The position numbers and the translations under genes are program-made. DNA of 64,000 bases from Acidobacteriaceae bacterium (GTDB taxonomy: Bacteria; Acidobacteriota; Terriglobia; Terriglobales; Acidobacteriaceae), in assembly GCA_035944135.1 (NCBI GenBank), contig DASZBM010000010.1, forward strand, positions 682,001-746,000, given 5' to 3'. Below the pieces are notes generated by a model. The model was not told the origin of the DNA and did not search any database. It saw only the letters and a list, made by a program, of their open reading frames with translations. Below are positions 1 through 64,000 of the stretch, one piece after another (the stretch's first letter is position 1; the number at the start of each line of letters is the position of its first letter).

Positions 1-331
1 CATTCAGGTAAGAAGTGTGAAGGTAAACGATGTCAGGCGCAAATGAGATTAGGTCCGCTGGATCCACCACTGTGTCTTCGTAAAACCTGCCGTACTCGGA
101 CTGGTGGAACTCGGGCTTGAATCCAGAAGCCAAGAGTAGAATTTCCAGAAGGTCAACAACCTCGTTGGTTGTAGAGCCGCCGAGTACGGCAATCCGAACT
201 GGCTGGAGGTTCGCCGCTGCACCAAATTGGCGGCGCAGGCTCTTACGCTTGAGCAGAAGATCGACGGCGCTGAGTTGATCAATACCCATGAACAGACGAT
301 AGACCGCCTCTTTCCGAAAATACGATACCAC
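1..331 (-). CDS. FkbH-like HAD-family protein, N-terminal part (runs off window)
   Basis: This open frame reads leftward from a GTG at 331 (an internal ATG lies at 289) and is still open at base 1, so only about the first 110 residues are present. The translation contains RIAVLGGSTTNEVVDLLEIL, then HQSEYGRFYED and FAPDIVYLHTS. These match the N-terminal domain typical of FkbH/HAD-IIIC proteins, where a GGSTT loop precedes a YGxYxx(D/E) segment and a PDxxxxHT strand. Family members act on glyceryl- or hydroxyacyl-ACP groups in polyketide, O-antigen or lipid pathways. The catalytic HAD DxDxT motif would lie beyond the window edge. A TAG stop directly precedes the GTG, so the frame cannot extend further upstream. 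The start choice is uncertain because no strong ribosome site is visible; the family call is fairly secure. Confidence 0.7.
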   Translation of the reverse strand, partial: MVSYFRKEAVYRLFMGIDQLSAVDLLLKRKSLRRQFGAAANLQPVRIAVLGGSTTNEVVDLLEILLLASGFKPEFHQSEYGRFYEDTVVDPADLISFAPDIVYLHTSYLN

Positions 332-541
332 CTATTGGCAAGGCCATGCTTCTCCACACGTCTTGCGCTGAGGACGGATCGTTTCAGGTCGGCAGAATCG
401 ACAGGCGCTGTATCTTGGGACCAGTTTACAGAATCCCTCCCGCTCTAAGCCTGAGACGCTGACGTGGAGGTGGTGGGTACCCACCCATGCATTTGTCCGA
501 TCATGCCCCGCCGTGTTTCTCTTAGCATCTCCAGTAAACAA

Positions 542-715
542 CTAAAGTTCGACCGTAGTATGGTTACCTACCGATGTCTTTCGCGCGCCTGGGCACCGAC
601 TTTCCTTGCTGTCTCGCGGACATTCTCTTTCACCGGCAAACCTTGCCCACGCCGCGTTTTCGGTTTGCTTGCCCTCGGTGATGTCCTGGCTCACTCCAAG
701 CGCGAAGGAGAGCCG
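542..715 (-). pseudogene. possible PAS-domain remnant
   Basis: On the minus strand, just after an in-frame TAG at 716-718, the frame reads RLSFALGVSQDITEGKQ. This resembles the end of a PAS fold (GVSQDITERK in many sensor kinases). The rest of the 58-codon frame is not recognisable and there is no start codon or ribosome site, so this looks like a decayed fragment of a sensory gene and not a working one. The resemblance is short and could be chance. Confidence 0.3.
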
Positions 716-789
716 CTAAGTTGTGAGGGAATTTGGTGGCGCTGAACCCTGTCGAACGAGTTCATGTATGCATATAAGAGGAGATTCTG

Positions 790-945
790 ATGGCTGAACG
801 AATTGCGAGTTGCATGAACACCCTCGCGTTCAACTTGGCTCTCAATCTCTTAACCCGAGCGGGAATGGCGAGGTTTCGACTTGGAAAGCTCCGCAAAGAA
901 CAATCCGGACAGCTACCGCCGCGGTGTTCAGCACCGCGAGGATGA
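790..945 (+). CDS. possible small protein, 51 aa, unrecognised
   Basis: A short frame starts with ATG at 790, preceded at good spacing by AGAGGAG, one of the better ribosome-binding sequences in this part of the window. The product is basic, with a hydrophobic N-terminal third (LAFNLALNLL) and an Arg/Pro-rich end. It resembles no family I know and points toward the VOC gene, ending 8 bases before it. The good ribosome site is the only support; it may be a fragment of a lost gene. Confidence 0.22.
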   Translation: MAERIASCMNTLAFNLALNLLTRAGMARFRLGKLRKEQSGQLPPRCSAPRG

Positions 946-953
946 GAGCGAGG

Positions 954-1403
954 TTAGGCGAGGCCAGGTGGGCAGAGGTCACCCTCGCTGCTGCGTTCGA
1001 CAAGTTCGATCGGCAGTAGATCATCGCCAATCAGCCAGCAGATCCTGCGGCCGGCGAATGCCAATCCTGGCTTTGGTTCCGAAATCAGGCGCATTCCGGC
1101 CTCCTCAAGCTGGGAAATAGCTTCTTCGAGTGGCCCTGCGATGAAGCAAAGATGGTTGAGGCCGCTTCCGCGCTTGACCGCATTGGCGAGCTTGCTCTCG
1201 GGACCGTCGGGCGCGACCAATTCAAGGTAGGAGCAGTCTCCGCGCAGCTTCAAGAACTGAACCAAGGCTGTCTGCAGCGGGTCGTGGATGATAGGGGTCA
1301 CGAGTTCGTAGCCGTAGCGGCTGACATAGCTTGCTGCGATGGGACCGATGCTGGCCGCGGCATAGCCGATGTGGTGAAGTTGTAGCGCGGTACCTGAGCT
1401 CAT
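954..1403 (-). CDS. VOC (glyoxalase/methylmalonyl-CoA epimerase-like) protein
   Basis: The 149-residue product has two beta-alpha-beta-beta-beta modules of the vicinal oxygen chelate fold. Candidate metal ligands are seen in order: LHHIGYA near the N-terminus, YLELVAP mid-protein, GLNHLCF at the start of the second module and PIELVE at the end. The order fits methylmalonyl-CoA epimerase-like VOC proteins. The substrate cannot be told from the sequence. VOC proteins of this type occur next to FkbH-like genes in acyl-modifying clusters, and an FkbH-like gene lies 600 bases downstream on the same strand, though degenerate DNA separates them. The ATG at 1403 places the first beta strand 8 residues in; starts further upstream would add an unrelated Arg-rich extension. 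Confidence 0.75.
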   Translation of the reverse strand: MSSGTALQLHHIGYAAASIGPIAASYVSRYGYELVTPIIHDPLQTALVQFLKLRGDCSYLELVAPDGPESKLANAVKRGSGLNHLCFIAGPLEEAISQLEEAGMRLISEPKPGLAFAGRRICWLIGDDLLPIELVERSSEGDLCPPGLA

Positions 1404-1845
1404 GGGCCATCCAAATGATTCGAGAAGTCTACCAGCTCGTTGTAATCTGTGACCTGGTCCAACAAGTTTGTGCAATGGACGGCGTTGCCCTTTTTCTTCG
1501 CGTGAAATAGGACGCTATCTAGACACAGGGCTTAGTAGTTCACCGTTCTGGTGGAAGGGATTCCTGAAAAGACATGATGTGTGTGTCGCGGGGCTGGAAG
1601 AGCACCGTGAATTTCGGGGCATTTTTATCCACAATAAATGGTGTTGCTCCGGAGCGCTGTCCTAGATATAGCGGCACTCATTCCGTATGTTACTAGCTCA
1701 TTTCAAAGAGACAGAGATTGCAACAGCGCGGCACACCGTCAGAGTGCAGAGCGTCTATCGTCAAAATCTCGATGACCTCATCCTGCCTCAGTGGGACGGG
1801 AATTCGTTTGCAGGAAGTGACGGCGGTTGGATCCCTACAGTTAAA
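1404..1845. other. intergenic, no gene seen
   Basis: This 440-base stretch upstream of the VOC gene and downstream of the tRNA contains only short frames without motifs or ribosome sites. It presumably carries the VOC promoter; I could not pick a clear -35/-10 pair. Confidence 0.4.
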
Positions 1846-1922
1846 TGGTCGGGACGACTAGATTCGAACTAGCGACCTCACCCACCCCAAGGGTGCGCTC
1901 TACCAGGCTGAGCCACGTCCCG
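1846..1922 (-). tRNA. tRNA-Pro (GGG)
   Basis: Read on the minus strand, the 77-base cloverleaf has a seven-base acceptor stem (CGGGACG pairing with CGTCCCG), the D-arm GCTCAGCCTGGTAGAGC, an anticodon stem CACCC/GGGTG closing the loop TTGGGGT with anticodon GGG, and a T-arm with TTCGAAT. The 3' ACCA (discriminator A plus CCA) is encoded in the DNA. Confidence 0.95.
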
Positions 1923-2008
1923 ACCGTCACTGCATGCGCCGGCTCTTCAGCCCGCGCGGGGTACGTCCAGTCTACCACTGGACAGAAAAGTTAATTCGCC
2001 CCGAAGCC

Positions 2009-2281
2009 TTAATGCGTCGGCGCCACATACTCCTTCGGCAGCTCGCCGCCGCTCCCAAAGAAGAACTCATTCATCTGTTCCACCAGGAACTCCTGCGCCT
2101 CACGTGTCCACGGCTGCAGACGGTATTCGTTCAGCAGCATCTTCTGCCGCTCCACCCACTCGCCCCAAGCCTTCTTTGACACATTCTTATAAATCTTTTG
2201 CCCAAAATCCGAGTCAAACGGAGGCTCGTCCAGCCCTTCCATCTCCTGCTTATACTTCGCGCAGAACACCATATGCGCCAT
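2009..2281 (-). CDS. yggX: YggX-type Fe(2+)-trafficking / oxidative damage protection protein
   Basis: This 90-residue protein starts MAHMVFCAKYKQE and contains EGLDEPPF and AWGEWVERQKMLLNEYRL. It is collinear with YggX, whose single conserved cysteine near the N-terminus (here Cys7) is important for its function. The family protects iron-sulfur proteins from oxidative damage and has been proposed to move Fe(II). I chose the ATG at 2281 because AAGGAG lies about 10 bases upstream and the family begins this way; a TTG two codons upstream is less likely. It is a stand-alone gene, divergent from the DNA ligase gene, with about 115 bases between the two starts for promoters. Confidence 0.93.
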   Translation of the reverse strand: MAHMVFCAKYKQEMEGLDEPPFDSDFGQKIYKNVSKKAWGEWVERQKMLLNEYRLQPWTREAQEFLVEQMNEFFFGSGGELPKEYVAPTH

Positions 2282-2389
2282 CGCCAAAAATCTCCTTATC
2301 GCTACATTCTACTGACTCGCTGGCACACTCGCCGACTGGCGCACTGAAATGCCCTCCCGTCCTTCACCGAGGCGCCTGCATCCCTATAA

Positions 2390-4540
<2,151 letters not shown>

Positions 4541-4573
4541 CACCACCCCATATAATAGAGACAGGAAGAATCA

Positions 4574-4593
4574 CGCCCGGCAGACGCCGGGCG
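4574..4593 (+). terminator. hairpin downstream of ligA
   Basis: CGCCCGG and CCGGGCG form a 7-bp GC stem with a six-base loop, 33 bases after the ligA stop. No clear T-run follows, so it is a weak terminator candidate or an RNA-stabilising hairpin. Confidence 0.35.
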
Positions 4594-4690
4594 TTCGCAT
4601 TTCTGCTCCTTGAAAATCGAGTACTTTCAAGATTTTGCAGCTGGTGAGCGCTACAAAACGGGCATTTTGCGCCAGAAGTGACACCCGGAG

Positions 4691-4718
4691 ACACTTAGGT
4701 CCGAGGCTAAGTGTTTTG
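4691..4718. terminator. likely bidirectional terminator between ligA and manD
   Basis: ACACTTAG and CTAAGTGT form a perfect 8-bp stem with an eight-base spacer, followed on the plus strand by TTTTG. It lies between two convergent genes, which fits a shared terminator, though the T-run is short. Confidence 0.5.
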
Positions 4719-4764
4719 TCAGGAAGATTTTGCGCAAAAAGTACGGGGGGAGGGGGCCCCCTTC

Positions 4765-5973
4765 CTACCAGTCCGTCAGCGTCCCATCCAGCTTCCTGGC
4801 GATCGGCAGATACGCCCTCTGGTACGGATATTTTGCTGCCAGCGCCTCATCAATCTCCACCCCCAGCCCCGGCTTATCCCCCGGATGCATGTACCCCGCC
4901 TCGAACCGGTAGGCATGCGGAAACACCTCATCCGTCAGCTTCGAGTGGTGCATGTGCTCCTGTATCCCGAAGTTATGGATCGCCAGGCCGACATGTAACG
5001 CCGCCGCCATCGTCACCGGGCTCAGGTCCGTGGCCCCGTGGTACCCCGTACGCACCTGGTACAGGTCCGCGAAGTCCGCCACCTTCTTGGCATGCGTAAT
5101 CCCGCCCCCGTGCACCACAGTCATCCGGATGTAATCGATGAGCTGTTTCGAAATTAGCTCATTGCAATCCCACCCTGAATTGAAAACCTCGCCTGTCGCA
5201 ATCGGCGTCGTCGTGTGCTGCCGTATCAGCGCAAAGCACTCCTGATTCTCCGCCGGCGTCGGATCCTCCATCCAGAACAGGTGAAACGGATCCAGCGCCT
5301 TGCCCAGCCGCGCCGCCTCAATCGGCGTCAGCCGGTGATGCACGTCATGCAACAGATGCACATCCTCGCCGACTGTTTTGCGCAGCTCCTCAAACAGCTT
5401 CGGAGCGAAGTTCAGGTACCGCTCGGTCGACCACACACTCTCGCTCGGCAACCCACGTTCCGCCGGCTCATACGGCTTACCGCCCTTCGGCACACCGTAG
5501 CTTGAGGCAACACCAGGGACGCCAGCCTGCGCGCGCACCGCCAGGTATCCCTCGCTCATGTGTTTCTGTACCGAGTCGATCGCTTCAGCAATGTCCGCTC
5601 CATTCGCATGCGTGTACACAAGACATCCTTGCCGCGACGCTCCGCCGAGCAGGTTGTACACCGGCGTGTTCAGGGCCTTGCCCTTGATGTCCCACAGCGC
5701 CACATCCACCGCGGCGATCGCCGACATCGTCACCGGCCCCCGCCGCCAGTACGCCCCGCGATACAGGTACTGCCAGATGTCCTCGATCTGTGACGGATCG
5801 CGCCCGATCAAGCAGGGAATCACATGCTCCTCGAGGTACGCCGCCACCGCCAGCTCGCGCCCATTCAGCGTCGCGTCACCGAGCCCGTGAATGCCTTCAT
5901 CAGTCTCGATCTTCAGCGTCACAAAATTGCGATCGGGTGAGCAGACAATCAATCTTGCAGCAGTAATCTTCAT
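4765..5973 (-). CDS. manD: D-mannonate dehydratase, enolase superfamily (ManD/RspA type)
   Basis: The 402-residue product is the same length as characterised ManD enzymes, which dehydrate D-mannonate to 2-keto-3-deoxygluconate. The expected active-site residues fall at the positions I recall for that family: Arg147 and Tyr159 in the mobile loop, metal ligands Asp210, Glu236 and Glu262 (in LLHDVHH, WMEDPTP and ATGEVF), and His212. It has the enolase-type N-terminal capping domain and a TIM barrel. It is the last gene of the xylan operon, 15 bases after the alpha-glucuronidase gene. That placement supports a role in catabolism of glucuronate released from xylan and argues against the starvation-sensing role once assigned to RspA. 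Related family members with low activity on mannonate or gluconate cannot be excluded by sequence alone. Confidence 0.92.
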
Positions 5974-5988
5974 CGCGTCCTCACTTCG

Positions 5989-8628
5989 TTACTGTGGAGT
6001 GATCGGTCCATCCGGTCCAATCTCGATGTAGTCGACCGGAGCATACTCCTGCAGGTTAGGCTGCATACGCAGCCCTTGAGAGGGACCTGCTAGCCCTGCG
6101 GCCTGAGCTCCATGAAACAGGATCAGCCGCACATCCGGAACACCGCGCAGCTCCAGTACATCACCAGGCTTCAGCGTCACACTGCGAATCGTGCGTCGCG
6201 TGCTCGTCTGTCCATCAAGATGAGGATCGGGTTGAGCAGGCGGAAGTTTGTCATCCGCTTTCCACGTCGCGACCTCTAATCCATTCACGCTGAGAGTGTA
6301 AGTCGAAACTCCGGCCCAGATATCGAAGTACTGCACCGCAATATCGTACGTTCCCGCTGGCTTCTGAAGCGTTGTCGTGAGCGTGCATCCGCCAGCGTCG
6401 TGGCAGACGACGGCCTTGCCACCCGAAGCTGTCTCCCAAGGCGTCACATCGACCGTCTGGTATCCAACAGCCTTCATGTCCTCAGCTTCGATGCGATTTG
6501 GATGATGGCCAACGCGACCTTGCGCATCGTCGATGCCAGAGATGCGCTGAAACCAGTTATCGATCGCATCCCGCCACACGATCGCGTGACCTGCCTGGTA
6601 CCCGAATAGTGCATCTGTTTTCTCGTATCGCTCATCGTCGATCTTGCCCTTGAGCGACTCCCACTGCTGCACATACTCTGCTGCGGCAAGCGCGCCTTCG
6701 TAGTGCGAGTCGTAGATGCTCTGCACGAGCGTCTTGCCGGAGTGCAGCTTGTAGTCATACGGCACGTGATGGAAGAACAGCAGCAGATCGTCAGGACAGG
6801 TTGCGAGCGACTCATACTTGTCGGCGAGTTCCTTTGGATACTGGCCGATGTAGCCCGTTCCCGTCGCGACGGTACGGTCCATGCCGATGCCCTCCTTTTC
6901 GCCGCGGAACCACTGTCCCCATCCGTTGTGCTCCGCGCTTTCGATGCCCGGACCGAAGTGATAGCCGAGAATGTTCGTCAGCGTGCCCATGCCGTTCGGC
7001 CCCGTGTAGCTCTCGTATACATGCCAGCTCTTCATCTGCATCGCATCGATCGTACGATCCACCTGCGGATCGTTGCCCCACGTCAGTCGCGTCCAGGTGT
7101 CGATGATCTTCTCGAGCGGCTCATCAGGATTCCACGCGAGCTTGCCGTAACCGTAGAGGTTCGCCATCGCCATTGGATGATGCAGCCAGTTCGGTTCCAT
7201 CCCGACGTTCACGACGCTGACGAATCCGCCAGTTGGCTGGTTGAATGTCTTGCCAGTAATGATGTCTTTAACCGGTGAGGGCTTTCCGTCGACGCGCATG
7301 TCGGTGTCGAGCACCCACCTCCACATGCTCGGCAGCCAAACCATGTGCCGCTGCTGTCCCGTGTACTCCTGAGTCGTCTGCAGTTCGATTGCTTCCGGCG
7401 TATGACGTAACGCTGCGAACAGCGGCGAAACGGGTTCACGCGCCTGGAAGTCGATTGGACCTTCCTTGATCTGAATGATGACGTTCTCGTCGAACTTTCC
7501 GTCGAGAGAGGCGAAGTTGTCGACGCCGGCGCGTGCGCGGTCTGCCTTCAGATCGTGCCAGTCGAGATGATTGTTGTAGACGAAGCCGCGATACAGCACC
7601 ACACCGTGATGTGGCGCAAGAGCACGGGCTAACACGTTCGCTGCGTCAGCGGGTGAACGGCCATACTGCGATGGCCCTTTGCGTCCTTCCGAATCGGCCT
7701 TCACAGTGAAGCCGCCGAAATCGGGAATAAGCGTGTAGATCTCCTCGACCTTCTTCTGCCACCACGCGATCACTTTTGGGTCGAGCGGATCAAACGTATC
7801 CAATCCTCCGACGGTCTGCGGACTCGTGAGATCGATCGAGAGCGCGAGCTTCACACCCCAGGGGCGAAACACGTCTGCGATGCGCGCGAACTCCTTGAGG
7901 TGCTCCGTCGTCAGCAGATCGAGGTCTGCATTCACGTTGTTAACGTTGCATCCATTGATGCCGATAGACGCGAGCAGCCGCGCGTACTCTCCAGCACGCG
8001 TCAGGTCCTGGCGAACATGCCCGTTCTCGAAGAAGATGGATGGGCCGGCGTAACCGCGCTCGATGGTACCGTTCAGGTTGTCCCATTCATCGACCCAACG
8101 AATCGGCGCAGAAGCTTTCTCAATCTCAAAATCGCGAATCGGTTGTTCTGAGGCTACTTCTTCGAGCAAATGGAAGGATGCATAGAGTTCAGCTTGAGGC
8201 GTCATTGTCTGCAGCAGGAACGATCCGCCCTGCAGACTATTCTTCTGGATAACAAACCAATCTGAGGTGAAACGTGCAGATCCTCTCGCTCCAGCGTTGA
8301 CCTCGGGGCCAGTCTCCGAGGGTTTGGGTCCCCGGTTGAGGCGAATGGCACGAACCTTGTAGCTGAAATCGTATGGAACAACTGTGAACGTTCGTCCCAA
8401 CATTGATGTGAGTCCACGCTGCAACTCTCGCGCCGCCGCACGGTCGGCAGGAGTATCTACCTGGAACATGATGCGATCAGGAAGAAACTCATATACGCTG
8501 GAATTCAAGATCGGTGCATAGCGCAGCCATGCAGCAGAACCGTCTTCCGCTCTCGCACTTGGGCCAGCAACAGCAAACAAAAGAGCGAAGCTCGCAACGC
8601 TCTTCAACCAGATACTCGAGCACCGCAT
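5989..8628 (-). CDS. GH67 alpha-glucuronidase with C-terminal carbohydrate-binding-like domain
   Basis: This 879-residue secreted enzyme has an N-terminal signal peptide ending near PSARAEDG. It should remove (4-O-methyl)glucuronic acid from the non-reducing end of xylo-oligosaccharides. GH67 features include the RWVDEWDNLNGTIERGY segment, GINGCNVNNVNA, the acid/base-type motif VKADSEG (Glu314), the VIIQIKEGPIDFQ strand and VWLPSMWRW. Typical bacterial GH67 enzymes are about 680-730 residues. Here an extra 130-140 residues after residue about 735 begin RIEAEDM and look like a CBM6/CBM35-type beta-sandwich, perhaps for holding substrate. It lies between the GH3 and manD genes in the same operon. 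Confidence 0.94.
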   Translation of the reverse strand: MRCSSIWLKSVASFALLFAVAGPSARAEDGSAAWLRYAPILNSSVYEFLPDRIMFQVDTPADRAAARELQRGLTSMLGRTFTVVPYDFSYKVRAIRLNRGPKPSETGPEVNAGARGSARFTSDWFVIQKNSLQGGSFLLQTMTPQAELYASFHLLEEVASEQPIRDFEIEKASAPIRWVDEWDNLNGTIERGYAGPSIFFENGHVRQDLTRAGEYARLLASIGINGCNVNNVNADLDLLTTEHLKEFARIADVFRPWGVKLALSIDLTSPQTVGGLDTFDPLDPKVIAWWQKKVEEIYTLIPDFGGFTVKADSEGRKGPSQYGRSPADAANVLARALAPHHGVVLYRGFVYNNHLDWHDLKADRARAGVDNFASLDGKFDENVIIQIKEGPIDFQAREPVSPLFAALRHTPEAIELQTTQEYTGQQRHMVWLPSMWRWVLDTDMRVDGKPSPVKDIITGKTFNQPTGGFVSVVNVGMEPNWLHHPMAMANLYGYGKLAWNPDEPLEKIIDTWTRLTWGNDPQVDRTIDAMQMKSWHVYESYTGPNGMGTLTNILGYHFGPGIESAEHNGWGQWFRGEKEGIGMDRTVATGTGYIGQYPKELADKYESLATCPDDLLLFFHHVPYDYKLHSGKTLVQSIYDSHYEGALAAAEYVQQWESLKGKIDDERYEKTDALFGYQAGHAIVWRDAIDNWFQRISGIDDAQGRVGHHPNRIEAEDMKAVGYQTVDVTPWETASGGKAVVCHDAGGCTLTTTLQKPAGTYDIAVQYFDIWAGVSTYTLSVNGLEVATWKADDKLPPAQPDPHLDGQTSTRRTIRSVTLKPGDVLELRGVPDVRLILFHGAQAAGLAGPSQGLRMQPNLQEYAPVDYIEIGPDGPITPQ

Positions 8629-8658
8629 CCCTTCGCTCCTTCGGTGTTGAAGTGTGAG

Positions 8659-11364
8659 TTAGTGCAGCAGTTCCTGCGTGCCGACGATGGTGAAGTCTGC
8701 TGTTTCTGGTTTGGAGGAAGCGCGGGGATCGTCGGGCTGTGAGCCGCCGACGGAGAGCTTGTAGCTGCCGGGCTGCACGCTGCGGACGCCCTTATCGTCG
8801 ACTTCGCTGAGCTCGCGCGGAGAGAGTTTGAAGACGACGTGCTTTGTTGCGCCGGGAGCGAGATGAACGCGCTCGAAGCTTTCGAGCTGAAGGTTCGGTG
8901 AAAGGCCGCCGTTGCCGTCGTGCGGAGGAATCAGGTAAAGCTCGGCGACTTCATCGCCTGCACGCGCGCCGGTGTTCTTAACGTCGGCTTCGACGGTTAG
9001 CGTGTCGCCTGCGTGGACGGTTGTCTCGGAGAGCTTCACGTGCGAATAGGCGAATTTTGTGTAGCTGAGGCCGTAACCGAAGTCGTAGAGCGGCTTGCCG
9101 GTGAAGTAACGGTAGGTGCGGTTCTTCATCGAGTAGTCGGTGAACGGTGGAAGCTCATCGAGTGAGGTGTAGAAGGTTAGTGGCAGACGGCCGGATGGAT
9201 TGTTCCTGCCGCCGAGTGTCTCGGCGATCGCGCGGCCGCCGGCTTCGCCTGGATACCAGGCTTCGAGGATCGCGTTGGCGTGGTCCTGCGCCCAGTTGAC
9301 CGCGAGTGCGGAGCCGTTGAGCAGAACGACGACGAGCGGCTTGCCGGTTGCAGCGACTTGTTCCAGCATCTGCAGTTGCGAGTCAGGCAGCTTGATGTCC
9401 GTGCGGTCGCCGCCGGAGAAGCCGGGAATCTGGATCTTCATCTCTTCGCCTTCTAGCTCGGGCGAGAGACCGACCATGGCGATGACGAGGTCGGCGTTCT
9501 TCGCGGCGTCGCCTGCGGCCTGCTGCAGAAGACCGGGTCCGGGGAAGTACTCGAGCGAGATGCCGGCGCCGAAGAGCGGAGCGTTGTGGGTGTAGGTAAC
9601 CTCGATGGCGTGAGGCTTGGTGTCAGCGAAGTCGAAGGAGAAACGCGGCGTTGTGCTCTCGCGGAACTCCGTGCCTTCGGTAGCGTGGGTGCTGACGTCA
9701 TTGCCGTCGATCTTCACATCGAAGTGCTCGCGGTCGCCGCACGGATAGCAGTGGGCGAGGCGCATGCTGAACTCCTGCTTGCCCGGCGCGAGCGGAGTGA
9801 TGAAGCCGGTCCAACGAACGCCGAAGTGGTCCTGCTTCACCTCGGGAACAGGAGCGGCGGAGTTCCAGTCGAAGTCGATTGCATGATCGATGCGCGTAGC
9901 CACCGGCGTGCCTTCGACCTTGCCGTTGGCGAAGTACTCGGCTTTGAGGCCCTCTTCGTGGGAATCAAGCGATGGACGCAGCATGGTACGCGGGACGGGC
10001 ATCGCCATGCCGTCGGCGTAGGGCGCGCCTTGTGCGTAGATGACCTTCGCTCCCGCGAACTCGGTGCGCAGTGCGTCGATCGGCATTGCAGGATTCTTCG
10101 GCACGGCGTTGTAGTTGCCTTCGAGCGCGGAAAGGGAAGCGGCGTTCGGGCCGATGACGGCGATGGTCTTGAACTTCGCGGGTGCGAGCGGGAGGATGCC
10201 GTCGTTCTTGAGCAGCACCATCGCTTTCTCGGAAGCTTCGAGCGCGAGTGCGTGGTGCGCAGGCGAGTTGACTTCGGAGAAGGGGATTGAATCGTAAGGC
10301 ACCATTGATGGTGGGTCGAAAAGGCCGAGCTTCATGCGCGCGAGGAAGAGACGCCGGAGTGAGATGTCGATATCGGCTTCGCTAATGAGGTGATCTTTGA
10401 CGGCGTCTGCAAGGCCGGTGGCATAGGAGCGGCCGCACTCGGTGTCGGTGCCGTGATGAAGCGCGTCAGCGTCGGCGTGCGCTTTGTCGGGTGAGGTGTG
10501 GTGCGCGGTCTTCTCGTAGAAGTCGTCAACGGCGCCGCAGTCGGAGGTGACGAAGCCCTGGAAGTTCCAGTAGCCGCGGAGGATTGTCTGCATGAGGAGG
10601 TCGCTGCCGCAGGCGGGCTGGCCGTAGATGGCGTTGTAGGCGCACATCGTCGAGTAGGCATGCGCGTCGACGATGGTGGCGCGGAACGCGGGCATGTAGG
10701 TGTCCCAGAGATCGTGTGGACTGGGCGTGACGTCGAAGCGATGGCGCTCGCTCTCGGGGCCGGAGTGCACGGCGAAGTGCTTGGGTGTGGCGATGACTTT
10801 GAAGTAATTGGGGTTCGTGCCTTGCAGGCCTTCGACGAAGTTCTTGCCGAGCGTGGCGGTGAGGAATGGGTCCTCGCCGTAGGTCTCCTGGCCGCGGCCC
10901 CAGCGCGGGTCGCGAAAGATGTTGATGTTGGGTGACCAGAAGGTGAGGCCGAAGTAGATGGAGTGGATGTTGTTGCGCAGGGCTTCGTTATTCTTGGCGC
11001 GTGCTTCGGTGGAGATGACGTCGCCGATCTGGTGGATGAGCGGAGCGTCCCATGTGGCGGCCATGCCGATGGCTTGCGGAAACATCGTCGCGTAGCCGGA
11101 GCGAGCGACCCCGTGAAGGCCCTCGTTCCACCAGTCGTACGCGGGGACGCCGAGGCGCGGGATCGCGGCGGAACTGTTCGACATTTCGGAAATTTTTTCT
11201 TCGAGTGTCATGCGGCCGACGAGGTCAGCGGCACGCTGCTCCTTCGGCAGCGACGGATCCATGTAGGGCAATGGCTTCGTTTGTTGCGCCCGTGAAATGG
11301 TCAGAGTGCTCGCGAGTGAAACTGCAAGAGCCAACAGGCCGCGCCGAAGTTGAGCAAGCTGCAT
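8659..11364 (-). CDS. GH3 beta-xylosidase/beta-glucosidase with PA14 domain
   Basis: The 901-residue exported glycosidase has a signal peptide ending around SRAQQ. The GH3 N-terminal barrel carries PRWGRGQETYGEDP, KHFAVHSGPE and the nucleophile Asp275 in GFVTSDCGAVDD. A second alpha/beta domain is interrupted by a PA14 insert at about 460-610 (GLKAEYF onward), and a fibronectin-III-like domain ends the protein (about 790-890). The long form with the Cys-Gly after the nucleophile and a PA14 insert is common in GH3 exo-beta-1,4-xylosidases. Together with the neighbouring alpha-glucuronidase this makes xylosidase the best guess, with glucosidase the alternative. It starts 36 bases after the ROK gene. 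Confidence 0.92.
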   Translation of the reverse strand: MQLAQLRRGLLALAVSLASTLTISRAQQTKPLPYMDPSLPKEQRAADLVGRMTLEEKISEMSNSSAAIPRLGVPAYDWWNEGLHGVARSGYATMFPQAIGMAATWDAPLIHQIGDVISTEARAKNNEALRNNIHSIYFGLTFWSPNINIFRDPRWGRGQETYGEDPFLTATLGKNFVEGLQGTNPNYFKVIATPKHFAVHSGPESERHRFDVTPSPHDLWDTYMPAFRATIVDAHAYSTMCAYNAIYGQPACGSDLLMQTILRGYWNFQGFVTSDCGAVDDFYEKTAHHTSPDKAHADADALHHGTDTECGRSYATGLADAVKDHLISEADIDISLRRLFLARMKLGLFDPPSMVPYDSIPFSEVNSPAHHALALEASEKAMVLLKNDGILPLAPAKFKTIAVIGPNAASLSALEGNYNAVPKNPAMPIDALRTEFAGAKVIYAQGAPYADGMAMPVPRTMLRPSLDSHEEGLKAEYFANGKVEGTPVATRIDHAIDFDWNSAAPVPEVKQDHFGVRWTGFITPLAPGKQEFSMRLAHCYPCGDREHFDVKIDGNDVSTHATEGTEFRESTTPRFSFDFADTKPHAIEVTYTHNAPLFGAGISLEYFPGPGLLQQAAGDAAKNADLVIAMVGLSPELEGEEMKIQIPGFSGGDRTDIKLPDSQLQMLEQVAATGKPLVVVLLNGSALAVNWAQDHANAILEAWYPGEAGGRAIAETLGGRNNPSGRLPLTFYTSLDELPPFTDYSMKNRTYRYFTGKPLYDFGYGLSYTKFAYSHVKLSETTVHAGDTLTVEADVKNTGARAGDEVAELYLIPPHDGNGGLSPNLQLESFERVHLAPGATKHVVFKLSPRELSEVDDKGVRSVQPGSYKLSVGGSQPDDPRASSKPETADFTIVGTQELLH

Positions 11365-11400
11365 TCTTGTTCTCCCGGTTATTGCTGAGGTTGAGGTGAG

Positions 11401-12654
11401 CTAGGCGTGTACTGTGTTTCGCGGCCGCTCGCGGCTGCCGTGGGTGGAGCGGTAATAGCCGGAGTGGCGCTGCAGGACGAGGGCGGCGGCACCGCGTAGA
11501 CGAGCGAGTTCGCCGTCGGATGCTGCGGCGAGGCGCGGGGGTGGGCCGGCGAGCATGGTGGCAGCCAGCTCTTCTTCGACGAACGGAGCGATACGCGCCC
11601 ATGAGGAGGTGATGTCTCCGATGACGAGCACGACCTCGGGGGAAAGAGCGGCGGTGACGAGGCGCAGGCCGCGGCCGAGAGCGCGCGCCTGACGTTCGAG
11701 TGCAGCAAGCGCCTTGGGATTGCCCTCTTCGCCGAATTTCAGGAGGTCCTGGATGCGCGTGGCGGGTTGATCAGGTTCGAGTTCCTGGTAGTAACGGAGT
11801 GCGGCTTTGCTGGAGGCGAATGTCTCCCAGCAGCCGCGCTGCCCACAGCCGCAGACTGGACCGTTCGGGTCGATCGGGATATGACCGAACTCCCCGGCGA
11901 GGCCGCTGCGGCCGGCGAGAATCTGGCCGTTGGCGAGGATCGCCGAACCGACACCTTCGGAGACGGTGATCAGCACGGCGTTGCGAACGCCGTCCATGCG
12001 GCCGAACCAGAGTTCGCTGAGCAGACAGGCATTGGCGGCGTTGTCGAGCTCGACTTGAAGGTTGAGTCGTTCGGTGAGGGTTTTCTTCAGGTCGAAGTCG
12101 GACCAGTGCAGGTTGGGCGCAAGGATGATGCGTTGTGTGTCCGGGTTGACGCGGCCCGGAACGCTGATGCCCACGCCCTCAACACGCTTGTCCGGGTGCT
12201 GCTTGCGCAGCGCCTCGAGCGCTTCAGCCATTTTGATTGTGGCGCGTTCGGCGTCGGAGGCGAGCGGAATGGATTCACGCGAGAGGAAGCGGCCGTTGAG
12301 ATCAACTACGGCGAGAATCGCCTGACCGGGACGCAAGTCGGCGACGAGCGTGACGAGCTCTGGATTGAGCGTGAGCATCGTAGGACGCCGTCCGCGCGGG
12401 CGCTTGGCGGCGGCGCCTTCGGTGATCCAGCTTTCCTCCAGCAGTTGCTCGACGATGGCAGAAACTGTGCTCGGCTGAAGGCCGGAGAGCCGCGCGAGCT
12501 CGGCACGGCCGACGGGTTGGTTAGCGCGGATGAGCTCGAGCACGATGTCGCGGTTGATGTCACGCGCCATTTCGCTCGAGGCGAGCTTTACATAGGCGAG
12601 GTCGATCCGGCGGCTGCCTTGCCCATCGTTACTGTTTCGTACGGTTTCTTTCAC
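11401..12654 (-). CDS. ROK-family transcriptional regulator (XylR/NagC type)
   Basis: The 417-residue protein has an N-terminal winged helix (about 30-95, with RAELARLSGLQPSTVSAIVEQL) followed by a ROK sugar-kinase fold. The ROK part contains the zinc site CGCGQRGCWE and the GxGxxI-type phosphate loop. Repressors of this class bind AT-rich operators and release them when a sugar or sugar acid binds. Its start is a GTG whose last bases overlap the SDR stop (GTGA), so the two are translationally coupled. Its place inside the xylan operon implies that it controls this operon. Whether xylose, glucuronate or a derivative is the signal cannot be read from the sequence. Confidence 0.93.
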   Translation of the reverse strand: MKETVRNSNDGQGSRRIDLAYVKLASSEMARDINRDIVLELIRANQPVGRAELARLSGLQPSTVSAIVEQLLEESWITEGAAAKRPRGRRPTMLTLNPELVTLVADLRPGQAILAVVDLNGRFLSRESIPLASDAERATIKMAEALEALRKQHPDKRVEGVGISVPGRVNPDTQRIILAPNLHWSDFDLKKTLTERLNLQVELDNAANACLLSELWFGRMDGVRNAVLITVSEGVGSAILANGQILAGRSGLAGEFGHIPIDPNGPVCGCGQRGCWETFASSKAALRYYQELEPDQPATRIQDLLKFGEEGNPKALAALERQARALGRGLRLVTAALSPEVVLVIGDITSSWARIAPFVEEELAATMLAGPPPRLAAASDGELARLRGAAALVLQRHSGYYRSTHGSRERPRNTVHA

Positions 12655-13412
12655 TGATTGACTCCGCTTGCCAGGAACCCGCCATCAACGGCGATGATTT
12701 CGCCAGTCACAAAGCTTGCCTCGTCGGAGGCGAGAAAGACTGCGGTCCCGGTGAGCTCTTCCACTTTTCCAAAGCGGCGCATGGGCGTGCGCATCAGCAG
12801 CTCCTGTCCGCGCGGCGAGTCGATGATGGAGCTGTTGAGCGCAGTCGGGAAGATGCCCGGCGCGATGGCGTTTACGGTTACGCCGTTCTGCGCCCACTCC
12901 ACCGCAAGCGATTTGGTCAGAGCGCCGACCGCCGCTTTGCTCGCACCGTAGGGAGCGACCTCCATGAATGCGACGAACGTGGCGAGGGAAGCGATGTTGA
13001 TGATGCGACCATAGCCGCGCTCAACCATGCCGCGGCCGAAGATCTGGCAGGCGCGAAATGTGCCGGTGAGATTGATATCCATGATCTCGTTCCAAAGCTG
13101 TTCACTGCAATCCAGCGTAGGGATGCGCTGGGTGATGCCCGCGCAATTAAAGAGGATGGAAACGGGACCCAGCTCGCGTTCGACACGATCGCAGAGTTGT
13201 TGGAGCGAGGCGCGGTCGGCTACGTCGGATGCGATTCGCGATGTGCGGACGCCGGTCTGTTCGATTGCGCGGGCAGTCCGCTCGACGGCGTCGAGCCGAC
13301 GTGAAGAGGCGACCACATCGGCGCCGGCTTGTGCGAGGGCAAGCGCGATGGCATAGCCAATTCCAGACGTCCCGCCGAGAACGACGGCGCGCTTTCCGTG
13401 AAGGTCAAACAT
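12651..13412 (-). CDS. SDR-family oxidoreductase, probable D-mannonate (fructuronate) oxidoreductase
   Basis: This is a classical 253-residue short-chain dehydrogenase. It has the nucleotide motif GGTSGIGYA, the NCAG motif, catalytic Ser in NIASL and Tyr/Lys in YGASK, and the C-terminal VDGGF. Starting at the ATG at 13412 gives the usual SDR N-terminus (MFDLHGKRAVVLGG); the longer frame adds 15 unrelated residues. It is first in the operon that ends with manD. The pathway otherwise lacks an enzyme reducing fructuronate to mannonate, so I infer that role. A KduD-like or gluconate 5-dehydrogenase activity is the main alternative, since SDR substrates are hard to assign. Confidence 0.85.
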   Translation of the reverse strand: MFDLHGKRAVVLGGTSGIGYAIALALAQAGADVVASSRRLDAVERTARAIEQTGVRTSRIASDVADRASLQQLCDRVERELGPVSILFNCAGITQRIPTLDCSEQLWNEIMDINLTGTFRACQIFGRGMVERGYGRIINIASLATFVAFMEVAPYGASKAAVGALTKSLAVEWAQNGVTVNAIAPGIFPTALNSSIIDSPRGQELLMRTPMRRFGKVEELTGTAVFLASDEASFVTGEIIAVDGGFLASGVNQ

Positions 13413-13530
13413 TTGCGGACAGCCTCTGCGCGATGTCGCAGGAAACAGCGCATTCATTCGTACTACAAGCGCGAGGCAAATGTCACGAAATTCCTTCTCG
13501 CGCCGCTAAAATATGCCGTGGCCGCCAATC

Positions 13531-13559
13531 TATTCTGTAAAACGTTGAAAATATTGCAA
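13531..13559 (-). promoter_or_regulatory. candidate promoter/operator of xylan operon
   Basis: Reading leftward, TTGCAA (13559-13554) and AGAATA (13536-13531) are separated by 17 bases inside an AT-rich island that stands out from the GC-rich surroundings. The core ATTTGCAATAT is nearly palindromic, as expected of a ROK operator. The -10 match is poor, so this is tentative. Confidence 0.33.
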
Positions 13560-13709
13560 ATAATTAGCCATCAACCAATTTGTAGTGTTGGTGTCGTTTG
13601 GCTTTTTCTGTACTTTTTTCGGCCCATGACCCCCATCCGGACCTGGTATTTTTCGCGTGCGGCATCGCTCCGAACAAGTGGCGTCGGGAGGATAGACGGC
13701 AGTCGCGAA

Positions 13710-15392
13710 TCAGGCTTGCGGAGGTCCCTCGCGGCGGAGGTTATCGGAGAGCAGGATGGCTTCGGCGATCTCGCGCATGGACTTGCGGCGCTGGCGGCTT
13801 TCGCGCTGCATGGTGCGGTATGCCTCGTCCTCGGAAATACTGAGATCGCGCTGAAGAATTCCCTTCGCGCGATCGACAGTCTTTCGAGTCTCGAGGCGGT
13901 TGGTAAGTTCGGAGTTTTCAGTCTCGAGGCGAGCGCGCTCGATCTCTGCGCCGACGAGGATGCCGATGGTCGCGACGACCCGGCGCTGCAGCTCGGTGTG
14001 GACGTAGGGATCGCGGTGCTGAAGGTTCAGCACGCCGACAACGCGATTTGCGCAGATTACGGGAGCGCAGAGCATGGCCTCGAAACGATCTTCGGGCAGG
14101 TTCACGAAGGCTTTGAAGCGGGGGTCTTCGCTGGCGCGCTCCGAGATGGCGACGGTCTCGCGGTGTTCGGCTACCCAACCGGTAACGCCCTGGCCGACGG
14201 AGATGCGCAGGTGATCTACCTCTTCGGTGTGCGGGTTCTTGGAGGCGCGGAGGATAAGCTTGTCGACTTCAAGGGTGTAGAGAAAGCAGGAATCGCAGGG
14301 GATGACGGCGGTCACGAAGGTGACGATTCGCTGAAGGACGACGTGAAGCGGATCCGAAGAGGCGATGCTCGAGCTGATCTCGTGTAGGACGTCGAACGGT
14401 GCGAGACCGTCGCGAAAGCCCGCCATGGTTGCAGTCGATGGAGCGACCTGCTGGATGCCGTGGTCACGTGCGGGCGCGCGAGTGATTGTGGGGGCGGGCG
14501 GTTCGGGCGGAGCTTCAACGGGTTGCGCGACGTCAGCTGGGGGCACGGGCGTGCGCTTGGCGGCGAGGAGCTTGCGCGCGTACTGTGCGGCTTCATTAAC
14601 GAGGAAGCCCATGCGTGGATGTGATGGTTCGAAATCGGGCCGGATGCCGTAATGGAGGAGCTCTTCGGTCGTCGCAGGGCCGACGGAAACGACGACGGTA
14701 GAGTTGAGGGAGCGGCGGAGATCGTCGGCGAGGCCCATGTCATCGGCCACCTGGAAGAGATGGATGACCTGGACGGCGGTCATGAAGAGAACGACGTCTA
14801 AGGTGCCGTCGATCAGCGAGCGAACGCATTCACGCAAGGGGCCGAGGTCCAGCGGAAGGCCCCACTGGTATACCGGGACCTTGGTGAGCGAGGAGCAGCG
14901 CTGGACCAGCTCGGAGAGGAGCTCGGGATTGCTGGCGCCGTACTCCTGAACGGCAATGCGCATGTCGCGCAGGCGGTCGCCGTAAGTCGCGTCAAGGGTT
15001 GAGACGACCTCACGCCACGTGGCCGGTTCGGGGGAGACAGCATCCGCAGCAATATTGATTTCGCGGAGGGCGGCCTGCGGCTTTACGCCACGGCAAGCGA
15101 TTTGAACCTTGCGGAGTGCGGAGAGGATGGCTTCACGATCGAACTTTGTCTCGAGGATGCTTATGACGTTACGAACGCCGACGCCGGTGAGGAAGAGGAC
15201 CAGATCGAACTGGCCGGCGAGCAAGTCGCGGCCGAAGTCCAGGCAGGCTGTGTTGGACTCGAGCGGAACCTCACGCATCGCGGGAACGACGAGGGGATCG
15301 CCGTTATAAGTGCGTATGAGCTTTTCGACCTCGCGGGCACGGCGGGACTCGAGCGAGAGGACACGGAGTCCGTCAAAGCTGGCGTGAGGCAT
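13710..15392 (-). CDS. HemD-like domain fused to GAF and ANTAR domains
   Basis: The 560-residue protein has three parts. Residues about 1-260 look like uroporphyrinogen-III synthase (two Rossmann-like lobes, with VLFLTGVGV and VVVSVGPATTEEL). After a Pro-rich linker, about 330-480 is a GAF domain (FDVLHEISSSIAS, ISVGQGVTGWVAEH, VVGVLNLQHRDP). The last 65 or so residues form an ANTAR RNA-binding domain (VDRAKGILQRDLSISEDEAYRTMQ). ANTAR proteins act as transcription antiterminators, so this is probably a regulator that senses a ligand by the HemD-like and/or GAF domain, and perhaps not a haem-pathway enzyme. The ATG at 15392 with AAAGGA upstream starts the HemD domain cleanly. It is monocistronic and divergent from the beta-propeller gene. 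Confidence 0.85.
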   Translation of the reverse strand: MPHASFDGLRVLSLESRRAREVEKLIRTYNGDPLVVPAMREVPLESNTACLDFGRDLLAGQFDLVLFLTGVGVRNVISILETKFDREAILSALRKVQIACRGVKPQAALREINIAADAVSPEPATWREVVSTLDATYGDRLRDMRIAVQEYGASNPELLSELVQRCSSLTKVPVYQWGLPLDLGPLRECVRSLIDGTLDVVLFMTAVQVIHLFQVADDMGLADDLRRSLNSTVVVSVGPATTEELLHYGIRPDFEPSHPRMGFLVNEAAQYARKLLAAKRTPVPPADVAQPVEAPPEPPAPTITRAPARDHGIQQVAPSTATMAGFRDGLAPFDVLHEISSSIASSDPLHVVLQRIVTFVTAVIPCDSCFLYTLEVDKLILRASKNPHTEEVDHLRISVGQGVTGWVAEHRETVAISERASEDPRFKAFVNLPEDRFEAMLCAPVICANRVVGVLNLQHRDPYVHTELQRRVVATIGILVGAEIERARLETENSELTNRLETRKTVDRAKGILQRDLSISEDEAYRTMQRESRQRRKSMREIAEAILLSDNLRREGPPQA

Positions 15393-15571
15393 GGGTTCAG
15401 GTCCTTTCGCGAGTGCTAATAGTTTACGGCGTCGGGGGAAGAAGAGACCCGACGCCATGGCGGGTGCATTTTCTCCAGTGTCGCTTGTTCGCACTTGGGA
15501 TCGTAGACTTAGTAGCCGGGACACGGCGAAACGCTCCGGCGATCCCAAGGCAAGCTTCCGATAGGAGATGG

Positions 15572-16711
15572 ATGATGCGTTTCGTGGTGCTGCTGATTAC
15601 AGGTGCAACTCTGTTTGGACCGCTGGTGCGAGCTCAGGATGGACAGTACAAGGTCTTGAAGACGGCTCGCGTCGGCGGAGAGGGCGGGTGGGACTACATC
15701 TATGCAGATTCCGCCGGGCGACGACTTTATATCCCCAGAGGTGCCGTGAGAGCTACGCCCGCTACGGATACGTCGCTTGAGACGGCGGCAGTACCGCCAC
15801 GTTTGACGGTCTTCGATCTCGACACTCTGGCGCCTGTGAACGAGCTATCCGGTGTCGGAGGCCAGGGAACCGCTGTTGATCCAAAGACCGGACACGGTTT
15901 CACCAGCGATCACCCCCAGGTGTCGATGTTTGACACCAAGACATTGACGAAGCTGAAGAGCATCGACGTCGGAGAGGCGCGCCCGGATGGGATTCTGTTC
16001 GATGCATTCAGTGAGCGGGTGTTCGTATTGAGCCATCCGACGAAGAACGCGACGGTCATTGATACACGAGACGGCACAGTTACCGGGACGATCGATCTGG
16101 GCGGCACGCCAGAGGAAGCTGTCGCGGACGGCAAGGGGATGCTCTACGTGGTGATGCAGGACCCCGTGGGTAGCGTCACCGCGGTGGATCTGAAGTCGAT
16201 GAAGGCGATCGCGCACTACTCGCTCGTGGATATGGGCGGATGTAACGGACTGGCATTGGACGCGAAGAACGGCGTGCTGTTTGCCGCGTGCAGCAGGCCG
16301 AGCTTGCCTCCTCCGCAAACATCGGGTGCAGGGCAGCCCGCCGGACAATCGCAGGCCGCCATGGTTGTGTTGAGTGCAAAGGATGGGAAGATCCTCGCCA
16401 AGCTGCCATTGGCTGGCAACTCAGATGGCGCTGTGTTCAACCCGGCGACCATGGAAGCATTCAGCACAGGAGGAAATGGAACGTTGACCGTGGTGAAGGA
16501 AAAGACTCCAGTGGCATTTGAAGTCGAGCAGGTGCTGAATACGATGAACGGAGCTCGCACAATTACGCTCGACATGAAGACAGGCCATCTGTTCACGATG
16601 TCGCAAGAGCGCGCTCCCGCACCTGCGGACGCACCGGCTCCGCCGAATGGCCGCCCTCGAATGGGACGGCCTGTACCCGGCTCGTTCACGATTCTGATGA
16701 TCGGAAAGTGA
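15572..16711 (+). CDS. secreted YncE-like beta-propeller protein
   Basis: The product is 379 residues with a signal peptide ending at about LVRAQDGQ. Repeats of roughly 45 residues (LTVFDLDTLAPV, VSMFDTKTLTKL, ATVIDTRDGTVTGTI, SVTAVDLKSM) are typical of seven-bladed YncE/NHL-like propellers. These act as periplasmic or extracellular binding scaffolds; no catalytic site is evident. A low-complexity Pro/Ala-rich stretch lies near the C-terminus. The ATG at 15572 (or 15575) follows AGGAG and gives a normal signal peptide, whereas the longer frame begins with non-signal sequence. It converges on the MMPL transporter gene. Confidence 0.82.
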   Translation: MMRFVVLLITGATLFGPLVRAQDGQYKVLKTARVGGEGGWDYIYADSAGRRLYIPRGAVRATPATDTSLETAAVPPRLTVFDLDTLAPVNELSGVGGQGTAVDPKTGHGFTSDHPQVSMFDTKTLTKLKSIDVGEARPDGILFDAFSERVFVLSHPTKNATVIDTRDGTVTGTIDLGGTPEEAVADGKGMLYVVMQDPVGSVTAVDLKSMKAIAHYSLVDMGGCNGLALDAKNGVLFAACSRPSLPPPQTSGAGQPAGQSQAAMVVLSAKDGKILAKLPLAGNSDGAVFNPATMEAFSTGGNGTLTVVKEKTPVAFEVEQVLNTMNGARTITLDMKTGHLFTMSQERAPAPADAPAPPNGRPRMGRPVPGSFTILMIGK

Positions 16712-16752
16712 AGAAGAAAATGCAGCCAAAGAGCTTCTGAAGCTTCCGGATG

Positions 16753-16769
16753 GTCCCCAGCATGGGGAC
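16753..16769. terminator. hairpin between convergent genes
   Basis: GTCCCC and GGGGAC pair around a five-base loop in the 70-base gap between two converging genes. It could stop transcription from both sides, but no T-run follows. Confidence 0.3.
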
Positions 16770-16783
16770 TGAAATCGTAGTGC

Positions 16784-19021
16784 TTAGCTATTGTTTCCCT
16801 GAGAGGAAACAGTTTTGCTGGTGCGCAGTCCACCTGGCCACCAATTCCAATCGCCGGCGATCCGAAGAAGAGCAGGACCGATCACGATGCGGACGAGGGT
16901 TGCATCAATGAGCACGGCGATTGCCAGAGTGAACCCGATCATCTTGATCACCAGGAAATCACCAAAGGTGAAGGCCGCGAAGACCACTATCATGATCGCG
17001 GCGGCGCTCGTGATGAGGCCGGCGGTTCGGGCAAGGCCCTCTGGAATGGCATCGACTTCGGTCAGTCCGGCTCTCCTGGCTTCAAGAACCCGTGCGACGA
17101 GGAACACTTCGTAATCCATGCTGAGGCCGAAGACGATCGCAAAGGTCACAATGGGAACGAGCGGGAAGACGCTGCCAGCTCCATGCTGAATTCCAACAAG
17201 ATGGCTTCCATAACCTTTTTGAAATACGAGCACCAAGGCTCCGAAAGAAGCGGCCACCGAGAGCAGGTTGAGAAGGATTGCTTTCACTGCTGCAAACAGG
17301 GACCTGAACCCACCCAGAAGAGCAAGAAGCGTTCCAGCGACAACCAACTCCATCACTGGCACAAAGTGGCTGTCGATGATGGTCTGGTAGTCAGCATTCA
17401 AAGCCGGCACCCCACCGACGAGGAGAGTCGCGCCAGGTACGCCGGTCAACGACGTTGCGCCGGTCTTGCGAAGCTCCCGCACCCAACGGACTTGTTCGCG
17501 TAAAGAAACTGAACCTTTGGGCAAGACCTCGAGCAGCGCCGCGTGGCCGTCAGCGCTCAGAAAGGTGTGGCGCGTCTCGCGCGAAAGACTGGTGAGAAAA
17601 GACCGGTCGTTGTCCGCGATCGTATTGATTGAGATCACACGCGCGCAGCGCGGATCGCTTGCGAGTCGCTGGCTCACCCGTTCGAGCGTGTTCCATCCCT
17701 CGTCGGTCTCCGGAATCGAATTGCCGGGTAGTTCGACGATGACACGCATCGACTCGACAATGCCGGCACGGTCCATTTGTTCAAGAGTATGAAGTGCGTG
17801 GACCGATTCAGCCGCCTGAGGAAGCCAGTCACCTTTGGGCAGGCTGGTGTCGAGTTGCGTCGCCTGCCATGCGAGCAAAGCCAATGGCGCGCTGGCGAGT
17901 ACGATCGCCAGCCACGGATGGGCGACAATCAACTTCCCCCATCGCCTCCACCTCTCTCCTGTGCTGGCAAAACGGCTCGAATCCAACCTCGGCCTGAACG
18001 GCAGGCGGCCGGTATCGATGCGTGGCCCGAGCAGTGCAAGCAACGCCGGGACGAGAGTATTGGCCAGCAACGCGCTGGTTCCCGCGACAAGACAGCCGGC
18101 GACTCCGATGGAGCGAATTTCGCTGATAGGCACCGCCAGCAGCGCCAGAAAGCCGATGGCTACCGTTGCCGCGGAGATCAAAAGCGTGCGGCCGGCCGAA
18201 CGTGCGGCCATGGCCGACGCGGTGGCCCCATTGTGGCCGGCGGAAACAGCTTCCCGGAAGCGGCTGATCATCAGAAGCGTGTAGTCGATTCCGAGCCCCA
18301 GTCCCAGCATCGTGGCCAGATTCTGAACCAGGATGGACAAGTGGAAGTGTTGAGCCAGGAATCCGGCGATGGCCAGGGTAGTCGCAATGGCCAGTTGTCC
18401 GACGGCCAGCGGAATAAAAGCAGCAACGAGGCTGCCAAAAGCTAACAGAAGAAGAATCAGTGTCGCGGGAATCACCAGGCTCTCAGCGTGCCTCACCTCG
18501 TCTGCGCTGGCCTTGCGAATGTCAAAGTTGAGTGGGATCTCGCCTGTCAGTTCGAGCTTGATGTTCGGATAGCGCGGTCGCAACTGATTCGCCAGCGCGT
18601 TTTCGCGGCCGTGCAGCTCGGGAATAAGATCTTCCGCGGGTCCTTCGGTCGACGACAGTCCTATCAGGACGAACGATCCGCCGCCCTTGCCGAGAAAGAT
18701 GGGGTCCTTCAAATCCAGGTACGAAACGACCGCGGATACGCCTGGTTCATCCTGCAGTCCGGCCACAATCTCTGCTAACGCTTGCGCGCCTTCGTCGGAA
18801 TTGGCAGGCGGCAGTCCCTGGACCACCAGAACTACCTGGTTGACGAAGGGAGAATGAAAGCGGGTGGTCAACTCTTGCGAAACAATTTCCGCGTCGCTAC
18901 CTTCAACGCGGGTTGCGGTCTCCAGATAACGCTCGCTGTGGAACGAAAAGGGCAGAAGTGCAAGAACCGCGACAAGAACAAGCCCAGCTACCCAGAAGCG
19001 ACGCGTGCGCACCAGAGCCAT
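16784..19021 (-). CDS. MMPL/RND-family membrane transporter
   Basis: This 745-residue integral membrane protein has the MMPL layout. One N-terminal membrane helix is followed by an extracytoplasmic domain (about 35-180), then five helices with GLGLGIDYTLLMISRFRE (the Gly-Ile-Asp-Tyr element). A second loop domain and five more helices with FGLSMDYEVFLVARV complete the duplication. MMPL proteins use the proton gradient to export lipids, hopanoids or hydrophobic compounds. Downstream neighbours encode an acyl-AMP ligase/reductase, a desaturase and a P450, so a fatty-acid-derived product is a possible substrate. That link is by proximity only, and the gene is transcribed away from them. Confidence 0.9.
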   Translation of the reverse strand: MALVRTRRFWVAGLVLVAVLALLPFSFHSERYLETATRVEGSDAEIVSQELTTRFHSPFVNQVVLVVQGLPPANSDEGAQALAEIVAGLQDEPGVSAVVSYLDLKDPIFLGKGGGSFVLIGLSSTEGPAEDLIPELHGRENALANQLRPRYPNIKLELTGEIPLNFDIRKASADEVRHAESLVIPATLILLLLAFGSLVAAFIPLAVGQLAIATTLAIAGFLAQHFHLSILVQNLATMLGLGLGIDYTLLMISRFREAVSAGHNGATASAMAARSAGRTLLISAATVAIGFLALLAVPISEIRSIGVAGCLVAGTSALLANTLVPALLALLGPRIDTGRLPFRPRLDSSRFASTGERWRRWGKLIVAHPWLAIVLASAPLALLAWQATQLDTSLPKGDWLPQAAESVHALHTLEQMDRAGIVESMRVIVELPGNSIPETDEGWNTLERVSQRLASDPRCARVISINTIADNDRSFLTSLSRETRHTFLSADGHAALLEVLPKGSVSLREQVRWVRELRKTGATSLTGVPGATLLVGGVPALNADYQTIIDSHFVPVMELVVAGTLLALLGGFRSLFAAVKAILLNLLSVAASFGALVLVFQKGYGSHLVGIQHGAGSVFPLVPIVTFAIVFGLSMDYEVFLVARVLEARRAGLTEVDAIPEGLARTAGLITSAAAIMIVVFAAFTFGDFLVIKMIGFTLAIAVLIDATLVRIVIGPALLRIAGDWNWWPGGLRTSKTVSSQGNNS

Positions 19022-19216
19022 CAGGTAAACAAGATCCTCGCAAGCTGAAGCTCTTCAGGCTCTGCGCTGTCGGCACAGGTTGAGAGGCCGAAGAAAGAGA
19101 CGTCCGGAACGTGTCGTCATCCCGGCTGCCTTGGTCAGCATACACTCATCGTTGCGCCGTCGAGGCCCTCGCTCCTGCTAGATTGGAGTGCAGTTTGCGT
19201 TTGTGGCGGAGGGCCC

Positions 19217-19996
19217 ATGCTGAAATTCGTGTTCCTTGGAATTCTTCTTTTCTCTCAAAGCGGCGCCGCCCAGGATCCTCGAGCAGGTTCATGGACGCTG
19301 GTCTCCGCGCATTCCTCCGAGGACCCGCCTAACAAGCTCTCCATCAAAGCTCTGCCGGATGGAGTGCAGGTCACGATGGCTGGCGAAACTCATCTCGACT
19401 TCACCGCAAAGTGGAACGCGCACAATACCCCCGTACCTTCCAATCCCGCGTTTAACCAGATCGAAATTCATAGGATCAACAAGAGGAAGGTGGAGGTGCA
19501 CGAGAAGAAGAATGGCGCGGAGGTTGCTACGCTTCGCGATCAGATCTCCCCCGACGGCAAAGAGCTGACCATCACGACGGTAACCGAAGGACATCCTGAC
19601 CAGGTCACCGTGTGGACTCGAAACGGAGGTACGAAGGTCCCGAAGGATCCCTTCGCCGGGGATTGGACGGAAGACCTGTCCAAAACGCGCATGCGCCAGG
19701 GGCTCACGTTGAAGATCGAGCCAGAGGGAGACTCCGTTCGCTTCTCAGGCGACTTCAGCTACGTTGGCCGCTTCGATGGAAAGCAGTACGACGTCAGGAA
19801 CTCGCGCAATGATACGGTCCAGCTCGCGCTCGTCGATCCTCATACTGTCGACGCAGTCTACAGGCGTGACAATCAGGTAACTCAGAAGGACAGGTGGGTG
19901 GTGTCAGCCGACGGAAAGACCATGACACTCGATACCAACAGCACGCTGGAAACTGGCCAACGCCTGGCCGAGAAGCTGATCTTTCAAAAAAAGTGA
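19217..19996 (+). CDS. secreted protein of unknown function
   Basis: The 259-residue product has a short signal peptide (cleavage near SGAAQD) and mostly beta structure. Two similar halves each begin with a short aromatic segment after the leader (AGSWTLV and AGDWTEDL), followed by alternating strands, suggesting a duplicated lipocalin- or calycin-like barrel. I do not recognise a family. GGAGG lies 4-5 bases before the ATG. It is divergent from the MMPL gene across a 195-base gap and ends 16 bases from the converging acyl-AMP ligase gene, so the two mRNAs overlap or share an end. Confidence 0.72.
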   Translation: MLKFVFLGILLFSQSGAAQDPRAGSWTLVSAHSSEDPPNKLSIKALPDGVQVTMAGETHLDFTAKWNAHNTPVPSNPAFNQIEIHRINKRKVEVHEKKNGAEVATLRDQISPDGKELTITTVTEGHPDQVTVWTRNGGTKVPKDPFAGDWTEDLSKTRMRQGLTLKIEPEGDSVRFSGDFSYVGRFDGKQYDVRNSRNDTVQLALVDPHTVDAVYRRDNQVTQKDRWVVSADGKTMTLDTNSTLETGQRLAEKLIFQKK

Positions 19997-20012
19997 ACAG
20001 TCTGGTCAAGGC

Positions 20013-23000
20013 CTATACGGCTATGACCGGATCGTTGACTTCGCGTGGGGCCACGGAGATGATGCCCTTGCGGTGCATGAATTTCAGGATGCCGTTTACA
20101 GTGTCTTCAAGTGAGGGATCAGGCTTGCCCCATGCCGAGGCATCGCGCGCCGCCTGGTAGGTCGAATTATCGTAGCGCTTGAACTCCATCGCGGAGATGT
20201 TGTCGACGGAGTTCACCAGAAAGTCCAGCAGCGGAAAGAGCAGGTCCTCTTTTCGGCAGCGCCGGATCAGCTCGGGAATGAATTCGGGAAGACTGAAAAT
20301 CTCAAACTGTCGGCCAGTCGACTTGGTGATGAGGCTCGTGATGTCCATCATGTTCGCGTAATCGTCGCGAACCACGTGGAAGGTCTTATTCGCCGTCCCA
20401 GCCGTGCTGGAGATGGAAACGATGTTGTTCGCGACGATGTCCGCGGGAACAAAGCTGACCTGGTTCAGCGTATCCACTCCGATGCCGTGGTTCACCATGA
20501 ACGCAACCAGGCGAACGGCGATGTCGAAGTTGTTGCCGCCACCGCTAACCGAAGGACTCACGAGAGCTGGCCGGAAGATACGCGTGGAGAGTCCCTTGCT
20601 GCGCGCGTCGGCCACCACTTGCTCGGCGACCCATTTGGTCTGGCTATAGCCGAAGTCGAGAAGCTCCATGTTCTCGTTGAAGTCGGTCTCCCAAAGGGTG
20701 CTCTTCACCGCCCAACCAAACACGAACGTGGTTGAAACGTAATTGAATTCTTTGGGCCGGCCCTCAAACGCGAATCGCAGGACTTCGTTCGTTCCCAGGA
20801 CGTTGGCGTCGCGCATGCGGTCATAGTTGAACAGGTAGTTTACGGTTGCACCGTTGTGGAACACCGCGTCTACTTCCTGCGCGAGGAAATCCCACGCATC
20901 TGGCGTGAGGCCCAGGCTCGGCTGGCCAAGATCGCCGCAAAGCGGGATGACGCGGGATTCAAACATCTGCATCAGTACATGGCTGCACGGGCCCATCGAT
21001 TGCATGGCCGCCCGGAGGCGCTGGATGGCCTGTTCGTCGGTCGAAGCGCGCACGAGTACGTAAATCTTTGCGCTCGTCTGCTCGAGAAGGCTCTTGATCA
21101 GGAAGGGTCCAATGAAGCCCGTGCCACCTGTGAGCAGCACTTGTTTCAGCACAGGTGTCTCGGGCACAGGCCCCGGTGCAGGAGGATCGAAGATGAGCTT
21201 TCGATCGTTGGTCATCATCTCCCGTTCTGCTGCGTTCTGCTCGTCGCGGAAAGCGGCCAGCGAATGACGGAGGTGCTCCAGCGCTTCCTCGGGCGCGCTC
21301 TCCAGCTGCTCGGCCAACTGGAACACTTCTGCGACGGTGACCCGCTGAATGACGCCAATGTCGATCTGACGCGCCAGCATCTCGGCACCTTTGTCCTTCA
21401 GCAACTCCTGCAGCTCGTGCATGAAGACAACGAGGTCCAACGAATCCAGCCCTGCTTCGACGAGGTTGTATGATTCCTGGCCGGTGAGGTTGTATCTGGC
21501 CTTCAGGCTCGCGAATGGGGAATTGTCCTCGCACTCGGACGCGCATCCGCCCGTGTCTTTCTCGCGGGAAAACTCGGAGAGCACGCTAAACTCGCCGGCC
21601 AGCCACATTTGCTTCGTCTTGTGGCGCATGATTTTGCCGGAACTGGTTCGCGGAATGGCACGCGGCGCGATGAACGAAATCAACGCTACTTCCACGTTGA
21701 GGTAATCGCGGACTGCAGTGGCAATCTTGCGGGCATCCGGCAGCACATTAGGGTTCTTGACTTCGGCCACAATCGCCAGCGCCGGATCGCGGTCTTCATG
21801 GATCTGGAAGGCGGCAACACAGTGCGTGCGGATCAGACTGGAGGCGCGTTCCACAACGCCTTCAATGTCCTGCGGGTAATAATTCTGCCCGCGCAGGATG
21901 ATCATGTCCTTGATGCGTCCGCACACGAAGAGCTCGCCGTCGTGGATAAATCCCATGTCTCCGGTGCGCAGGAAGCCGTCATCATAAGGCGTGTCGTCCA
22001 CGAGCCGCGCGCGAAACTGCTTCAAGGTCAGCTCGGGGTTATTCCAGTACCCTAGGCACTTGCCGCTGCCGGCGAGCCAGATTTCCCCGACGCGGCCTTC
22101 CTTCAACGCCGCATGCCGTTCCGGATCCACAATCCTGACATCGAGCCCCTCGATGGGCACTCCACAGCTGACGATTTGGGCGGAGGCATCGACGCCGGAT
22201 ACCTCTGTTGTCATCCGGGCTTTGCCCAGAGCAAGCGCGTGCTTGTTGACGGAGAGGATGTTGCGGCCGTGCAGCGATACGGCGAGCGTGTTCTCCGCGA
22301 GCCCATAGGCGGCGTAGAAGCTTTCGGCCCGCAGGCCATAGGGTTGAAAGGCCTCCAGGAAGCGCGTGTACGTATCTGCTTTCACGGGCTCCGCAGCCAC
22401 CATGAGCACGCGGAGCGAACTCAGGTCGCATTCATCAAGGCTCTCCTGCGGGATTCGCCCGGCGCGGAGGCAGTATTCATACGCGAAGTTGGGCGCGGCG
22501 GTGGCGGTCGCCTGATAAGTGGTAATGGCCTCAAACCACAGCACGGGACGCTGGATGAAGTCTGTCGGGGCAAAGCCGTACGTCGTTCCGCCTTTGAGCG
22601 CGGGGTAAAGATAGCAGCCAATCAAACCCATATCGTGGTACTGGGGAAGCCACGACACGACGACGGGATCGTCATGGTCGATAACGAGAGGGCAGGTCTC
22701 GAGGATATTTTGGTGAGTGACCATCACGCCCTTGGGCTCCATGGTGGATCCGGACGTGTACTGCAGAAAGAGAATCTTCGATGTCTCGAAGAAGGACTCG
22801 TCCGCGAGCGGCTGTGTAAATTCCTCTGTAACAACCCAAGGCAGGGCGGAGATGTAGTCGACGTCGACCCCGGAGGCCGCGACGCCACGTCGAGCGAGAT
22901 TCGTCTTGAGGGACGCGTGGTAGTCGGCGCTGGTAAGGACGCCGGCGGCCTGGCAGTCCTTGGCAATGTGGACGATCTTGTATAAGGCGCTCTGAAACCC

Positions 23001-23285
23001 ACGCGAGCTGGGAGGATAGACGGGGACCGGAATGAGGCCCGCGCGCACGCATCCGAAAAATGCGCAGATCATTTCGAGGCCGGGAGGATAGGCAAGCAAC
23101 AACCTGTCCTGGGGTGCGAAACGGCTACTTTTCAGCAGGTGCCCGGCAATCGCCTTCGTTCGTCGCTGAAACGAGGCATAGGTGTAGCTCTCGACCGGGT
23201 TGCCATGGACGTCAAGGTAGCAATAAAGGGGTTTGAGCGGGTGCTCATCCGCGAGCCGGTCCAGCCTATCTAAAATCGACACCAT
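20013..23285 (-). CDS. fatty acyl-AMP ligase - ACP - thioester reductase megaprotein
   Basis: The 1090-residue protein combines three modules. Residues about 1-590 are an acyl-AMP ligase of the FAAL kind (AYPPGLEMICAFFGC, YTSGSTMEPKG, YAAYGLAENT, RTGDMGF, and Lys in TSSGKIMRHK). About 610-690 is a carrier domain with phosphopantetheine attachment Ser in GLDSLDL. About 745-1080 is an NADPH thioester-reductase/SDR domain (LLTGGTGFIG, and YSQTKW with the catalytic Tyr-Lys pair). It should activate a fatty acid, hold it as a thioester and release it as an aldehyde or alcohol. The desaturase and P450 genes start divergently next door. The start at 23285 lacks a close ribosome site, so the N-terminus could shift by a few codons. 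Confidence 0.92.
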   Translation of the reverse strand: MVSILDRLDRLADEHPLKPLYCYLDVHGNPVESYTYASFQRRTKAIAGHLLKSSRFAPQDRLLLAYPPGLEMICAFFGCVRAGLIPVPVYPPSSRGFQSALYKIVHIAKDCQAAGVLTSADYHASLKTNLARRGVAASGVDVDYISALPWVVTEEFTQPLADESFFETSKILFLQYTSGSTMEPKGVMVTHQNILETCPLVIDHDDPVVVSWLPQYHDMGLIGCYLYPALKGGTTYGFAPTDFIQRPVLWFEAITTYQATATAAPNFAYEYCLRAGRIPQESLDECDLSSLRVLMVAAEPVKADTYTRFLEAFQPYGLRAESFYAAYGLAENTLAVSLHGRNILSVNKHALALGKARMTTEVSGVDASAQIVSCGVPIEGLDVRIVDPERHAALKEGRVGEIWLAGSGKCLGYWNNPELTLKQFRARLVDDTPYDDGFLRTGDMGFIHDGELFVCGRIKDMIILRGQNYYPQDIEGVVERASSLIRTHCVAAFQIHEDRDPALAIVAEVKNPNVLPDARKIATAVRDYLNVEVALISFIAPRAIPRTSSGKIMRHKTKQMWLAGEFSVLSEFSREKDTGGCASECEDNSPFASLKARYNLTGQESYNLVEAGLDSLDLVVFMHELQELLKDKGAEMLARQIDIGVIQRVTVAEVFQLAEQLESAPEEALEHLRHSLAAFRDEQNAAEREMMTNDRKLIFDPPAPGPVPETPVLKQVLLTGGTGFIGPFLIKSLLEQTSAKIYVLVRASTDEQAIQRLRAAMQSMGPCSHVLMQMFESRVIPLCGDLGQPSLGLTPDAWDFLAQEVDAVFHNGATVNYLFNYDRMRDANVLGTNEVLRFAFEGRPKEFNYVSTTFVFGWAVKSTLWETDFNENMELLDFGYSQTKWVAEQVVADARSKGLSTRIFRPALVSPSVSGGGNNFDIAVRLVAFMVNHGIGVDTLNQVSFVPADIVANNIVSISSTAGTANKTFHVVRDDYANMMDITSLITKSTGRQFEIFSLPEFIPELIRRCRKEDLLFPLLDFLVNSVDNISAMEFKRYDNSTYQAARDASAWGKPDPSLEDTVNGILKFMHRKGIISVAPREVNDPVIAV

Positions 23286-23706
23286 TTCGATCAGCGATGC
23301 CCTCCAACTCTGGACAGGAATTCTCTAGTTTGAGACGAAAAAAGTCTCATACAGTTCCACGGGCCTGGCGCGATCGGGGATCGTGTCTAGGTGCGGATCA
23401 GTAGTGCAGGTCACCCGGAGCTTCGCGGAGCTCCGATGCTGGCAGCCCCGTCAACATGCCCGTATCACAGAGGAGCTTTCGGGTAATGGTAACAGAGCCG
23501 CGAACGAGGCCGCGACGTCATTCCTCCACGCAAACCGCCAGACTCCTCGCCCCGGTGTGCACAAACCCTTGATTCTGACGAAATCGTCACGCTAGCATGA
23601 GTCAACGACGCTGCTCGCGGGGACACAGCGCATACACTGTCAGTCAGGGCCACAGCCTCCGAAATGTGGTGACGCCGGCCTATTTGACATGATTGCAGGA
23701 GACAAG
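23286..23706. other. divergent control region with inverted repeat
   Basis: This 420-base gap between the FAAL and desaturase genes must hold both promoters. TGAGAC-7-GTCTCA at 23331-23349 is a perfect spaced palindrome 46 bases from the FAAL start and is a candidate operator. CGATC-3-GATCG at 23371-23383 is a weaker one. No coding sequence is evident. Confidence 0.4.
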
Positions 23707-24843
23707 GTGGCAACTGAACCGGGAATGGCTCTAGAACCTGCCCTTGATGATCTGGGGACTCCCGAGACGCTGCCGATCCCGGCATCGAACGTCCCCTCCA
23801 GCGGGCCTGCATCCTTTCCAAGGGTTTTGCGCAGCCGCCTCGATCAGGTGTTCGCCGAGGGAGACATCTCTCCAAAAGCCGATCGCGCGATGTGGATCAA
23901 AATCGCCATCGGCCTGGCGGTTCTTCTGGGAAGCTGGCTCGCCATCTACTTTTGGAAACCCGGCTCCTGGAAGTTCATTGCTCTCTATCTTCTGGGTGGC
24001 CTCGCGCAGACCTTTCTTCTGCTCAACATCGCGCATGACAGCAACCACAACGCCATCTCGTCACGGGCGCCTGTCAACAAAACCCTGAATTACGTTTTCG
24101 ATATCTGCGGAATCAGTTCGTACATGTGGCGGATCCTGCATCACCGCGGCCACCATTCATGCGTAAACATTCAGGGCGAAGATGATGCGCTGACTGGCCG
24201 CGGAATCCTGCGCTTCACACCGCATGAACCGCGCCGGCCGCTGCACCGCTTTCAGCACGTCTATGCGCTCTTTCTTTACGCGATGTTTTCCCTGGACTAC
24301 GTATTTGTTCGTGACTTCGAGTGCTTCTTCTTTCCGTCTCATGACTATCTGAAACGCACCCGGCATCCGGTACGCGAGTACGTGATCCTCTTTGCAGGCA
24401 AGCTGTTCTACGTCACGTACATGCTCGTCCTTCCGCTGGTGCTGCTCCACAAGTCGCCATGGCTGGTCGCCGCTTCGTTCCTGATGGTACATCTGATCGT
24501 CGGATTGACGGTGTCGTTGGTCTTCCAGACCACACACACCGTGGATAGCACGCACTTCCCCGCAGGCCGCAACGAGTTTGAAAACAGCGTCTATCACATC
24601 TTTGCCACTACGGCCGACTATGCAACCGAGAACCCCGTAGTTGGCTGGCTAACCGGCGGCCTCAACCATCACATCGTGCATCATCTCTGCCCCTTCGTTT
24701 GCCATACGCATTATGGGTCGCTCACCCGCGTTGTGAAGCAGACGGCCGCAGAGTATGGCATCCCTTATCGCGAGAATCGCACGATGACGGGCGCGATCAG
24801 GGAGCACTTGATTCTCCTGAAGCGGCTGGGAAACGAAAACTAG
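23707..24843 (+). CDS. membrane fatty acid desaturase
   Basis: The product is a di-iron membrane desaturase of about 378 residues with the three histidine boxes HDSNH, HHRGHH and HHIVHH and four predicted membrane helices (for example IGLAVLLGSWLAIYFW). The HHIVHH box and the sequence around it resemble linoleoyl-CoA/front-end-type desaturases lacking a cytochrome b5 domain. The acyl carrier could be CoA, phospholipid or the ACP of the neighbouring FAAL protein. I prefer the GTG at 23707, with AGGAG five bases upstream, to the in-frame ATG at 23689, which lacks a ribosome site. The P450 gene follows 95 bases downstream on the same strand, so they are probably co-transcribed. Confidence 0.92.
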   Translation: MATEPGMALEPALDDLGTPETLPIPASNVPSSGPASFPRVLRSRLDQVFAEGDISPKADRAMWIKIAIGLAVLLGSWLAIYFWKPGSWKFIALYLLGGLAQTFLLLNIAHDSNHNAISSRAPVNKTLNYVFDICGISSYMWRILHHRGHHSCVNIQGEDDALTGRGILRFTPHEPRRPLHRFQHVYALFLYAMFSLDYVFVRDFECFFFPSHDYLKRTRHPVREYVILFAGKLFYVTYMLVLPLVLLHKSPWLVAASFLMVHLIVGLTVSLVFQTTHTVDSTHFPAGRNEFENSVYHIFATTADYATENPVVGWLTGGLNHHIVHHLCPFVCHTHYGSLTRVVKQTAAEYGIPYRENRTMTGAIREHLILLKRLGNEN

Positions 24844-24938
24844 ATGCAGGCATTCATCATCCCAATTCCAAAGCCCCAGGCAGTTAGCATGATCCTTTTG
24901 AGCCATCCCTCTGAACCACTGAGCAGCGAGGTAGAACG

Positions 24939-26297
24939 GTGAAGTCTTCTGTTCCCACGGTCTCGCGCTTGCGCTCTTTCGCGGATTCGACCGCCATGGT
25001 CCGCAACCCGGTGCACGTTTTGTCGAAGTACACCCAACGCCACGGTGACACATTCCGCTTCTATATCGGTGGTCTCAAAGAGGCCATCGTCACCACGGAT
25101 CCCGTGGTCATTCAGCATGTGCTCAAGACCAACGCGGAGAACTATCAGAAATCTGAAATCCAGGTGAAGCGGATGGGCCACTTCCTCGGCAAAGGCCTCC
25201 TCACCACACATGGCGAGGCCTGGCGTACTCAGCGGCGGCTCATTCAGAAGGGTTTCGACCGCAAGCAGTTGGAGGCCCTGTCTTTCATCATGCAGGACTC
25301 CCTGGCGGACTCTCTACGGCAGTTCGATCGCCAGGTCAGCGAGGGTCCGGTCGACATCTATCCCAGCCTGATGAAGATGACCTTCGCGATGGTCGCCCGG
25401 TCCCTGTTCGGCGCACGCCTGAAGGAAGAAGAAATCGACCTGGTAAGCGATACCATCTGCACGGTCCAAGAATTTATCGTTCGGCAGACGCTGCAGCCAT
25501 ACCTGAATCCATGGTTCGCCGCTTCCGGTGAGCTCCGGCGGCATGAAGAGATGCGCGCTCGCGCCGACAGCGTCCTGATGGCGTACATCAAGCAGCGCCG
25601 CAAGCAGCCGCCCGGAAACGACCTGCTGCAAACCCTCATGGACGCTCGATACAGCGATGGAGAAGGCATGACTGACGAGCTCCTGCTTAGTGAGAGTATG
25701 CAACTGCTCGTCGCTGGCCATGAGACCTCGTCGAATGCTCTGTCCTGGACCCTCTATCTACTCAGCTCGCGTCCTGATTGCCTGGAACGGGTTCGACAGG
25801 AATTCGATTCCGTTCTGGGGGACGCACCACTCGGTCACGCCGACGTGCCGAAGTTCGAATTCACCATTCAAGTCATTCAGGAGGCCCTCCGCCTCTATCC
25901 GCCGTTCTGGATGATCGATCGCGTCGCAGTCGCGGACGACCGCGCCGGGAATGTCGACATCCCTCGAGGAACGACCGTCATTGTTCATGTGTATGGAGCG
26001 CACCATGCACCGCGCTACTGGGAAAACCCGGAGACATTCGCGCCTGAGCGCTTCATCAAAGCGAACGACAAATTACGCACTCCGTTCACGCATATTCCGT
26101 TTGGAGCCGGTCCGCGCACCTGCATCGGCGCAAATTACGCGATGCTGCAGATGCTGATGATCCTGAGTGAGCTGCTGAGAAAGTATGACTTTCACACTAC
26201 GCCAGGGCAGGTGATCGAAGCCCGTCCGATGGTCATCCTGCGACCCAAGCAAGGCATCCGAATGAGCTTTACCCCAGCAGTGCCGGCCTACTCGTGA
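24939..26297 (+). CDS. cytochrome P450
   Basis: This is a 452-residue soluble P450 with the I-helix AGHETSS (oxygen-activating Thr), the ExxR motif EALR, the PERF segment and the haem loop FGAGPRTCIG with the proximal cysteine. Overall it resembles bacterial CYP4/CYP102-like fatty-acid hydroxylases more than steroid or camphor types. It starts at a GTG preceded by GAGG. No ferredoxin or reductase gene is nearby, so electrons must come from elsewhere. Its neighbours point to hydroxylation or desaturation of a fatty-acyl product. Confidence 0.93.
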   Translation: MKSSVPTVSRLRSFADSTAMVRNPVHVLSKYTQRHGDTFRFYIGGLKEAIVTTDPVVIQHVLKTNAENYQKSEIQVKRMGHFLGKGLLTTHGEAWRTQRRLIQKGFDRKQLEALSFIMQDSLADSLRQFDRQVSEGPVDIYPSLMKMTFAMVARSLFGARLKEEEIDLVSDTICTVQEFIVRQTLQPYLNPWFAASGELRRHEEMRARADSVLMAYIKQRRKQPPGNDLLQTLMDARYSDGEGMTDELLLSESMQLLVAGHETSSNALSWTLYLLSSRPDCLERVRQEFDSVLGDAPLGHADVPKFEFTIQVIQEALRLYPPFWMIDRVAVADDRAGNVDIPRGTTVIVHVYGAHHAPRYWENPETFAPERFIKANDKLRTPFTHIPFGAGPRTCIGANYAMLQMLMILSELLRKYDFHTTPGQVIEARPMVILRPKQGIRMSFTPAVPAYS

Positions 26298-26397
26298 TAT
26301 TCCCGGAACAATCTGGTTGAGGTATCAGGCGAGCGTAGCGCATAGGGCCTTCGACTCGCTAACAAAGTGATCATGATCGGTTGCTATCGCAGCGTGC

Positions 26398-27585
26398 CTA
26401 AACCTTAAGGAAGATCCTTCTTCTGAATAGCAGCAGCACCGGCACATAGCAGATGACGACGTACAGGACAGCGTAGGTCAGTGCGGCAATATATGGCTGC
26501 CGAATCACTGCTGCGACGGGTTGGAACAGCCATTGCTGCACCGAGTAGGCGGAGCCCGGTGCTCTCATTGTGGAGAGGAACGAGGCCAGAAATTCAGAAA
26601 AGGCGTAGGCCGCCAGTGCGTTTGTGCCGAAGGCGATCATCGGCACTGCGAGCCGCGTGGCCTTCTTCTCCACATCGAGCCACCAGAGAAAGAAGCTGAG
26701 TGCAAGCAGACTTACTCCAGCATTGAAAACAACAAACGAGCTGGTCCAAAGACGTTTGTTGAGTGGCAGCCAATGGCTCCATAGCAACCCTGCAAGCACG
26801 CATAGAGCTCCGGCCAGAGCCAGCCGTGCCGCTTTTGCTCCGGGGCTTATGGGCCGCTGCAGACGAAAACCCGTGAGTATCCCGACAAGGGTGCAGGCGA
26901 GCGCCGAAATGGACCCGAGCAGGCCTTCGGGGTCATAAAAGCCTTGGTGATAGAGGTGACTGGCGGGCAGTAGATGGCGGTCAATCCATGCAGGCAGATT
27001 GCCGTGCGGGTCGAGCATCGCCACGCTCACGCCGGGTAAACCGTACCCGGGGACCGGCACCCACCGCAGCACAATCCAGTAGCCAAACAGGATGGCGAGC
27101 GTAACCCAGAAGATCGTGCGGGGGCTCAGCGACAGATAGATCACGCTCGCGAGAAGGAAACAGACCGCGATCCTCTGGAGCACGCCGAAGATTCGAAGGG
27201 TATGCAGTTCAAAGTGGGGGAAGCCGTTGATCGCAATTCCGAGTGCAAACAAGATTAGCGCTCGTCGTAACGCATGAAGCAACAGCACCCGCCGGGGGAC
27301 ACCGCGGCGTCTCTTCCCGCTGAACGAAAGCACCAACGAAATGCCCACGATGAACAGGAAGCAGGGAAAGACCACGTCGGCGATGGTGCAGCCGTTCCAT
27401 GGAGAATGGCGCAATAGGCGATATGTGTGCGCCGCATCTCCGCTGGTGTTGACGAGGATCATCAATGCGATCGTCAGGCCGCGCAGGGCGTCCAGCGACT
27501 GCAGCCTCGGGGCCTGCGCGGAGGCTGCAAGCGCGCCCGCATGATCGGGTAGAGTTGCGATCTGGATCGGGGCATGGGTCGTCAT
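26398..27585 (-). CDS. HGSNAT-like membrane acyltransferase (COG4299)
   Basis: The 395-residue protein has about ten membrane helices and the N-terminal signature SLDALRGLTIALMILVN, then PWNGCTIADVVFPCFLFIVG, which mark the heparan-alpha-glucosaminide N-acetyltransferase-like family. Its human relative transfers acetyl groups from acetyl-CoA across the lysosomal membrane to glucosamine. Bacterial members are common in polysaccharide-degrading phyla, but their substrates are unknown. An Ala/Pro-rich N-terminal tail of about 28 residues precedes the first helix. It is convergent with the P450 gene and divergent from the winged-helix regulator gene, 170 bases away. Confidence 0.85.
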   Translation of the reverse strand: MTTHAPIQIATLPDHAGALAASAQAPRLQSLDALRGLTIALMILVNTSGDAAHTYRLLRHSPWNGCTIADVVFPCFLFIVGISLVLSFSGKRRRGVPRRVLLLHALRRALILFALGIAINGFPHFELHTLRIFGVLQRIAVCFLLASVIYLSLSPRTIFWVTLAILFGYWIVLRWVPVPGYGLPGVSVAMLDPHGNLPAWIDRHLLPASHLYHQGFYDPEGLLGSISALACTLVGILTGFRLQRPISPGAKAARLALAGALCVLAGLLWSHWLPLNKRLWTSSFVVFNAGVSLLALSFFLWWLDVEKKATRLAVPMIAFGTNALAAYAFSEFLASFLSTMRAPGSAYSVQQWLFQPVAAVIRQPYIAALTYAVLYVVICYVPVLLLFRRRIFLKV

Positions 27586-27690
27586 CCGATGACCTGAGCT
27601 TGCCTATGCTGCAGCAGACACAACGGGAGTGGCTGTCCAGTCGGTGTCCCGTTAGAATGTATCTGAACCTGCGTTCAGCGACCTAGTTGT

Positions 27691-27722
27691 TTCACGGCTA
27701 ATTCAACGTGATTCACCGTGAA
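27691..27722. promoter_or_regulatory. TTCACSGTGAA operator array upstream of regulator gene
   Basis: Three sites start 10-11 bases apart: TTCACGG at 27691, TTCAACGTGA at 27702 and the full palindrome TTCACCGTGAA at 27712-27722. The same palindrome recurs before the TonB receptor gene. One helical turn between sites suggests cooperative binding, perhaps by the regulator encoded just downstream. Confidence 0.6.
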
Positions 27723-27754
27723 AGACAGACCGCACAGGCAAGCTGGAGCCGGCA

Positions 27755-29068
27755 TTGACCGTCACGACCAAGCCCGCTGCGCAAACGCCGTCTCTTGAGC
27801 AGCAGCGGCTTCTTTTGGACCGGGTCCTCTCCTCCAAAGTGTTCCGCAAGTCGCACCGGCTCGCCAGTTTCCTTCGTTTCATCTGCGAGGAGCAGCGGCA
27901 GGGGCGCGGCCATACGATCCACGAACAGCGCATCGGCACAGTTGTCTTTGGGCGTCCGGAGAGCTATCACATCGGAGAGGACAGCATTGTGCGGTCGCAG
28001 GCCCGTTTTCTTCGGCTTCGCCTCGAGGAATACTTCGCCTCCGAAGGAAAGGATGAGTCGATCGTTCTAACGGTGCCAAAGGGAAGCTACGTTCCAGAGT
28101 TTCACTTTCGGCAACCGCCGCTCCAACTCCCGCCTGCTGCCGTTATTTCTTCCACTGCGACCGCCGCTAACGAGCTCGTCCCGCTCGAAGGTGCGCGCGA
28201 GCCTATTGCTTCGCCGGTCGTGCTGGCTGCTGTCGCGATAGTTCTGCTCTGTGTCGCCCTGATCATCGGCTGGCGCGTGACCGCTGCGGACCGGACAGCG
28301 AGGATTACAAGACCGGAGCTGCGCTTCTGGGCCAGCATCTTCGACCCAAAACGATCGACGATCATCGTGCCAGCCGACAGCAGCCTCGTATTGATGGATG
28401 AACTGACTGGCAGGGAGATTCAACTCCAGGACTACATGACGCGACGCTATCGGAGCTTCGCGCCGCCCGCGGGAATGGAACACCTCTGGTCCGTACTCGT
28501 AGAAAGCCAATACACCAATGTGGCGGACCTGCGGATCGTCTCGGAGCTCGAGCGCCTGCCGCAGGTGGACGCAACGAAGACCCAGATCCGCTTCGCTCGC
28601 GATCTTAGTGTGAGCGAGATCAAGCAGAACAATGTAGTCCTCATTGGGAGTGCGCGAGCCAACCCGTGGGTGGACCTGTTCGACGGTTACGGCCACTTCC
28701 GCGTGGGATACGACGCGAACGCAAAGGTGAATGTAGTGGAAGATCACGATCCCGCTCCCGGAGAGAAAGCGCTGTATGTCGAGGAGGGCGACGCCAGCGA
28801 ACATCTGGCCTATGGGGTCATTGCGTACCTGCCCAGCCTGGATGGCCAGAGCTCATCCCTGCTTGTCGGGGGCACCAGCAAGGCGGGTACAGAAGCCGCG
28901 GCGGAGTTCCTGCTCGGCCCCGAGTTCCCCAAGTTCCTCACAGCGCTCGCTGGCGGGGGAACAGCCCCGCATTTCGAGCTTCTGCTTTCGGCGCGCAACT
29001 TGAACGGGAACTCCTACCAGAGCACTGTCGTCTGTTATCACCGACTGACAAACGCCAGCAGCCGCTAG
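27755..29068 (+). CDS. winged-helix transmembrane regulator, acidobacterial type
   Basis: The 437-residue protein has an N-terminal segment (about 20-115) with FRKSHRLASFLRFICEEQ, IGTVVFGR, EDSIVRSQARFLRLRLEEYF and VPKGSYVPEF. This resembles the winged-helix/OmpR-like domains that precede a membrane helix in many acidobacterial regulators. One membrane helix follows (about 150-172, VLAAVAIVLLCVALIIGW), then a 260-residue extracytoplasmic domain of unknown fold. It is probably a one-component membrane regulator sensing an extracellular sugar or the receptor state. The start is a TTG with GGAG 6 bases upstream. The receptor gene follows, and both genes have TTCACSGTGAA sites upstream. Confidence 0.75.
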   Translation: MTVTTKPAAQTPSLEQQRLLLDRVLSSKVFRKSHRLASFLRFICEEQRQGRGHTIHEQRIGTVVFGRPESYHIGEDSIVRSQARFLRLRLEEYFASEGKDESIVLTVPKGSYVPEFHFRQPPLQLPPAAVISSTATAANELVPLEGAREPIASPVVLAAVAIVLLCVALIIGWRVTAADRTARITRPELRFWASIFDPKRSTIIVPADSSLVLMDELTGREIQLQDYMTRRYRSFAPPAGMEHLWSVLVESQYTNVADLRIVSELERLPQVDATKTQIRFARDLSVSEIKQNNVVLIGSARANPWVDLFDGYGHFRVGYDANAKVNVVEDHDPAPGEKALYVEEGDASEHLAYGVIAYLPSLDGQSSSLLVGGTSKAGTEAAAEFLLGPEFPKFLTALAGGGTAPHFELLLSARNLNGNSYQSTVVCYHRLTNASSR

Positions 29069-29128
29069 CTGCCCCACAGCCGTTCCAAAATGCTTCGGTT
29101 CAGCCAGGTGAGGTGTAGAGTGCTTCGC

Positions 29129-29204
29129 TTCACGGCAGATGACAACTTATTGAAATGATGGAAGTTCACGGCGCTTCACGGTGAAATGGAAGCTACACCG
29201 TGAA
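29129..29204. promoter_or_regulatory. TTCACSGTGAA operator array upstream of TonB receptor gene
   Basis: Sites are TTCACGG at 29129 and 29165, the full palindrome TTCACGGTGAA at 29175-29185 and TACACCGTGAA at 29194-29204. They share the consensus seen upstream of the regulator gene and lie 100-175 bases before the receptor start. Confidence 0.6.
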
Positions 29205-29304
29205 ATACCTTGCCAGCCGCAGATCTGCCGCAGATACTCGCGCCACTCGATTCAGAGAATTTTCTTGAATGTGAAGTCTTGCGTCGCGATCTGGAGGCAG
29301 TGAG

Positions 29305-32300
29305 ATGACGTTTTGTAAGTGGCTCGAGATGGACCGTTTGGTGAAGAAGGGCCGCCGGCGCCGCGTAGGTTTAACTCTGACGCTGGGGGTAATGCTTCTG
29401 GCCGGAACGCGCCTGTTTGCGCAGGGAATCACGGGCACCATCGCCGGTACGGTCACGGATCCAAGCGGTACGGCTGTCCCCGGGGCCACAGTCACGATCA
29501 CCCAAACCAGCATCAATTCTGTGCACACGGTCACGACGTCGGATAATGGGAGCTTCACTGCCACGGAGCTTCCTCCGGGCGACTACACGGTAGAGGTGGA
29601 ACAAAAGGGGTTTGAGCGCTTCCGTCAAACCGGCGTTCACCTCACGATTGACCAGACGGTCTCGCTCACGCCGGTACTCACCTTGGGTGCGCTGACGGAG
29701 ACGGTCAATGTCTCAGGTGCAGCCCCCGTGATTCAGACGACTGACTCGTCGATCGGTTCGGTCATCGAGAGCCAGGCGATTCAGAACACACCTCTGAACG
29801 GCCGGCTGAGCCTCATGGGTCTGATTGCATTGGCCCCTGGTGTTCAGGGTGTGGGAGCGCAGGACCAGCTTGCGACCCGTGGTCTCACGTTCGCGGCAGG
29901 TACCGGTTCGCGCAACTCCTATGGCGGCCTGGCGTCCACGCTTGACGGCGTTAACAACGCCGAGGTCACGCTGCAGCGTGCCGAGCCGGAGATCCCTTCA
30001 CTCGATGCAATTTCGCAGTTCAAGATGCTTACAACCGGCGCTCCAGCGGAGTTTGGTCAGCCTATGGCGCTCATCGTCGTCAGCGCGAGCGGCACAAATC
30101 AATTCCATGGCGAGTTGCTGGAGTACAACCGCTCTAAAGGGATGGGAGCGAAGTCTTACTTCAGCGGCGCGGTGTCACGGCCCCCCTATGAGCGTAACGA
30201 ATACGGCGGAAACTTCAACGGACCAATCTGGATTCCGAAGCTCTACAAGGGCCGCGACCGTAGCTTCTTCTTCGTCGCCTACGAGGGCTTTCGCCTGACG
30301 CAGTCCTACACCGATAACACGCAGCAGCCGACCGCACTGATGCGTCAGGGTATCTTCACAGAATTCCCTACGCTGACGCTCATCGATCCCTTGACAGGGC
30401 TGCCGTTCACTACGCACAACACGATTCCATCGGGCCGCATCAATTCGGTCTCGCAGCAGCTTATGAATTTCCTCATGCCTTTGCCGACAGCTTCCGGAAC
30501 TGGCGTCAACACGTTCGAACAAGTGTCGGAGACGTCCGTCTCCAACCGCTTCTCTGTTCGCCTGGATCACCGTCTGACGAATAACGACCAGATCCGCTTC
30601 ACCTATCTGCGCGCTTTCTACGGCCCCAGCCCGACGAATGGCTCCGATAGCCTGCAGGGAGGGAACGCTCAGGACGGCGAGCACAACTCGAACTACATCC
30701 TCGGCTGGACTCACACGTTCAACGCCAGTCTGCTGGCCGACACCTACGCTTCGTTCTTCCATCTGCCTATTTACCGCACGCCGCAGAACCACGGGACGGA
30801 CTTCGCTTCGATTATCCCTGGCCTTGGATCGGAGCTGATCGAAGGCGCGCCCCAGATTTCGATCACGAACATCCAGTCCATCGCGGAGCAGGGATCGAAG
30901 GATCTTGAGCAGGTCGCACAAATCGGAACCAACGTCACGAAGGTCACTGAGCACCACACAATCAAAGTCGGCTTCTCATACGTGTACGACAACCACTGGA
31001 ACAACGCAGCCAGCACACCGCAACGTGGCCAGTACACCTTCAACGGGCGCTACTCCGGCAACGCGTTTGCGGACTTCCTGCTGGGTTATCCGGTATCGAC
31101 CGTGAAGCCGACGCCGAACAACTTCATCACCCGCAACATCTCCTCGCAGTACGCGGCGTACGTGCAGGACGACTGGAAACCCTTCCATAATCTGACCGTC
31201 AACGCCGGGTTGCGTTACGACCTGCAGTGGTTCCGCGACAATCCTTACGGCTTGGATTCGCTATATGTTCCGTCTCTGAAGGAGGTCGTGGTCTTCGGCA
31301 ATTCGTATCCGCCGGCCGCGATTCCACAGTTCCTCACGTCTATTCCGATCACGCTTTCGGGTACGGCAGGACTGCCCGGTAGCGTCTTCGCCTACCTGGG
31401 ACAGGATAAGAACAACGTCTCGCCGCGCCTCGGCTTCGCGTATCAGCCGTTCCCAAACACAGTGCTCCGCGGAGCTTTCGGCATTTACTACAACCTGCTC
31501 CCCGCCTCGTACATAGGCACGGCGCCGTTCGCCAACCTCCCGTTTTCGGGTTCGCAGACCTACAACAACTCCACCAGCAATCCGCCCGCGTTCTCCATGT
31601 CGAATCCGTTCTCGGCGACCGGAACGTTCACGTCGAATCCGAACGTTCTGGCGCAAGCCCCGACCGTCACCCCGTATACCGAGGAATACAATCTTGCGCT
31701 CGAGCACCAGTTCGCCGGCAACTGGGACGTGCGCGTCGGGTATGTGGGGCAGCACAACCTGAAGCAGAACAACTATGGCGGCAGCGGCAACTACGCCCCG
31801 AACATCAATCTTCCGGCTCAACCAGTACCCATCAAGTCGGGCTCGGGCGTGACGGTCCAGAGTCTCAATCTCGTGCAGCCCTTCTCGACCATCAGCTTGA
31901 ACATGGATCCGATCTTCCATAGCAACATGAACTCGCTGCAGATCGGTGCGCATCACCAGTACCACAATGGAGTGGCATTCGGAGCGGAGTACCAGTGGAC
32001 GCGAGTGCTCGGAACTGAGAACTTGGAGAATCCTTCTGGATCTACGCCGAACGACTCCTACGGCCCGATCGCCGGCATCGCACCGCAGGTGCTCACGGTG
32101 AACTACTCCTACCTTCTGCCATTTGGTCACGGGAGGGCCTTCCTGGCGGGGAACAGCGGGCTATTGGACAAGGTCGTCAGTGGTTGGCAGGTTTCCGGCA
32201 TCACGGTATTTCAGAACGGACAGCCGTTCTCCGTTAGCTACTCGGCGCCTGGCACGTTCACCGACGGCAGCGGCAACGTATGGACGAACCTCGCCAGCGG

Positions 32301-32679
32301 CCGCGCCAATCGTGTGACGGGTGTGTCGCTCTATCCATCGGCGAAGACGAAGAAGCAGTGGTTCAATCCGTCAGCCTTTACAGCGCCAACCAACGCGGCA
32401 GGCATTCCCGGCGGAGCATACGGCAACTCGGGCTATGACATGTTGCGCGGACCGCGCTACCAGGACTGGGACATCAATCTTGAAAAGAACATCGAGTGGC
32501 ATGAGCATTACCGCATCCAGCTGCGTGCCGATGCCTTCAACGTCTTCAATCACCCAAATCTCGGAACGCCGAATGCGAACATCAGCAACACGTCGACGGT
32601 CGGCACGATCACATCTGTAAGCGGTACTCCAACCTACGAACAGCGCACCGTAGAGTTCGCGGGCAAGTTCAATTTCTAG
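29305..32679 (+). CDS. Oar-type TonB-dependent receptor with carboxypeptidase regulatory domain
   Basis: The 1124-residue outer-membrane protein has a signal peptide ending at TRLFAQG, then a carboxypeptidase-regulatory-like/Ig-like domain (about 42-130, TGTIAGTVTDPSGTAVPGA). A plug-like region (about 150-260) and a long beta-barrel follow, ending in an aromatic residue (AGKFNF). Oar-type receptors are the usual glycan or peptide transporters of Acidobacteriota. GGAGG lies 7 bases upstream of the ATG. Two secreted enzyme-like genes follow on the same strand, the last a GH105, so pectin- or rhamnogalacturonan-derived oligosaccharides are a reasonable guess for the ligand. No SusD-type partner is present. 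Confidence 0.92.
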   Translation: MTFCKWLEMDRLVKKGRRRRVGLTLTLGVMLLAGTRLFAQGITGTIAGTVTDPSGTAVPGATVTITQTSINSVHTVTTSDNGSFTATELPPGDYTVEVEQKGFERFRQTGVHLTIDQTVSLTPVLTLGALTETVNVSGAAPVIQTTDSSIGSVIESQAIQNTPLNGRLSLMGLIALAPGVQGVGAQDQLATRGLTFAAGTGSRNSYGGLASTLDGVNNAEVTLQRAEPEIPSLDAISQFKMLTTGAPAEFGQPMALIVVSASGTNQFHGELLEYNRSKGMGAKSYFSGAVSRPPYERNEYGGNFNGPIWIPKLYKGRDRSFFFVAYEGFRLTQSYTDNTQQPTALMRQGIFTEFPTLTLIDPLTGLPFTTHNTIPSGRINSVSQQLMNFLMPLPTASGTGVNTFEQVSETSVSNRFSVRLDHRLTNNDQIRFTYLRAFYGPSPTNGSDSLQGGNAQDGEHNSNYILGWTHTFNASLLADTYASFFHLPIYRTPQNHGTDFASIIPGLGSELIEGAPQISITNIQSIAEQGSKDLEQVAQIGTNVTKVTEHHTIKVGFSYVYDNHWNNAASTPQRGQYTFNGRYSGNAFADFLLGYPVSTVKPTPNNFITRNISSQYAAYVQDDWKPFHNLTVNAGLRYDLQWFRDNPYGLDSLYVPSLKEVVVFGNSYPPAAIPQFLTSIPITLSGTAGLPGSVFAYLGQDKNNVSPRLGFAYQPFPNTVLRGAFGIYYNLLPASYIGTAPFANLPFSGSQTYNNSTSNPPAFSMSNPFSATGTFTSNPNVLAQAPTVTPYTEEYNLALEHQFAGNWDVRVGYVGQHNLKQNNYGGSGNYAPNINLPAQPVPIKSGSGVTVQSLNLVQPFSTISLNMDPIFHSNMNSLQIGAHHQYHNGVAFGAEYQWTRVLGTENLENPSGSTPNDSYGPIAGIAPQVLTVNYSYLLPFGHGRAFLAGNSGLLDKVVSGWQVSGITVFQNGQPFSVSYSAPGTFTDGSGNVWTNLASGRANRVTGVSLYPSAKTKKQWFNPSAFTAPTNAAGIPGGAYGNSGYDMLRGPRYQDWDINLEKNIEWHEHYRIQLRADAFNVFNHPNLGTPNANISNTSTVGTITSVSGTPTYEQRTVEFAGKFNF

Positions 32680-32757
32680 CCCGGCGCTCGGACTTTGCCA
32701 CAACGTGGCAATTCGCTTGGCAAAGTTAATGCTGCGTCCCGATCGATGGAGACCCTG

Positions 32758-34287
32758 ATGATTCGGCAATTCCTTTGCCTCTCGTTTCTGGCAGGCGCAA
32801 CCTCTCTGCTGCATGCGCAGAAACTTCCTCCTGCCCGACATATTTCTCCCACAAAGCTCGACAGCAACACCAGCGAATTGTTCCGGGAATCGATGTATTG
32901 GGACAACTACTTCTACGACAGGTCCGCGAAGCTGGTGCGCAGTCCATACGGCGGTATATACGCGCACAGTGCCGGGCATTACATGGTTCGCGAGTCGAGC
33001 TGGTACGCACTGGGCTTGCTGTTTCGAGATCAGCAGGGAGATCGCGAGCGTGCCGCCGAGATCCTCGATACCGTGCTGAAGGAGCAATACACTACGACCG
33101 GTGTGCGCTGGTACGGTACATACAAACGCACGCCTGAGGAGCCCGATCCCACCGGCAAGAGCATCATCTGGCGCGGCTACGATCCCAACTGGCGTCATTT
33201 CGTCGGCACCACGTTCGCGATCATTCTCATCGAGTTCCCGGATCGTGTCTCGCCCGGTCTGCGCGATCGCATGTACAAGGCGATTGACCTCGCGATCGAG
33301 GGCGAGATGCAGGAAGGGCGGCTCTTGCCGTCGTACACCAACATCGCGCTGATGTATGGGTTCCTGTGGGACTTCGCCGCGGTGCATGACCATAACGCCA
33401 CTTGGTTGAAGCAATCCGCCGCGTGGAACGACGAGGTGTACAGGCTTTATAAGCAGTACGACGCCTTCTATGAGTACAACTCGCCGACCTACTGCGGCGT
33501 GGACATTTACGGCTTGGCGCTGTTCCGTGACTATGGCTCGTCTGCGCACATGCGCCAGATCGGCAGGGAAATGGAGGCTGGGCTCTGGCGCGATTTGATG
33601 AGGTATTACAACCCGCGACTGCGCAATCTGAGCGGACCCTACGACCGTTCCTACGGCATGGATATGGAGAGCTACGTCAGCGTGGTTGGCCTGTGGATGC
33701 GCACCGTGCTGGACGCGGCGCATGCACCGTTCCCTCAACTCTCCGCAACTACGGACCATCTGCCGGACCTTTGGTTCGCGCCGCACGCGGCCATCCTTGG
33801 CACGAGCATCCCCGCCGACGTGCTCGCGAAGATGAATAAATTCCAGAGCGAGCACATGGTGCGTCAGCAGATCGATGCTAAGCGCATTGCTACAGCTTGG
33901 ATCGGCAAGGATGTCATCTTCGGCGGCGAGTTCACGCAGAAGACGAAGGACGCTGGGACGACAACACAGTTTCGTCCGGCCACCATCCAGTGGCGTACGC
34001 CCTCAGGGACGATTGGATGGGTGCAGCTTGTGCAGTGCCCGCCTGTCGATGCGACCGCGGATGAGCACGGTCTCACGATCGACACCTCCGGAACGGTCCG
34101 CTTCCGCATTCATGCCATCGGCATCGATAAGACGAAGGTAAGCGGGATGTCGTGGGATATTCCCGGACTGCACGTGGCGGCCGAGAGCGATGCGAAGGGG
34201 TTTATGCTGGACGCCGGCAAAGACTCGGTAGATCTGATTTACAACGGTATGAACCACATGCACCTCTCCATCGAAAGGGTAAGGTAG
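32758..34287 (+). CDS. secreted alpha-helical protein, probable (alpha/alpha)-barrel, function unknown
   Basis: The 509-residue product has a signal peptide (MIRQFLCLSFLAGATSLLHA). I chose the ATG at 32758, with GGAGA upstream, because it gives a clean leader. The first 400 residues are helix-rich and contain Trp/Tyr-rich segments such as MYWDNYFYD, YDPNWRHFVGTTFA, YNSPTYCGVDIYG and YDRSYGMDMESY. These resemble the toroid of polysaccharide lyases and unsaturated glucuronyl hydrolases. The last 110 residues look like a beta-sandwich. I do not recognise the family and cannot place catalytic residues. It ends 4 bases before the GH105 gene, so the two are co-transcribed and probably work on the same polysaccharide. 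Confidence 0.75.
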   Translation: MIRQFLCLSFLAGATSLLHAQKLPPARHISPTKLDSNTSELFRESMYWDNYFYDRSAKLVRSPYGGIYAHSAGHYMVRESSWYALGLLFRDQQGDRERAAEILDTVLKEQYTTTGVRWYGTYKRTPEEPDPTGKSIIWRGYDPNWRHFVGTTFAIILIEFPDRVSPGLRDRMYKAIDLAIEGEMQEGRLLPSYTNIALMYGFLWDFAAVHDHNATWLKQSAAWNDEVYRLYKQYDAFYEYNSPTYCGVDIYGLALFRDYGSSAHMRQIGREMEAGLWRDLMRYYNPRLRNLSGPYDRSYGMDMESYVSVVGLWMRTVLDAAHAPFPQLSATTDHLPDLWFAPHAAILGTSIPADVLAKMNKFQSEHMVRQQIDAKRIATAWIGKDVIFGGEFTQKTKDAGTTTQFRPATIQWRTPSGTIGWVQLVQCPPVDATADEHGLTIDTSGTVRFRIHAIGIDKTKVSGMSWDIPGLHVAAESDAKGFMLDAGKDSVDLIYNGMNHMHLSIERVR

Positions 34288-34291
34288 TCGG

Positions 34292-35371
34292 ATGAAGATC
34301 GCGCAGTGTGTTGTTCTCACGCTCTTTCTTGCAGCCTGCTCTCTTGCCGCGCAGACACCGCAGTCCTACTTCACAAACTGGCCTGCGGGGCTCTCGCCGC
34401 AGGAAGTAGGAAAGCGCGTTGCCGAGCACTTCGTGACCAGCCCTCATCAGGAGCCGGCAAAGATTCACTACTCTGAGGCGGGGACCTGGTATGGCGCGCT
34501 CACGTTCGCCTCGCTGACGCATGACGAAGCACTGCAGCAAAGGCTCATCCATCGCTTCGATCCGCTACTGCCCGGCGGGACCGAAGTTTCCTTGATCCCG
34601 CCCCGCCGGCACGTGGATGATGAGATCTTCGGCATCATCCCTATGGAGATCGGCATCGAGACGCACGATGCGAAATACACCGCCATGGGACTTCAGTTCG
34701 CCGATCGCCAGTGGGAGAATCCGCAACCTGACGGGCTTTCAGCCGAAACGCGCTACTGGATCGACGATATGTACATGCTCACCATCCTGCAGCTCGAGGC
34801 CTATCGGGCCACGCACGATCGCAAGTACCTGGACCGCGATGCGAAGGAGATGGCGGCGTATCTGGACAAGCTGCAGCAGCCGAATGGACTCTTCTATCAC
34901 GCGCCCGATGTCCCATTCTTCTGGGGTCGTGGTGACGGATGGGTCGCCGCGGGGATGGCCGAAATGTTACGCGATCTTCCTGCCGACCACCCGCAACGTG
35001 CACGCATCCTCGAGGGCTACCGCAAGATGATGGCGGGCCTTCTGAAGTACCAGGGCAAGGACGGCATGTGGCGGCAGCTCATCGATCACGACGAAGCGTG
35101 GCCCGAGACCTCCGGCTCAGCAATGTTCACTTTCGCAATGATCACGGGCGTGAAGAACGGGTGGCTGGATGCCGCAACGTATGGCCCCGCTGCGCGGCAC
35201 GCGTGGATAGCCGTTGCGGGTTACATCGACCAGAACGACAACATCACGAGCGTGTGTGAAGGCACGGGGAAGCTCAACAGCCTGGACTACTATCTCGCAC
35301 GCAAGCGTCGCACGGGAGATTTCCATGGCCAGGCGCCGATTCTGTGGGTAGCGTCAGCCCTGCTCCGCTGA
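34292..35371 (+). CDS. GH105 unsaturated rhamnogalacturonyl/glucuronyl hydrolase
   Basis: The 359-residue protein is an (alpha/alpha)6 barrel of the YteR/GH105 type, with RRHVDDEIFG, RYWIDDMYM (catalytic Asp region), FFWGRGDGWVAAGMAEML and WPETSGSAMFTFAM. Such enzymes remove the unsaturated uronic acid left at the non-reducing end by pectate or rhamnogalacturonan lyases. The leader contains LAAC, which could be a lipobox giving a lipoprotein anchored by Cys16, or else normal cleavage after SLAA. The gene starts 4 bases after its neighbour's stop. The polysaccharide target is inferred from the family. Confidence 0.9.
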   Translation: MKIAQCVVLTLFLAACSLAAQTPQSYFTNWPAGLSPQEVGKRVAEHFVTSPHQEPAKIHYSEAGTWYGALTFASLTHDEALQQRLIHRFDPLLPGGTEVSLIPPRRHVDDEIFGIIPMEIGIETHDAKYTAMGLQFADRQWENPQPDGLSAETRYWIDDMYMLTILQLEAYRATHDRKYLDRDAKEMAAYLDKLQQPNGLFYHAPDVPFFWGRGDGWVAAGMAEMLRDLPADHPQRARILEGYRKMMAGLLKYQGKDGMWRQLIDHDEAWPETSGSAMFTFAMITGVKNGWLDAATYGPAARHAWIAVAGYIDQNDNITSVCEGTGKLNSLDYYLARKRRTGDFHGQAPILWVASALLR

Positions 35372-35498
35372 GCGCACGACACTATCCATATGTCTCTCCG
35401 CAGCCATTAATGGGCTCATCATGCTGATATACGTAATAGCCAGTGCGAGTCACGAGAAGCCTGTTCGTAGAGACTCAACGGCAGTGGACGAAATAGGT

Positions 35499-35699
35499 CT
35501 AGTGAACCAGTCTGCTGAGATGCACGCCAAGATAGTAAGGCCAGATGATGAGGGCTAGCACAGTCTGCCAGAAGCCGAGATGAACGAAGCCGGCGGTGAA
35601 AAGCCATCCCGCAAACCACACTCCCCCGGTTGTGGTGTGATGACGGATCCGGACCCGATGACCTTGGTGGCTCTCTTGGGAAGCGTCTCGCAGGCTCAT
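35499..35699 (-). CDS. small membrane protein, last gene of the modification operon
   Basis: This 66-residue protein has a charged, His/Arg-rich N-terminus (about 24 residues) followed by two closely spaced hydrophobic segments rich in Trp (GVWFAGWLFTAGF and FWQTVLALIIWPYYLGVHL). Its ATG overlaps the stop of the upstream oxygenase gene as TGATG, strong evidence for translational coupling and for a real gene despite its size. Function is unknown. It might anchor or help export the operon's product, but nothing in the sequence proves this. Confidence 0.6.
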   Translation of the reverse strand: MSLRDASQESHQGHRVRIRHHTTTGGVWFAGWLFTAGFVHLGFWQTVLALIIWPYYLGVHLSRLVH

Positions 35700-36658
35700 C
35701 AGTTCAAGCTACCTTCGTAGGCGCTGTCCACGTAATGCAGAAGCAGCGAGGTCGATGTCTGGCCGCGCGGCAGGGGCTCACGCCAGTGCGCGACCGAGCA
35801 TCCGCGGTAGAGCAATGCGTCTCCTAATGCCTGGTAGATTTTGGCGGTGCCTTCCGAGGTTTCCAACTGGATGGGCCACGGAGACTCTCCATCAGGCTCG
35901 GGCGTGACGTCAATGCAGGTAGTGATGCTGTAGTCGCACTGCTCGCGATCACGGTGTTTTTCTAGATCCGCACCGCCCAGGTAAGAAACGAAGTAGGCGT
36001 ATGACGGCTTGAGAGCCACGTGGGCGATGTCACTGAGCGCGTATGTCATCTGCCGGTGGATGAAACGAGCCACGTCTTCGTTATGGGAGGCAAATCGACG
36101 GCGAACCTGCTCGTCGCCCACGGAGTAAAGGCCGCGGCGGGTGCGATTGCGATAGTAGCGGCGGAGCGCACCGACATGAAAGGGATGGATGAGATCCTCC
36201 ACGATGACGTAGCCGTGCTCGAATGTGGGGGCATAGTAGGAGACATGCTGCTGCCATTGCTGACGACGTCGAGCAGCGTGGTTAGGGCCGACGAGGATGT
36301 TCGCCTGCGTGAGCACCCAGCGAATGTGAAAAGGCAGATCTTCATTCAACGGCTGGCCCGGCGTCATCCGCGACAAGTACTCGAAGTATTCCTCCCCGAC
36401 CCAGAAAGGCCAGACGGCCAGTGTCGCCGGATCTTCTACCCAGACCATGCGCTCGCTCGGAAAGAAGCTGTCGGTGGAACCTGCGCGTTCGGCACGGTCG
36501 GCCGGCAGCGATCCGATCCATGAGAACCAACTGGATGGGTTGACGAGCGTAGTTCCGAACAGTTCAGGCTGGCGCAGCAGATGCGGCGGAGCCAGGTAGT
36601 AAGGCTGCTCGTCGAGTAGGCAGTGGTAGAGATCTGAGGGCAGACCATGCGGTGTCAT
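35699..36658 (-). CDS. 2OG-Fe(II) oxygenase (second hydroxylase)
   Basis: The 319-residue protein has a C-terminal double-stranded beta-helix. The iron-binding HxD is in EKHRDREQCDY, and the distal His and 2OG-binding Arg are probably those in CSVAHWREPLPRG, followed by SLLLHYV. The first 130 residues are a separate Trp-rich domain (WFSWIG, VWPFWVGEEYFEYL) of unknown role, perhaps for substrate binding. I chose the ATG at 36658 because it overlaps the stop of the preceding oxygenase gene as ATGA. Members of this superfamily hydroxylate proline, lysine, aspartate or small molecules. Pairing with a second hydroxylase and Pro-rich proteins in one operon suggests peptidyl-proline, by inference. 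Confidence 0.82.
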   Translation of the reverse strand: MTPHGLPSDLYHCLLDEQPYYLAPPHLLRQPELFGTTLVNPSSWFSWIGSLPADRAERAGSTDSFFPSERMVWVEDPATLAVWPFWVGEEYFEYLSRMTPGQPLNEDLPFHIRWVLTQANILVGPNHAARRRQQWQQHVSYYAPTFEHGYVIVEDLIHPFHVGALRRYYRNRTRRGLYSVGDEQVRRRFASHNEDVARFIHRQMTYALSDIAHVALKPSYAYFVSYLGGADLEKHRDREQCDYSITTCIDVTPEPDGESPWPIQLETSEGTAKIYQALGDALLYRGCSVAHWREPLPRGQTSTSLLLHYVDSAYEGSLN

Positions 36659-37272
36659 CGATGCAACCATCCATTCACGGTGAAGCGACTATCGGCAAAG
36701 TCGCGCGACGGGCACTCGACCGGCAGGACCTCGTGGAGACAGTCGCTGGGAAAGAAGACGATCTGGTTCTGCGAGGGATGGATGAGCTGATATGCGCCGG
36801 CGGTGACATTGGCCGCCTGATCGAGCTCTCCATCGTAAAGCTGCAGCTCGCCGCCATGGAAGGACTTGGGTTCTTGATAGAAGTAGTAAACGAAGGTGAG
36901 CACACGGGTGCGCACATTGTCGGAGTCGTCGTCTTTGTGCTGGCGAAAGAACTGGCCATCGTTCGTGGCGGTCAACTGGATCTCGAAGCGCGAGACCGGG
37001 AAGATCGGCATGTGCAGCCGAGCGAGAACGTGGGGAAGGTACGTCATGATGCGATCGGCGAACATGTCGTCGGCTGGGCCAAGATCGTAAAGCACCTGAG
37101 AACGGCGGTAGCTTTGATCATTGCGGTCATTGCCGCCTGCGTCGAGAACGCCCGAGTGGGTGAAGCGATCGCGATGGTGCAATGTGAATCGCAGCAACGA
37201 GGCCCACTCCTGGGCAACGAGGAACTCGTCGAGAACAACCAGAGGACTGCGCTGCTGCCAGCTTTCACTCAT
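36655..37272 (-). CDS. 2OG-Fe(II) oxygenase, prolyl 4-hydroxylase-like
   Basis: The 205-residue protein is a compact prolyl-4-hydroxylase-like domain. The iron ligands are His and Asp in FFRQHKDDD and the distal His in DCLHEVLPV; RFTVNGWLHR at the end carries the 2-oxoglutarate-binding basic residue. The LTFVYYFYQ and FHGGELQLYD strands match bacterial P4H-type proteins. I start it at the ATG at 37272, which has GGAGG five bases upstream; an ATG four codons earlier overlaps that ribosome site. It lies a few bases after the 1390-residue gene and overlaps the next oxygenase gene. Substrates proposed from context are the Pro-rich proteins encoded 9-10 kb upstream in the same operon. Confidence 0.88.
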   Translation of the reverse strand: MSESWQQRSPLVVLDEFLVAQEWASLLRFTLHHRDRFTHSGVLDAGGNDRNDQSYRRSQVLYDLGPADDMFADRIMTYLPHVLARLHMPIFPVSRFEIQLTATNDGQFFRQHKDDDSDNVRTRVLTFVYYFYQEPKSFHGGELQLYDGELDQAANVTAGAYQLIHPSQNQIVFFPSDCLHEVLPVECPSRDFADSRFTVNGWLHR

Positions 37273-37287
37273 CAGTTCCTCCATGCG

Positions 37288-40200
37288 TCAGTCGTAACCA
37301 AGGATAGCGGCGTAGATCAGACGTTGGGCCAAAGCCGGCGGGTCAGTAATCTTGCCGGAGGCCGCATCGGCGGGCAAAGTTTCGTACTCCCGAATAACAA
37401 TGCGGTATTGGTTTGGAGCAGGATTTTTGGCGAAGACAATGCTTCCGGACCAGAGCACAGCATTGGCTTCGCTTGGCAGGCCCGTATCTTCCGTGACAGT
37501 GACGTCGGTTGTGGGAGCGGGGATCCAGTCGAGATCGCTGGCAATGTTGAGCGCGCGAGTTTCGACGCTTATCTGCAAAGACGTGTCGACAGGCCCGTTC
37601 GGCGCAAGTCCACCGACAAACAGGCGGGCCGTCTTCGGATTGGCGGGGTTGATGCTGAGCACGGCGGAGCGATCAGGAGCGATTTGGGCGAAATCAGCAA
37701 GCGCTACGGGCGAGAGTTCGACACCAGCGATTGAGTGTGTCTGATAGCGGGCGACCGCAAGGCGCACAAAGGGACCGTAGTTGAACAGGCCACTGATTTC
37801 GATATCGCAGTACCAGAGGCTGCGGGTGGAGTCGTAAGCGACCTCATGGCCGGCGACATCGAACACAAGCGACGATTCCGGGATGGTGAGCCCAATGGCG
37901 GTGGCTACTGCATTGGGGAAGTTGCCGATCGCGGGAACCGGCTGGATCGTCAGTTCGCCGTTGTCCCATATGGGATCCGCACCCCACTGGGTGAAAAGAG
38001 ACTTGTTGGTCTCACGGGTCAGATAGTCGGGAGCGGGCGACTGGCTGGACCAGAGCATGACGCCGAGAAGCTCGTCCTGCCCAGAGGAGTACCAACCACG
38101 ATTTAGATAAACCCGTAGACCGTTGGAGTGACGGATCGCGCTCTTGACGTTGGTGGTCTCCTGCAGTTCCCAGCCGAAAGTGGGAACGACATAAGCGATG
38201 TCGGGAATTGTGGGACGTGCAGAGCTGGGGACATCAACGATGAGAGTGGGGCCCGTACGGGTGAAGTCCAAGCCGGCGGGAAAATACTCCTCGAAGCGGG
38301 AAGTACCTATCGGTGTGTATTCGATCCATCGATGGCGGGTGTCGTCGAAGCGATGGATCGGCGCGGCCGGGTCGGTAGTAGAGGGGTTGTCGACGCCGCC
38401 AAGCGTATCCTGCGGACCAGAGAACCAAAGCACATCAACCTGTGGGATGTAGACGCCGACCATGCGCGGGATGAACTGAGGTGGCGCCGGCTGAGTGGCG
38501 GATTCGGAGTAAACCGCTCCAGCGGTGAGGTTGGAGAGGTCAATGGTCTCGACCAGCTGAGAGGCGACGGCCTGCGTGGGAGCGGGCAGTGCGGGGTTGT
38601 CAGTCACCTCGAGCCAACGGCCGTGGATGTCTATTTTGGAGGTGCTGGCACCGTTGATCTGCATGCCGCCGAGGAGAACCGCTTCATGAAGGCCGACAGA
38701 CCTCCATGCGGTGATCGGAGTGAAAGCATTGCGCAGAGCCGATGCGAGGATCGGACTCGCTTCATCGTGCACAACGGGCAGTTGAATGAAGGTGGGTTCA
38801 CCGAGTGGCTGCTGCACGGCATGGACAAGGGTAAGCGAAAGAGACGGCGTGATCATTGGATAGCCGCCCTCGAGCACGAGCCGAGTAAGCTCGGCAATGT
38901 CGTCGCTGGCCGTCGAGAAACTATCGTCCGCGCCGGTTGTTAACGCGTTGAGTTCGATGGCTTCGAAGAATTCGCGGAGCCAGCCCCATACGCCCATGAG
39001 CTCCAAATCATCTGGAGTGAGATAACAGCTGAGCGGAACGCTGATGAGGCCGGCTTTCTGCAGGTAGACCGTGAGCACGCGTGAGCCGAAGTCCCATGCG
39101 GGCTGCCCGTTGCCCTCGGCGAGAACGATCCGGAACGAGGAAGCATTCGGCCATGGCTTTGTTCCGAAATCGACATAGGTCACCGATCCAGGGCGCACAT
39201 CGACGTCGGGGAGAGTTGCGTACTTGAGCCCGCTTTTGCCGGTGTGACCGCTGGTGTCGGAAGGCGTATTCGGCAGATTCCGGAATGCAGCGCCGGAGGC
39301 AAAGGGATCGGGGAAGTAGCCGACGGTGAGAGTATCGCCGGGCACGAGCGGAATCTTGTTCTTCGTCGGAAGCTCGAAGGCATCGCGTTGCGTAATGAAT
39401 TGGTACATCGCTGCGTTGCCGACAGGCTTACCTTGGCTATCAAGCAGGCCGTGCTCTTCAACCATCCGCTCGGCGACACGTGGAGGCGCAACGTGACGTT
39501 CATCGGTCTCGGATGTGATTTGAGTGTCGAGAGCGAGACTGCTGTTGTACGAGCGAATGACCAGGCGCGCCAGCGAACTACCTGCAGAGGTGGGTTGTCG
39601 CAGTGCCAGCAACGGGGACACCACGGGCTCGAAGCGCATGTACTTCATCTGTACACCGTTGGCCGGAGCCGCGAAGAGATTCGACGCCGAAGTCGTCACG
39701 GGCACGCTGTTGCCTGCGAGATCGACGGAGCGTGCGCGCAAACGGTATTGGGCGCCGAAGCGCAGCTCGGGTAGCGAGCCCGGAGAGACTGCAAAGGTAC
39801 TGACCATCTTGAATGGTGTAACCGGAGCATCGAGTGTCGGGTCCGAATCGAGAGCCTTCGCGGGATCGGCGCTGCGATTCAGTGGCTTGACGGGCCGTGA
39901 CACGCTCAGACTCCACCCGTTCCAACGCGCAACGCGCTCGTGGATGTAGACATTCTGCGCAGGCTGGGGGAGATCGTTCTTGATCGAGTACTGATCCGGC
40001 TTACGGGTCGGATCGTCTGCGGCCTGAGCCGCGGATAACTGCGTGAATCCCTCTTCGTCTACGTTCAGGACAATCTGGGATTGGGAGCCGAACTTGTATG
40101 TCGCCGTACGGCTGTGTAATGAGTGCCAGCGTTTCGTGCGCGACGACCAGATATCAATGCGGTAGCCGCGAACTAGATCCTGTGCGTTGTAAGGGGTCGG

Positions 40201-41460
40201 GTTGTTCGAGGAGAGCGAGTCGTTGAAGGATTGATTGTTGAGGATGGATTGCAGAAGACGCAGGCCATTTCCATCGGCCATGAGTGAAATGCCGGCGGAG
40301 CGGAGAGAGGGAAGAGTCTCATCCATGGCCTGGAGGTTGTCGTTGACCAGCAGATTCGCGACGTTGTCAGCCAAGCCCATAGCCTTCATCAGCGCGCCGT
40401 CGAGATCGACCTGCGAGAGGAAAAAGTTCTGCGCGGACATGGCGAGAAAACCCTTGAAGACATCACCCGCCGGATAGTTCCCCGCTGTCTGCGCGGCTGG
40501 TACCGCAGCGGGAGCGGCGCAGAAGGACGAAGAATCGCGCCAGTAAGAGGTCGGAGTAAGGCTGAAGGACGGGGTGATCTGCCAGTTGAAACCGGGGACG
40601 ACCTTGGAGACCGCGACGGATGCATAAGCTCCACCGGACGGCGAGGGAGGACAAAGCGAAGACGGAATTTCGAGATCAAACACTAGACCGAGCGCGCGCA
40701 GGATAGATGGGTACGAGCTGACAGCGGTCAGCGCGCTATGGAAATCAAGAGTCTTGTTGAATCCATTGGGCGGCGATGGCAGGGGTGGACGGTGGTGCGC
40801 CTTGGGAATGCTGTGAAAGAGCGCAAAGCGCGTGATCATATCCTGCGTGGAGGCCTCGTTCGGAGTCACGAGCGTAGTCGCGACGCCATCGGGGTTGCTC
40901 GTAGGACCTGAGAACGTGGTGTCCACAGCGGGCACCGTTCCGGTTTCGACTAATGCCTGCTGCAACTGCCACATCGTCTTCCGCTGCTCGGCCATGTTCG
41001 TGCCGAGGGTTGATTTTGCGCCGTTACGGAAGGCGAGCGGGTTGAAAACCCGGAACGGGCCTTCGCGCCCATCCTGCCTGCTGGATTGAAGGCTGAAGGA
41101 TTGGTAAGCATACTTGAGATAACCGAGTGCCTGACGGGTGGGATAGGACACGAAGACGCCATCGGAGTAAGTCGGGAACTGATAAGGCTCGACGAAGGTG
41201 TCAGGAGTGAAGATGGTCTGCCAGATGTCCGGACGAAGCACGGCTTTATCAGCGGAGACAGTCGCCTTGTTTGCACCGCAGGAGATCTGGAACTTGAGCC
41301 CGTGGGACTTAATCGACTGCGGCCACGTGAGCATGTCAGGGAAAGCGGCCAGTGTAGCTCCGTCATCAAGGCGCGGCGTGAGGTAGACGGACAGCTTGAG
41401 ATTGCCATTCTTGGCTTGACCGTTGGGGAGCGCCACGAAGATGAATGTCTGGCTGGCCAT
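37288..41460 (-). CDS. very large protein of unknown function (1390 aa)
   Basis: I do not recognise this family. The protein has no signal peptide or membrane helix. It is rich in beta-strand-like segments, Pro, Ser and aromatic residues, with few cysteines. Identifiable points are IFVALPNGQAKNG at the start, a mid-region with YRLRARSVDLAGN (like an Ig/FnIII-type strand), YFPDPFASGAAF (about 735) and a C-terminal part with FVGGLAPNG and YRIVIREYE. The size and strand-rich character suggest a multi-domain structural or binding protein. It starts 12 bases after the 1077-residue gene, and the first oxygenase gene follows its stop directly. This fixes it inside the operon, perhaps as a scaffold, carrier or surface product. 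Confidence 0.75.
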   Translation of the reverse strand: MASQTFIFVALPNGQAKNGNLKLSVYLTPRLDDGATLAAFPDMLTWPQSIKSHGLKFQISCGANKATVSADKAVLRPDIWQTIFTPDTFVEPYQFPTYSDGVFVSYPTRQALGYLKYAYQSFSLQSSRQDGREGPFRVFNPLAFRNGAKSTLGTNMAEQRKTMWQLQQALVETGTVPAVDTTFSGPTSNPDGVATTLVTPNEASTQDMITRFALFHSIPKAHHRPPLPSPPNGFNKTLDFHSALTAVSSYPSILRALGLVFDLEIPSSLCPPSPSGGAYASVAVSKVVPGFNWQITPSFSLTPTSYWRDSSSFCAAPAAVPAAQTAGNYPAGDVFKGFLAMSAQNFFLSQVDLDGALMKAMGLADNVANLLVNDNLQAMDETLPSLRSAGISLMADGNGLRLLQSILNNQSFNDSLSSNNPTPYNAQDLVRGYRIDIWSSRTKRWHSLHSRTATYKFGSQSQIVLNVDEEGFTQLSAAQAADDPTRKPDQYSIKNDLPQPAQNVYIHERVARWNGWSLSVSRPVKPLNRSADPAKALDSDPTLDAPVTPFKMVSTFAVSPGSLPELRFGAQYRLRARSVDLAGNSVPVTTSASNLFAAPANGVQMKYMRFEPVVSPLLALRQPTSAGSSLARLVIRSYNSSLALDTQITSETDERHVAPPRVAERMVEEHGLLDSQGKPVGNAAMYQFITQRDAFELPTKNKIPLVPGDTLTVGYFPDPFASGAAFRNLPNTPSDTSGHTGKSGLKYATLPDVDVRPGSVTYVDFGTKPWPNASSFRIVLAEGNGQPAWDFGSRVLTVYLQKAGLISVPLSCYLTPDDLELMGVWGWLREFFEAIELNALTTGADDSFSTASDDIAELTRLVLEGGYPMITPSLSLTLVHAVQQPLGEPTFIQLPVVHDEASPILASALRNAFTPITAWRSVGLHEAVLLGGMQINGASTSKIDIHGRWLEVTDNPALPAPTQAVASQLVETIDLSNLTAGAVYSESATQPAPPQFIPRMVGVYIPQVDVLWFSGPQDTLGGVDNPSTTDPAAPIHRFDDTRHRWIEYTPIGTSRFEEYFPAGLDFTRTGPTLIVDVPSSARPTIPDIAYVVPTFGWELQETTNVKSAIRHSNGLRVYLNRGWYSSGQDELLGVMLWSSQSPAPDYLTRETNKSLFTQWGADPIWDNGELTIQPVPAIGNFPNAVATAIGLTIPESSLVFDVAGHEVAYDSTRSLWYCDIEISGLFNYGPFVRLAVARYQTHSIAGVELSPVALADFAQIAPDRSAVLSINPANPKTARLFVGGLAPNGPVDTSLQISVETRALNIASDLDWIPAPTTDVTVTEDTGLPSEANAVLWSGSIVFAKNPAPNQYRIVIREYETLPADAASGKITDPPALAQRLIYAAILGYD

Positions 41461-41472
41461 GTAGTTGTGTCC

Positions 41473-44400
41473 TCAACCCGCGAATGCAAGGCAGTATTGG
41501 TTCCAGTCGGCGGCTGTCATAACGTCGGCGATTCCGGGGTCGCCGCTGCCGCTGCCAAAGCTGCGCTCGACTGAGACACTCACGGAGATGCTGAAGAACA
41601 AAATGCTGACAGAGATGGACAACGTCGCCCGTCCCTGTACTTTGTCGCCCTTCGCCGTGTGGATCCAGCTCAAGCTCAAATTGAGGTCGATGGAGATCGA
41701 GATAATTCCGAGCACCGAAACCTCGCCACCGATGTCGACGAAGCCCGTGAGAGTGGAGTTGGAACCGGCGAGCTTGAAGTAAATGCCGGCCATGATGTGA
41801 ACGCCGCCGGATGCGACGCCGAGGTCGATCGAGAATTCGCCTCCGAATTCGAGGGCACCCTCAACCATCTGGATGCCATTCGTCGTGAGGACCAGATGAA
41901 CGAAGCCACCGCCGCCCAGGCACTCGACGGTGAGCAGGAAAGGACTACCGCGGCTGCAGAAGGCAAATTCAAAACCCGGTTGACCACTGAGGTAAGGAAG
42001 ATCAAGGCCTGTAGTAATGGCAATGTTTTCGAGAGAGAAGATACCTATGGAAATGGGAGGCAGGCCGAGAGTGTAGGAGACCTTGATTCCCGTAGAGGTG
42101 AGATCGATCGATGGGCCGTCTCCCCCGAAGATGCCGGAAGGGAGGATATCCGCAAGCGTCTGGACAAAATGCAGTGGGCCGATGAACTGAATTGGCTTGC
42201 TGCCACCCAGCTTCACGCTGACGTTGGTCTTGGAGCCATTCTTGGAGGTGAATTCGATGGAGTTCATCGCGAGCCCAACAACTCCAAGGAGCGTGACTTC
42301 AAAGTTGCTGAGCTTCCCGGTAACAGTCGACTGGGAGGGCGAACCGTCGAGCGGCCGTGTGATCGTGGCGTTGAGGGTGAGCTTAGAGTTCTGGCCGAAC
42401 TGGTTGAAGACGATCTCTACCGGGCCGACGGAGTAGTCCGTCAGGTCGGGCTCCCATTTGACCTTGGTCACGACCTGAGTCGGGTTGGTGTGATTGGGAA
42501 GCGATTGTGAACGTATCTCGGGCGCGTTCTTGTTGGCGGGTGCGGTCTTCGTCACGGCGTCTATCGGAATCAAATTGCCGAGAGGGATAGTGCCGAAAAG
42601 TTGCGCGCTTATATTTAATCCGCCGAAGAAATCGGCCGGATTGATAACACCCGCCGCAGCATTATCAAGCGATCCGGCGACCATGCCTTTGCGCGCGGAG
42701 AGCCCGCTGATGTAGAAGCTGGGCGTGGCGAAGCCGCCGGCCTTGTTAGCACTGAAGACTACCGGCGGAGGGACGGCCAGCGAGTCAGGGCCGGTGTCAA
42801 TTTCAGCGAACACGCCAGCGTTGCTGTCCATTCCGTTCGTTAGATAGGCGGGATAGTAGGCAATGCTTATTGCGGTGGAGATTCCCAGGATTTCCTCGAT
42901 GCTGGGAACTATGACGTTCGCTGAGGAGAGAACGGGGATAAAGGGAACATCGCCGTCGTAAGAAGAGGAGAGGATCTGCGCATCGAAGAGCAGACCAGAA
43001 GTTTTGAGGATCGTGTCTCCGGCATTTGGGTCGGCGTACGCGATCTTCTTGCTGTGCACGTCGCACAGGCGCGCGTTACCGGCGTTGAGATAGTTGACCT
43101 GCACCGACGAGGCATCCGAGACTCCCGGTGTAGGGGTTCCGACATCAGTTTCACTCAGGCTCACAAAGATCATCGGAGCAAGAAAATCGATGGTCGCTCC
43201 GGTGAGATCAACGGCGGCCATGTGGAATTGAAAGGCTTGGCCGCCGACGTTGATCCAGAACGAATTGTCTGAAAAATAGCCAGGGTCACCCAGCTCTGGA
43301 GGCTCGTCGATATCAGGAGTAACGACAGTCTTGATGGTGATGTCTTTCAGGAAGGGCATCTCGCGGCCCTGGTGAAGATATAGGTCCGGCGTGTACGACT
43401 TCTCGATTTCACGCACCACGATGTACATGTGCTGTCGCATGTATGCGGTTACGGAGGAAGGATTCGATCCATTCGGGGGAACGTCCTCAGCGGGAACGAA
43501 CTTGCGCTCAGTGACCTTGACCAGCGAAGCGGCGTGACCGAAAGGATAGAGATAACCCTCGTAGACGACCTTGACGTAATGGTCTCGGCCCTCTGTGGCC
43601 AGATGATTCCATTCCGTCAGGTCGAGCTGAACGGTCTCGAACGGAAGAATGATGGGTGTGCTGGCAATCGCGGACTTGGCGGATTTTTTTACCGCGGCTT
43701 TCTTTGCGGCAGAGGTCTTTGCGGCCACTTTTCGTGACCCGAGCTGCTGTGCGGCAATCACGGGAAAGCGCCGAATCGGAATTCTGTAAGCCGGAAGCTG
43801 TGGCCAGTCTCCGCGGGAGCTCAGCCAGCCGCCGAGAGCAGAAAGAAAAAGTCGACTCGCCTGGATGGGGAGCGGCGTCCAACTCGTAGTGCCGCCGCCG
43901 GCTTGGATGACAAAGTAGCCGGTCGTGCCCGAGGTGAGGATAACGATCTGCGCACGGTCGCGCGGCGCAAGAGAAGAGAGGAACGGCGTCTTGTCCAGAT
44001 TGTGCGATGGCAATTCGCCATGGTCGACAAAGTCGGGAGACCAGATGGCGCGCAGAGGGATGGGTCTGGCCAGACTGGCTTCCTGCAGCTGCTGGGTTAC
44101 GCCGCTCTTTCCAGCGACATTCACAATCCTCGCAAGGCGGGTATGCCACAGCTCGGTGCGACCGGCGTGGGTAATCGGAACTTTCGCATTGACCCAGCCG
44201 ACTTTGGTGCTGGGCGAGAGCATGAGCCGGTAAGGAAGTTCAATCGAGGTCTGGAGCGCAGTGGGCTGCGGAATGGGAGTTGGCAATGGCTCGCCCTGCG
44301 CAACCGGAGAGACGACCAGCGTCAGCTTGGACCAGTCGAGCAGCGATGCCAACTGGAACGGAATTTTGCTGTTCTTGGGTAACTGGAATACCAGACGGCT

Positions 44401-44706
44401 TGGCCCGGAGATGCGGGCGCCAATCTCTCCAGCTGGAAGGAGAGTGTCATCGGTTGTGGGCAACGGAGGGGTTCCGGGCGGGACTTTGTTATACGGCGGC
44501 TGAGCAGTGATATTGCCGGTTTCGAAGAAGGCCTGTTCAGCGATGTTCTGGGGCGCGAAGGTGATGACCAGGTATGCCGGTTGAGAACTCTGATCCACAA
44601 CCAGCACTGGGTTGTTGGGATCAGTCACATCAAGCCGCAAATTCTGCGTTTCCACGGTGAGCGTGAGTAGGTCGTCGGGGCGCAGGAGCTCGAACGTGAA
44701 TGTCAT
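41473..44706 (-). CDS. very large protein of unknown function (1077 aa)
   Basis: This is also unrecognised. It starts MTFTFELLRPDDLL with no signal peptide. A Lys/Ala-rich linker (KKAAVKKSAKSA, about residues 335-355) separates a 330-residue N-terminal region from the rest. The last 300 residues alternate hydrophobic strands with Gly (IGIFSLENIAITTGLDLPYL, GGEFSIDLGVASGGVHIMAG, LFFSISVSVSV), a pattern like amphipathic beta-sheets of a barrel or solenoid. It ends near a Cys in NQYCLAFAG. It is 51 bases after the GalNAc-transferase-like gene and 12 bases before the 1390-residue gene. The two giants probably act together. Confidence 0.75.
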   Translation of the reverse strand: MTFTFELLRPDDLLTLTVETQNLRLDVTDPNNPVLVVDQSSQPAYLVITFAPQNIAEQAFFETGNITAQPPYNKVPPGTPPLPTTDDTLLPAGEIGARISGPSRLVFQLPKNSKIPFQLASLLDWSKLTLVVSPVAQGEPLPTPIPQPTALQTSIELPYRLMLSPSTKVGWVNAKVPITHAGRTELWHTRLARIVNVAGKSGVTQQLQEASLARPIPLRAIWSPDFVDHGELPSHNLDKTPFLSSLAPRDRAQIVILTSGTTGYFVIQAGGGTTSWTPLPIQASRLFLSALGGWLSSRGDWPQLPAYRIPIRRFPVIAAQQLGSRKVAAKTSAAKKAAVKKSAKSAIASTPIILPFETVQLDLTEWNHLATEGRDHYVKVVYEGYLYPFGHAASLVKVTERKFVPAEDVPPNGSNPSSVTAYMRQHMYIVVREIEKSYTPDLYLHQGREMPFLKDITIKTVVTPDIDEPPELGDPGYFSDNSFWINVGGQAFQFHMAAVDLTGATIDFLAPMIFVSLSETDVGTPTPGVSDASSVQVNYLNAGNARLCDVHSKKIAYADPNAGDTILKTSGLLFDAQILSSSYDGDVPFIPVLSSANVIVPSIEEILGISTAISIAYYPAYLTNGMDSNAGVFAEIDTGPDSLAVPPPVVFSANKAGGFATPSFYISGLSARKGMVAGSLDNAAAGVINPADFFGGLNISAQLFGTIPLGNLIPIDAVTKTAPANKNAPEIRSQSLPNHTNPTQVVTKVKWEPDLTDYSVGPVEIVFNQFGQNSKLTLNATITRPLDGSPSQSTVTGKLSNFEVTLLGVVGLAMNSIEFTSKNGSKTNVSVKLGGSKPIQFIGPLHFVQTLADILPSGIFGGDGPSIDLTSTGIKVSYTLGLPPISIGIFSLENIAITTGLDLPYLSGQPGFEFAFCSRGSPFLLTVECLGGGGFVHLVLTTNGIQMVEGALEFGGEFSIDLGVASGGVHIMAGIYFKLAGSNSTLTGFVDIGGEVSVLGIISISIDLNLSLSWIHTAKGDKVQGRATLSISVSILFFSISVSVSVERSFGSGSGDPGIADVMTAADWNQYCLAFAG

Positions 44707-44757
44707 GCTGACGGTCCGTTCTTTCGTGGTCGCCGTTGCTTTTCTATCCGTGGGCCC

Positions 44758-45696
44758 TCAAATGATCTCGCCACCGGCCTGGTCTTTGATTCCGAAGTAA
44801 TCCACGAGCCAGGCAAATGACCGTTTATGTTGCGACTCCAGATAGCTGCGGCGCTGCCAGACATCGCTGGTATTGACCCGCTGCAAGGCCGCCTGGAAAT
44901 GCTCCGGGAACGTGCGGGAGAAATAACGCAACATCTGCATGCATCCGAGCTCGCTGAGGTAAAGAAAGCCGAACCGCAGGCAGTTGTGTACCCAGAAGGG
45001 CCTCACATTGCTGATGAATTCGCGGAGTTGCTCTTTGGGCTTGAACTCGTGCTCGACCTGCAGGCCCTCAGCGACGACGACCTCCGCGCCATGCAGCCAG
45101 GCCCGGATGCTGAACTCCGGCTCTCCCGCGCCGTAAAGGATCATTCCCGAGTCATATCCACCAAGGCGTTCGAAGAGCTCTTTGGGGATGACGGTGCCGT
45201 GGCTTGGAGCGACCGGGACATACGCGAGGCCGTCCACGGGACCGTAATTCCAGGTGATGCCCATTAAGGGCACTATCAGGTCACAGCCATAACCGCGAAA
45301 GATCGAGCCCTTCTGCGTAGTTGTTCCGGACAGAATCCGGTCCGGACGGATGTACTCCATAACGAGCTCATCCCAGCCTTCGGAGAAGCGGACATGAGCG
45401 TCGGTGATGAAAAAGATGTCCCCCGCGGCCAGGGACGCCGTATGGTTGCGTGTGGCATCGATCCCGGAATGCTGGCTGAGTCGATGTATCTGCACATCGA
45501 TCTTCGGCTCACTCAGCAACTCGGGAACAGCAGCGACTAGATTCGCCGTTGTGTCATCAGTTGAAGCGTCGTCCACGATGACGAACTCCAGGCGCGCGCT
45601 CGTCCTGCGCGCCTGAGAGATAGCGTGAATCGTCTCCGCGATCCGGTTTCCCTCATTGCGCGCCGGAATGAGCACGCTGATATCGGGACGTGCCAC
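44758..45696 (-). CDS. GT2/GT27-like glycosyltransferase, polypeptide GalNAc-transferase-like
   Basis: This 312-residue GT-A enzyme begins SVLIPARNEGNRIAETI and has VDDASTDDT. Two motifs point beyond generic GT2. FFITDAHVRF has the Asp-x-His metal motif typical of polypeptide N-acetylgalactosaminyltransferases (most GT2 enzymes have DxD). GGYDSGMILYGAGEPEFSIRAW parallels the GalNAc-T segment GMDIWGGENLEISFR. Such enzymes add the first sugar to Ser/Thr of mucin-type proteins. The gene starts 3 bases after the stop of the Pro/Ser/Thr-repeat protein gene, an obvious candidate acceptor. The donor sugar and real acceptor are inferred. There is no membrane segment, so it should act in the cytoplasm. 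Confidence 0.85.
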   Translation of the reverse strand: MARPDISVLIPARNEGNRIAETIHAISQARRTSARLEFVIVDDASTDDTTANLVAAVPELLSEPKIDVQIHRLSQHSGIDATRNHTASLAAGDIFFITDAHVRFSEGWDELVMEYIRPDRILSGTTTQKGSIFRGYGCDLIVPLMGITWNYGPVDGLAYVPVAPSHGTVIPKELFERLGGYDSGMILYGAGEPEFSIRAWLHGAEVVVAEGLQVEHEFKPKEQLREFISNVRPFWVHNCLRFGFLYLSELGCMQMLRYFSRTFPEHFQAALQRVNTSDVWQRRSYLESQHKRSFAWLVDYFGIKDQAGGEII

Positions 45697-45699
45697 GGG

Positions 45700-46779
45700 T
45701 TACGCCTTTCTTGCAGACATGCTCGCGATGGCTGTGATTCCGGTGATCGCGGTCTGCGCCGTGGTAGACACCTGCGCGACGATGGCCACCATCGCTGTCA
45801 GCGTGGGGCAGCAGCAGTCGCTACCGGCCATTCCGATAAGGGACGCTGTACCAGGGCTTCCGGAAGTCCCAGGCGTGGTGCTCGATGGCGTTGTTCCGGG
45901 TGTGCTTGGGGTGCTCCCTGGCGTGCCAGGTGTGCTGGGGCTGCTCGGCGCGCTAGGGCTGCTTGGCGAGCTGGGGCTGCTTGGGGTGCTGGGACTGCTT
46001 GGGGTGCTGGGACTGCTCGGCGCGCTGGGGCTGCTTGGCGTGCTGGGGCTGCTCGGCGTGCTGGGACTGCTCGGCGTGCTGGGACTGCTCGGCGCGCTGG
46101 GGCTGCTTGGCGTGCTGGGGCTGCTTGGTGTGCTGGGGCTGCTTGGCGTGCTAGGGGTCAGAGGCGGGGTCGGTTTCGGCGAGCCGGGCGGTGTTTTCGG
46201 TGCGCCGGGTGGTGTTTTCGGTGCACCCGGTGCGGACGGCGTAGAGGGTGCGGACGGCGCCTTTGGCGAAGACGGGGTAGACGGTGCGGATGGCGCCTTC
46301 GGCGAAGACGGGGTAGACGGTGCAGAGGGCGCCTTTGGCGCAGACGGCGGCACACCCGAACCACCAGCGACCGCCGCGAGGATGTCAGCTTGCCTGCGTG
46401 GCAAGGGTGCTGGGATCGGTTGGGCGCTGATCCGAAAAGAGCTCTGAGTGAGAGGGTTCGCAACGGCAACCCTGGATGCGGATTTCGTCCCAGCGAACCG
46501 AAGCAGGCCGGCTGTTGCGCCGACCGTCGCGCTGGGCTTGGCGACTTGCGGCATAGGTTTCGGAACTGGCTTCGGCGCTGGTTTAGCCGCTGCTTCTGTC
46601 TTGGAAAGAACTGGTCTGGGAAGCGACTTGGCTGCGGCCGCCTTGGACAAGGCACCACCGGCGCCATGGGTGAGGCGAGCCACGGTAGTTTTCGTACCAA
46701 CGGCGCCATGAGACTTGGCGGCGCTGCGAGATGGCTTGGATTGATGGGCTGGATGCGACACGATCTTTTTGCGAGCCAT
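45700..46779 (-). CDS. Pro/Ser/Thr-repeat (mucin-like) protein with Cys-motif helical tail
   Basis: The 359-residue protein has a basic Ala/Pro-rich N-terminus without signal peptide (about 1-140), then about 175 residues of Pro/Ser/Thr/Ala repeats and a short C-terminal domain. The repeats include three APSAPSTPSSPK-like units, GAPKTPP units and about twelve STPSSP six-residue units, with Ser/Thr beside Pro throughout. This is the composition of mucins and hydroxyproline-rich glycoproteins. The tail has GSDCCCPTLTAMVAIVAQ, then a hydrophobic Ala/Thr helix ending ITAIASM; the same tail occurs in the next gene upstream. AAGGAG precedes the ATG. I infer that it is the substrate of the operon's hydroxylases and glycosyltransferases. 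Confidence 0.8.
   Translation of the reverse strand: MARKKIVSHPAHQSKPSRSAAKSHGAVGTKTTVARLTHGAGGALSKAAAAKSLPRPVLSKTEAAAKPAPKPVPKPMPQVAKPSATVGATAGLLRFAGTKSASRVAVANPLTQSSFRISAQPIPAPLPRRQADILAAVAGGSGVPPSAPKAPSAPSTPSSPKAPSAPSTPSSPKAPSAPSTPSAPGAPKTPPGAPKTPPGSPKPTPPLTPSTPSSPSTPSSPSTPSSPSAPSSPSTPSSPSTPSSPSTPSSPSAPSSPSTPSSPSTPSSPSSPSSPSAPSSPSTPGTPGSTPSTPGTTPSSTTPGTSGSPGTASLIGMAGSDCCCPTLTAMVAIVAQVSTTAQTAITGITAIASMSARKA
45941..46157. repeat. 18-bp tandem repeat, about 12 copies
   Basis: Imperfect copies of CTGCTTGGCGTGCTGGGG (plus strand) are arranged head to tail and encode the STPSSP units on the minus strand. Variation is mainly T/G and C/T at a few positions, changing Thr to Ala. Such arrays expand and contract by slippage. 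Confidence 0.9.
46231..46349. repeat. 36-bp tandem repeat, about 3 copies
   Basis: Copies of a 36-base unit containing GGCGAAGACGGGGTAGACGG, the outer ones partial, encode the 12-residue Ala/Pro/Ser/Lys units of the mucin-like protein. A pair of 21-base repeats (GGTGTTTTCGGTGC) lies just before them. Confidence 0.8.
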
Positions 46780-46950
46780 AGGTCAAACGCTCCTTCGAAG
46801 CACGTAACGTTTCGGGCGTTCGCGGACTTCCGGCCGATTACAGTTGACGAACTGCCGGGCTGAGATTTCGCTTTCCCTGGGAGTGCTGCAGGGCCCTCTG
46901 GCTTCTGCTTGTTTGTGGTCGATCCCGCGTTTTTGTGCGGAGCCCGATAC

Positions 46951-47733
46951 TTACTCGAGGCCTGCGATCGCCGTGATCGCTGTAAGAGCCGCCTGGGCCG
47001 TCGCGGATAACTGCGCCGTAAGCGCCACCATTCCTACCTCACACCCGCAGCATCCTCCGGGCTTGAGTGTCATGGGAAGACCAGGAACCTGCGTGAACAG
47101 AGTCGGCATCGCGGTGTAAACCTGCGGTTGACTGGCTGATTGAGGTGTGCCGGATGATGTCGCGGTAGATACCTGTTGGCTGCCCGGGACGGTCACGCTG
47201 GACGGCGTCGCGGGTGTCTGAGTGGAGGAGCCCGGCGTCACTGACGATCGAGGTACAGATGGCGTTCCTTGCGGCGTGCTGGATTGCGGCGACGGCGAAA
47301 GTGGTGCGGGTGAAGGAGAGACGGGAATCGGTCCGCCGTGTTGCGGTGCGACAGGTCCCGATCGTGGTGGCGTTTGCGGCGCAGGCTGTGGCCTCGGTGA
47401 GACGTGTACCGGAGCAACGGTTTTTGGCGTAACGGGACCCGGCGGCAAGTCGGCGGGAGTGGGAAACGCTCCACTACCTTCCGGTGGCAACAGCGTCCCC
47501 AATGTGCCTAGTTCCATGAGATCGGCAGCATTCCCGACAGCAGGTTCCGGTTGACTGGTGGTGCGAACGGGGCGGTCAGTGGTGAATGAACTCGCGCTGA
47601 TCAGCGCACGCATCTGCGCGTCGCTCAACTGGAGTGGCTTGCGAATCTGCGACGGATCATTTTGGAGGGCGGACAAAACTCCGCTGTCAGTTGCGGCAAG
47701 CTCGGCAAGTCTGGCAACACTCTCAAGACTCAT
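46951..47733 (-). CDS. leader-like N-terminus plus Pro-rich region and Cys-motif helical tail
   Basis: The 260-residue product has three regions. Residues 1-48 (ESVARLAELAATDSGVLSAL, ending QLSDAQMRALI) form a small helical domain resembling the Nif11/NHLP-like leader segments of some ribosomal peptide precursors. About 75-220 is Pro/Ser/Thr/Gln-rich and irregular. The tail has GGCCGCEVGMVALTAQ, then a hydrophobic Ala/Thr helix ending ITAIAGLE, clearly homologous to the tail of the mucin-like protein downstream. There is no signal peptide. I start at the ATG at 47733 because a promoter lies at 47773-47801 and longer frames read through it. It is a likely second substrate of the modifying enzymes. 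Confidence 0.7.
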   Translation of the reverse strand: MSLESVARLAELAATDSGVLSALQNDPSQIRKPLQLSDAQMRALISASSFTTDRPVRTTSQPEPAVGNAADLMELGTLGTLLPPEGSGAFPTPADLPPGPVTPKTVAPVHVSPRPQPAPQTPPRSGPVAPQHGGPIPVSPSPAPLSPSPQSSTPQGTPSVPRSSVTPGSSTQTPATPSSVTVPGSQQVSTATSSGTPQSASQPQVYTAMPTLFTQVPGLPMTLKPGGCCGCEVGMVALTAQLSATAQAALTAITAIAGLE

Positions 47734-47772
47734 ACCAGAACATCCACAATGAGAGTCCGCAAAGAGGAGTCT

Positions 47773-47801
47773 CTTATAGCACACCTGATTTGCGCGTGCA
47801 A
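47773..47801 (-). promoter_or_regulatory. sigma-70-type promoter before leader-like gene
   Basis: On the minus strand TTGCAC (47801-47796) and TATAAG (47778-47773) are 17 bases apart, with an extended -10 TG one base before the hexamer. The start codon follows 39 bases after the -10, so the second half of the operon may be made in excess of the glycosyltransferases upstream. Confidence 0.55.
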
Positions 47802-47893
47802 TCACAAATTGCCTGAATTGATTGGCGATTTTACATGTCGCGCGCATCCAGCTACATCGTGTTACGTAGCGAGACCTGCTTGTATTGGCAACG

Positions 47894-48889
47894 TCACACA
47901 GATTCGCTGGCGTGTCGCTCTGGCGCTGCCAGGTTGAGCGCGACGATCTGCATGGCCGCATAGTGTGCTGCGTGTTCCTGCGCGGGGCGGCCCAACGGGA
48001 ACGCGCGCTCGAAAATCTCCAGGCACCGACCGTAACGCTCGTTGAATTCGGAAACCGTCATGCGATGGACAATGTCGAAGAGTGCCTCTGGGCTTCCTAT
48101 GTGAGCGTAGTCAAGGAAACTATCTTCAGAAAAGTCCTGATAGATGGAAGCTTGGCCGTAATAAATGGGAAGGCAGCCGCAATGAATGGCCTGCCATATC
48201 TTTTCCGAGCAGTAGTAAGGCACAAGGGAATTCTCAAAACATATGTTGAAGTCATATTGCTCGAGAATCTCGTACTTCGCGAGCGACCACGCGCCCAACC
48301 GGCTCTCGCCGCGGCTTACGCCCGGAGGCCAGTCCTTGCCGTAGACATCGCAGAGACCGGCGCGATGTCCAGCGATCGCCAGTTCATAGCGGATCTGAAG
48401 CAGATCGACCTTGTTGGCCCTGGCGACGACAGCCGGATCGCCCATACTCTTTGCGCCGGATACGATGACCGCTGTGCGATTAAGTCTTCTGCGTGGAGTC
48501 GCCGTGCATGAGTAAGGGTTGGAGCAGATGGACGAATAGAAGTAGTTGTTGAAGAACACCTCGCCGGAATGCAAGCTGATGGTACGGACGCGCTGGCCGC
48601 CGATGTTGGCCCACTTCCCGGTCAATGTCCAGTAGAACGGTTCGTGGGTCCAGAGCAGGTAACGTTTCGATGCGCCGAACGCGTCGATAAGCTCGTGCAG
48701 GAACCGTTCGCGATTACCTACTAAGACTGTGGCTTCTTCCGGCGATTCCACCAGCCTGACACCATACTGAAACAACACAGCGCGCGTGTGGTCCTTCTGA
48801 AAAATCGTGTGCCTGGTTTTCGGATGGACGTAAACGGAAACGCTCACGCTGAGTCTCCTTTTCGTGGGCCGTGAGCCAGATGCGCTCAA
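47894..48889 (-). CDS. GT10-like fucosyltransferase
   Basis: The 331-residue enzyme has a GT-B-like C-terminal half with CFENSLVPYYCSEKIWQAIHCGCLPIYYG (in two adjoining parts: the FENS...YCSEK block and the PIYYG block). This is the hallmark of alpha-1,3/4-fucosyltransferases (FENS-x4-YxTEK), with Ser-Glu-Lys replacing Thr-Glu-Lys. An N-terminal domain with LLWTHEPFYW completes the fold. GDP-fucose is the expected donor and a glycan on the operon's proteins the possible acceptor. The gene overlaps the upstream O-fucosyltransferase-like gene by 4 bases (ATGA). No signal or membrane anchor is seen, so it is cytoplasmic. Confidence 0.85.
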   Translation of the reverse strand: MSASGSRPTKRRLSVSVSVYVHPKTRHTIFQKDHTRAVLFQYGVRLVESPEEATVLVGNRERFLHELIDAFGASKRYLLWTHEPFYWTLTGKWANIGGQRVRTISLHSGEVFFNNYFYSSICSNPYSCTATPRRRLNRTAVIVSGAKSMGDPAVVARANKVDLLQIRYELAIAGHRAGLCDVYGKDWPPGVSRGESRLGAWSLAKYEILEQYDFNICFENSLVPYYCSEKIWQAIHCGCLPIYYGQASIYQDFSEDSFLDYAHIGSPEALFDIVHRMTVSEFNERYGRCLEIFERAFPLGRPAQEHAAHYAAMQIVALNLAAPERHASESV

Positions 48890-49893
48890 GCGCGCATGGA
48901 GCAGCTATCCATAGGGGAGAAGACAGACTCTGGCCATTCGCGCCACCAGAAGCAATTGGAACGCAAGTCGGCGGGCATGGCGATTCTTTCCCAGGTTGGC
49001 CCAGAGCTGCCGTTCTCGAGAATGCGCCCGTCGCGAAAGTCGATGCCGTCGGGACGCTGATTGTAAAGATAGAGAAATGCTTGGTTTTTGCCATTAAGTA
49101 GACGCTTGCGGTGAATGAAGCCTGTGAAGGTGCTGAACATCGTGCCGAGGAAGATCTCGCTCTCGGAGGCGATCAGCGCGGAGACGATGCCGATTTCGGC
49201 GCTGTCCATAGCTGGAAAAAACTCGCGAAACAGCGCGACATCGATCAAGCAATTGCGGGGGTAACATGCGAGGATTGGCTCGAAGTAGGCCGGGTCCATC
49301 TCATCCGAGTGGATCAGAAGAAAGCAATCCGCCGGAACATGAAAACAAATGGTTTGCGCCAGTTCTTCCGGAGTTACGGCCGCAGTTCGGTTATGGACCC
49401 TAAGAAAGTCGGCGCGGCGAATATGCACCGAGGCAAATCGGCCATACGTCCTTCGTATGTAACTGGCGATAGCGGCGGCGGTTCGCCGATAGGCGTCCTT
49501 GACTGTCAGCAGATAATTGCACGCGAACATCACGCGTGGATCGGAGGGCAGCACGTAGCTGTAATACCCCAGGGTGTTGCTATTGCAGTTGGAGATTACG
49601 GCCGAGCGATCTAGTTGCTGTAGTTCGCCACTTCCAATTTGGTGCGCGTGCAGGTCGGGCAGATACTCGCTTTCCACTTCGTGGAACGATCCAGTCTGGT
49701 AGGGATATGCGACGTCGATGAGATCTAGCAGAGTTAGTCCGCTTTCGCTGTTGAAGACCGAATGCAGTGGAGTGTTGAGAAGCAGGCGACGATTGGAAAG
49801 TACGCATAGTCCAATGGCCAGTTCAAGAGACATCAGGTTATTGAAGAACCCGACATGCCCACCCTCATAGATGTCGAACTTGAGAAAACGCAT
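48886..49893 (-). CDS. O-fucosyltransferase-like glycosyltransferase
   Basis: The 335-residue protein resembles the GT-B O-fucosyltransferase/alpha-1,6-fucosyltransferase group. It starts with a GGHVGFFNNLMSLELAIGL segment (nucleotide-sugar-binding Gly region) and has ASVHIRRADF, matching the HxRRxDF motif that binds the GDP-fucose phosphate. SESEIFLGTMFSTFTGFIHR parallels the C-terminal Ser/Thr-rich motif of the family. It is the first gene of the leftward operon and overlaps the GT10-like gene. Protein O-fucosyltransferases modify Ser/Thr directly, which fits the Ser/Thr-rich proteins encoded downstream. Acceptor and donor remain inferred. Confidence 0.8.
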   Translation of the reverse strand: MRFLKFDIYEGGHVGFFNNLMSLELAIGLCVLSNRRLLLNTPLHSVFNSESGLTLLDLIDVAYPYQTGSFHEVESEYLPDLHAHQIGSGELQQLDRSAVISNCNSNTLGYYSYVLPSDPRVMFACNYLLTVKDAYRRTAAAIASYIRRTYGRFASVHIRRADFLRVHNRTAAVTPEELAQTICFHVPADCFLLIHSDEMDPAYFEPILACYPRNCLIDVALFREFFPAMDSAEIGIVSALIASESEIFLGTMFSTFTGFIHRKRLLNGKNQAFLYLYNQRPDGIDFRDGRILENGSSGPTWERIAMPADLRSNCFWWREWPESVFSPMDSCSMRA

Positions 49894-50097
49894 GGCGGCT
49901 CACGATTGCGTTTCTAATTTGCCAGCGTGAGCTCGCTTCGATTGCTCGATTTCTCTGCTTTTGCGCTGCGGGTCGACAACGGTCCGCGCAGCCGCAAGAG
50001 CCGCTGGTCGACGATGAATTCCGGAGTATATACCACCCCTTCGTTACGGGCGAAGCTCGCGGCGCAAACGAAATGTCGTGGCGGATTCATTCTTCAA

Positions 50098-51609
50098 ATG
50101 ACGAATGGGATTATCATGCAGACCATGAAACGGCGACCTGCGCAAAAGCGTTCTCGCGGCGGGATTGCACCGCGCGTCGCGGGGCGAGATTCACGTGTAA
50201 GCTCGCCTTCTTCGTTTACGTTTGCCGACACACTTACGCCGCAGCGAAGCTCCAGCGTGCCGGATTCGCACCGGATTCGCGTTTCTTACTGCACGACATG
50301 CCACGGACGGCTGTGGCAACTTGCACAAACGTTATTCGAAAACCTGGATCGCCTGCACGAAGATGAAGAGATTGTCCTGCTCGACTACGGTAGTCCGGAT
50401 GGGCTGTCCCGATTTGTCGAATCCTCGCAGCGCTGCCGTGATGCGATGAACCAGGGGCGACTAACCTACGTTTACACCGAAGCGGAGAAACATCACTGCC
50501 CCAGGGCCAAGAATCTCGCTCATCGAATGGGCCGCGGCGACATCTTGGTCAACTTGGATGCGGACAACAGCAATGCGGGGATGCGCGCTGTTATCGACCG
50601 ACACTTTCCCGATCGGATCGATGATGTAGTCGTGCAGATGAATGATGGCGCGGCGGGCACGTTCGGTCGAATCTGCATTCCGCGATACTGGTTTTACACG
50701 CTGGGTGGATACGATGAAAGCTTCGGGCCCAGTGCCTACCAGGACCACGATCTGCTCAACCGCGCAGCGGCGAGCGGACTTCAATATATTTGGGCTCCTT
50801 CCGACACGCCGCCACCAATTTTCAACACGATCGAGGAAAAGGTCTCGAACACCGGCGCGGACGATTGGTACGCGATGCTCGCCGCGAATCGCGAGATCAG
50901 CGACAGGAACCTAAGCCAGGGTCGGCTCGTCGCGAATACCGAGGGTTGGGGTGAAGCAACCGTCAGGGTCAACTTTGGAGAGAGGCTGAGCCTTGCACCC
51001 ATTCTGCCGAACCTCATCTCCGTCGTACTTCGTGGTTCGAAGCGCCTCTCCCGGGTGAACGAACTGTTGGAACTATATAACCAGATGCTGTTGGTGGGCG
51101 AGATTCTGGTCGTCAACAATCATCCGCGGTTTCCGATCGAGAAGAGCGAGAGAGTCGATTCAAAAGTTACTGTGGTGAATGCGTCCGGATCTCGAAGACC
51201 GCTGAGCCGAGTTGCTGTAGCGGCGCAGGCGTCGTATCCAGCGGTCCTGCTCACTGAGGACAGGATTTTTTTGCCCGAGTGGACGCTGACTGAGTTGCAC
51301 AAGCACTGGTGGGCGGATCCTTCGATTCTGCATGGCGTGGTCTCCGATGCGCAGGTCCTCGCTGGATCGAGAAGAAGAGCTGCGCCCTGCGAGATCCTGT
51401 CGACTCAGGCAATGCTGACCACCGCATACGATTGCTTCCGCTCGCTTTGTTATGCAAATGACAGCGTGCCCCGTAGATCAGGAAGTCGTGGAGAAGATCT
51501 TCTGCTCTGTTCTGCGGTCACGAGCGTGGCGAAAAGGCCGAACATGGCCTATCGGTTGCCGGTGGAAGAGTTGTCTTCAGGCCGACACGCGGCCCACCCG
51601 GCGGCGTGA
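50098..51609 (+). CDS. two-domain glycosyltransferase (GT2 plus exostosin/GT64-like)
   Basis: The product is about 503 residues. After a basic N-terminal segment, residues about 60-270 are a GT2-type domain with VSYCTTCHGRL, NLDADNSNAG (DxD) and YDESFGPSAYQDHDLLNRA. A second domain (about 290-490) with ISVVLRGSKRLSRVNELLE, VVNNHPRFP, LLTEDRIFLPEW and RGEDLLLCS resembles the GT64 exostosin-like domain (with ED for the metal motif). Bifunctional architecture suits polymerisation or two-step extension. It is divergent from the fucosyltransferase-led operon across about 200 bases. The start is uncertain: ATGs at 50098, 50116 or 50125 all precede the domain, while the longest frame starts at 49927. 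Confidence 0.78.
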   Translation: MTNGIIMQTMKRRPAQKRSRGGIAPRVAGRDSRVSSPSSFTFADTLTPQRSSSVPDSHRIRVSYCTTCHGRLWQLAQTLFENLDRLHEDEEIVLLDYGSPDGLSRFVESSQRCRDAMNQGRLTYVYTEAEKHHCPRAKNLAHRMGRGDILVNLDADNSNAGMRAVIDRHFPDRIDDVVVQMNDGAAGTFGRICIPRYWFYTLGGYDESFGPSAYQDHDLLNRAAASGLQYIWAPSDTPPPIFNTIEEKVSNTGADDWYAMLAANREISDRNLSQGRLVANTEGWGEATVRVNFGERLSLAPILPNLISVVLRGSKRLSRVNELLELYNQMLLVGEILVVNNHPRFPIEKSERVDSKVTVVNASGSRRPLSRVAVAAQASYPAVLLTEDRIFLPEWTLTELHKHWWADPSILHGVVSDAQVLAGSRRRAAPCEILSTQAMLTTAYDCFRSLCYANDSVPRRSGSRGEDLLLCSAVTSVAKRPNMAYRLPVEELSSGRHAAHPAA

Positions 51610-51817
51610 TGCGGTCTAACGTGAAGTGTTTGCCCGTAGGAGAGGGTGCTCAGTTACAGCAATACGTCAACGATCGCCCGTATGCTGCCAATCCGTTCCT
51701 AAGCGTCGCCTTCGGGCGTCTGCTTTGGAGATGGCAACAACTCTAACCATCCCTCGGTGCAAAGATTTGGGTCAGGTCTGCGTTTGGCCATCACAAGAGC
51801 GCGCCTGGATCCCTGGA

Positions 51818-53293
51818 TCAATGAAGCTGGCGAAGGTATGTAACCAGAGCTTCCATATCGTCCTGCTTCAGATCCACAGGTGTCATTCCCCCGGCTGTCA
51901 TCTTCATGGTTGGTGAATGAAGAATCGCGAGCAGCTGCGGATCTGTATATTTTTTTGCGACGCCGGTTAGCGGCCCGGCAGCCGCGGTGCCGACGCCACC
52001 ATCGCCGTGGCAGGAACTGCAGGAATTCGCCTGAAAAATAGCTAGCCCCTTCAGAACTTTTGGATCTGCTGCACTCAACGCCGCCGCAGCATTTCCTGGC
52101 GCGGCTTCGGGGATAAAAGGCTGCAGCATAAAGTTCTTTGTATCTTCGTCCTGCTTCTGCATTTGGGCCGCCACTCCAGGATCGCGATGGTCGTCACGGT
52201 AGCTGGCTACGCCGAGAGACGTATACGCCACCAGGAATAGTAGGAATGCTCCTACGACGATTGGCCTTCGCCACGGCCTGCGTTCGAGCCGTCGATCGAT
52301 GAATGGTAGCGCGGCAAAGATAACCGCAAGGATAGCGGGCAGAATAATCCCGCCGATGAGAGACCAGCGGCCGCTCAGGTATTTGAGCCATTGAAATGCG
52401 GGCCGGTAATACCACTCGGGTCGGGGAAGAAACGAAGTGTCCGCGGGGTTTGCTGTAGGGCCCAGATCCATCGGATGCCTGGTCGCGATCAAAGCAAGGA
52501 TTGCGATGATCACGATGGCAAAGATGGCGTCGATTGCCACCTGTCGTGGATAGAACGGAACAGGAGGCAGCTTGGGATGTACAGGGTCTTCTTTGATTGG
52601 ACCTGCGGCTCCAGCTTTGCGAAAGAAGAAAACGTGCGCCGCGAGGAACATGATCAGGATGCCAGGGATTACGAAGACGTGGAGCACATAAAAACGCGAG
52701 AGGGTCAAAGTCCCCATCTGATCGCCGCCCCGCACCAGTTTTTGCAGAAGGGGTCCGACCCATGGAACTTCCGAGATGAGATTTGTTCCTACGGCACTGG
52801 CAAAATATGCTTTCTCATCCCAGGGCAATAGATAGCCAGTAAAGGCCATGCCGAGCATGAGTGCAAGAAGGATGCATCCGGATAGCCACAACAGTTCACG
52901 TCGGCCCTTATAGGAGCCATAGAGAATTGTTTGTCCGATATGCAAGACGAGAAGAATAATGATGCCACTCGATCCATAGGCGTGAATGCTGCGGATAAAT
53001 GATCCGGCGGTTACTACCTTTACGATGTACGAGACGATTGTGTGAGCATGATCCGCTGAGGGAACGTAGTAGAGCGCCAGGCAGATGCCAGTGATGATCT
53101 GTGACACAAAGAGAAAGAGCAGGCCCGAGCCGAACACATAAGCCCATTTAGCCCCACCCGGGATCGGCTCGTCGAGAGTCTCATGGAGAATCGAGTCAAT
53201 CCCTGTGCGTTGATCGAGCCAGTTGTCCAGCCGAGTTACGAGGTTGCGATCATGGCCTGGTTGAGGTGTCGGTTTATTTGTCATCATCGTCAC
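51818..53293 (-). CDS. cytochrome b with fused C-terminal cytochrome c
   Basis: The 491-residue protein has a cytochrome-b core of about eight membrane helices (about 45-375). The haem-ligating histidines are in GSFIRSIHAYGSS, VLHIG and FYVLHVFVIPG/LAAHVFFF, and PEWYY gives the Qo-site motif. After the last helix (about 345-365) a 110-residue periplasmic domain carries one c-haem site, CSSCH, and a Met ligand probably in the SPTMKM segment. It thus combines cytochrome b and a c1-like function, an arrangement seen in Acidobacteriota. With the Rieske protein it should form a quinol-cytochrome c oxidoreductase. It starts 5 bases after the Rieske gene. Confidence 0.93.
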   Translation of the reverse strand: MTMMTNKPTPQPGHDRNLVTRLDNWLDQRTGIDSILHETLDEPIPGGAKWAYVFGSGLLFLFVSQIITGICLALYYVPSADHAHTIVSYIVKVVTAGSFIRSIHAYGSSGIIILLVLHIGQTILYGSYKGRRELLWLSGCILLALMLGMAFTGYLLPWDEKAYFASAVGTNLISEVPWVGPLLQKLVRGGDQMGTLTLSRFYVLHVFVIPGILIMFLAAHVFFFRKAGAAGPIKEDPVHPKLPPVPFYPRQVAIDAIFAIVIIAILALIATRHPMDLGPTANPADTSFLPRPEWYYRPAFQWLKYLSGRWSLIGGIILPAILAVIFAALPFIDRRLERRPWRRPIVVGAFLLFLVAYTSLGVASYRDDHRDPGVAAQMQKQDEDTKNFMLQPFIPEAAPGNAAAALSAADPKVLKGLAIFQANSCSSCHGDGGVGTAAAGPLTGVAKKYTDPQLLAILHSPTMKMTAGGMTPVDLKQDDMEALVTYLRQLH

Positions 53294-53298
53294 ACACC

Positions 53299-53847
53299 TC
53301 AGGCCATCACTTCTTTAGTGGGAACAAGCTGGCGGAAATATTGGTAACGAACCTTCAGGATTCCGTTCTCAACTTTGGATTCAAGTGAGTCCATGGAGCG
53401 AGGAGGCGGGCCTGCAATGCGGTCACCGTTCGCGGTGAATGATCCTGAATGACACGGGCAGATGAACTTGTTCTCCGCATCAACCCACCGGACCGAGCAT
53501 CCCAGGTGCGGGCAAATGGGCGAGAGTATCCGAAATTGCCCATTCGCTGGAGGCAGAACGTACACGGCAGTCTGCGTTGTAGTACTCTGCCATGCATCGC
53601 GGCGCTCCAGCGTAATTGTTTTTGCCGTTGGTGCGGTGAGGGCAGCAAAATCTCCCGCTGGTCCCAGATCTGACCAACCAGCGTCCGACGCGTTTTTGCG
53701 CAATGGAAATGTCACGAAGCGCAGGACGGGAATCGCTAGTAAGACACCTACAGTCGCGCCGCTTATCCCGCATAAAGCTAGTAAGAATGAACGCCGCCCA
53801 AAGGGTTCTGCCTTGGGTTCATTAACCGTTTCGGATGTTGCGCCCAT
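53299..53847 (-). CDS. Rieske iron-sulfur protein
   Basis: The 182-residue protein has RRSFLLALCGISGATVG near its N-terminus (a twin-arginine-type motif and single membrane anchor). The cluster-binding motifs are CPHLGC and CPCHSGSF, with the two Cys-His pairs of a [2Fe-2S] Rieske centre and the disulfide cysteines. RIAGPPPRSMDSLE is the usual Pro loop after it. It hands electrons from quinol at the cytochrome b protein encoded next to a c haem, probably that of the fused domain. Confidence 0.95.
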   Translation of the reverse strand: MGATSETVNEPKAEPFGRRSFLLALCGISGATVGVLLAIPVLRFVTFPLRKNASDAGWSDLGPAGDFAALTAPTAKTITLERRDAWQSTTTQTAVYVLPPANGQFRILSPICPHLGCSVRWVDAENKFICPCHSGSFTANGDRIAGPPPRSMDSLESKVENGILKVRYQYFRQLVPTKEVMA

Positions 53848-53919
53848 CTATCCACTCCTTGACTGCGTCAGTTTCTTAGCGTAAGTTCCTCTGTTCGTCG
53901 CCATTGCTTGGTTTACACT

Positions 53920-54240
53920 TCACTTCTTCTGCAGCGTATGGACATAGGCGACGACTTCGGCAATTTGCGAGTCTGTAAGCTTGCCCGCAAATGCGGGCAT
54001 CTTGTTCTTGCCGTTCTTGATGATGGCGATAAGGTCGGCATCTGACTCCTTCAGGAAGTCAGGTGACTTGACGGGCCGCGCCTTCAATGCCTTACCGGCG
54101 GGCGTGTCGGCGCTTCCATCGGCGCCATGGCACATCTGACACTTTGCGACGTAGATTTCAGCGGCGCTTTGAGCGAGACACGTCGAACTCCCCATCAATA
54201 GGACGCTGACGGTTCCGTAACAGAAGAGACGTTTCAGCAT
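53920..54240 (-). CDS. periplasmic monoheme cytochrome c
   Basis: The 106-residue precursor has a signal peptide (cleavage near CLAQSA) and a single CQMCH haem motif. The axial Met is probably in KNKMPAFAGKL, and the ending AEVVAYVHTLQ is typical of class I c6/c553-like cytochromes. It could shuttle electrons between the bc-type complex and the decaheme/MtrB conduit encoded in the same operon. It lies 40 bases after the MtrB-like gene and 72 before the Rieske gene. Confidence 0.92.
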   Translation of the reverse strand: MLKRLFCYGTVSVLLMGSSTCLAQSAAEIYVAKCQMCHGADGSADTPAGKALKARPVKSPDFLKESDADLIAIIKNGKNKMPAFAGKLTDSQIAEVVAYVHTLQKK

Positions 54241-54280
54241 GCGGCAATTCTCCTTGTGAAAGTGGCGAACTCATCGATGA

Positions 54281-56470
54281 CTAGAATGCATATCGAACTG
54301 AGAGGGTGAGCATATTAGCATGGAAATTTCGCGGAAGCGTTGGTGCGTTGGGCGCTCCCTCGCCATAACCGTAGTAGTTGTAGTCGCCTTTCCAACTCCA
54401 GTTTTCGGCGATATCAAAGGCGACTGTGCCATAGGGTGTTTGGTATCGCGACTGCAATGAGCCAGGCACCTGGCGGATATTGATGGGCGGAGCCTGGCCG
54501 TCGACGGAAGAAATGCGATAGCCACCCGACGCATGAAGCCTCTTCACAGGCGTGAGTACGAATCCGATGTTCCCGGATTGTGTGGGTTGGTTGTAGAACC
54601 CGTTGACCTGCAACGGAAGGCCAGCTTGCTGGCAAACCGCTGGGCTCGGGACTGAGCCTGGCCCAGGGGCGGATGAGGTAAAGCACTCATCGGTGCGCGA
54701 GTAAACGTTGTCATATGCGTAGCCGAGGTCGAGTCCCCACTTTTCAGTGGGATTGATGGCAGCCGAGACAGAAAAATCCTGGTTGTGCGCGAAATGTTCG
54801 ACCGTCTGGACATTGTCGCTATTTGTCAGGACGTTAATCGTTCCAGCAATGCTTAGCCATGGATGGGGAGCGTATGTCGTCCGCATCCGGTAGTGCTGCA
54901 GCTTGCGCGGGCTGATGCGGGTAAAGGCGTTGTCGGCGGACATAGCTTCGGCGTTGAAATTGACGCGCAATTGTTTCGAAGGCCTGAGGGCGAGCCCGAA
55001 GAGAGCCCAGTTCGCGTGGATGGGAATGAAGTCGCCGCCCGCGTCAGTGATGATGCGGCTGCTGTACCGGTAGCCGGCCGACAACCGAGCCTCCGGGGCA
55101 AGATCCCAGATGGCGAGGAAGGTATTGACCTTGGTCTTCTGGTTGAGTGCTTGATAGTCGGATGTTGTGGTCGATGTCGCCGCACCGGGTGGGCTGAGGA
55201 GTGAAGTACCCGCGTAGTTTGTTTGTGTAAAGGTGTTAGTGGCGGGTTGACGGAAATACCAGAAGTCGAAGGTGTCGGACAGCCCGATGGTGGGAGTCAG
55301 CTGCCAGGTCACGCCGTAGTCGGCATTGACGTTGATGCGGCGCGCGCTGGCAGAGCCGGTCTCCAACTCCACCCGATCTTTCGCACGAGAGTCTAGACCG
55401 TCGAAGTTCTCGTAGAAGTTATTGAGATGACTGGTCGTGCCCATGTACATGAAACGCCCGTTCATGGTGACGTTGGGGATGGATGCGCTCTGAAAGTTCA
55501 GCTGCTCGCTGGGAAACAGCGTGCGTGTGGGAGCGTAACGCGTATAACCGAGGTAAGCGCTACAGGTTGGGTTGACAGTTCCGTTCGCATTGAAGGGTGC
55601 GGCGCACGGTGTAGCCCAAACCGACGAGAGATCGACCCCGAGGCTAACCGGGGTACCGTTCGAAAGCTGGTAGTTCAGTCCGGCGAGTTGCCAACTGGTA
55701 TTGCCCTTATAGCGAGTAACAAATTCGTCGAACCTGATGCTGGTGCGAGCCAGCGGCTTCCAATCCACACCGGCGTTCCAAACATCCGTGGAAACGCGCC
55801 AGTTTTGAAGAAGCAGGGCTTCGGCACTGACATGGACCGTACTACCAGATGGTCCTTGGTTGACATTCTGGGAGTAGCCAAGATGTGCGCTCACGGCCGA
55901 CAGCGGCGCAATTGTGATGCTTGTATCCGTCATGCGGCGGACAGTGTTATAGAGGTGTGGTGAGTCGATGATCGGAACGAATGGTATAGACGCGGGCGGG
56001 ATCAGCGGATTAGCGAGCAGGTTGTAGTCAAAGTATTGACGATCTCTGCGGAAGCTCCCCTGAAAACTATAGATACGACCCTTGGAGACGTTTAGAAAGG
56101 TAGCGTCGTAAGGGTCCCCTCCATAACCGAAGCTACTCGTCGAGAGGCGATCAAACAGATGCGCCCGTGCCGGATTGACGGCGATCATCTGCAGGGTGCT
56201 CTCGAGAATACGCGGCCCAGTTTGGATGTTGACTAGCGTCGCGTACATTGCGCCGCTACCGGACCGACTTACGACGTGGCCGCCGAGGTCGATCGACTGA
56301 TGAATAAAGTATCCGTAACGAATGTTGTCTCCAGGCGATGGCGGCGCTTGCGTATCCTGCGCGATCGCTCGAGTTCCAGCCACAACACACGTCGTGAACA
56401 CGATGACTGAACTCATCAGAGTTATCCTCTGGATATTCAGCAGGCGCGACATCGAAGGAATTGCGCTCAT
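54281..56470 (-). CDS. MtrB/PioB-family outer membrane beta-barrel
   Basis: The 729-residue protein (from the ATG at 56470, the first with a sensible leader) has a signal peptide ending near TRAIAQD. The mature part has alternating strands throughout and ends in VRYAF, a normal outer-membrane C-terminus. GYFIHQSIDLGG, ATLVNIQTGPR and SFGYGGDPYDATFLNV near the N-terminus match the MtrB/PioB family, the sheath around a decaheme cytochrome that carries electrons through the outer membrane. The CxxC motif of Shewanella MtrB was not seen. The decaheme gene lies 11 bases upstream, the expected partner. Confidence 0.88.
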   Translation of the reverse strand: MSAIPSMSRLLNIQRITLMSSVIVFTTCVVAGTRAIAQDTQAPPSPGDNIRYGYFIHQSIDLGGHVVSRSGSGAMYATLVNIQTGPRILESTLQMIAVNPARAHLFDRLSTSSFGYGGDPYDATFLNVSKGRIYSFQGSFRRDRQYFDYNLLANPLIPPASIPFVPIIDSPHLYNTVRRMTDTSITIAPLSAVSAHLGYSQNVNQGPSGSTVHVSAEALLLQNWRVSTDVWNAGVDWKPLARTSIRFDEFVTRYKGNTSWQLAGLNYQLSNGTPVSLGVDLSSVWATPCAAPFNANGTVNPTCSAYLGYTRYAPTRTLFPSEQLNFQSASIPNVTMNGRFMYMGTTSHLNNFYENFDGLDSRAKDRVELETGSASARRINVNADYGVTWQLTPTIGLSDTFDFWYFRQPATNTFTQTNYAGTSLLSPPGAATSTTTSDYQALNQKTKVNTFLAIWDLAPEARLSAGYRYSSRIITDAGGDFIPIHANWALFGLALRPSKQLRVNFNAEAMSADNAFTRISPRKLQHYRMRTTYAPHPWLSIAGTINVLTNSDNVQTVEHFAHNQDFSVSAAINPTEKWGLDLGYAYDNVYSRTDECFTSSAPGPGSVPSPAVCQQAGLPLQVNGFYNQPTQSGNIGFVLTPVKRLHASGGYRISSVDGQAPPINIRQVPGSLQSRYQTPYGTVAFDIAENWSWKGDYNYYGYGEGAPNAPTLPRNFHANMLTLSVRYAF

Positions 56471-56481
56471 CGCATACACCC

Positions 56482-57411
56482 TTACTTGAAGAAGACACTG
56501 CTGGCATTTGAGCCGTGAATCTGTATGTGGCAAGTAGTGCAGGATTGGTACTGGTTCGCCTGGTTATGAAATGACGGCGTACCAGGGGCAGTGAAGTTCA
56601 TTGAAGGCGAATGGCACTGCAGGCACATGCTGTTTACGTTGTTTCTTATTAGCAGACGAGGATTCGGAGATCCGTGCGGAGAGTGGCATGAAGTGCAGCC
56701 CTCCGTCTTGATAGGTGGATGCTCATAGACGAATGGGCCGAGGGTATCGACATGGCACTTAGTGCAGATCGCGTCCTGGGTCGCAGTGGTTCTGACAAGG
56801 TTGGGCTGGAAGGTGCCATGCGGATCATGACAGTCGGTGCACTTCAGTAGTCCTTCGTTCACCTTGTGATGGAATGGCTGCATAAAAGCAGCCTTAATGT
56901 CGGTGTGGCACTGATAGCAGAGGGCAGGCTGCTTCGCCTTTAGCATCTCCGTCTGAGGTTCAAACTTGTGGGAGCTGTGGCAACTGATGCAGCTGATCTG
57001 GGCCTCCCCGTGAGCAGTTCGCGTGAAGTTAGCGTGCTCACCGACGTGACATGATAGGCACTTTTCTTCCACCTGTTTTGGCGTCGCCTTTGTAAATTGA
57101 AAGATTTTGCTTGCAACCCCCCCACTCTCAACATGAGCCTTGGCGGGTCCGTGACAGCTTTCGCATGTGACGCCCTTACCACTGTGCTCGAGAGCCAGCT
57201 TCGAATGGGGATTGCTGCTGAAACCCTTCACCTCGGCTGCATGGCACAGCGCGCAGGTCTCAGCTCCGACATAGCCTGATGGATTCGCAGCCGTTTTTGA
57301 GGACGACGTTGCAGCTTGTGGCGTGGGTGCGCCATAAGAAACGGCCGGAGTAAGAACACCGAGTGTGCTCAGCAAGACGAGGATTGCCACGCGGTACACC
57401 GAACGACCCAC
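56482..57411 (-). CDS. decaheme c-type cytochrome (DmsE/MtrA/PioA-like)
   Basis: The 309-residue precursor has a signal peptide (cleavage near SYGAPT) and exactly ten CxxCH haem sites: CALCH, CESCH, CLSCH, CISCH, CYQCH, CTDCH, CTKCH, CTSCH, CLQCH and CTTCH. Size, spacing and haem number match the MtrA/DmsE group that sits inside an MtrB porin. Two in-frame GTG starts exist; I prefer 57411, which has GAGG seven bases upstream, over 57417, which abuts that site. It is first in an operon with the porin, a monoheme cytochrome, Rieske and cytochrome b-c genes and is preceded by a CRP-type site. Confidence 0.93.
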   Translation of the reverse strand: MGRSVYRVAILVLLSTLGVLTPAVSYGAPTPQAATSSSKTAANPSGYVGAETCALCHAAEVKGFSSNPHSKLALEHSGKGVTCESCHGPAKAHVESGGVASKIFQFTKATPKQVEEKCLSCHVGEHANFTRTAHGEAQISCISCHSSHKFEPQTEMLKAKQPALCYQCHTDIKAAFMQPFHHKVNEGLLKCTDCHDPHGTFQPNLVRTTATQDAICTKCHVDTLGPFVYEHPPIKTEGCTSCHSPHGSPNPRLLIRNNVNSMCLQCHSPSMNFTAPGTPSFHNQANQYQSCTTCHIQIHGSNASSVFFK

Positions 57412-57483
57412 GGCCACACCTCAGAGATGTATCTAGTGCTTCTGCTGCTTTGGACTTGGCCTGTATTCAGACTGCCTGGACCA

Positions 57484-57526
57484 GATATACGCGCTAATGC
57501 AGCGAACCTTTGTGACGCAGATCACA
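57484..57526 (-). promoter_or_regulatory. CRP/FNR-type site with class II promoter spacing
   Basis: TGTGACGCAGATCACA (57511-57526) is a perfect TGTGA-N6-TCACA palindrome. On the minus strand TATATC (57489-57484) lies 32 bases from its centre, the distance expected when an activator is centred at -41.5. Transcription would start near 57477, about 65 bases before the decaheme start codon. This suggests activation of the electron-transfer operon by a CRP-family regulator. Confidence 0.6.
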
Positions 57527-57814
57527 GAGTAAGGAGGGTTCTTACTGGTAACTCAGGAGTTGGAAGATTGACGGGCCCGAGTATGGCCCTTTCTGTTTGA
57601 TCGGTCAAGCTCCGAATGCGTTGACGACTCGGATTTCGCTCGTTGTCTGGGGTCGTCTGGCAAGACGACTTGCGAGAACGGCCTCCGCACGATGTCCGCT
57701 CGTTAGAATTCCCGGCTCCTTTGCGCGGGCGGAATGAACGCAAAATGGTCGGAGGGGCGCCCGGAGCGATGTCAGAACAAACTGGGTTCTATGAGGCGAG
57801 TTTTAGGTCAGCTC
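57527..57814. other. intergenic, no gene seen
   Basis: This stretch between the CRP-type site and the stress-protein stop holds only short frames lacking ribosome sites and motifs. I saw no RNA gene or strong hairpin. It probably contains the terminator of the stress-protein gene. Confidence 0.4.
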
Positions 57815-58696
57815 TCAGTGAATAGTCAGAACGGGACAGGTAGCATGCGCCAGGACGTCCTGGGTCACGCCGCGGCGGACGTGCAGAAGCCAGAACGATC
57901 TCGAACGGGCTCCCATGACGATAAGATCTGCACCGACACGGGCAGCAGTATCCAGTATTCCGCGACCCGGACTCCCATGTTGACTATAGGATTCCGTGTT
58001 GCACCACTCGTAGGAACCCGAAGGAAGGAGACGCGCCAGTTCTTCGCGAAATCTCTGTTCCCGCGCGTCGGAGGTCGCCGGTTGCGTTCCAGTATGGGCA
58101 CCTTCGGCCCCTGCGACATGGCAGATCCAGAGGTGCGCGCCGGATTCTGCTGTTAGAGCCACCCCGAACGCTCCAGCTCGATGTGAACCATCCGAGAAAT
58201 CCGTCGCGAACACGATTCTCTTCAGAATGAGAGGGCCGTGATTCGCCGGCTTTGAGTTCGGGCCTACTGTTAGCACCGGCACCGATGCGTTTCGGATCAG
58301 ATGTTCGGCGGTGGAACCGAGAAAGAACCGGCTCACAGGCGACTTCGATTCTGTTCCGGCGACGATCAGGTCGGGGGCAAGCTGCCGTTCCTTCAGCAGA
58401 AGAGCATCCGGAGGAGGGCACTCGCTGGTAAGCGAAATGGATGTTGTTATTCCGGCGACCTCAAACTCGTGCTGTTGTGCGGTCAGGAGATTCCGGCATC
58501 GCTGCTGTTCTGCCGCGATCGAGTCTGAGATCTCTTCATCAAATGAGGAATAGACGTGCACGAGAATTACCGCGGAGCTAAACTTTTGCGCCAGCGCCCG
58601 CACATACTGGGCAGCCCGCATTGCAACTGGGGAGAAGTCGGTGGCGAACATGATCTTCTTGAGGGGAAAGATCGAACTACGGTCAGTTGCTTCCAT
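57815..58696 (-). CDS. tandem universal stress protein (UspA x2)
   Basis: The 293-residue protein contains two Usp domains. The first (about 12-150) has KKIMFATDFSP, PDLIVAGTESKS and GSTAEHLIRNASVPVLTV, the ATP-binding Gly pattern. The second (about 160-293) has KRIVFATDFSDGS, ADLIVMGARSRS and VTQDVLAHATCPVLTI, with a degenerate nucleotide loop. Such proteins respond to starvation, oxygen limitation or energy stress. The ATG at 58696 with AAGG upstream fits the domain boundary; the longer frame adds 74 unrelated residues. It is on the same strand as, and upstream of, the electron-transfer operon but separated by about 400 bases, so it is probably a separate unit. Confidence 0.9.
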   Translation of the reverse strand: MEATDRSSIFPLKKIMFATDFSPVAMRAAQYVRALAQKFSSAVILVHVYSSFDEEISDSIAAEQQRCRNLLTAQQHEFEVAGITTSISLTSECPPPDALLLKERQLAPDLIVAGTESKSPVSRFFLGSTAEHLIRNASVPVLTVGPNSKPANHGPLILKRIVFATDFSDGSHRAGAFGVALTAESGAHLWICHVAGAEGAHTGTQPATSDAREQRFREELARLLPSGSYEWCNTESYSQHGSPGRGILDTAARVGADLIVMGARSRSFWLLHVRRGVTQDVLAHATCPVLTIH

Positions 58697-59121
58697 TGCA
58701 CTACCTTCGCTCCAATGCGGGCCACGGGCTGTGACGTCCGACACACTCGGAACAAATCTTTTGAGATCGAGCGATCTCTGCCCTGGTCTCAGCGCCAAAG
58801 GAAAGTGTTCAGCAGTAGGGAAGCTGATCCGGCAGCAAGGCATCGCAGGGCGTTTGGAGCTGCGCGCAGGGACACTGCGCAGCTCGCCCTCTTGCCGCGC
58901 GAACTCACCGAAATGCATGAGGAACTCTATTCACAGCGGCAGTACGTGAGGGATTTTCTTGAATGGTTTACTGCGGGAGGAGACTTGCGGAACTTTGAAA
59001 ACCAGTTGCCCGCAAAAACTTCGTCGGGAGGCCTCGATTTGGCCAGGCTGACACCCGACGAGCTAAGCCAGTGCTCGGTGGGTTGCGTTTCGGAGGACCG
59101 TCCCCTAAGCCCTTCAAATTG
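58697..59121. other. intergenic, one unconvincing frame
   Basis: This region upstream of the stress-protein gene contains a plus-strand frame around 58913-59100 (reading ELYSQRQYVRDFLEWF) that is charged and helical but has no ribosome site, runs into the tRNA on the other strand and matches nothing I know. I treat it as non-coding or a remnant. Confidence 0.35.
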
Positions 59122-59196
59122 TGGTGGCCAGGGACGGGATCGAACCGCCGACGCCGGCCTTTTCAGGGCCGCGCTCTACCACTGAGCTACCTGGCC
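59122..59196 (-). tRNA. tRNA-Phe (GAA)
   Basis: The 75-base minus-strand cloverleaf has acceptor stem GGCCAGG/CCTGGCC, D-arm GCTCAGTGGTAGAGC, anticodon stem CGGCC/GGCCG closing the loop CTGAAAA with anticodon GAA, T-arm GGTTCGATCC and an encoded CCA. A short D-loop gives the 75-base length. No integrase or duplicated tRNA end is nearby. Confidence 0.93.
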
Positions 59197-59449
59197 TCCG
59201 CGCTCACAACTGATCCGGGGCAGCGGAGTCGCCGCCGGACTGCATTCGTTCTGATTTCGCCTGCCTGTGCCGGGAGGGAATTGGCCGCCCGCATCGCACG
59301 CGCAGCCTCAGAGACGTCGATCTGCAGTATACCAATGCGCCACGAATGCGCCAAACCCAAGTCCCTCAACGGACGCTCTCGTATCATCTTCAGAACATAG
59401 ATCAGCACCACAATGCGCGACGGATTGTCGCATGTTCGGGAGAGCGTTC

Positions 59450-61054
59450 ATGGTTCGCCGCTCGATTTCTTATCTGTTTGCCGTACTTGTCTTGGCTGCT
59501 GCGCTGCGCACGCACGCCGAAACACCTGGTGAGGCCCGCGCGGACCGCGTTCTCGAAGCCGCGAAGAAAGCCGGCAATCCAGAGCTCTACGCGCTGCTCC
59601 GAACAATGCCCAAGGGCGCCGACCTGCACATGCATCTCTCGGGCGCTGTGTATGCCGAGACCTTCATTGACGATGCTGCGCGCGATGGTCTCTGCGTTGC
59701 GCCGGTCGAGCCAGGTTTGCCGCCGGTGGCCGTCGGACAGGACGCGGTGCATCTTGTCGCTCCGCAGGACGGCAAATCGAACAAGTGCGATCGAGGTCAG
59801 GTCCCGGCTTCCGACGCCTTCAAGAACCAGGCGCTCTATGACGAACTGATCGACAGCTTTTCCATGCGCGCATTCGTTGCGACCGAAGGAATCGACGGCC
59901 ACGATCAATTCTTCGCGACGTTTGCGCGCTTTGGCGGCTTGAAGGACCATTCCGGCGAGTGGTTGGACGAGGTGGCCACGCGTGCCGCCGCACAGAACGA
60001 GCAGTACCTCGAAATCATGCAGACGCCCACGTTCTCGCGCGCTGCGGCGCTTGCCTACAAAACCGGCTGGCCCGAAGGCGCGGAGAACTCAATCACTCCC
60101 GCACAGCTCGCCGCGGTTCGTGACCGCTTGATCGCCTCGGGTCTGCGCGATGAAGTTCCAGTGGATCGGGCCGAGCTGTCGCATGCTCTTGAAACTCGCA
60201 ACCATATCGAACACTGCAATTTACCGAACGATGCCTCGCCCGCGTGCCATGTACAGATCCACTTTCTCTACCAGGTTCTCCGCGGCTTCCCGCCGCAGCA
60301 GGTCTTTGCGCAGACGCTGCTCGGGTTTGAGGTTGCGAGTGCGGATCCGGATGTGGTCGGCATTAACTTCGTGATGCCTGAGGACGGCTACATCTCCATG
60401 CGCGACTATCACCTGCAGATGCAGATGCTTGACTATCTGCACTCCGTCTATCCCAAGGTGCACATCACGCTGCATGCGGGAGAACTCGCACCGGGCATGG
60501 TCCCGCCGGCGGGCCTCACATTCCATATACGTGAAGCCGTGAACCTCGGCCATGCCGAGCGCATCGGGCACGGCGTCGACATCCTTTATGAGGACAACCC
60601 GCTTCGGCTGCTGCACGAGATGGCGACGAAACACATCATGGTTGAGGTCAACCTGACGTCGAACGATGTGATCCTCGGTATCGCCGGCGCCGATCACCCG
60701 CTGCACGCCTATCTCGCTTCCCATGTGCCGTTTGCGCTCTCCACGGATGACGAGGGTGTCTCCCGGATCGATCTGACCCACGAATACGTCAAAGCTGCCG
60801 ACGAACAGGACCTGACATACGCCGAGCTGAAGCAGTCGGCTCGCGCGTCGCTCGAGCACAGCTTCCTGCACGGCGAAAGCCTCTATGTCACCCCGGACGA
60901 CTTCGCACACCGCAAACCCGTCTGCGCTGCGCCGATTGCGGCAAACAGCACCCCGTCTCGTGCCTGTCAGGCTCTGTTGGACGCCAACGAAAAGGCCGCT
61001 CAACAGTGGGAACTGGAGCGCCGGTTTGCTGTGTACGAGGCTTCGCTACGATAA
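59450..61054 (+). CDS. secreted adenosine deaminase-like amidohydrolase
   Basis: The 534-residue protein has a signal peptide (cleavage near RTHAET) and the adenosine/AMP deaminase barrel motifs in order: ADLHMHLSGAVY (two metal His), HAGEL (metal His and neighbouring catalytic Glu region), RIGHGVDI and STDDEGVSR (metal Asp pair). It is longer than cytoplasmic Add and is exported, recalling the ADGF/CECR1 group of extracellular adenosine deaminases. Purine salvage from outside the cell is the likely role; other amidohydrolase substrates are possible. The ATG at 59450, with GGGAGAG upstream, starts the signal peptide. It appears monocistronic. Confidence 0.88.
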   Translation: MVRRSISYLFAVLVLAAALRTHAETPGEARADRVLEAAKKAGNPELYALLRTMPKGADLHMHLSGAVYAETFIDDAARDGLCVAPVEPGLPPVAVGQDAVHLVAPQDGKSNKCDRGQVPASDAFKNQALYDELIDSFSMRAFVATEGIDGHDQFFATFARFGGLKDHSGEWLDEVATRAAAQNEQYLEIMQTPTFSRAAALAYKTGWPEGAENSITPAQLAAVRDRLIASGLRDEVPVDRAELSHALETRNHIEHCNLPNDASPACHVQIHFLYQVLRGFPPQQVFAQTLLGFEVASADPDVVGINFVMPEDGYISMRDYHLQMQMLDYLHSVYPKVHITLHAGELAPGMVPPAGLTFHIREAVNLGHAERIGHGVDILYEDNPLRLLHEMATKHIMVEVNLTSNDVILGIAGADHPLHAYLASHVPFALSTDDEGVSRIDLTHEYVKAADEQDLTYAELKQSARASLEHSFLHGESLYVTPDDFAHRKPVCAAPIAANSTPSRACQALLDANEKAAQQWELERRFAVYEASLR

Positions 61055-61117
61055 GTCACAGATTCCGAACGCTCTGCGCTAAACTCTTCACATCTTCTCC
61101 ATGCTGAAAGGGACCCC

Positions 61118-61420
61118 ATGAAGCGCGCCATTGCTATCATTTTGGAGACGATCCTCTTTCTCTTCGTCTTCTTAGCTGGCTCGCTTCTTGCGGGAATCCC
61201 GGCCTCGCACGTTCCGGACTGGAAGATAGCTCTCAGCGGGAATCGCTATTTCGTGCTCGACGGCATCATTTTCATGTTCATCCTGTATGTCCTGTTCCTG
61301 CTGATCGGCGCCGCCCGCCACCGTCTGCGCTCCGCGGTGCTCACCTCAACAGTAGCGGTGGTACTCGCCTTGGTTCTGGGCCTCGCCATGAAATTCGGTT
61401 TCGGCGGTCCTATCCATTGA
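61118..61420 (+). CDS. small membrane protein of unknown function
   Basis: The 100-residue product has three hydrophobic segments (about 5-27, 48-66 and 74-92), with a short polar loop containing HVPDWKIALSGN. No family is recognised. AAAGGGA lies at good spacing before the ATG, and the frame is intact with codon use like its neighbours. It lies 63 bases after the adenosine-deaminase-like gene and may share its transcript; a short AGGGG/CCCCT hairpin at 61436-61448 follows. Confidence 0.65.
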   Translation: MKRAIAIILETILFLFVFLAGSLLAGIPASHVPDWKIALSGNRYFVLDGIIFMFILYVLFLLIGAARHRLRSAVLTSTVAVVLALVLGLAMKFGFGGPIH

Positions 61421-61635
61421 TTCTTCGATAGTTGCAGGGGTAGCCCCTCTGACCCAGGAGAATTAATGCCTTGGAATCCACATCCGCCCGCACGTAAATA
61501 AGGGCAATTTGGTGCCGGTTTGATAGTCTTTTCTTAGGAAATTTGCAGGATTTTCGTGTCGTACCGGGCTGAATTTGCGTCTCATTCCAAACCCCCTGCA
61601 CCCCGGCGGTGCTATTGCGTACACCGTTTGGAGAA

Positions 61636-63447
61636 ATGGATTCTCGATTGCGCATGAGTGATCTGAACTTTTCGGCCCATCAAACGTTTTCCTCTAACAC
61701 TTCCGTCGATCTCGCCGATCGAAAAGTCGCGTACTTTTCGATGGAGATTGCCCTTCGCAAAGACCTGCCGACCTACTCGGGCGGTCTAGGCATGCTGGCG
61801 GGGGACACCCTCCGCTCGGCAGCTGACACCGGAGCATCCATGGTGGCAATCTCCCTGGTGCACCGGCACGGCTATTTTCAGCAGCACCTGGACGCCTCCG
61901 GTCAGCAGACCGAGTCGGACGTCGTCTGGTCCCCGGAGGCCACGCTGCCTTCAGCTGGCACGACAATCACGATTCAAATGCAGGGTCGCGATCTGGCCAT
62001 CCGCGCCTGGCGTTTTGACGTCATCGGTTGTACGGGCCATGTCATTCCGGTCTTCCTGCTGGACACCGACATCGACGGCAACGATCCCTACGACCGCACG
62101 CTCACAAACCATCTCTATGGCGGCGATACCTATTACCGCTTGTGCCAGGAGACCATCCTTGGGCTCGGCGGCATTCATCTGCTTCACGCACTCGGTTGCC
62201 AGCCCGAAGTCTGCCACATGAATGAGGGGCACGCGGCTCTGCTGACCATAGGGCTGTTGGAAGACCGGCTGCATGGAGCTCCCCTTCGCAACGCCTCCGA
62301 GTCGGATGCCGAAGCGGTTCGCCAGACCTGCGTCTTCACCACCCATACGCCAGTTCCCGCCGGGCACGACCAGTTCGGGACGGATCAGATGTATTCAGTT
62401 CTCGGCCACGACCGCGCAGCCTGCATTGAACGCTTCGGCGCACTGCACAACGGCCTGATGAACATGACCTACCTCGCGCTGCGCTTCTCGCGTTACGTGA
62501 ATGGCGTGGCGATGCAGCACGGCAAAGTCTCGCAGGGAATGTTCCCTGAGTATCGCGTCCACTCCATCACCAATGGCGTGCACGCAGGCACATGGCTTTC
62601 GCAGCCCTTCCAGAAGCTCTTCGACAAAGAGGTTCCCGAATGGCGGCACGACAATCAATACTTCCGATCTGTCTACGGTATCGAGCCTGAAGTGATCGAC
62701 GCGACACATGCACGCGGCAAGGAGCGGCTCTTCGCCACGGTGAAGGCTCGCACGGGCGTAGAGCTCGATCCCAACATCCTGACACTCGGCTTCGCGCGTC
62801 GGGCCGCGACCTACAAGCGGGCAACGCTGCTTTTCAAGGACGGCCAGCGCCTGCACGATCTCGCCGAGCGCATTGGCGGCTTGCAGATTCTGTTCGCCGG
62901 AAAGGCTCACCCGGCCGACAACGCCGGCAAGGCGCTCATTCGCGAGGTCGTCGCCGATGCCGCCCGCTTGCACTCTTCGAAGCTCCAGATTCTCTACCTC
63001 GAGAACTACGACTGGGATCTCGGCGAGCAGCTGACGAACGGTGTAGATGTTTGGCTGAACACGCCGCGCCGGCCGTATGAGGCCTCTGGAACCAGCGGCA
63101 TGAAGGCTGCGCTCAACGGCGTGCCCTCACTGTCCGTGCTCGACGGCTGGTGGATCGAAGGCTGTGCCGAAAACATCACCGGCTGGTCCATCGACGACTT
63201 CGACGACGAGACTCGCGAAGCCGATCAACTCTACACGAAGCTCGAAACCGTTATTGCGCCGCTGTACCGCAACAAAGACGCGTTTGCGCGCCTCCGCCGG
63301 CACTGTATCGCGATCAATGGAACATTCTTCAACACGCATCGGATGCTTGGCCAATATGTGTCCAACGCCTACTTCCCGCAGGCCAGCTCTATCGCGTCCA
63401 CCGATCAGGAAGTTGTTGAGGATGTACCCGAACCGGTGTTGATTTAA
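61636..63447 (+). CDS. glgP: alpha-glucan (glycogen) phosphorylase, short GT35 form
   Basis: The product is about 603 residues. It has the N-terminal signature AYFSMEIALRKDLPTYSGGL, then MNEGHAA, FTTHTPVPAGHD and a C-terminal half with FARRAATYKRA and GTSGMKAALNGV, which contains the lysine that forms the Schiff base with pyridoxal phosphate. It releases glucose-1-phosphate from glycogen or maltodextrin. This short type lacks the extended N-terminal regulatory region of animal and E. coli enzymes. Two ATGs (61636 and 61654) are possible; I use 61636, but GGAG is very close to it. A strong terminator follows at 63466. Confidence 0.95.
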   Translation: MDSRLRMSDLNFSAHQTFSSNTSVDLADRKVAYFSMEIALRKDLPTYSGGLGMLAGDTLRSAADTGASMVAISLVHRHGYFQQHLDASGQQTESDVVWSPEATLPSAGTTITIQMQGRDLAIRAWRFDVIGCTGHVIPVFLLDTDIDGNDPYDRTLTNHLYGGDTYYRLCQETILGLGGIHLLHALGCQPEVCHMNEGHAALLTIGLLEDRLHGAPLRNASESDAEAVRQTCVFTTHTPVPAGHDQFGTDQMYSVLGHDRAACIERFGALHNGLMNMTYLALRFSRYVNGVAMQHGKVSQGMFPEYRVHSITNGVHAGTWLSQPFQKLFDKEVPEWRHDNQYFRSVYGIEPEVIDATHARGKERLFATVKARTGVELDPNILTLGFARRAATYKRATLLFKDGQRLHDLAERIGGLQILFAGKAHPADNAGKALIREVVADAARLHSSKLQILYLENYDWDLGEQLTNGVDVWLNTPRRPYEASGTSGMKAALNGVPSLSVLDGWWIEGCAENITGWSIDDFDDETREADQLYTKLETVIAPLYRNKDAFARLRRHCIAINGTFFNTHRMLGQYVSNAYFPQASSIASTDQEVVEDVPEPVLI

Positions 63448-63465
63448 CCAAAGGCTAGTTTCCAG

Positions 63466-63500
63466 AAGGCCGCCATGTTTCATGGCGGCCTTTCTTCTTT
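63466..63500 (+). terminator. Rho-independent terminator of glgP
   Basis: AAGGCCGCCATG and CATGGCGGCCTT form a perfect 12-bp stem with a TTT loop, followed by TCTTCTTT. This is the best terminator in the window. Confidence 0.9.
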
Positions 63501-63557
63501 GGGTGTTCAGCGAAACTTAAGCGAAAATAAAGGAGCGAAATGGGAGGAAGCCAAGCC

Positions 63558-64000
63558 GTGAAGCGCTCCGGAACCGCCGACCTTCCGCTGCATAACGGCC
63601 GCGTTCCGCCCTGGCTTGCGGAGCGGATGACCGCCCTGGGCGCCGCGATCACAGAGCACATCGTCCTCAGCTATGGACCGTCGGAGTTCCTGACGCGCCT
63701 CAGCGACCCGTTCTGGTTCCAGGCGCTCGGTTGCGTGATGGGCATGGACTGGCATTCGTCCGGCATCACCACCTCCGTAATGGGCGCGCTCAAACGCGGC
63801 CTGAACCCGCGCGTTGCGGATCTTGGATTCACCATCTGCGGCGGCCGTGGACGCCACTCGAAACGCACGCCGGAGGAACTGCGTGCAGTCTCGTCCCGCA
63901 ATGGGCTCGATGGCGAAGTCCTCGCGCGCACCAGCCGCCTTACCGCTCGGATTGACAATAACGCGATCGCCGACGGATTTCAGCTTTATCTGCATGCCTT
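63558..64000 (+). CDS. DUF763 protein, N-terminal part (runs off window)
   Basis: The frame is open from a GTG at 63558 to the window end (about 147 residues). It reads KRSGTADLPLHNGRVPPWLA, ALGCVMGMDWHSSGITT and FTICGGRGRHSKRTPEEL, the conserved start of the DUF763 family, a group of uncharacterised proteins of about 370-420 residues found in bacteria and archaea. GGGAGGAAG lies upstream of the GTG at suitable spacing and the family begins at this point; an in-frame ATG at 63540 would overlap the ribosome site. Function is unknown. Confidence 0.85.
   Translation, partial: MKRSGTADLPLHNGRVPPWLAERMTALGAAITEHIVLSYGPSEFLTRLSDPFWFQALGCVMGMDWHSSGITTSVMGALKRGLNPRVADLGFTICGGRGRHSKRTPEELRAVSSRNGLDGEVLARTSRLTARIDNNAIADGFQLYLHA

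Follow-up and report, generated by a model that had tools for sequence, protein, structure and literature searches.

Introduction

Prolyl hydroxylation followed by glycosylation is best known from eukaryotes, and the hydroxyproline-rich glycoproteins of plants and algae, which carry such modifications, are secreted proteins. In the Dictyostelium Skp1 pathway, which runs in the cytoplasm, Skp1 can be glycosylated once it has undergone prolyl hydroxylation (as stated in passages of PMC7864055). Among bacterial C-terminal tags, the proteins that bear the MYXO-CTERM tag carry an N-terminal signal peptide (as stated in passages of PMC11980579).

Here we describe a locus in a 64,000-nucleotide stretch of an Acidobacteriaceae genome (the window; GCA_035944135.1, contig DASZBM010000010.1, positions 682,001 to 746,000), in which two adjacent genes for Pro/Ser/Thr-rich proteins, sub1 and sub2, lie among genes for glycosyltransferases and for one clear and one probable 2OG-Fe(II) oxygenase (Table 1). 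No description of such a bacterial cluster was found among the matches listed in the open-access literature.

Results

Organisation of the locus

On the minus strand, the genes are transcribed in the order O-FucT-like, GT10, sub1, sub2, GT2, Big1, Big2, OxA, OxB. The list of open reading frames held a longer sub1 frame, of 336 aa from 47961; the ATG at 47733, which yields 260 aa, is supported as the start because the ortholog in G515, a genome of a different genus, starts at the same MSL... sequence. The window's own genome is referred to as G000 in the genome samples below.

Table 1. Features of the locus and their coordinates in the window
Feature	Coordinates	Strand	Remarks
sub1, tail protein 1, 260 aa	46951..47733	-	leader-like N-terminus, LLPPEGSG motif, Pro/Ser/Thr-rich middle, CCxC motif, tail
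Leader-like domain of sub1, 50 residues	47584..47733	-	46% identity in G515
CCGC motif and conserved tail of sub1, including stop codon	46951..47052	-	end point reckoned from Cys228
sub2, tail protein 2, 359 aa	45700..46779	-	basic N-terminus, Ser/Pro/Thr repeats, CCC motif, tail
Three tandem-repeat arrays of sub2	45932..46349	-	18/72-, 21- and 36-base periods; encode Pro/Ser/Thr/Ala repeats
CCC motif and conserved tail of sub2, including stop codon	45700..45816	-	end point reckoned from Cys322
GT2 (family 2 glycosyltransferase)	44758..45696	-	PF00535 E 9.4e-18; G515 ortholog E 7e-131
Big1, 1077 aa, no assigned function	41473..44706	-	pairing with Big2 conserved across several phyla
Big2, 1390 aa, no assigned function	37288..41460	-	
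OxA, 2OG-Fe(II) oxygenase related to protein prolyl hydroxylases	36655..37284	-	PF13640 E 1.5e-19
OxB, probable second 2OG-Fe(II) oxygenase	35699..36670	-	conserved HxD and later His
GT10 fucosyltransferase-like	47894..48889	-	PF00852 E 7.3e-9; PDB alpha-1,3-fucosyltransferase E 4.6e-9
Protein O-fucosyltransferase-like	48886..49893	-	PF10250 E 5.2e-6, under its cut-off
Divergent two-domain glycosyltransferase (GT2; weak GT64)	49927..51609	+	PF00535 E 4.2e-6; Glyco_transf_64 E 0.021

Two adjacent proteins share a C-terminal Cys motif and tail

The original prediction held that two adjacent proteins share a Cys motif and tail while their middle parts differ in sequence and are both rich in Pro, Ser and Thr, and this description was borne out on both counts. 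The C-termini of sub1 and sub2 are homologous, each running from a Cys cluster through about 22 residues to ITAIA. The two tails align without gaps at a BLOSUM62 local score of 89, as compared with a maximum of 60 and a mean of 27 in 5000 shuffles, and 16 of the 24 residues of the tail core are identical. Outside the tails the score is 180 vs a maximum of 174 in 300 shuffles, a slight excess of the kind that two Pro/Ser/Thr-rich proteins would give, with Pro making up 23% of the middle part in each. Between the tail codons, synonymous difference is high (pS 0.77) and amino-acid-changing difference low (pN 0.18), which indicates that the likeness is old and has been kept by selection, rather than stemming from a recent duplication; two other comparisons, 'tail2' and 'tail G515 1/2', had slipped out of register and were left aside.

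Five tail proteins were found in the sampled genomes, two in the window's genome, two in G515 and one in a third genome, G492; all three genomes belong to the window's family. In each of them every cysteine sits in the tail motif, with the last cysteine 22-24 residues ahead of ITAIA, and the last nine residues of the tail core are nearly invariant, whatever their face on a helix. The G515 ortholog of sub1 (sub1') is 38% identical to it, with the leader, LLPPEGSG and the tail common to both, and that of sub2 (sub2') is 46% identical. The extreme ends vary, from GLE in sub1 to the basic-containing SMSARKA in sub2 and SLGARRD in its G515 ortholog. These features support a shared C-terminal module carried on variable low-complexity proteins.

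The tail did not prove to be a known domain, as no convincing match was obtained in Pfam, NCBIfam or the PDB. None of the five tails matched an NCBIfam family up to E 10. With the tail profile, only two PDB entries came up at E 1 or less, a membrane protein of 51 aa (E 0.034) and THR1, a designed-looking repeat protein (E 0.29), and individual tails, one each, gave Pfam lines for Hydrophobin_2 (E 0.0056), Inovirus_capsid (E 0.11) and FTCD_C (E 2.7); all of these look compositional and were rejected. Weak matches of the whole proteins, to an IgA-binding protein model for sub2 and to MSCRAMM models for the G492 protein, fall on the bodies and lie far under the cut-offs.

A role as membrane anchor, which had been suggested for the tail, is disfavoured. 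Membrane insertion energies of the five tails range from +1.8 to +3.2 (own implementation of a Hessa-type formula), all of them above +1.7, and those of the best N-terminal segments of the five proteins from +4.8 to +7.9; our own script, which uses this formula and is no dedicated predictor, found neither a signal-peptide-like N-terminus nor a clear membrane segment in any of the five. This bears on the explanation that the tail sorts or anchors the protein in the manner of CTERM signals, being built like MYXO-CTERM from a Cys motif, a hydrophobic helix and a basic end. The Cys motif with its semi-hydrophobic stretch and the basic-containing ends of sub2 and its G515 ortholog fit such a signal, but the insertion energies, the lack of a signal peptide in all five proteins, the GLE end of sub1 where an Arg-rich end would be expected after a transmembrane helix, and the failure of the five tails to match the MYXO-CTERM model of NCBIfam up to E 10 make it quite improbable.

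The leader-like N-terminus of sub1

The N-terminus of sub1 had been likened to Nif11/NHLP leaders. That it is a conserved domain was upheld by the G515 ortholog (Table 1), but its identity as a leader was not, since its scores lie under the curated cut-offs, at 15.7 bits vs 40 for NHLP Os1348 (E 0.012) and 13.5 bits vs 23.8 for Nif11 (E 0.09). These sub-threshold RiPP leader families are the sole Pfam and NCBIfam lines for the sub1 N-terminus, and the leader of the G515 ortholog has no RiPP-leader line in either collection, so that RiPP-leader status is suggestive only. Searching 24 genomes with the leader gave matches at E < 0.01 in G000 and G515 only; two further genomes followed at E 0.014 and E 0.033.

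These lines, together with the adjoining oxygenases, are what would speak for sub1 as a RiPP precursor, with an NHLP/Nif11-type leader and the Cys/Thr/Ala tail as its core peptide. We regard this as very improbable. RiPP core peptides usually vary, and the tail is strongly conserved; about 170 residues separate the leader from the Cys motif; and the leader is present on only two of the five tail proteins, sub1 and the G515 ortholog that lacks a RiPP-leader line. In addition, no exporter, protease, RiPP-type maturase or peptidase-transporter was recognised among ten scanned proteins of the cluster, several of which have no family match at all.

The tail is rare in the genomes sampled

The tail was sought in samples of the family, order and phylum as well as in plasmids, phages and IMG/VR, and its rarity refers to these collections. 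With a two-row profile, 38 of 250 genomes of the family matched at E 0.1, among which G515 (E 9.4e-11 and 5.7e-8) and G492 (E 7.8e-7, all per-genome values) stood out beyond the window; the next best match after the true tails was at E 0.00144. A five-row profile matched 16 of 397 genomes of the order at E 0.01, with G000, G515 and G492 at E <= 2e-18 and the 13 others only at E 0.002-0.009 (best 0.0022). The weak matches outside these three genomes were taken as chance and dropped as a group. In the phylum sample (297 genomes, one tail as query), the best match beyond the window's own genome was at E 0.0137; plasmids and phages gave no match at E 1, and two tail pattern scans of IMG/VR raised candidates of which none was confirmed. 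Within the window's genome the tail matches at sub1 and sub2 only, and it occurs in one of 45 genomes of G515's genus and one of 19 of G492's. Given so few matches, the tail counts as a trait that is sporadic and accessory in the genomes sampled, and with three convincing genomes among 397 of the order it was not seen to be widespread in unrelated loci. On its sequence, the tail is best described as a real, rare and conserved module on variable low-complexity bodies.

Four of the five copies, the pairs in G000 and G515, adjoin glycosyltransferases and two oxygenases. The restriction to such clusters that would support a recognition tag, and the proposed tie to dedicated machinery, thus hold for these four but fail for G492, where Big1 is unmatched in the genome and homologues of OxA, OxB and GT2 are absent from the 36 kb around the tail. 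The G492 protein has a Gly/Ser/Asp/Thr-rich body with 1% Pro, and its gene is followed by a PRTase-like open reading frame and then by one with a weak Stealth_CR2 match, both matches being under cut-off.

These observations frame the explanation that the tail acts as a tag for recognition or export, through which an enzyme or exporter of the cluster would select variable bodies. A conserved tail on differing bodies, with glycosyltransferases beside four of five copies, is what such a tag would look like; the near-invariance of the last nine core residues is what a binding groove would impose, and G492 may also have a sugar-handling enzyme near its tail gene, if the two sub-cut-off matches are real. 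Against it, OxA and OxB occur elsewhere in the family without the tail, Big1 is missing from G492, and the cluster proteins scanned yielded no recognisable exporter or protease. We therefore consider a tag possible, though fairly unlikely. Of the original proposal that the tail serves as a recognition, anchoring or export signal, the conserved module on variable bodies stood, and recognition by the oxygenases, which recur without the tail, did not. If the tail is a tag after all, the neighbours of the G492 gene are the place to seek a second reader of it.

OxA is related to prolyl hydroxylases and accompanies Pro-rich sequence

The metal triad HxD...H of OxA (H116, D118 and H184) is invariant in four sequences. 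A four-row profile of these retrieved, at E 1 or less, 12 distinct sequences from the PDB, led by DdPhyA (8.6e-8), Tpa1 (5e-5, three sequences), 4iw3 (6e-5) and OGFOD1 (6e-4), and followed by the PKHD-type Sbal_3634 (2e-3) and EGLN1 (0.025); the remaining four, one DUF3829 protein and three PiuC, were at E 0.38 or more. In passages of PMC7864055, 6T8M is given as DdPhyA and 4IW3 as PPHD. By sequence comparison, the closest solved relatives of OxA are thus chiefly protein prolyl hydroxylases, and OxA may itself act as a peptidyl-proline hydroxylase.

OxA was present in 13 of 17 further loci that were fetched; in the other four (G345, G413, G316 and G408), OxB is cut by a contig end or distant and OxA is not found. 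Twelve of the 13 have an OxA that is extended at its N-terminus by Pro-rich repeats, usually behind a conserved domain. The sole exception is G330, whose OxA is without Pro-rich sequence; G326 is cut by a contig end. Outside this set, OxA in G084 has the same Pro-rich fusion, and in G121 a separate 68-residue Pro-rich open reading frame lies beside it. Taken over all 17 loci with OxA, 13 have fused Pro-rich repeats and three (G121, G000 and G515) a separate Pro-rich open reading frame, so that Pro-rich sequence is found at 16 of 17. The tail was found neither in the 17 fetched loci (best match E 0.68) nor in the G084 and G121 stretches (best E 0.45, in a search where the five true tails came out at E <= 7e-19). 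As OxA recurs without the tail but with Pro-rich sequence, it is the Pro-rich body, and not the tail, that tracks the oxygenase.

This association can be set against the explanation that the tail proteins are unrelated bystanders, whose low-complexity bodies resemble an oxygenase substrate by composition only. Among 301 called genes of at least 150 aa (from the OxA/OxB loci, that of G492 and the window), 22 hold a 60-residue stretch with at least 25% Pro; 13 of these are OxA, two are sub1 and sub1', and seven are others, the simple caller having missed sub2 and sub2' by preferring overlapping frames. The seven other Pro-rich genes and the G492 tail without such enzymes nearby are compatible with bystanders, but the gene order conserved in a second genus and the Pro-rich sequence at nearly every OxA locus argue against them, and we consider this explanation improbable.

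OxB is probably a second 2OG-Fe(II) oxygenase. Its H239, D241 and H295 are invariant in 16 sequences, and in structural alignments of a predicted model (mean pLDDT 61.6, pTM 0.65) 2OG/Fe-dependent enzymes fill the first 24 of the 31 rows at Z 4.1-7.2, where Z < 8 may mean a common arrangement only; PHD2 and P3H1, a collagen prolyl 3-hydroxylase, are among them. A Foldseek search at E 0.001 came back empty, the PDB held no match by sequence and Pfam no family up to E 1, and the PHROG matches of OxB carry the name 'ferrochelatase'. OxB was found in 3 of 237 genomes of the phylum and 20 of 220 of the family (own included).

Glycosyltransferases, the G515 cluster and the Big1/Big2 pair

In G515 the gene order is the same, OxB-OxA-Big2-Big1-GT2-sub2-sub1. 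No homologue of GT10, the O-FucT-like protein or the two-domain transferase was found in the 31 kb of G515 that were read; the place beside its OxB is taken by a protein of 666 aa that has a domain of the GT4 type (PF00534 E 9.9e-35) and matches GT8 weakly. The GT10 and GT2 assignments in the window are clear at the level of sequence families. The five PDB matches of the O-FucT-like protein are all POFUT1/2, at E 0.22 or more, and the two-domain glycosyltransferase is unmatched in the PDB. A search of 199 genomes of the phylum for the GT10 gene gave, besides the own genome, two weak partial matches.

Big1 was found in 12 of 297 genomes of the phylum (own included) and at eight further loci in other MAGs. 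In the 21 loci L053-L073, homologues of OxA, OxB and GT2 are absent and the best tail match is at E 0.084, with positive controls at E <= 7e-19, so the idea that Big1/Big2 are necessary to a tail system was rejected; they are probably a separate module. The Big1 model is poor (mean pLDDT 61.7, pTM 0.37), and as its matches to outer-membrane barrels have TM-scores of about 0.1 to 0.28, no fold is claimed.

Discussion

The reading that we favour, tentatively and at a little short of an even chance, is that the tail proteins are structural substrates of an accessory island for protein hydroxylation and glycosylation, with the tail as a separate assembly or docking module. OxA, probably with OxB, would hydroxylate prolines in the Pro/Ser/Thr-rich bodies of sub1 and sub2, and the glycosyltransferases of the island, two of them fucosyltransferase-like, would attach sugars to Ser, Thr or hydroxyproline. 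These two steps would occur in the cytoplasm, where we place them because none of the five tail proteins has a signal-peptide-like start. The product would be an extended, O-glycosylated and hydroxyproline-bearing scaffold. The tail, an Ala/Thr/Ile stretch taken as a helix after the only cysteines of the protein, would most likely hold several scaffold chains together, through helix packing and a Cys cross-link or metal, or dock them on a partner.

Hydroxylation is the best supported of these steps; glycosylation is suggested by the gene neighbourhood, and the putative part of the tail by its anatomy. The heptad pattern of the tail, which 1124 of 20000 column shuffles also attain, lacks significance, and the coiled-coil part of the favoured reading is therefore weak. 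Several other points count against hydroxylated and glycosylated scaffolds. Disulphides require an oxidising place and no export signal was seen; the G492 tail sits on a Pro-poor body with no oxygenase homologue nearby; the OxA of G330 lacks Pro-rich sequence; the O-FucT-like protein is under its cut-off; and the scores of OxB are modest.

In a broader form, bacteria of this family would make hydroxyproline-rich, fucose-bearing cytoplasmic glycoproteins by way of a dedicated island of two oxygenases and several glycosyltransferases, a new Cys-helix module would assemble or address the scaffolds, and in relatives the oxygenase would carry its Pro-rich substrate in cis. This we hold to be doubtful, on the unlikely side. 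If true, the island would be a small, testable bacterial system for how Pro/Ser/Thr-rich substrates get chosen, and the tail a new portable module whose binding partner could be fished for directly; the cis-fused forms of OxA would make the link between enzyme and substrate easier to test.

Among known systems, the likeness to NHLP/Nif11 RiPP leaders is a weak similarity over the first 45-50 residues of sub1, which stays under the curated cut-offs and is unaccompanied by recognised RiPP machinery here. With MYXO-CTERM and other CTERM tags, the tail has in common a C-terminal Cys motif, then a stretch resembling a helix and, in two of the five tails, a basic end; it differs in that signal peptide, clear membrane helix and profile match are all absent. 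Extensins and AGPs, the hydroxyproline-rich glycoproteins of plants and algae, have bodies of Ser/Thr/Pro repeats, for which there are a prolyl hydroxylase and dedicated glycosyltransferases. A Pro/Ser/Thr repeat body is found in sub1 and sub2 but not in the G492 protein, and a secretion signal in none of the five tail proteins by our script; the tail proteins further differ from extensins and AGPs in the families of the glycosyltransferases beside them and in their Cys-plus-helix tail. Finally, Skp1 is a regulator in which a single proline is modified, whereas the candidate substrates here are repetitive, Pro/Ser/Thr-rich bacterial proteins; what joins the locus to the Dictyostelium Skp1 pathway is its oxygenase, since DdPhyA is the best PDB match of OxA.

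Oxygenase fusions and associated genes

OxA, the 2OG-Fe(II) oxygenase related to protein prolyl hydroxylases, is a fusion protein in most relatives (OxA genes of L148, L149, L151-L157, L159, L161 and L123). There it carries Pro-rich repeats, for example PQPPSAPQPPS, together with an N-terminal domain whose consensus is MTPKQILDSFSETLMQDERILS.... A search of Pfam and NCBIfam with one example of the N-terminal domain yielded no match near the cut-off. Such fusions would put a candidate substrate on the same polypeptide as the oxygenase, in cis.

A protein in G121, a genome with OxA/OxB and no Cys-plus-helix tail in the stretches read, has a homologue (E 4e-36) adjoining the tail genes of G515, which has the cluster order of the window. 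A Pfam search with the G121 protein returned no match; this protein and its G515 homologue may represent a further modifying enzyme of the system.

Separately, a convergent gene lies directly downstream of OxB, the probable second oxygenase, in both G084 (L123/L124) and G121 (L125/L126), and by eye it resembles Ser/Thr protein kinases.

Two long plus-strand ORFs overlie sub2, one of the tail proteins, and are not supported as genes because G515 retains an ortholog of the minus-strand sub2.

Coordinates of the overlying ORFs and the homologous pair
Feature	Position	Strand	Source or setting
Long ORF overlying sub2	45625-46863	+	ORF list
Long ORF overlying sub2	45656-46447	+	ORF list
Protein without Pfam match	L125:16548-17465		G121
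Homologue of the G121 protein	L098:2-1000		Adjoins G515 tail genes

Conservation of the Big1-Big2 pair

Family searches with the large proteins Big1 and Big2 (window 37288-44706) gave zero matches. By eye, a Tat-like RR motif is present at the start of some Big1 relatives (L055, L056, L057, L067). In Chlorobiota and Armatimonadetes MAGs, Big1 was present and Big2 was not found. Big1 and Big2 are neighbours in genomes of the same phylum as the window, and they also sit side by side in MAGs that carry the labels Chloroflexi, Dehalococcoidales, Ignavibacteria and Proteobacteria.
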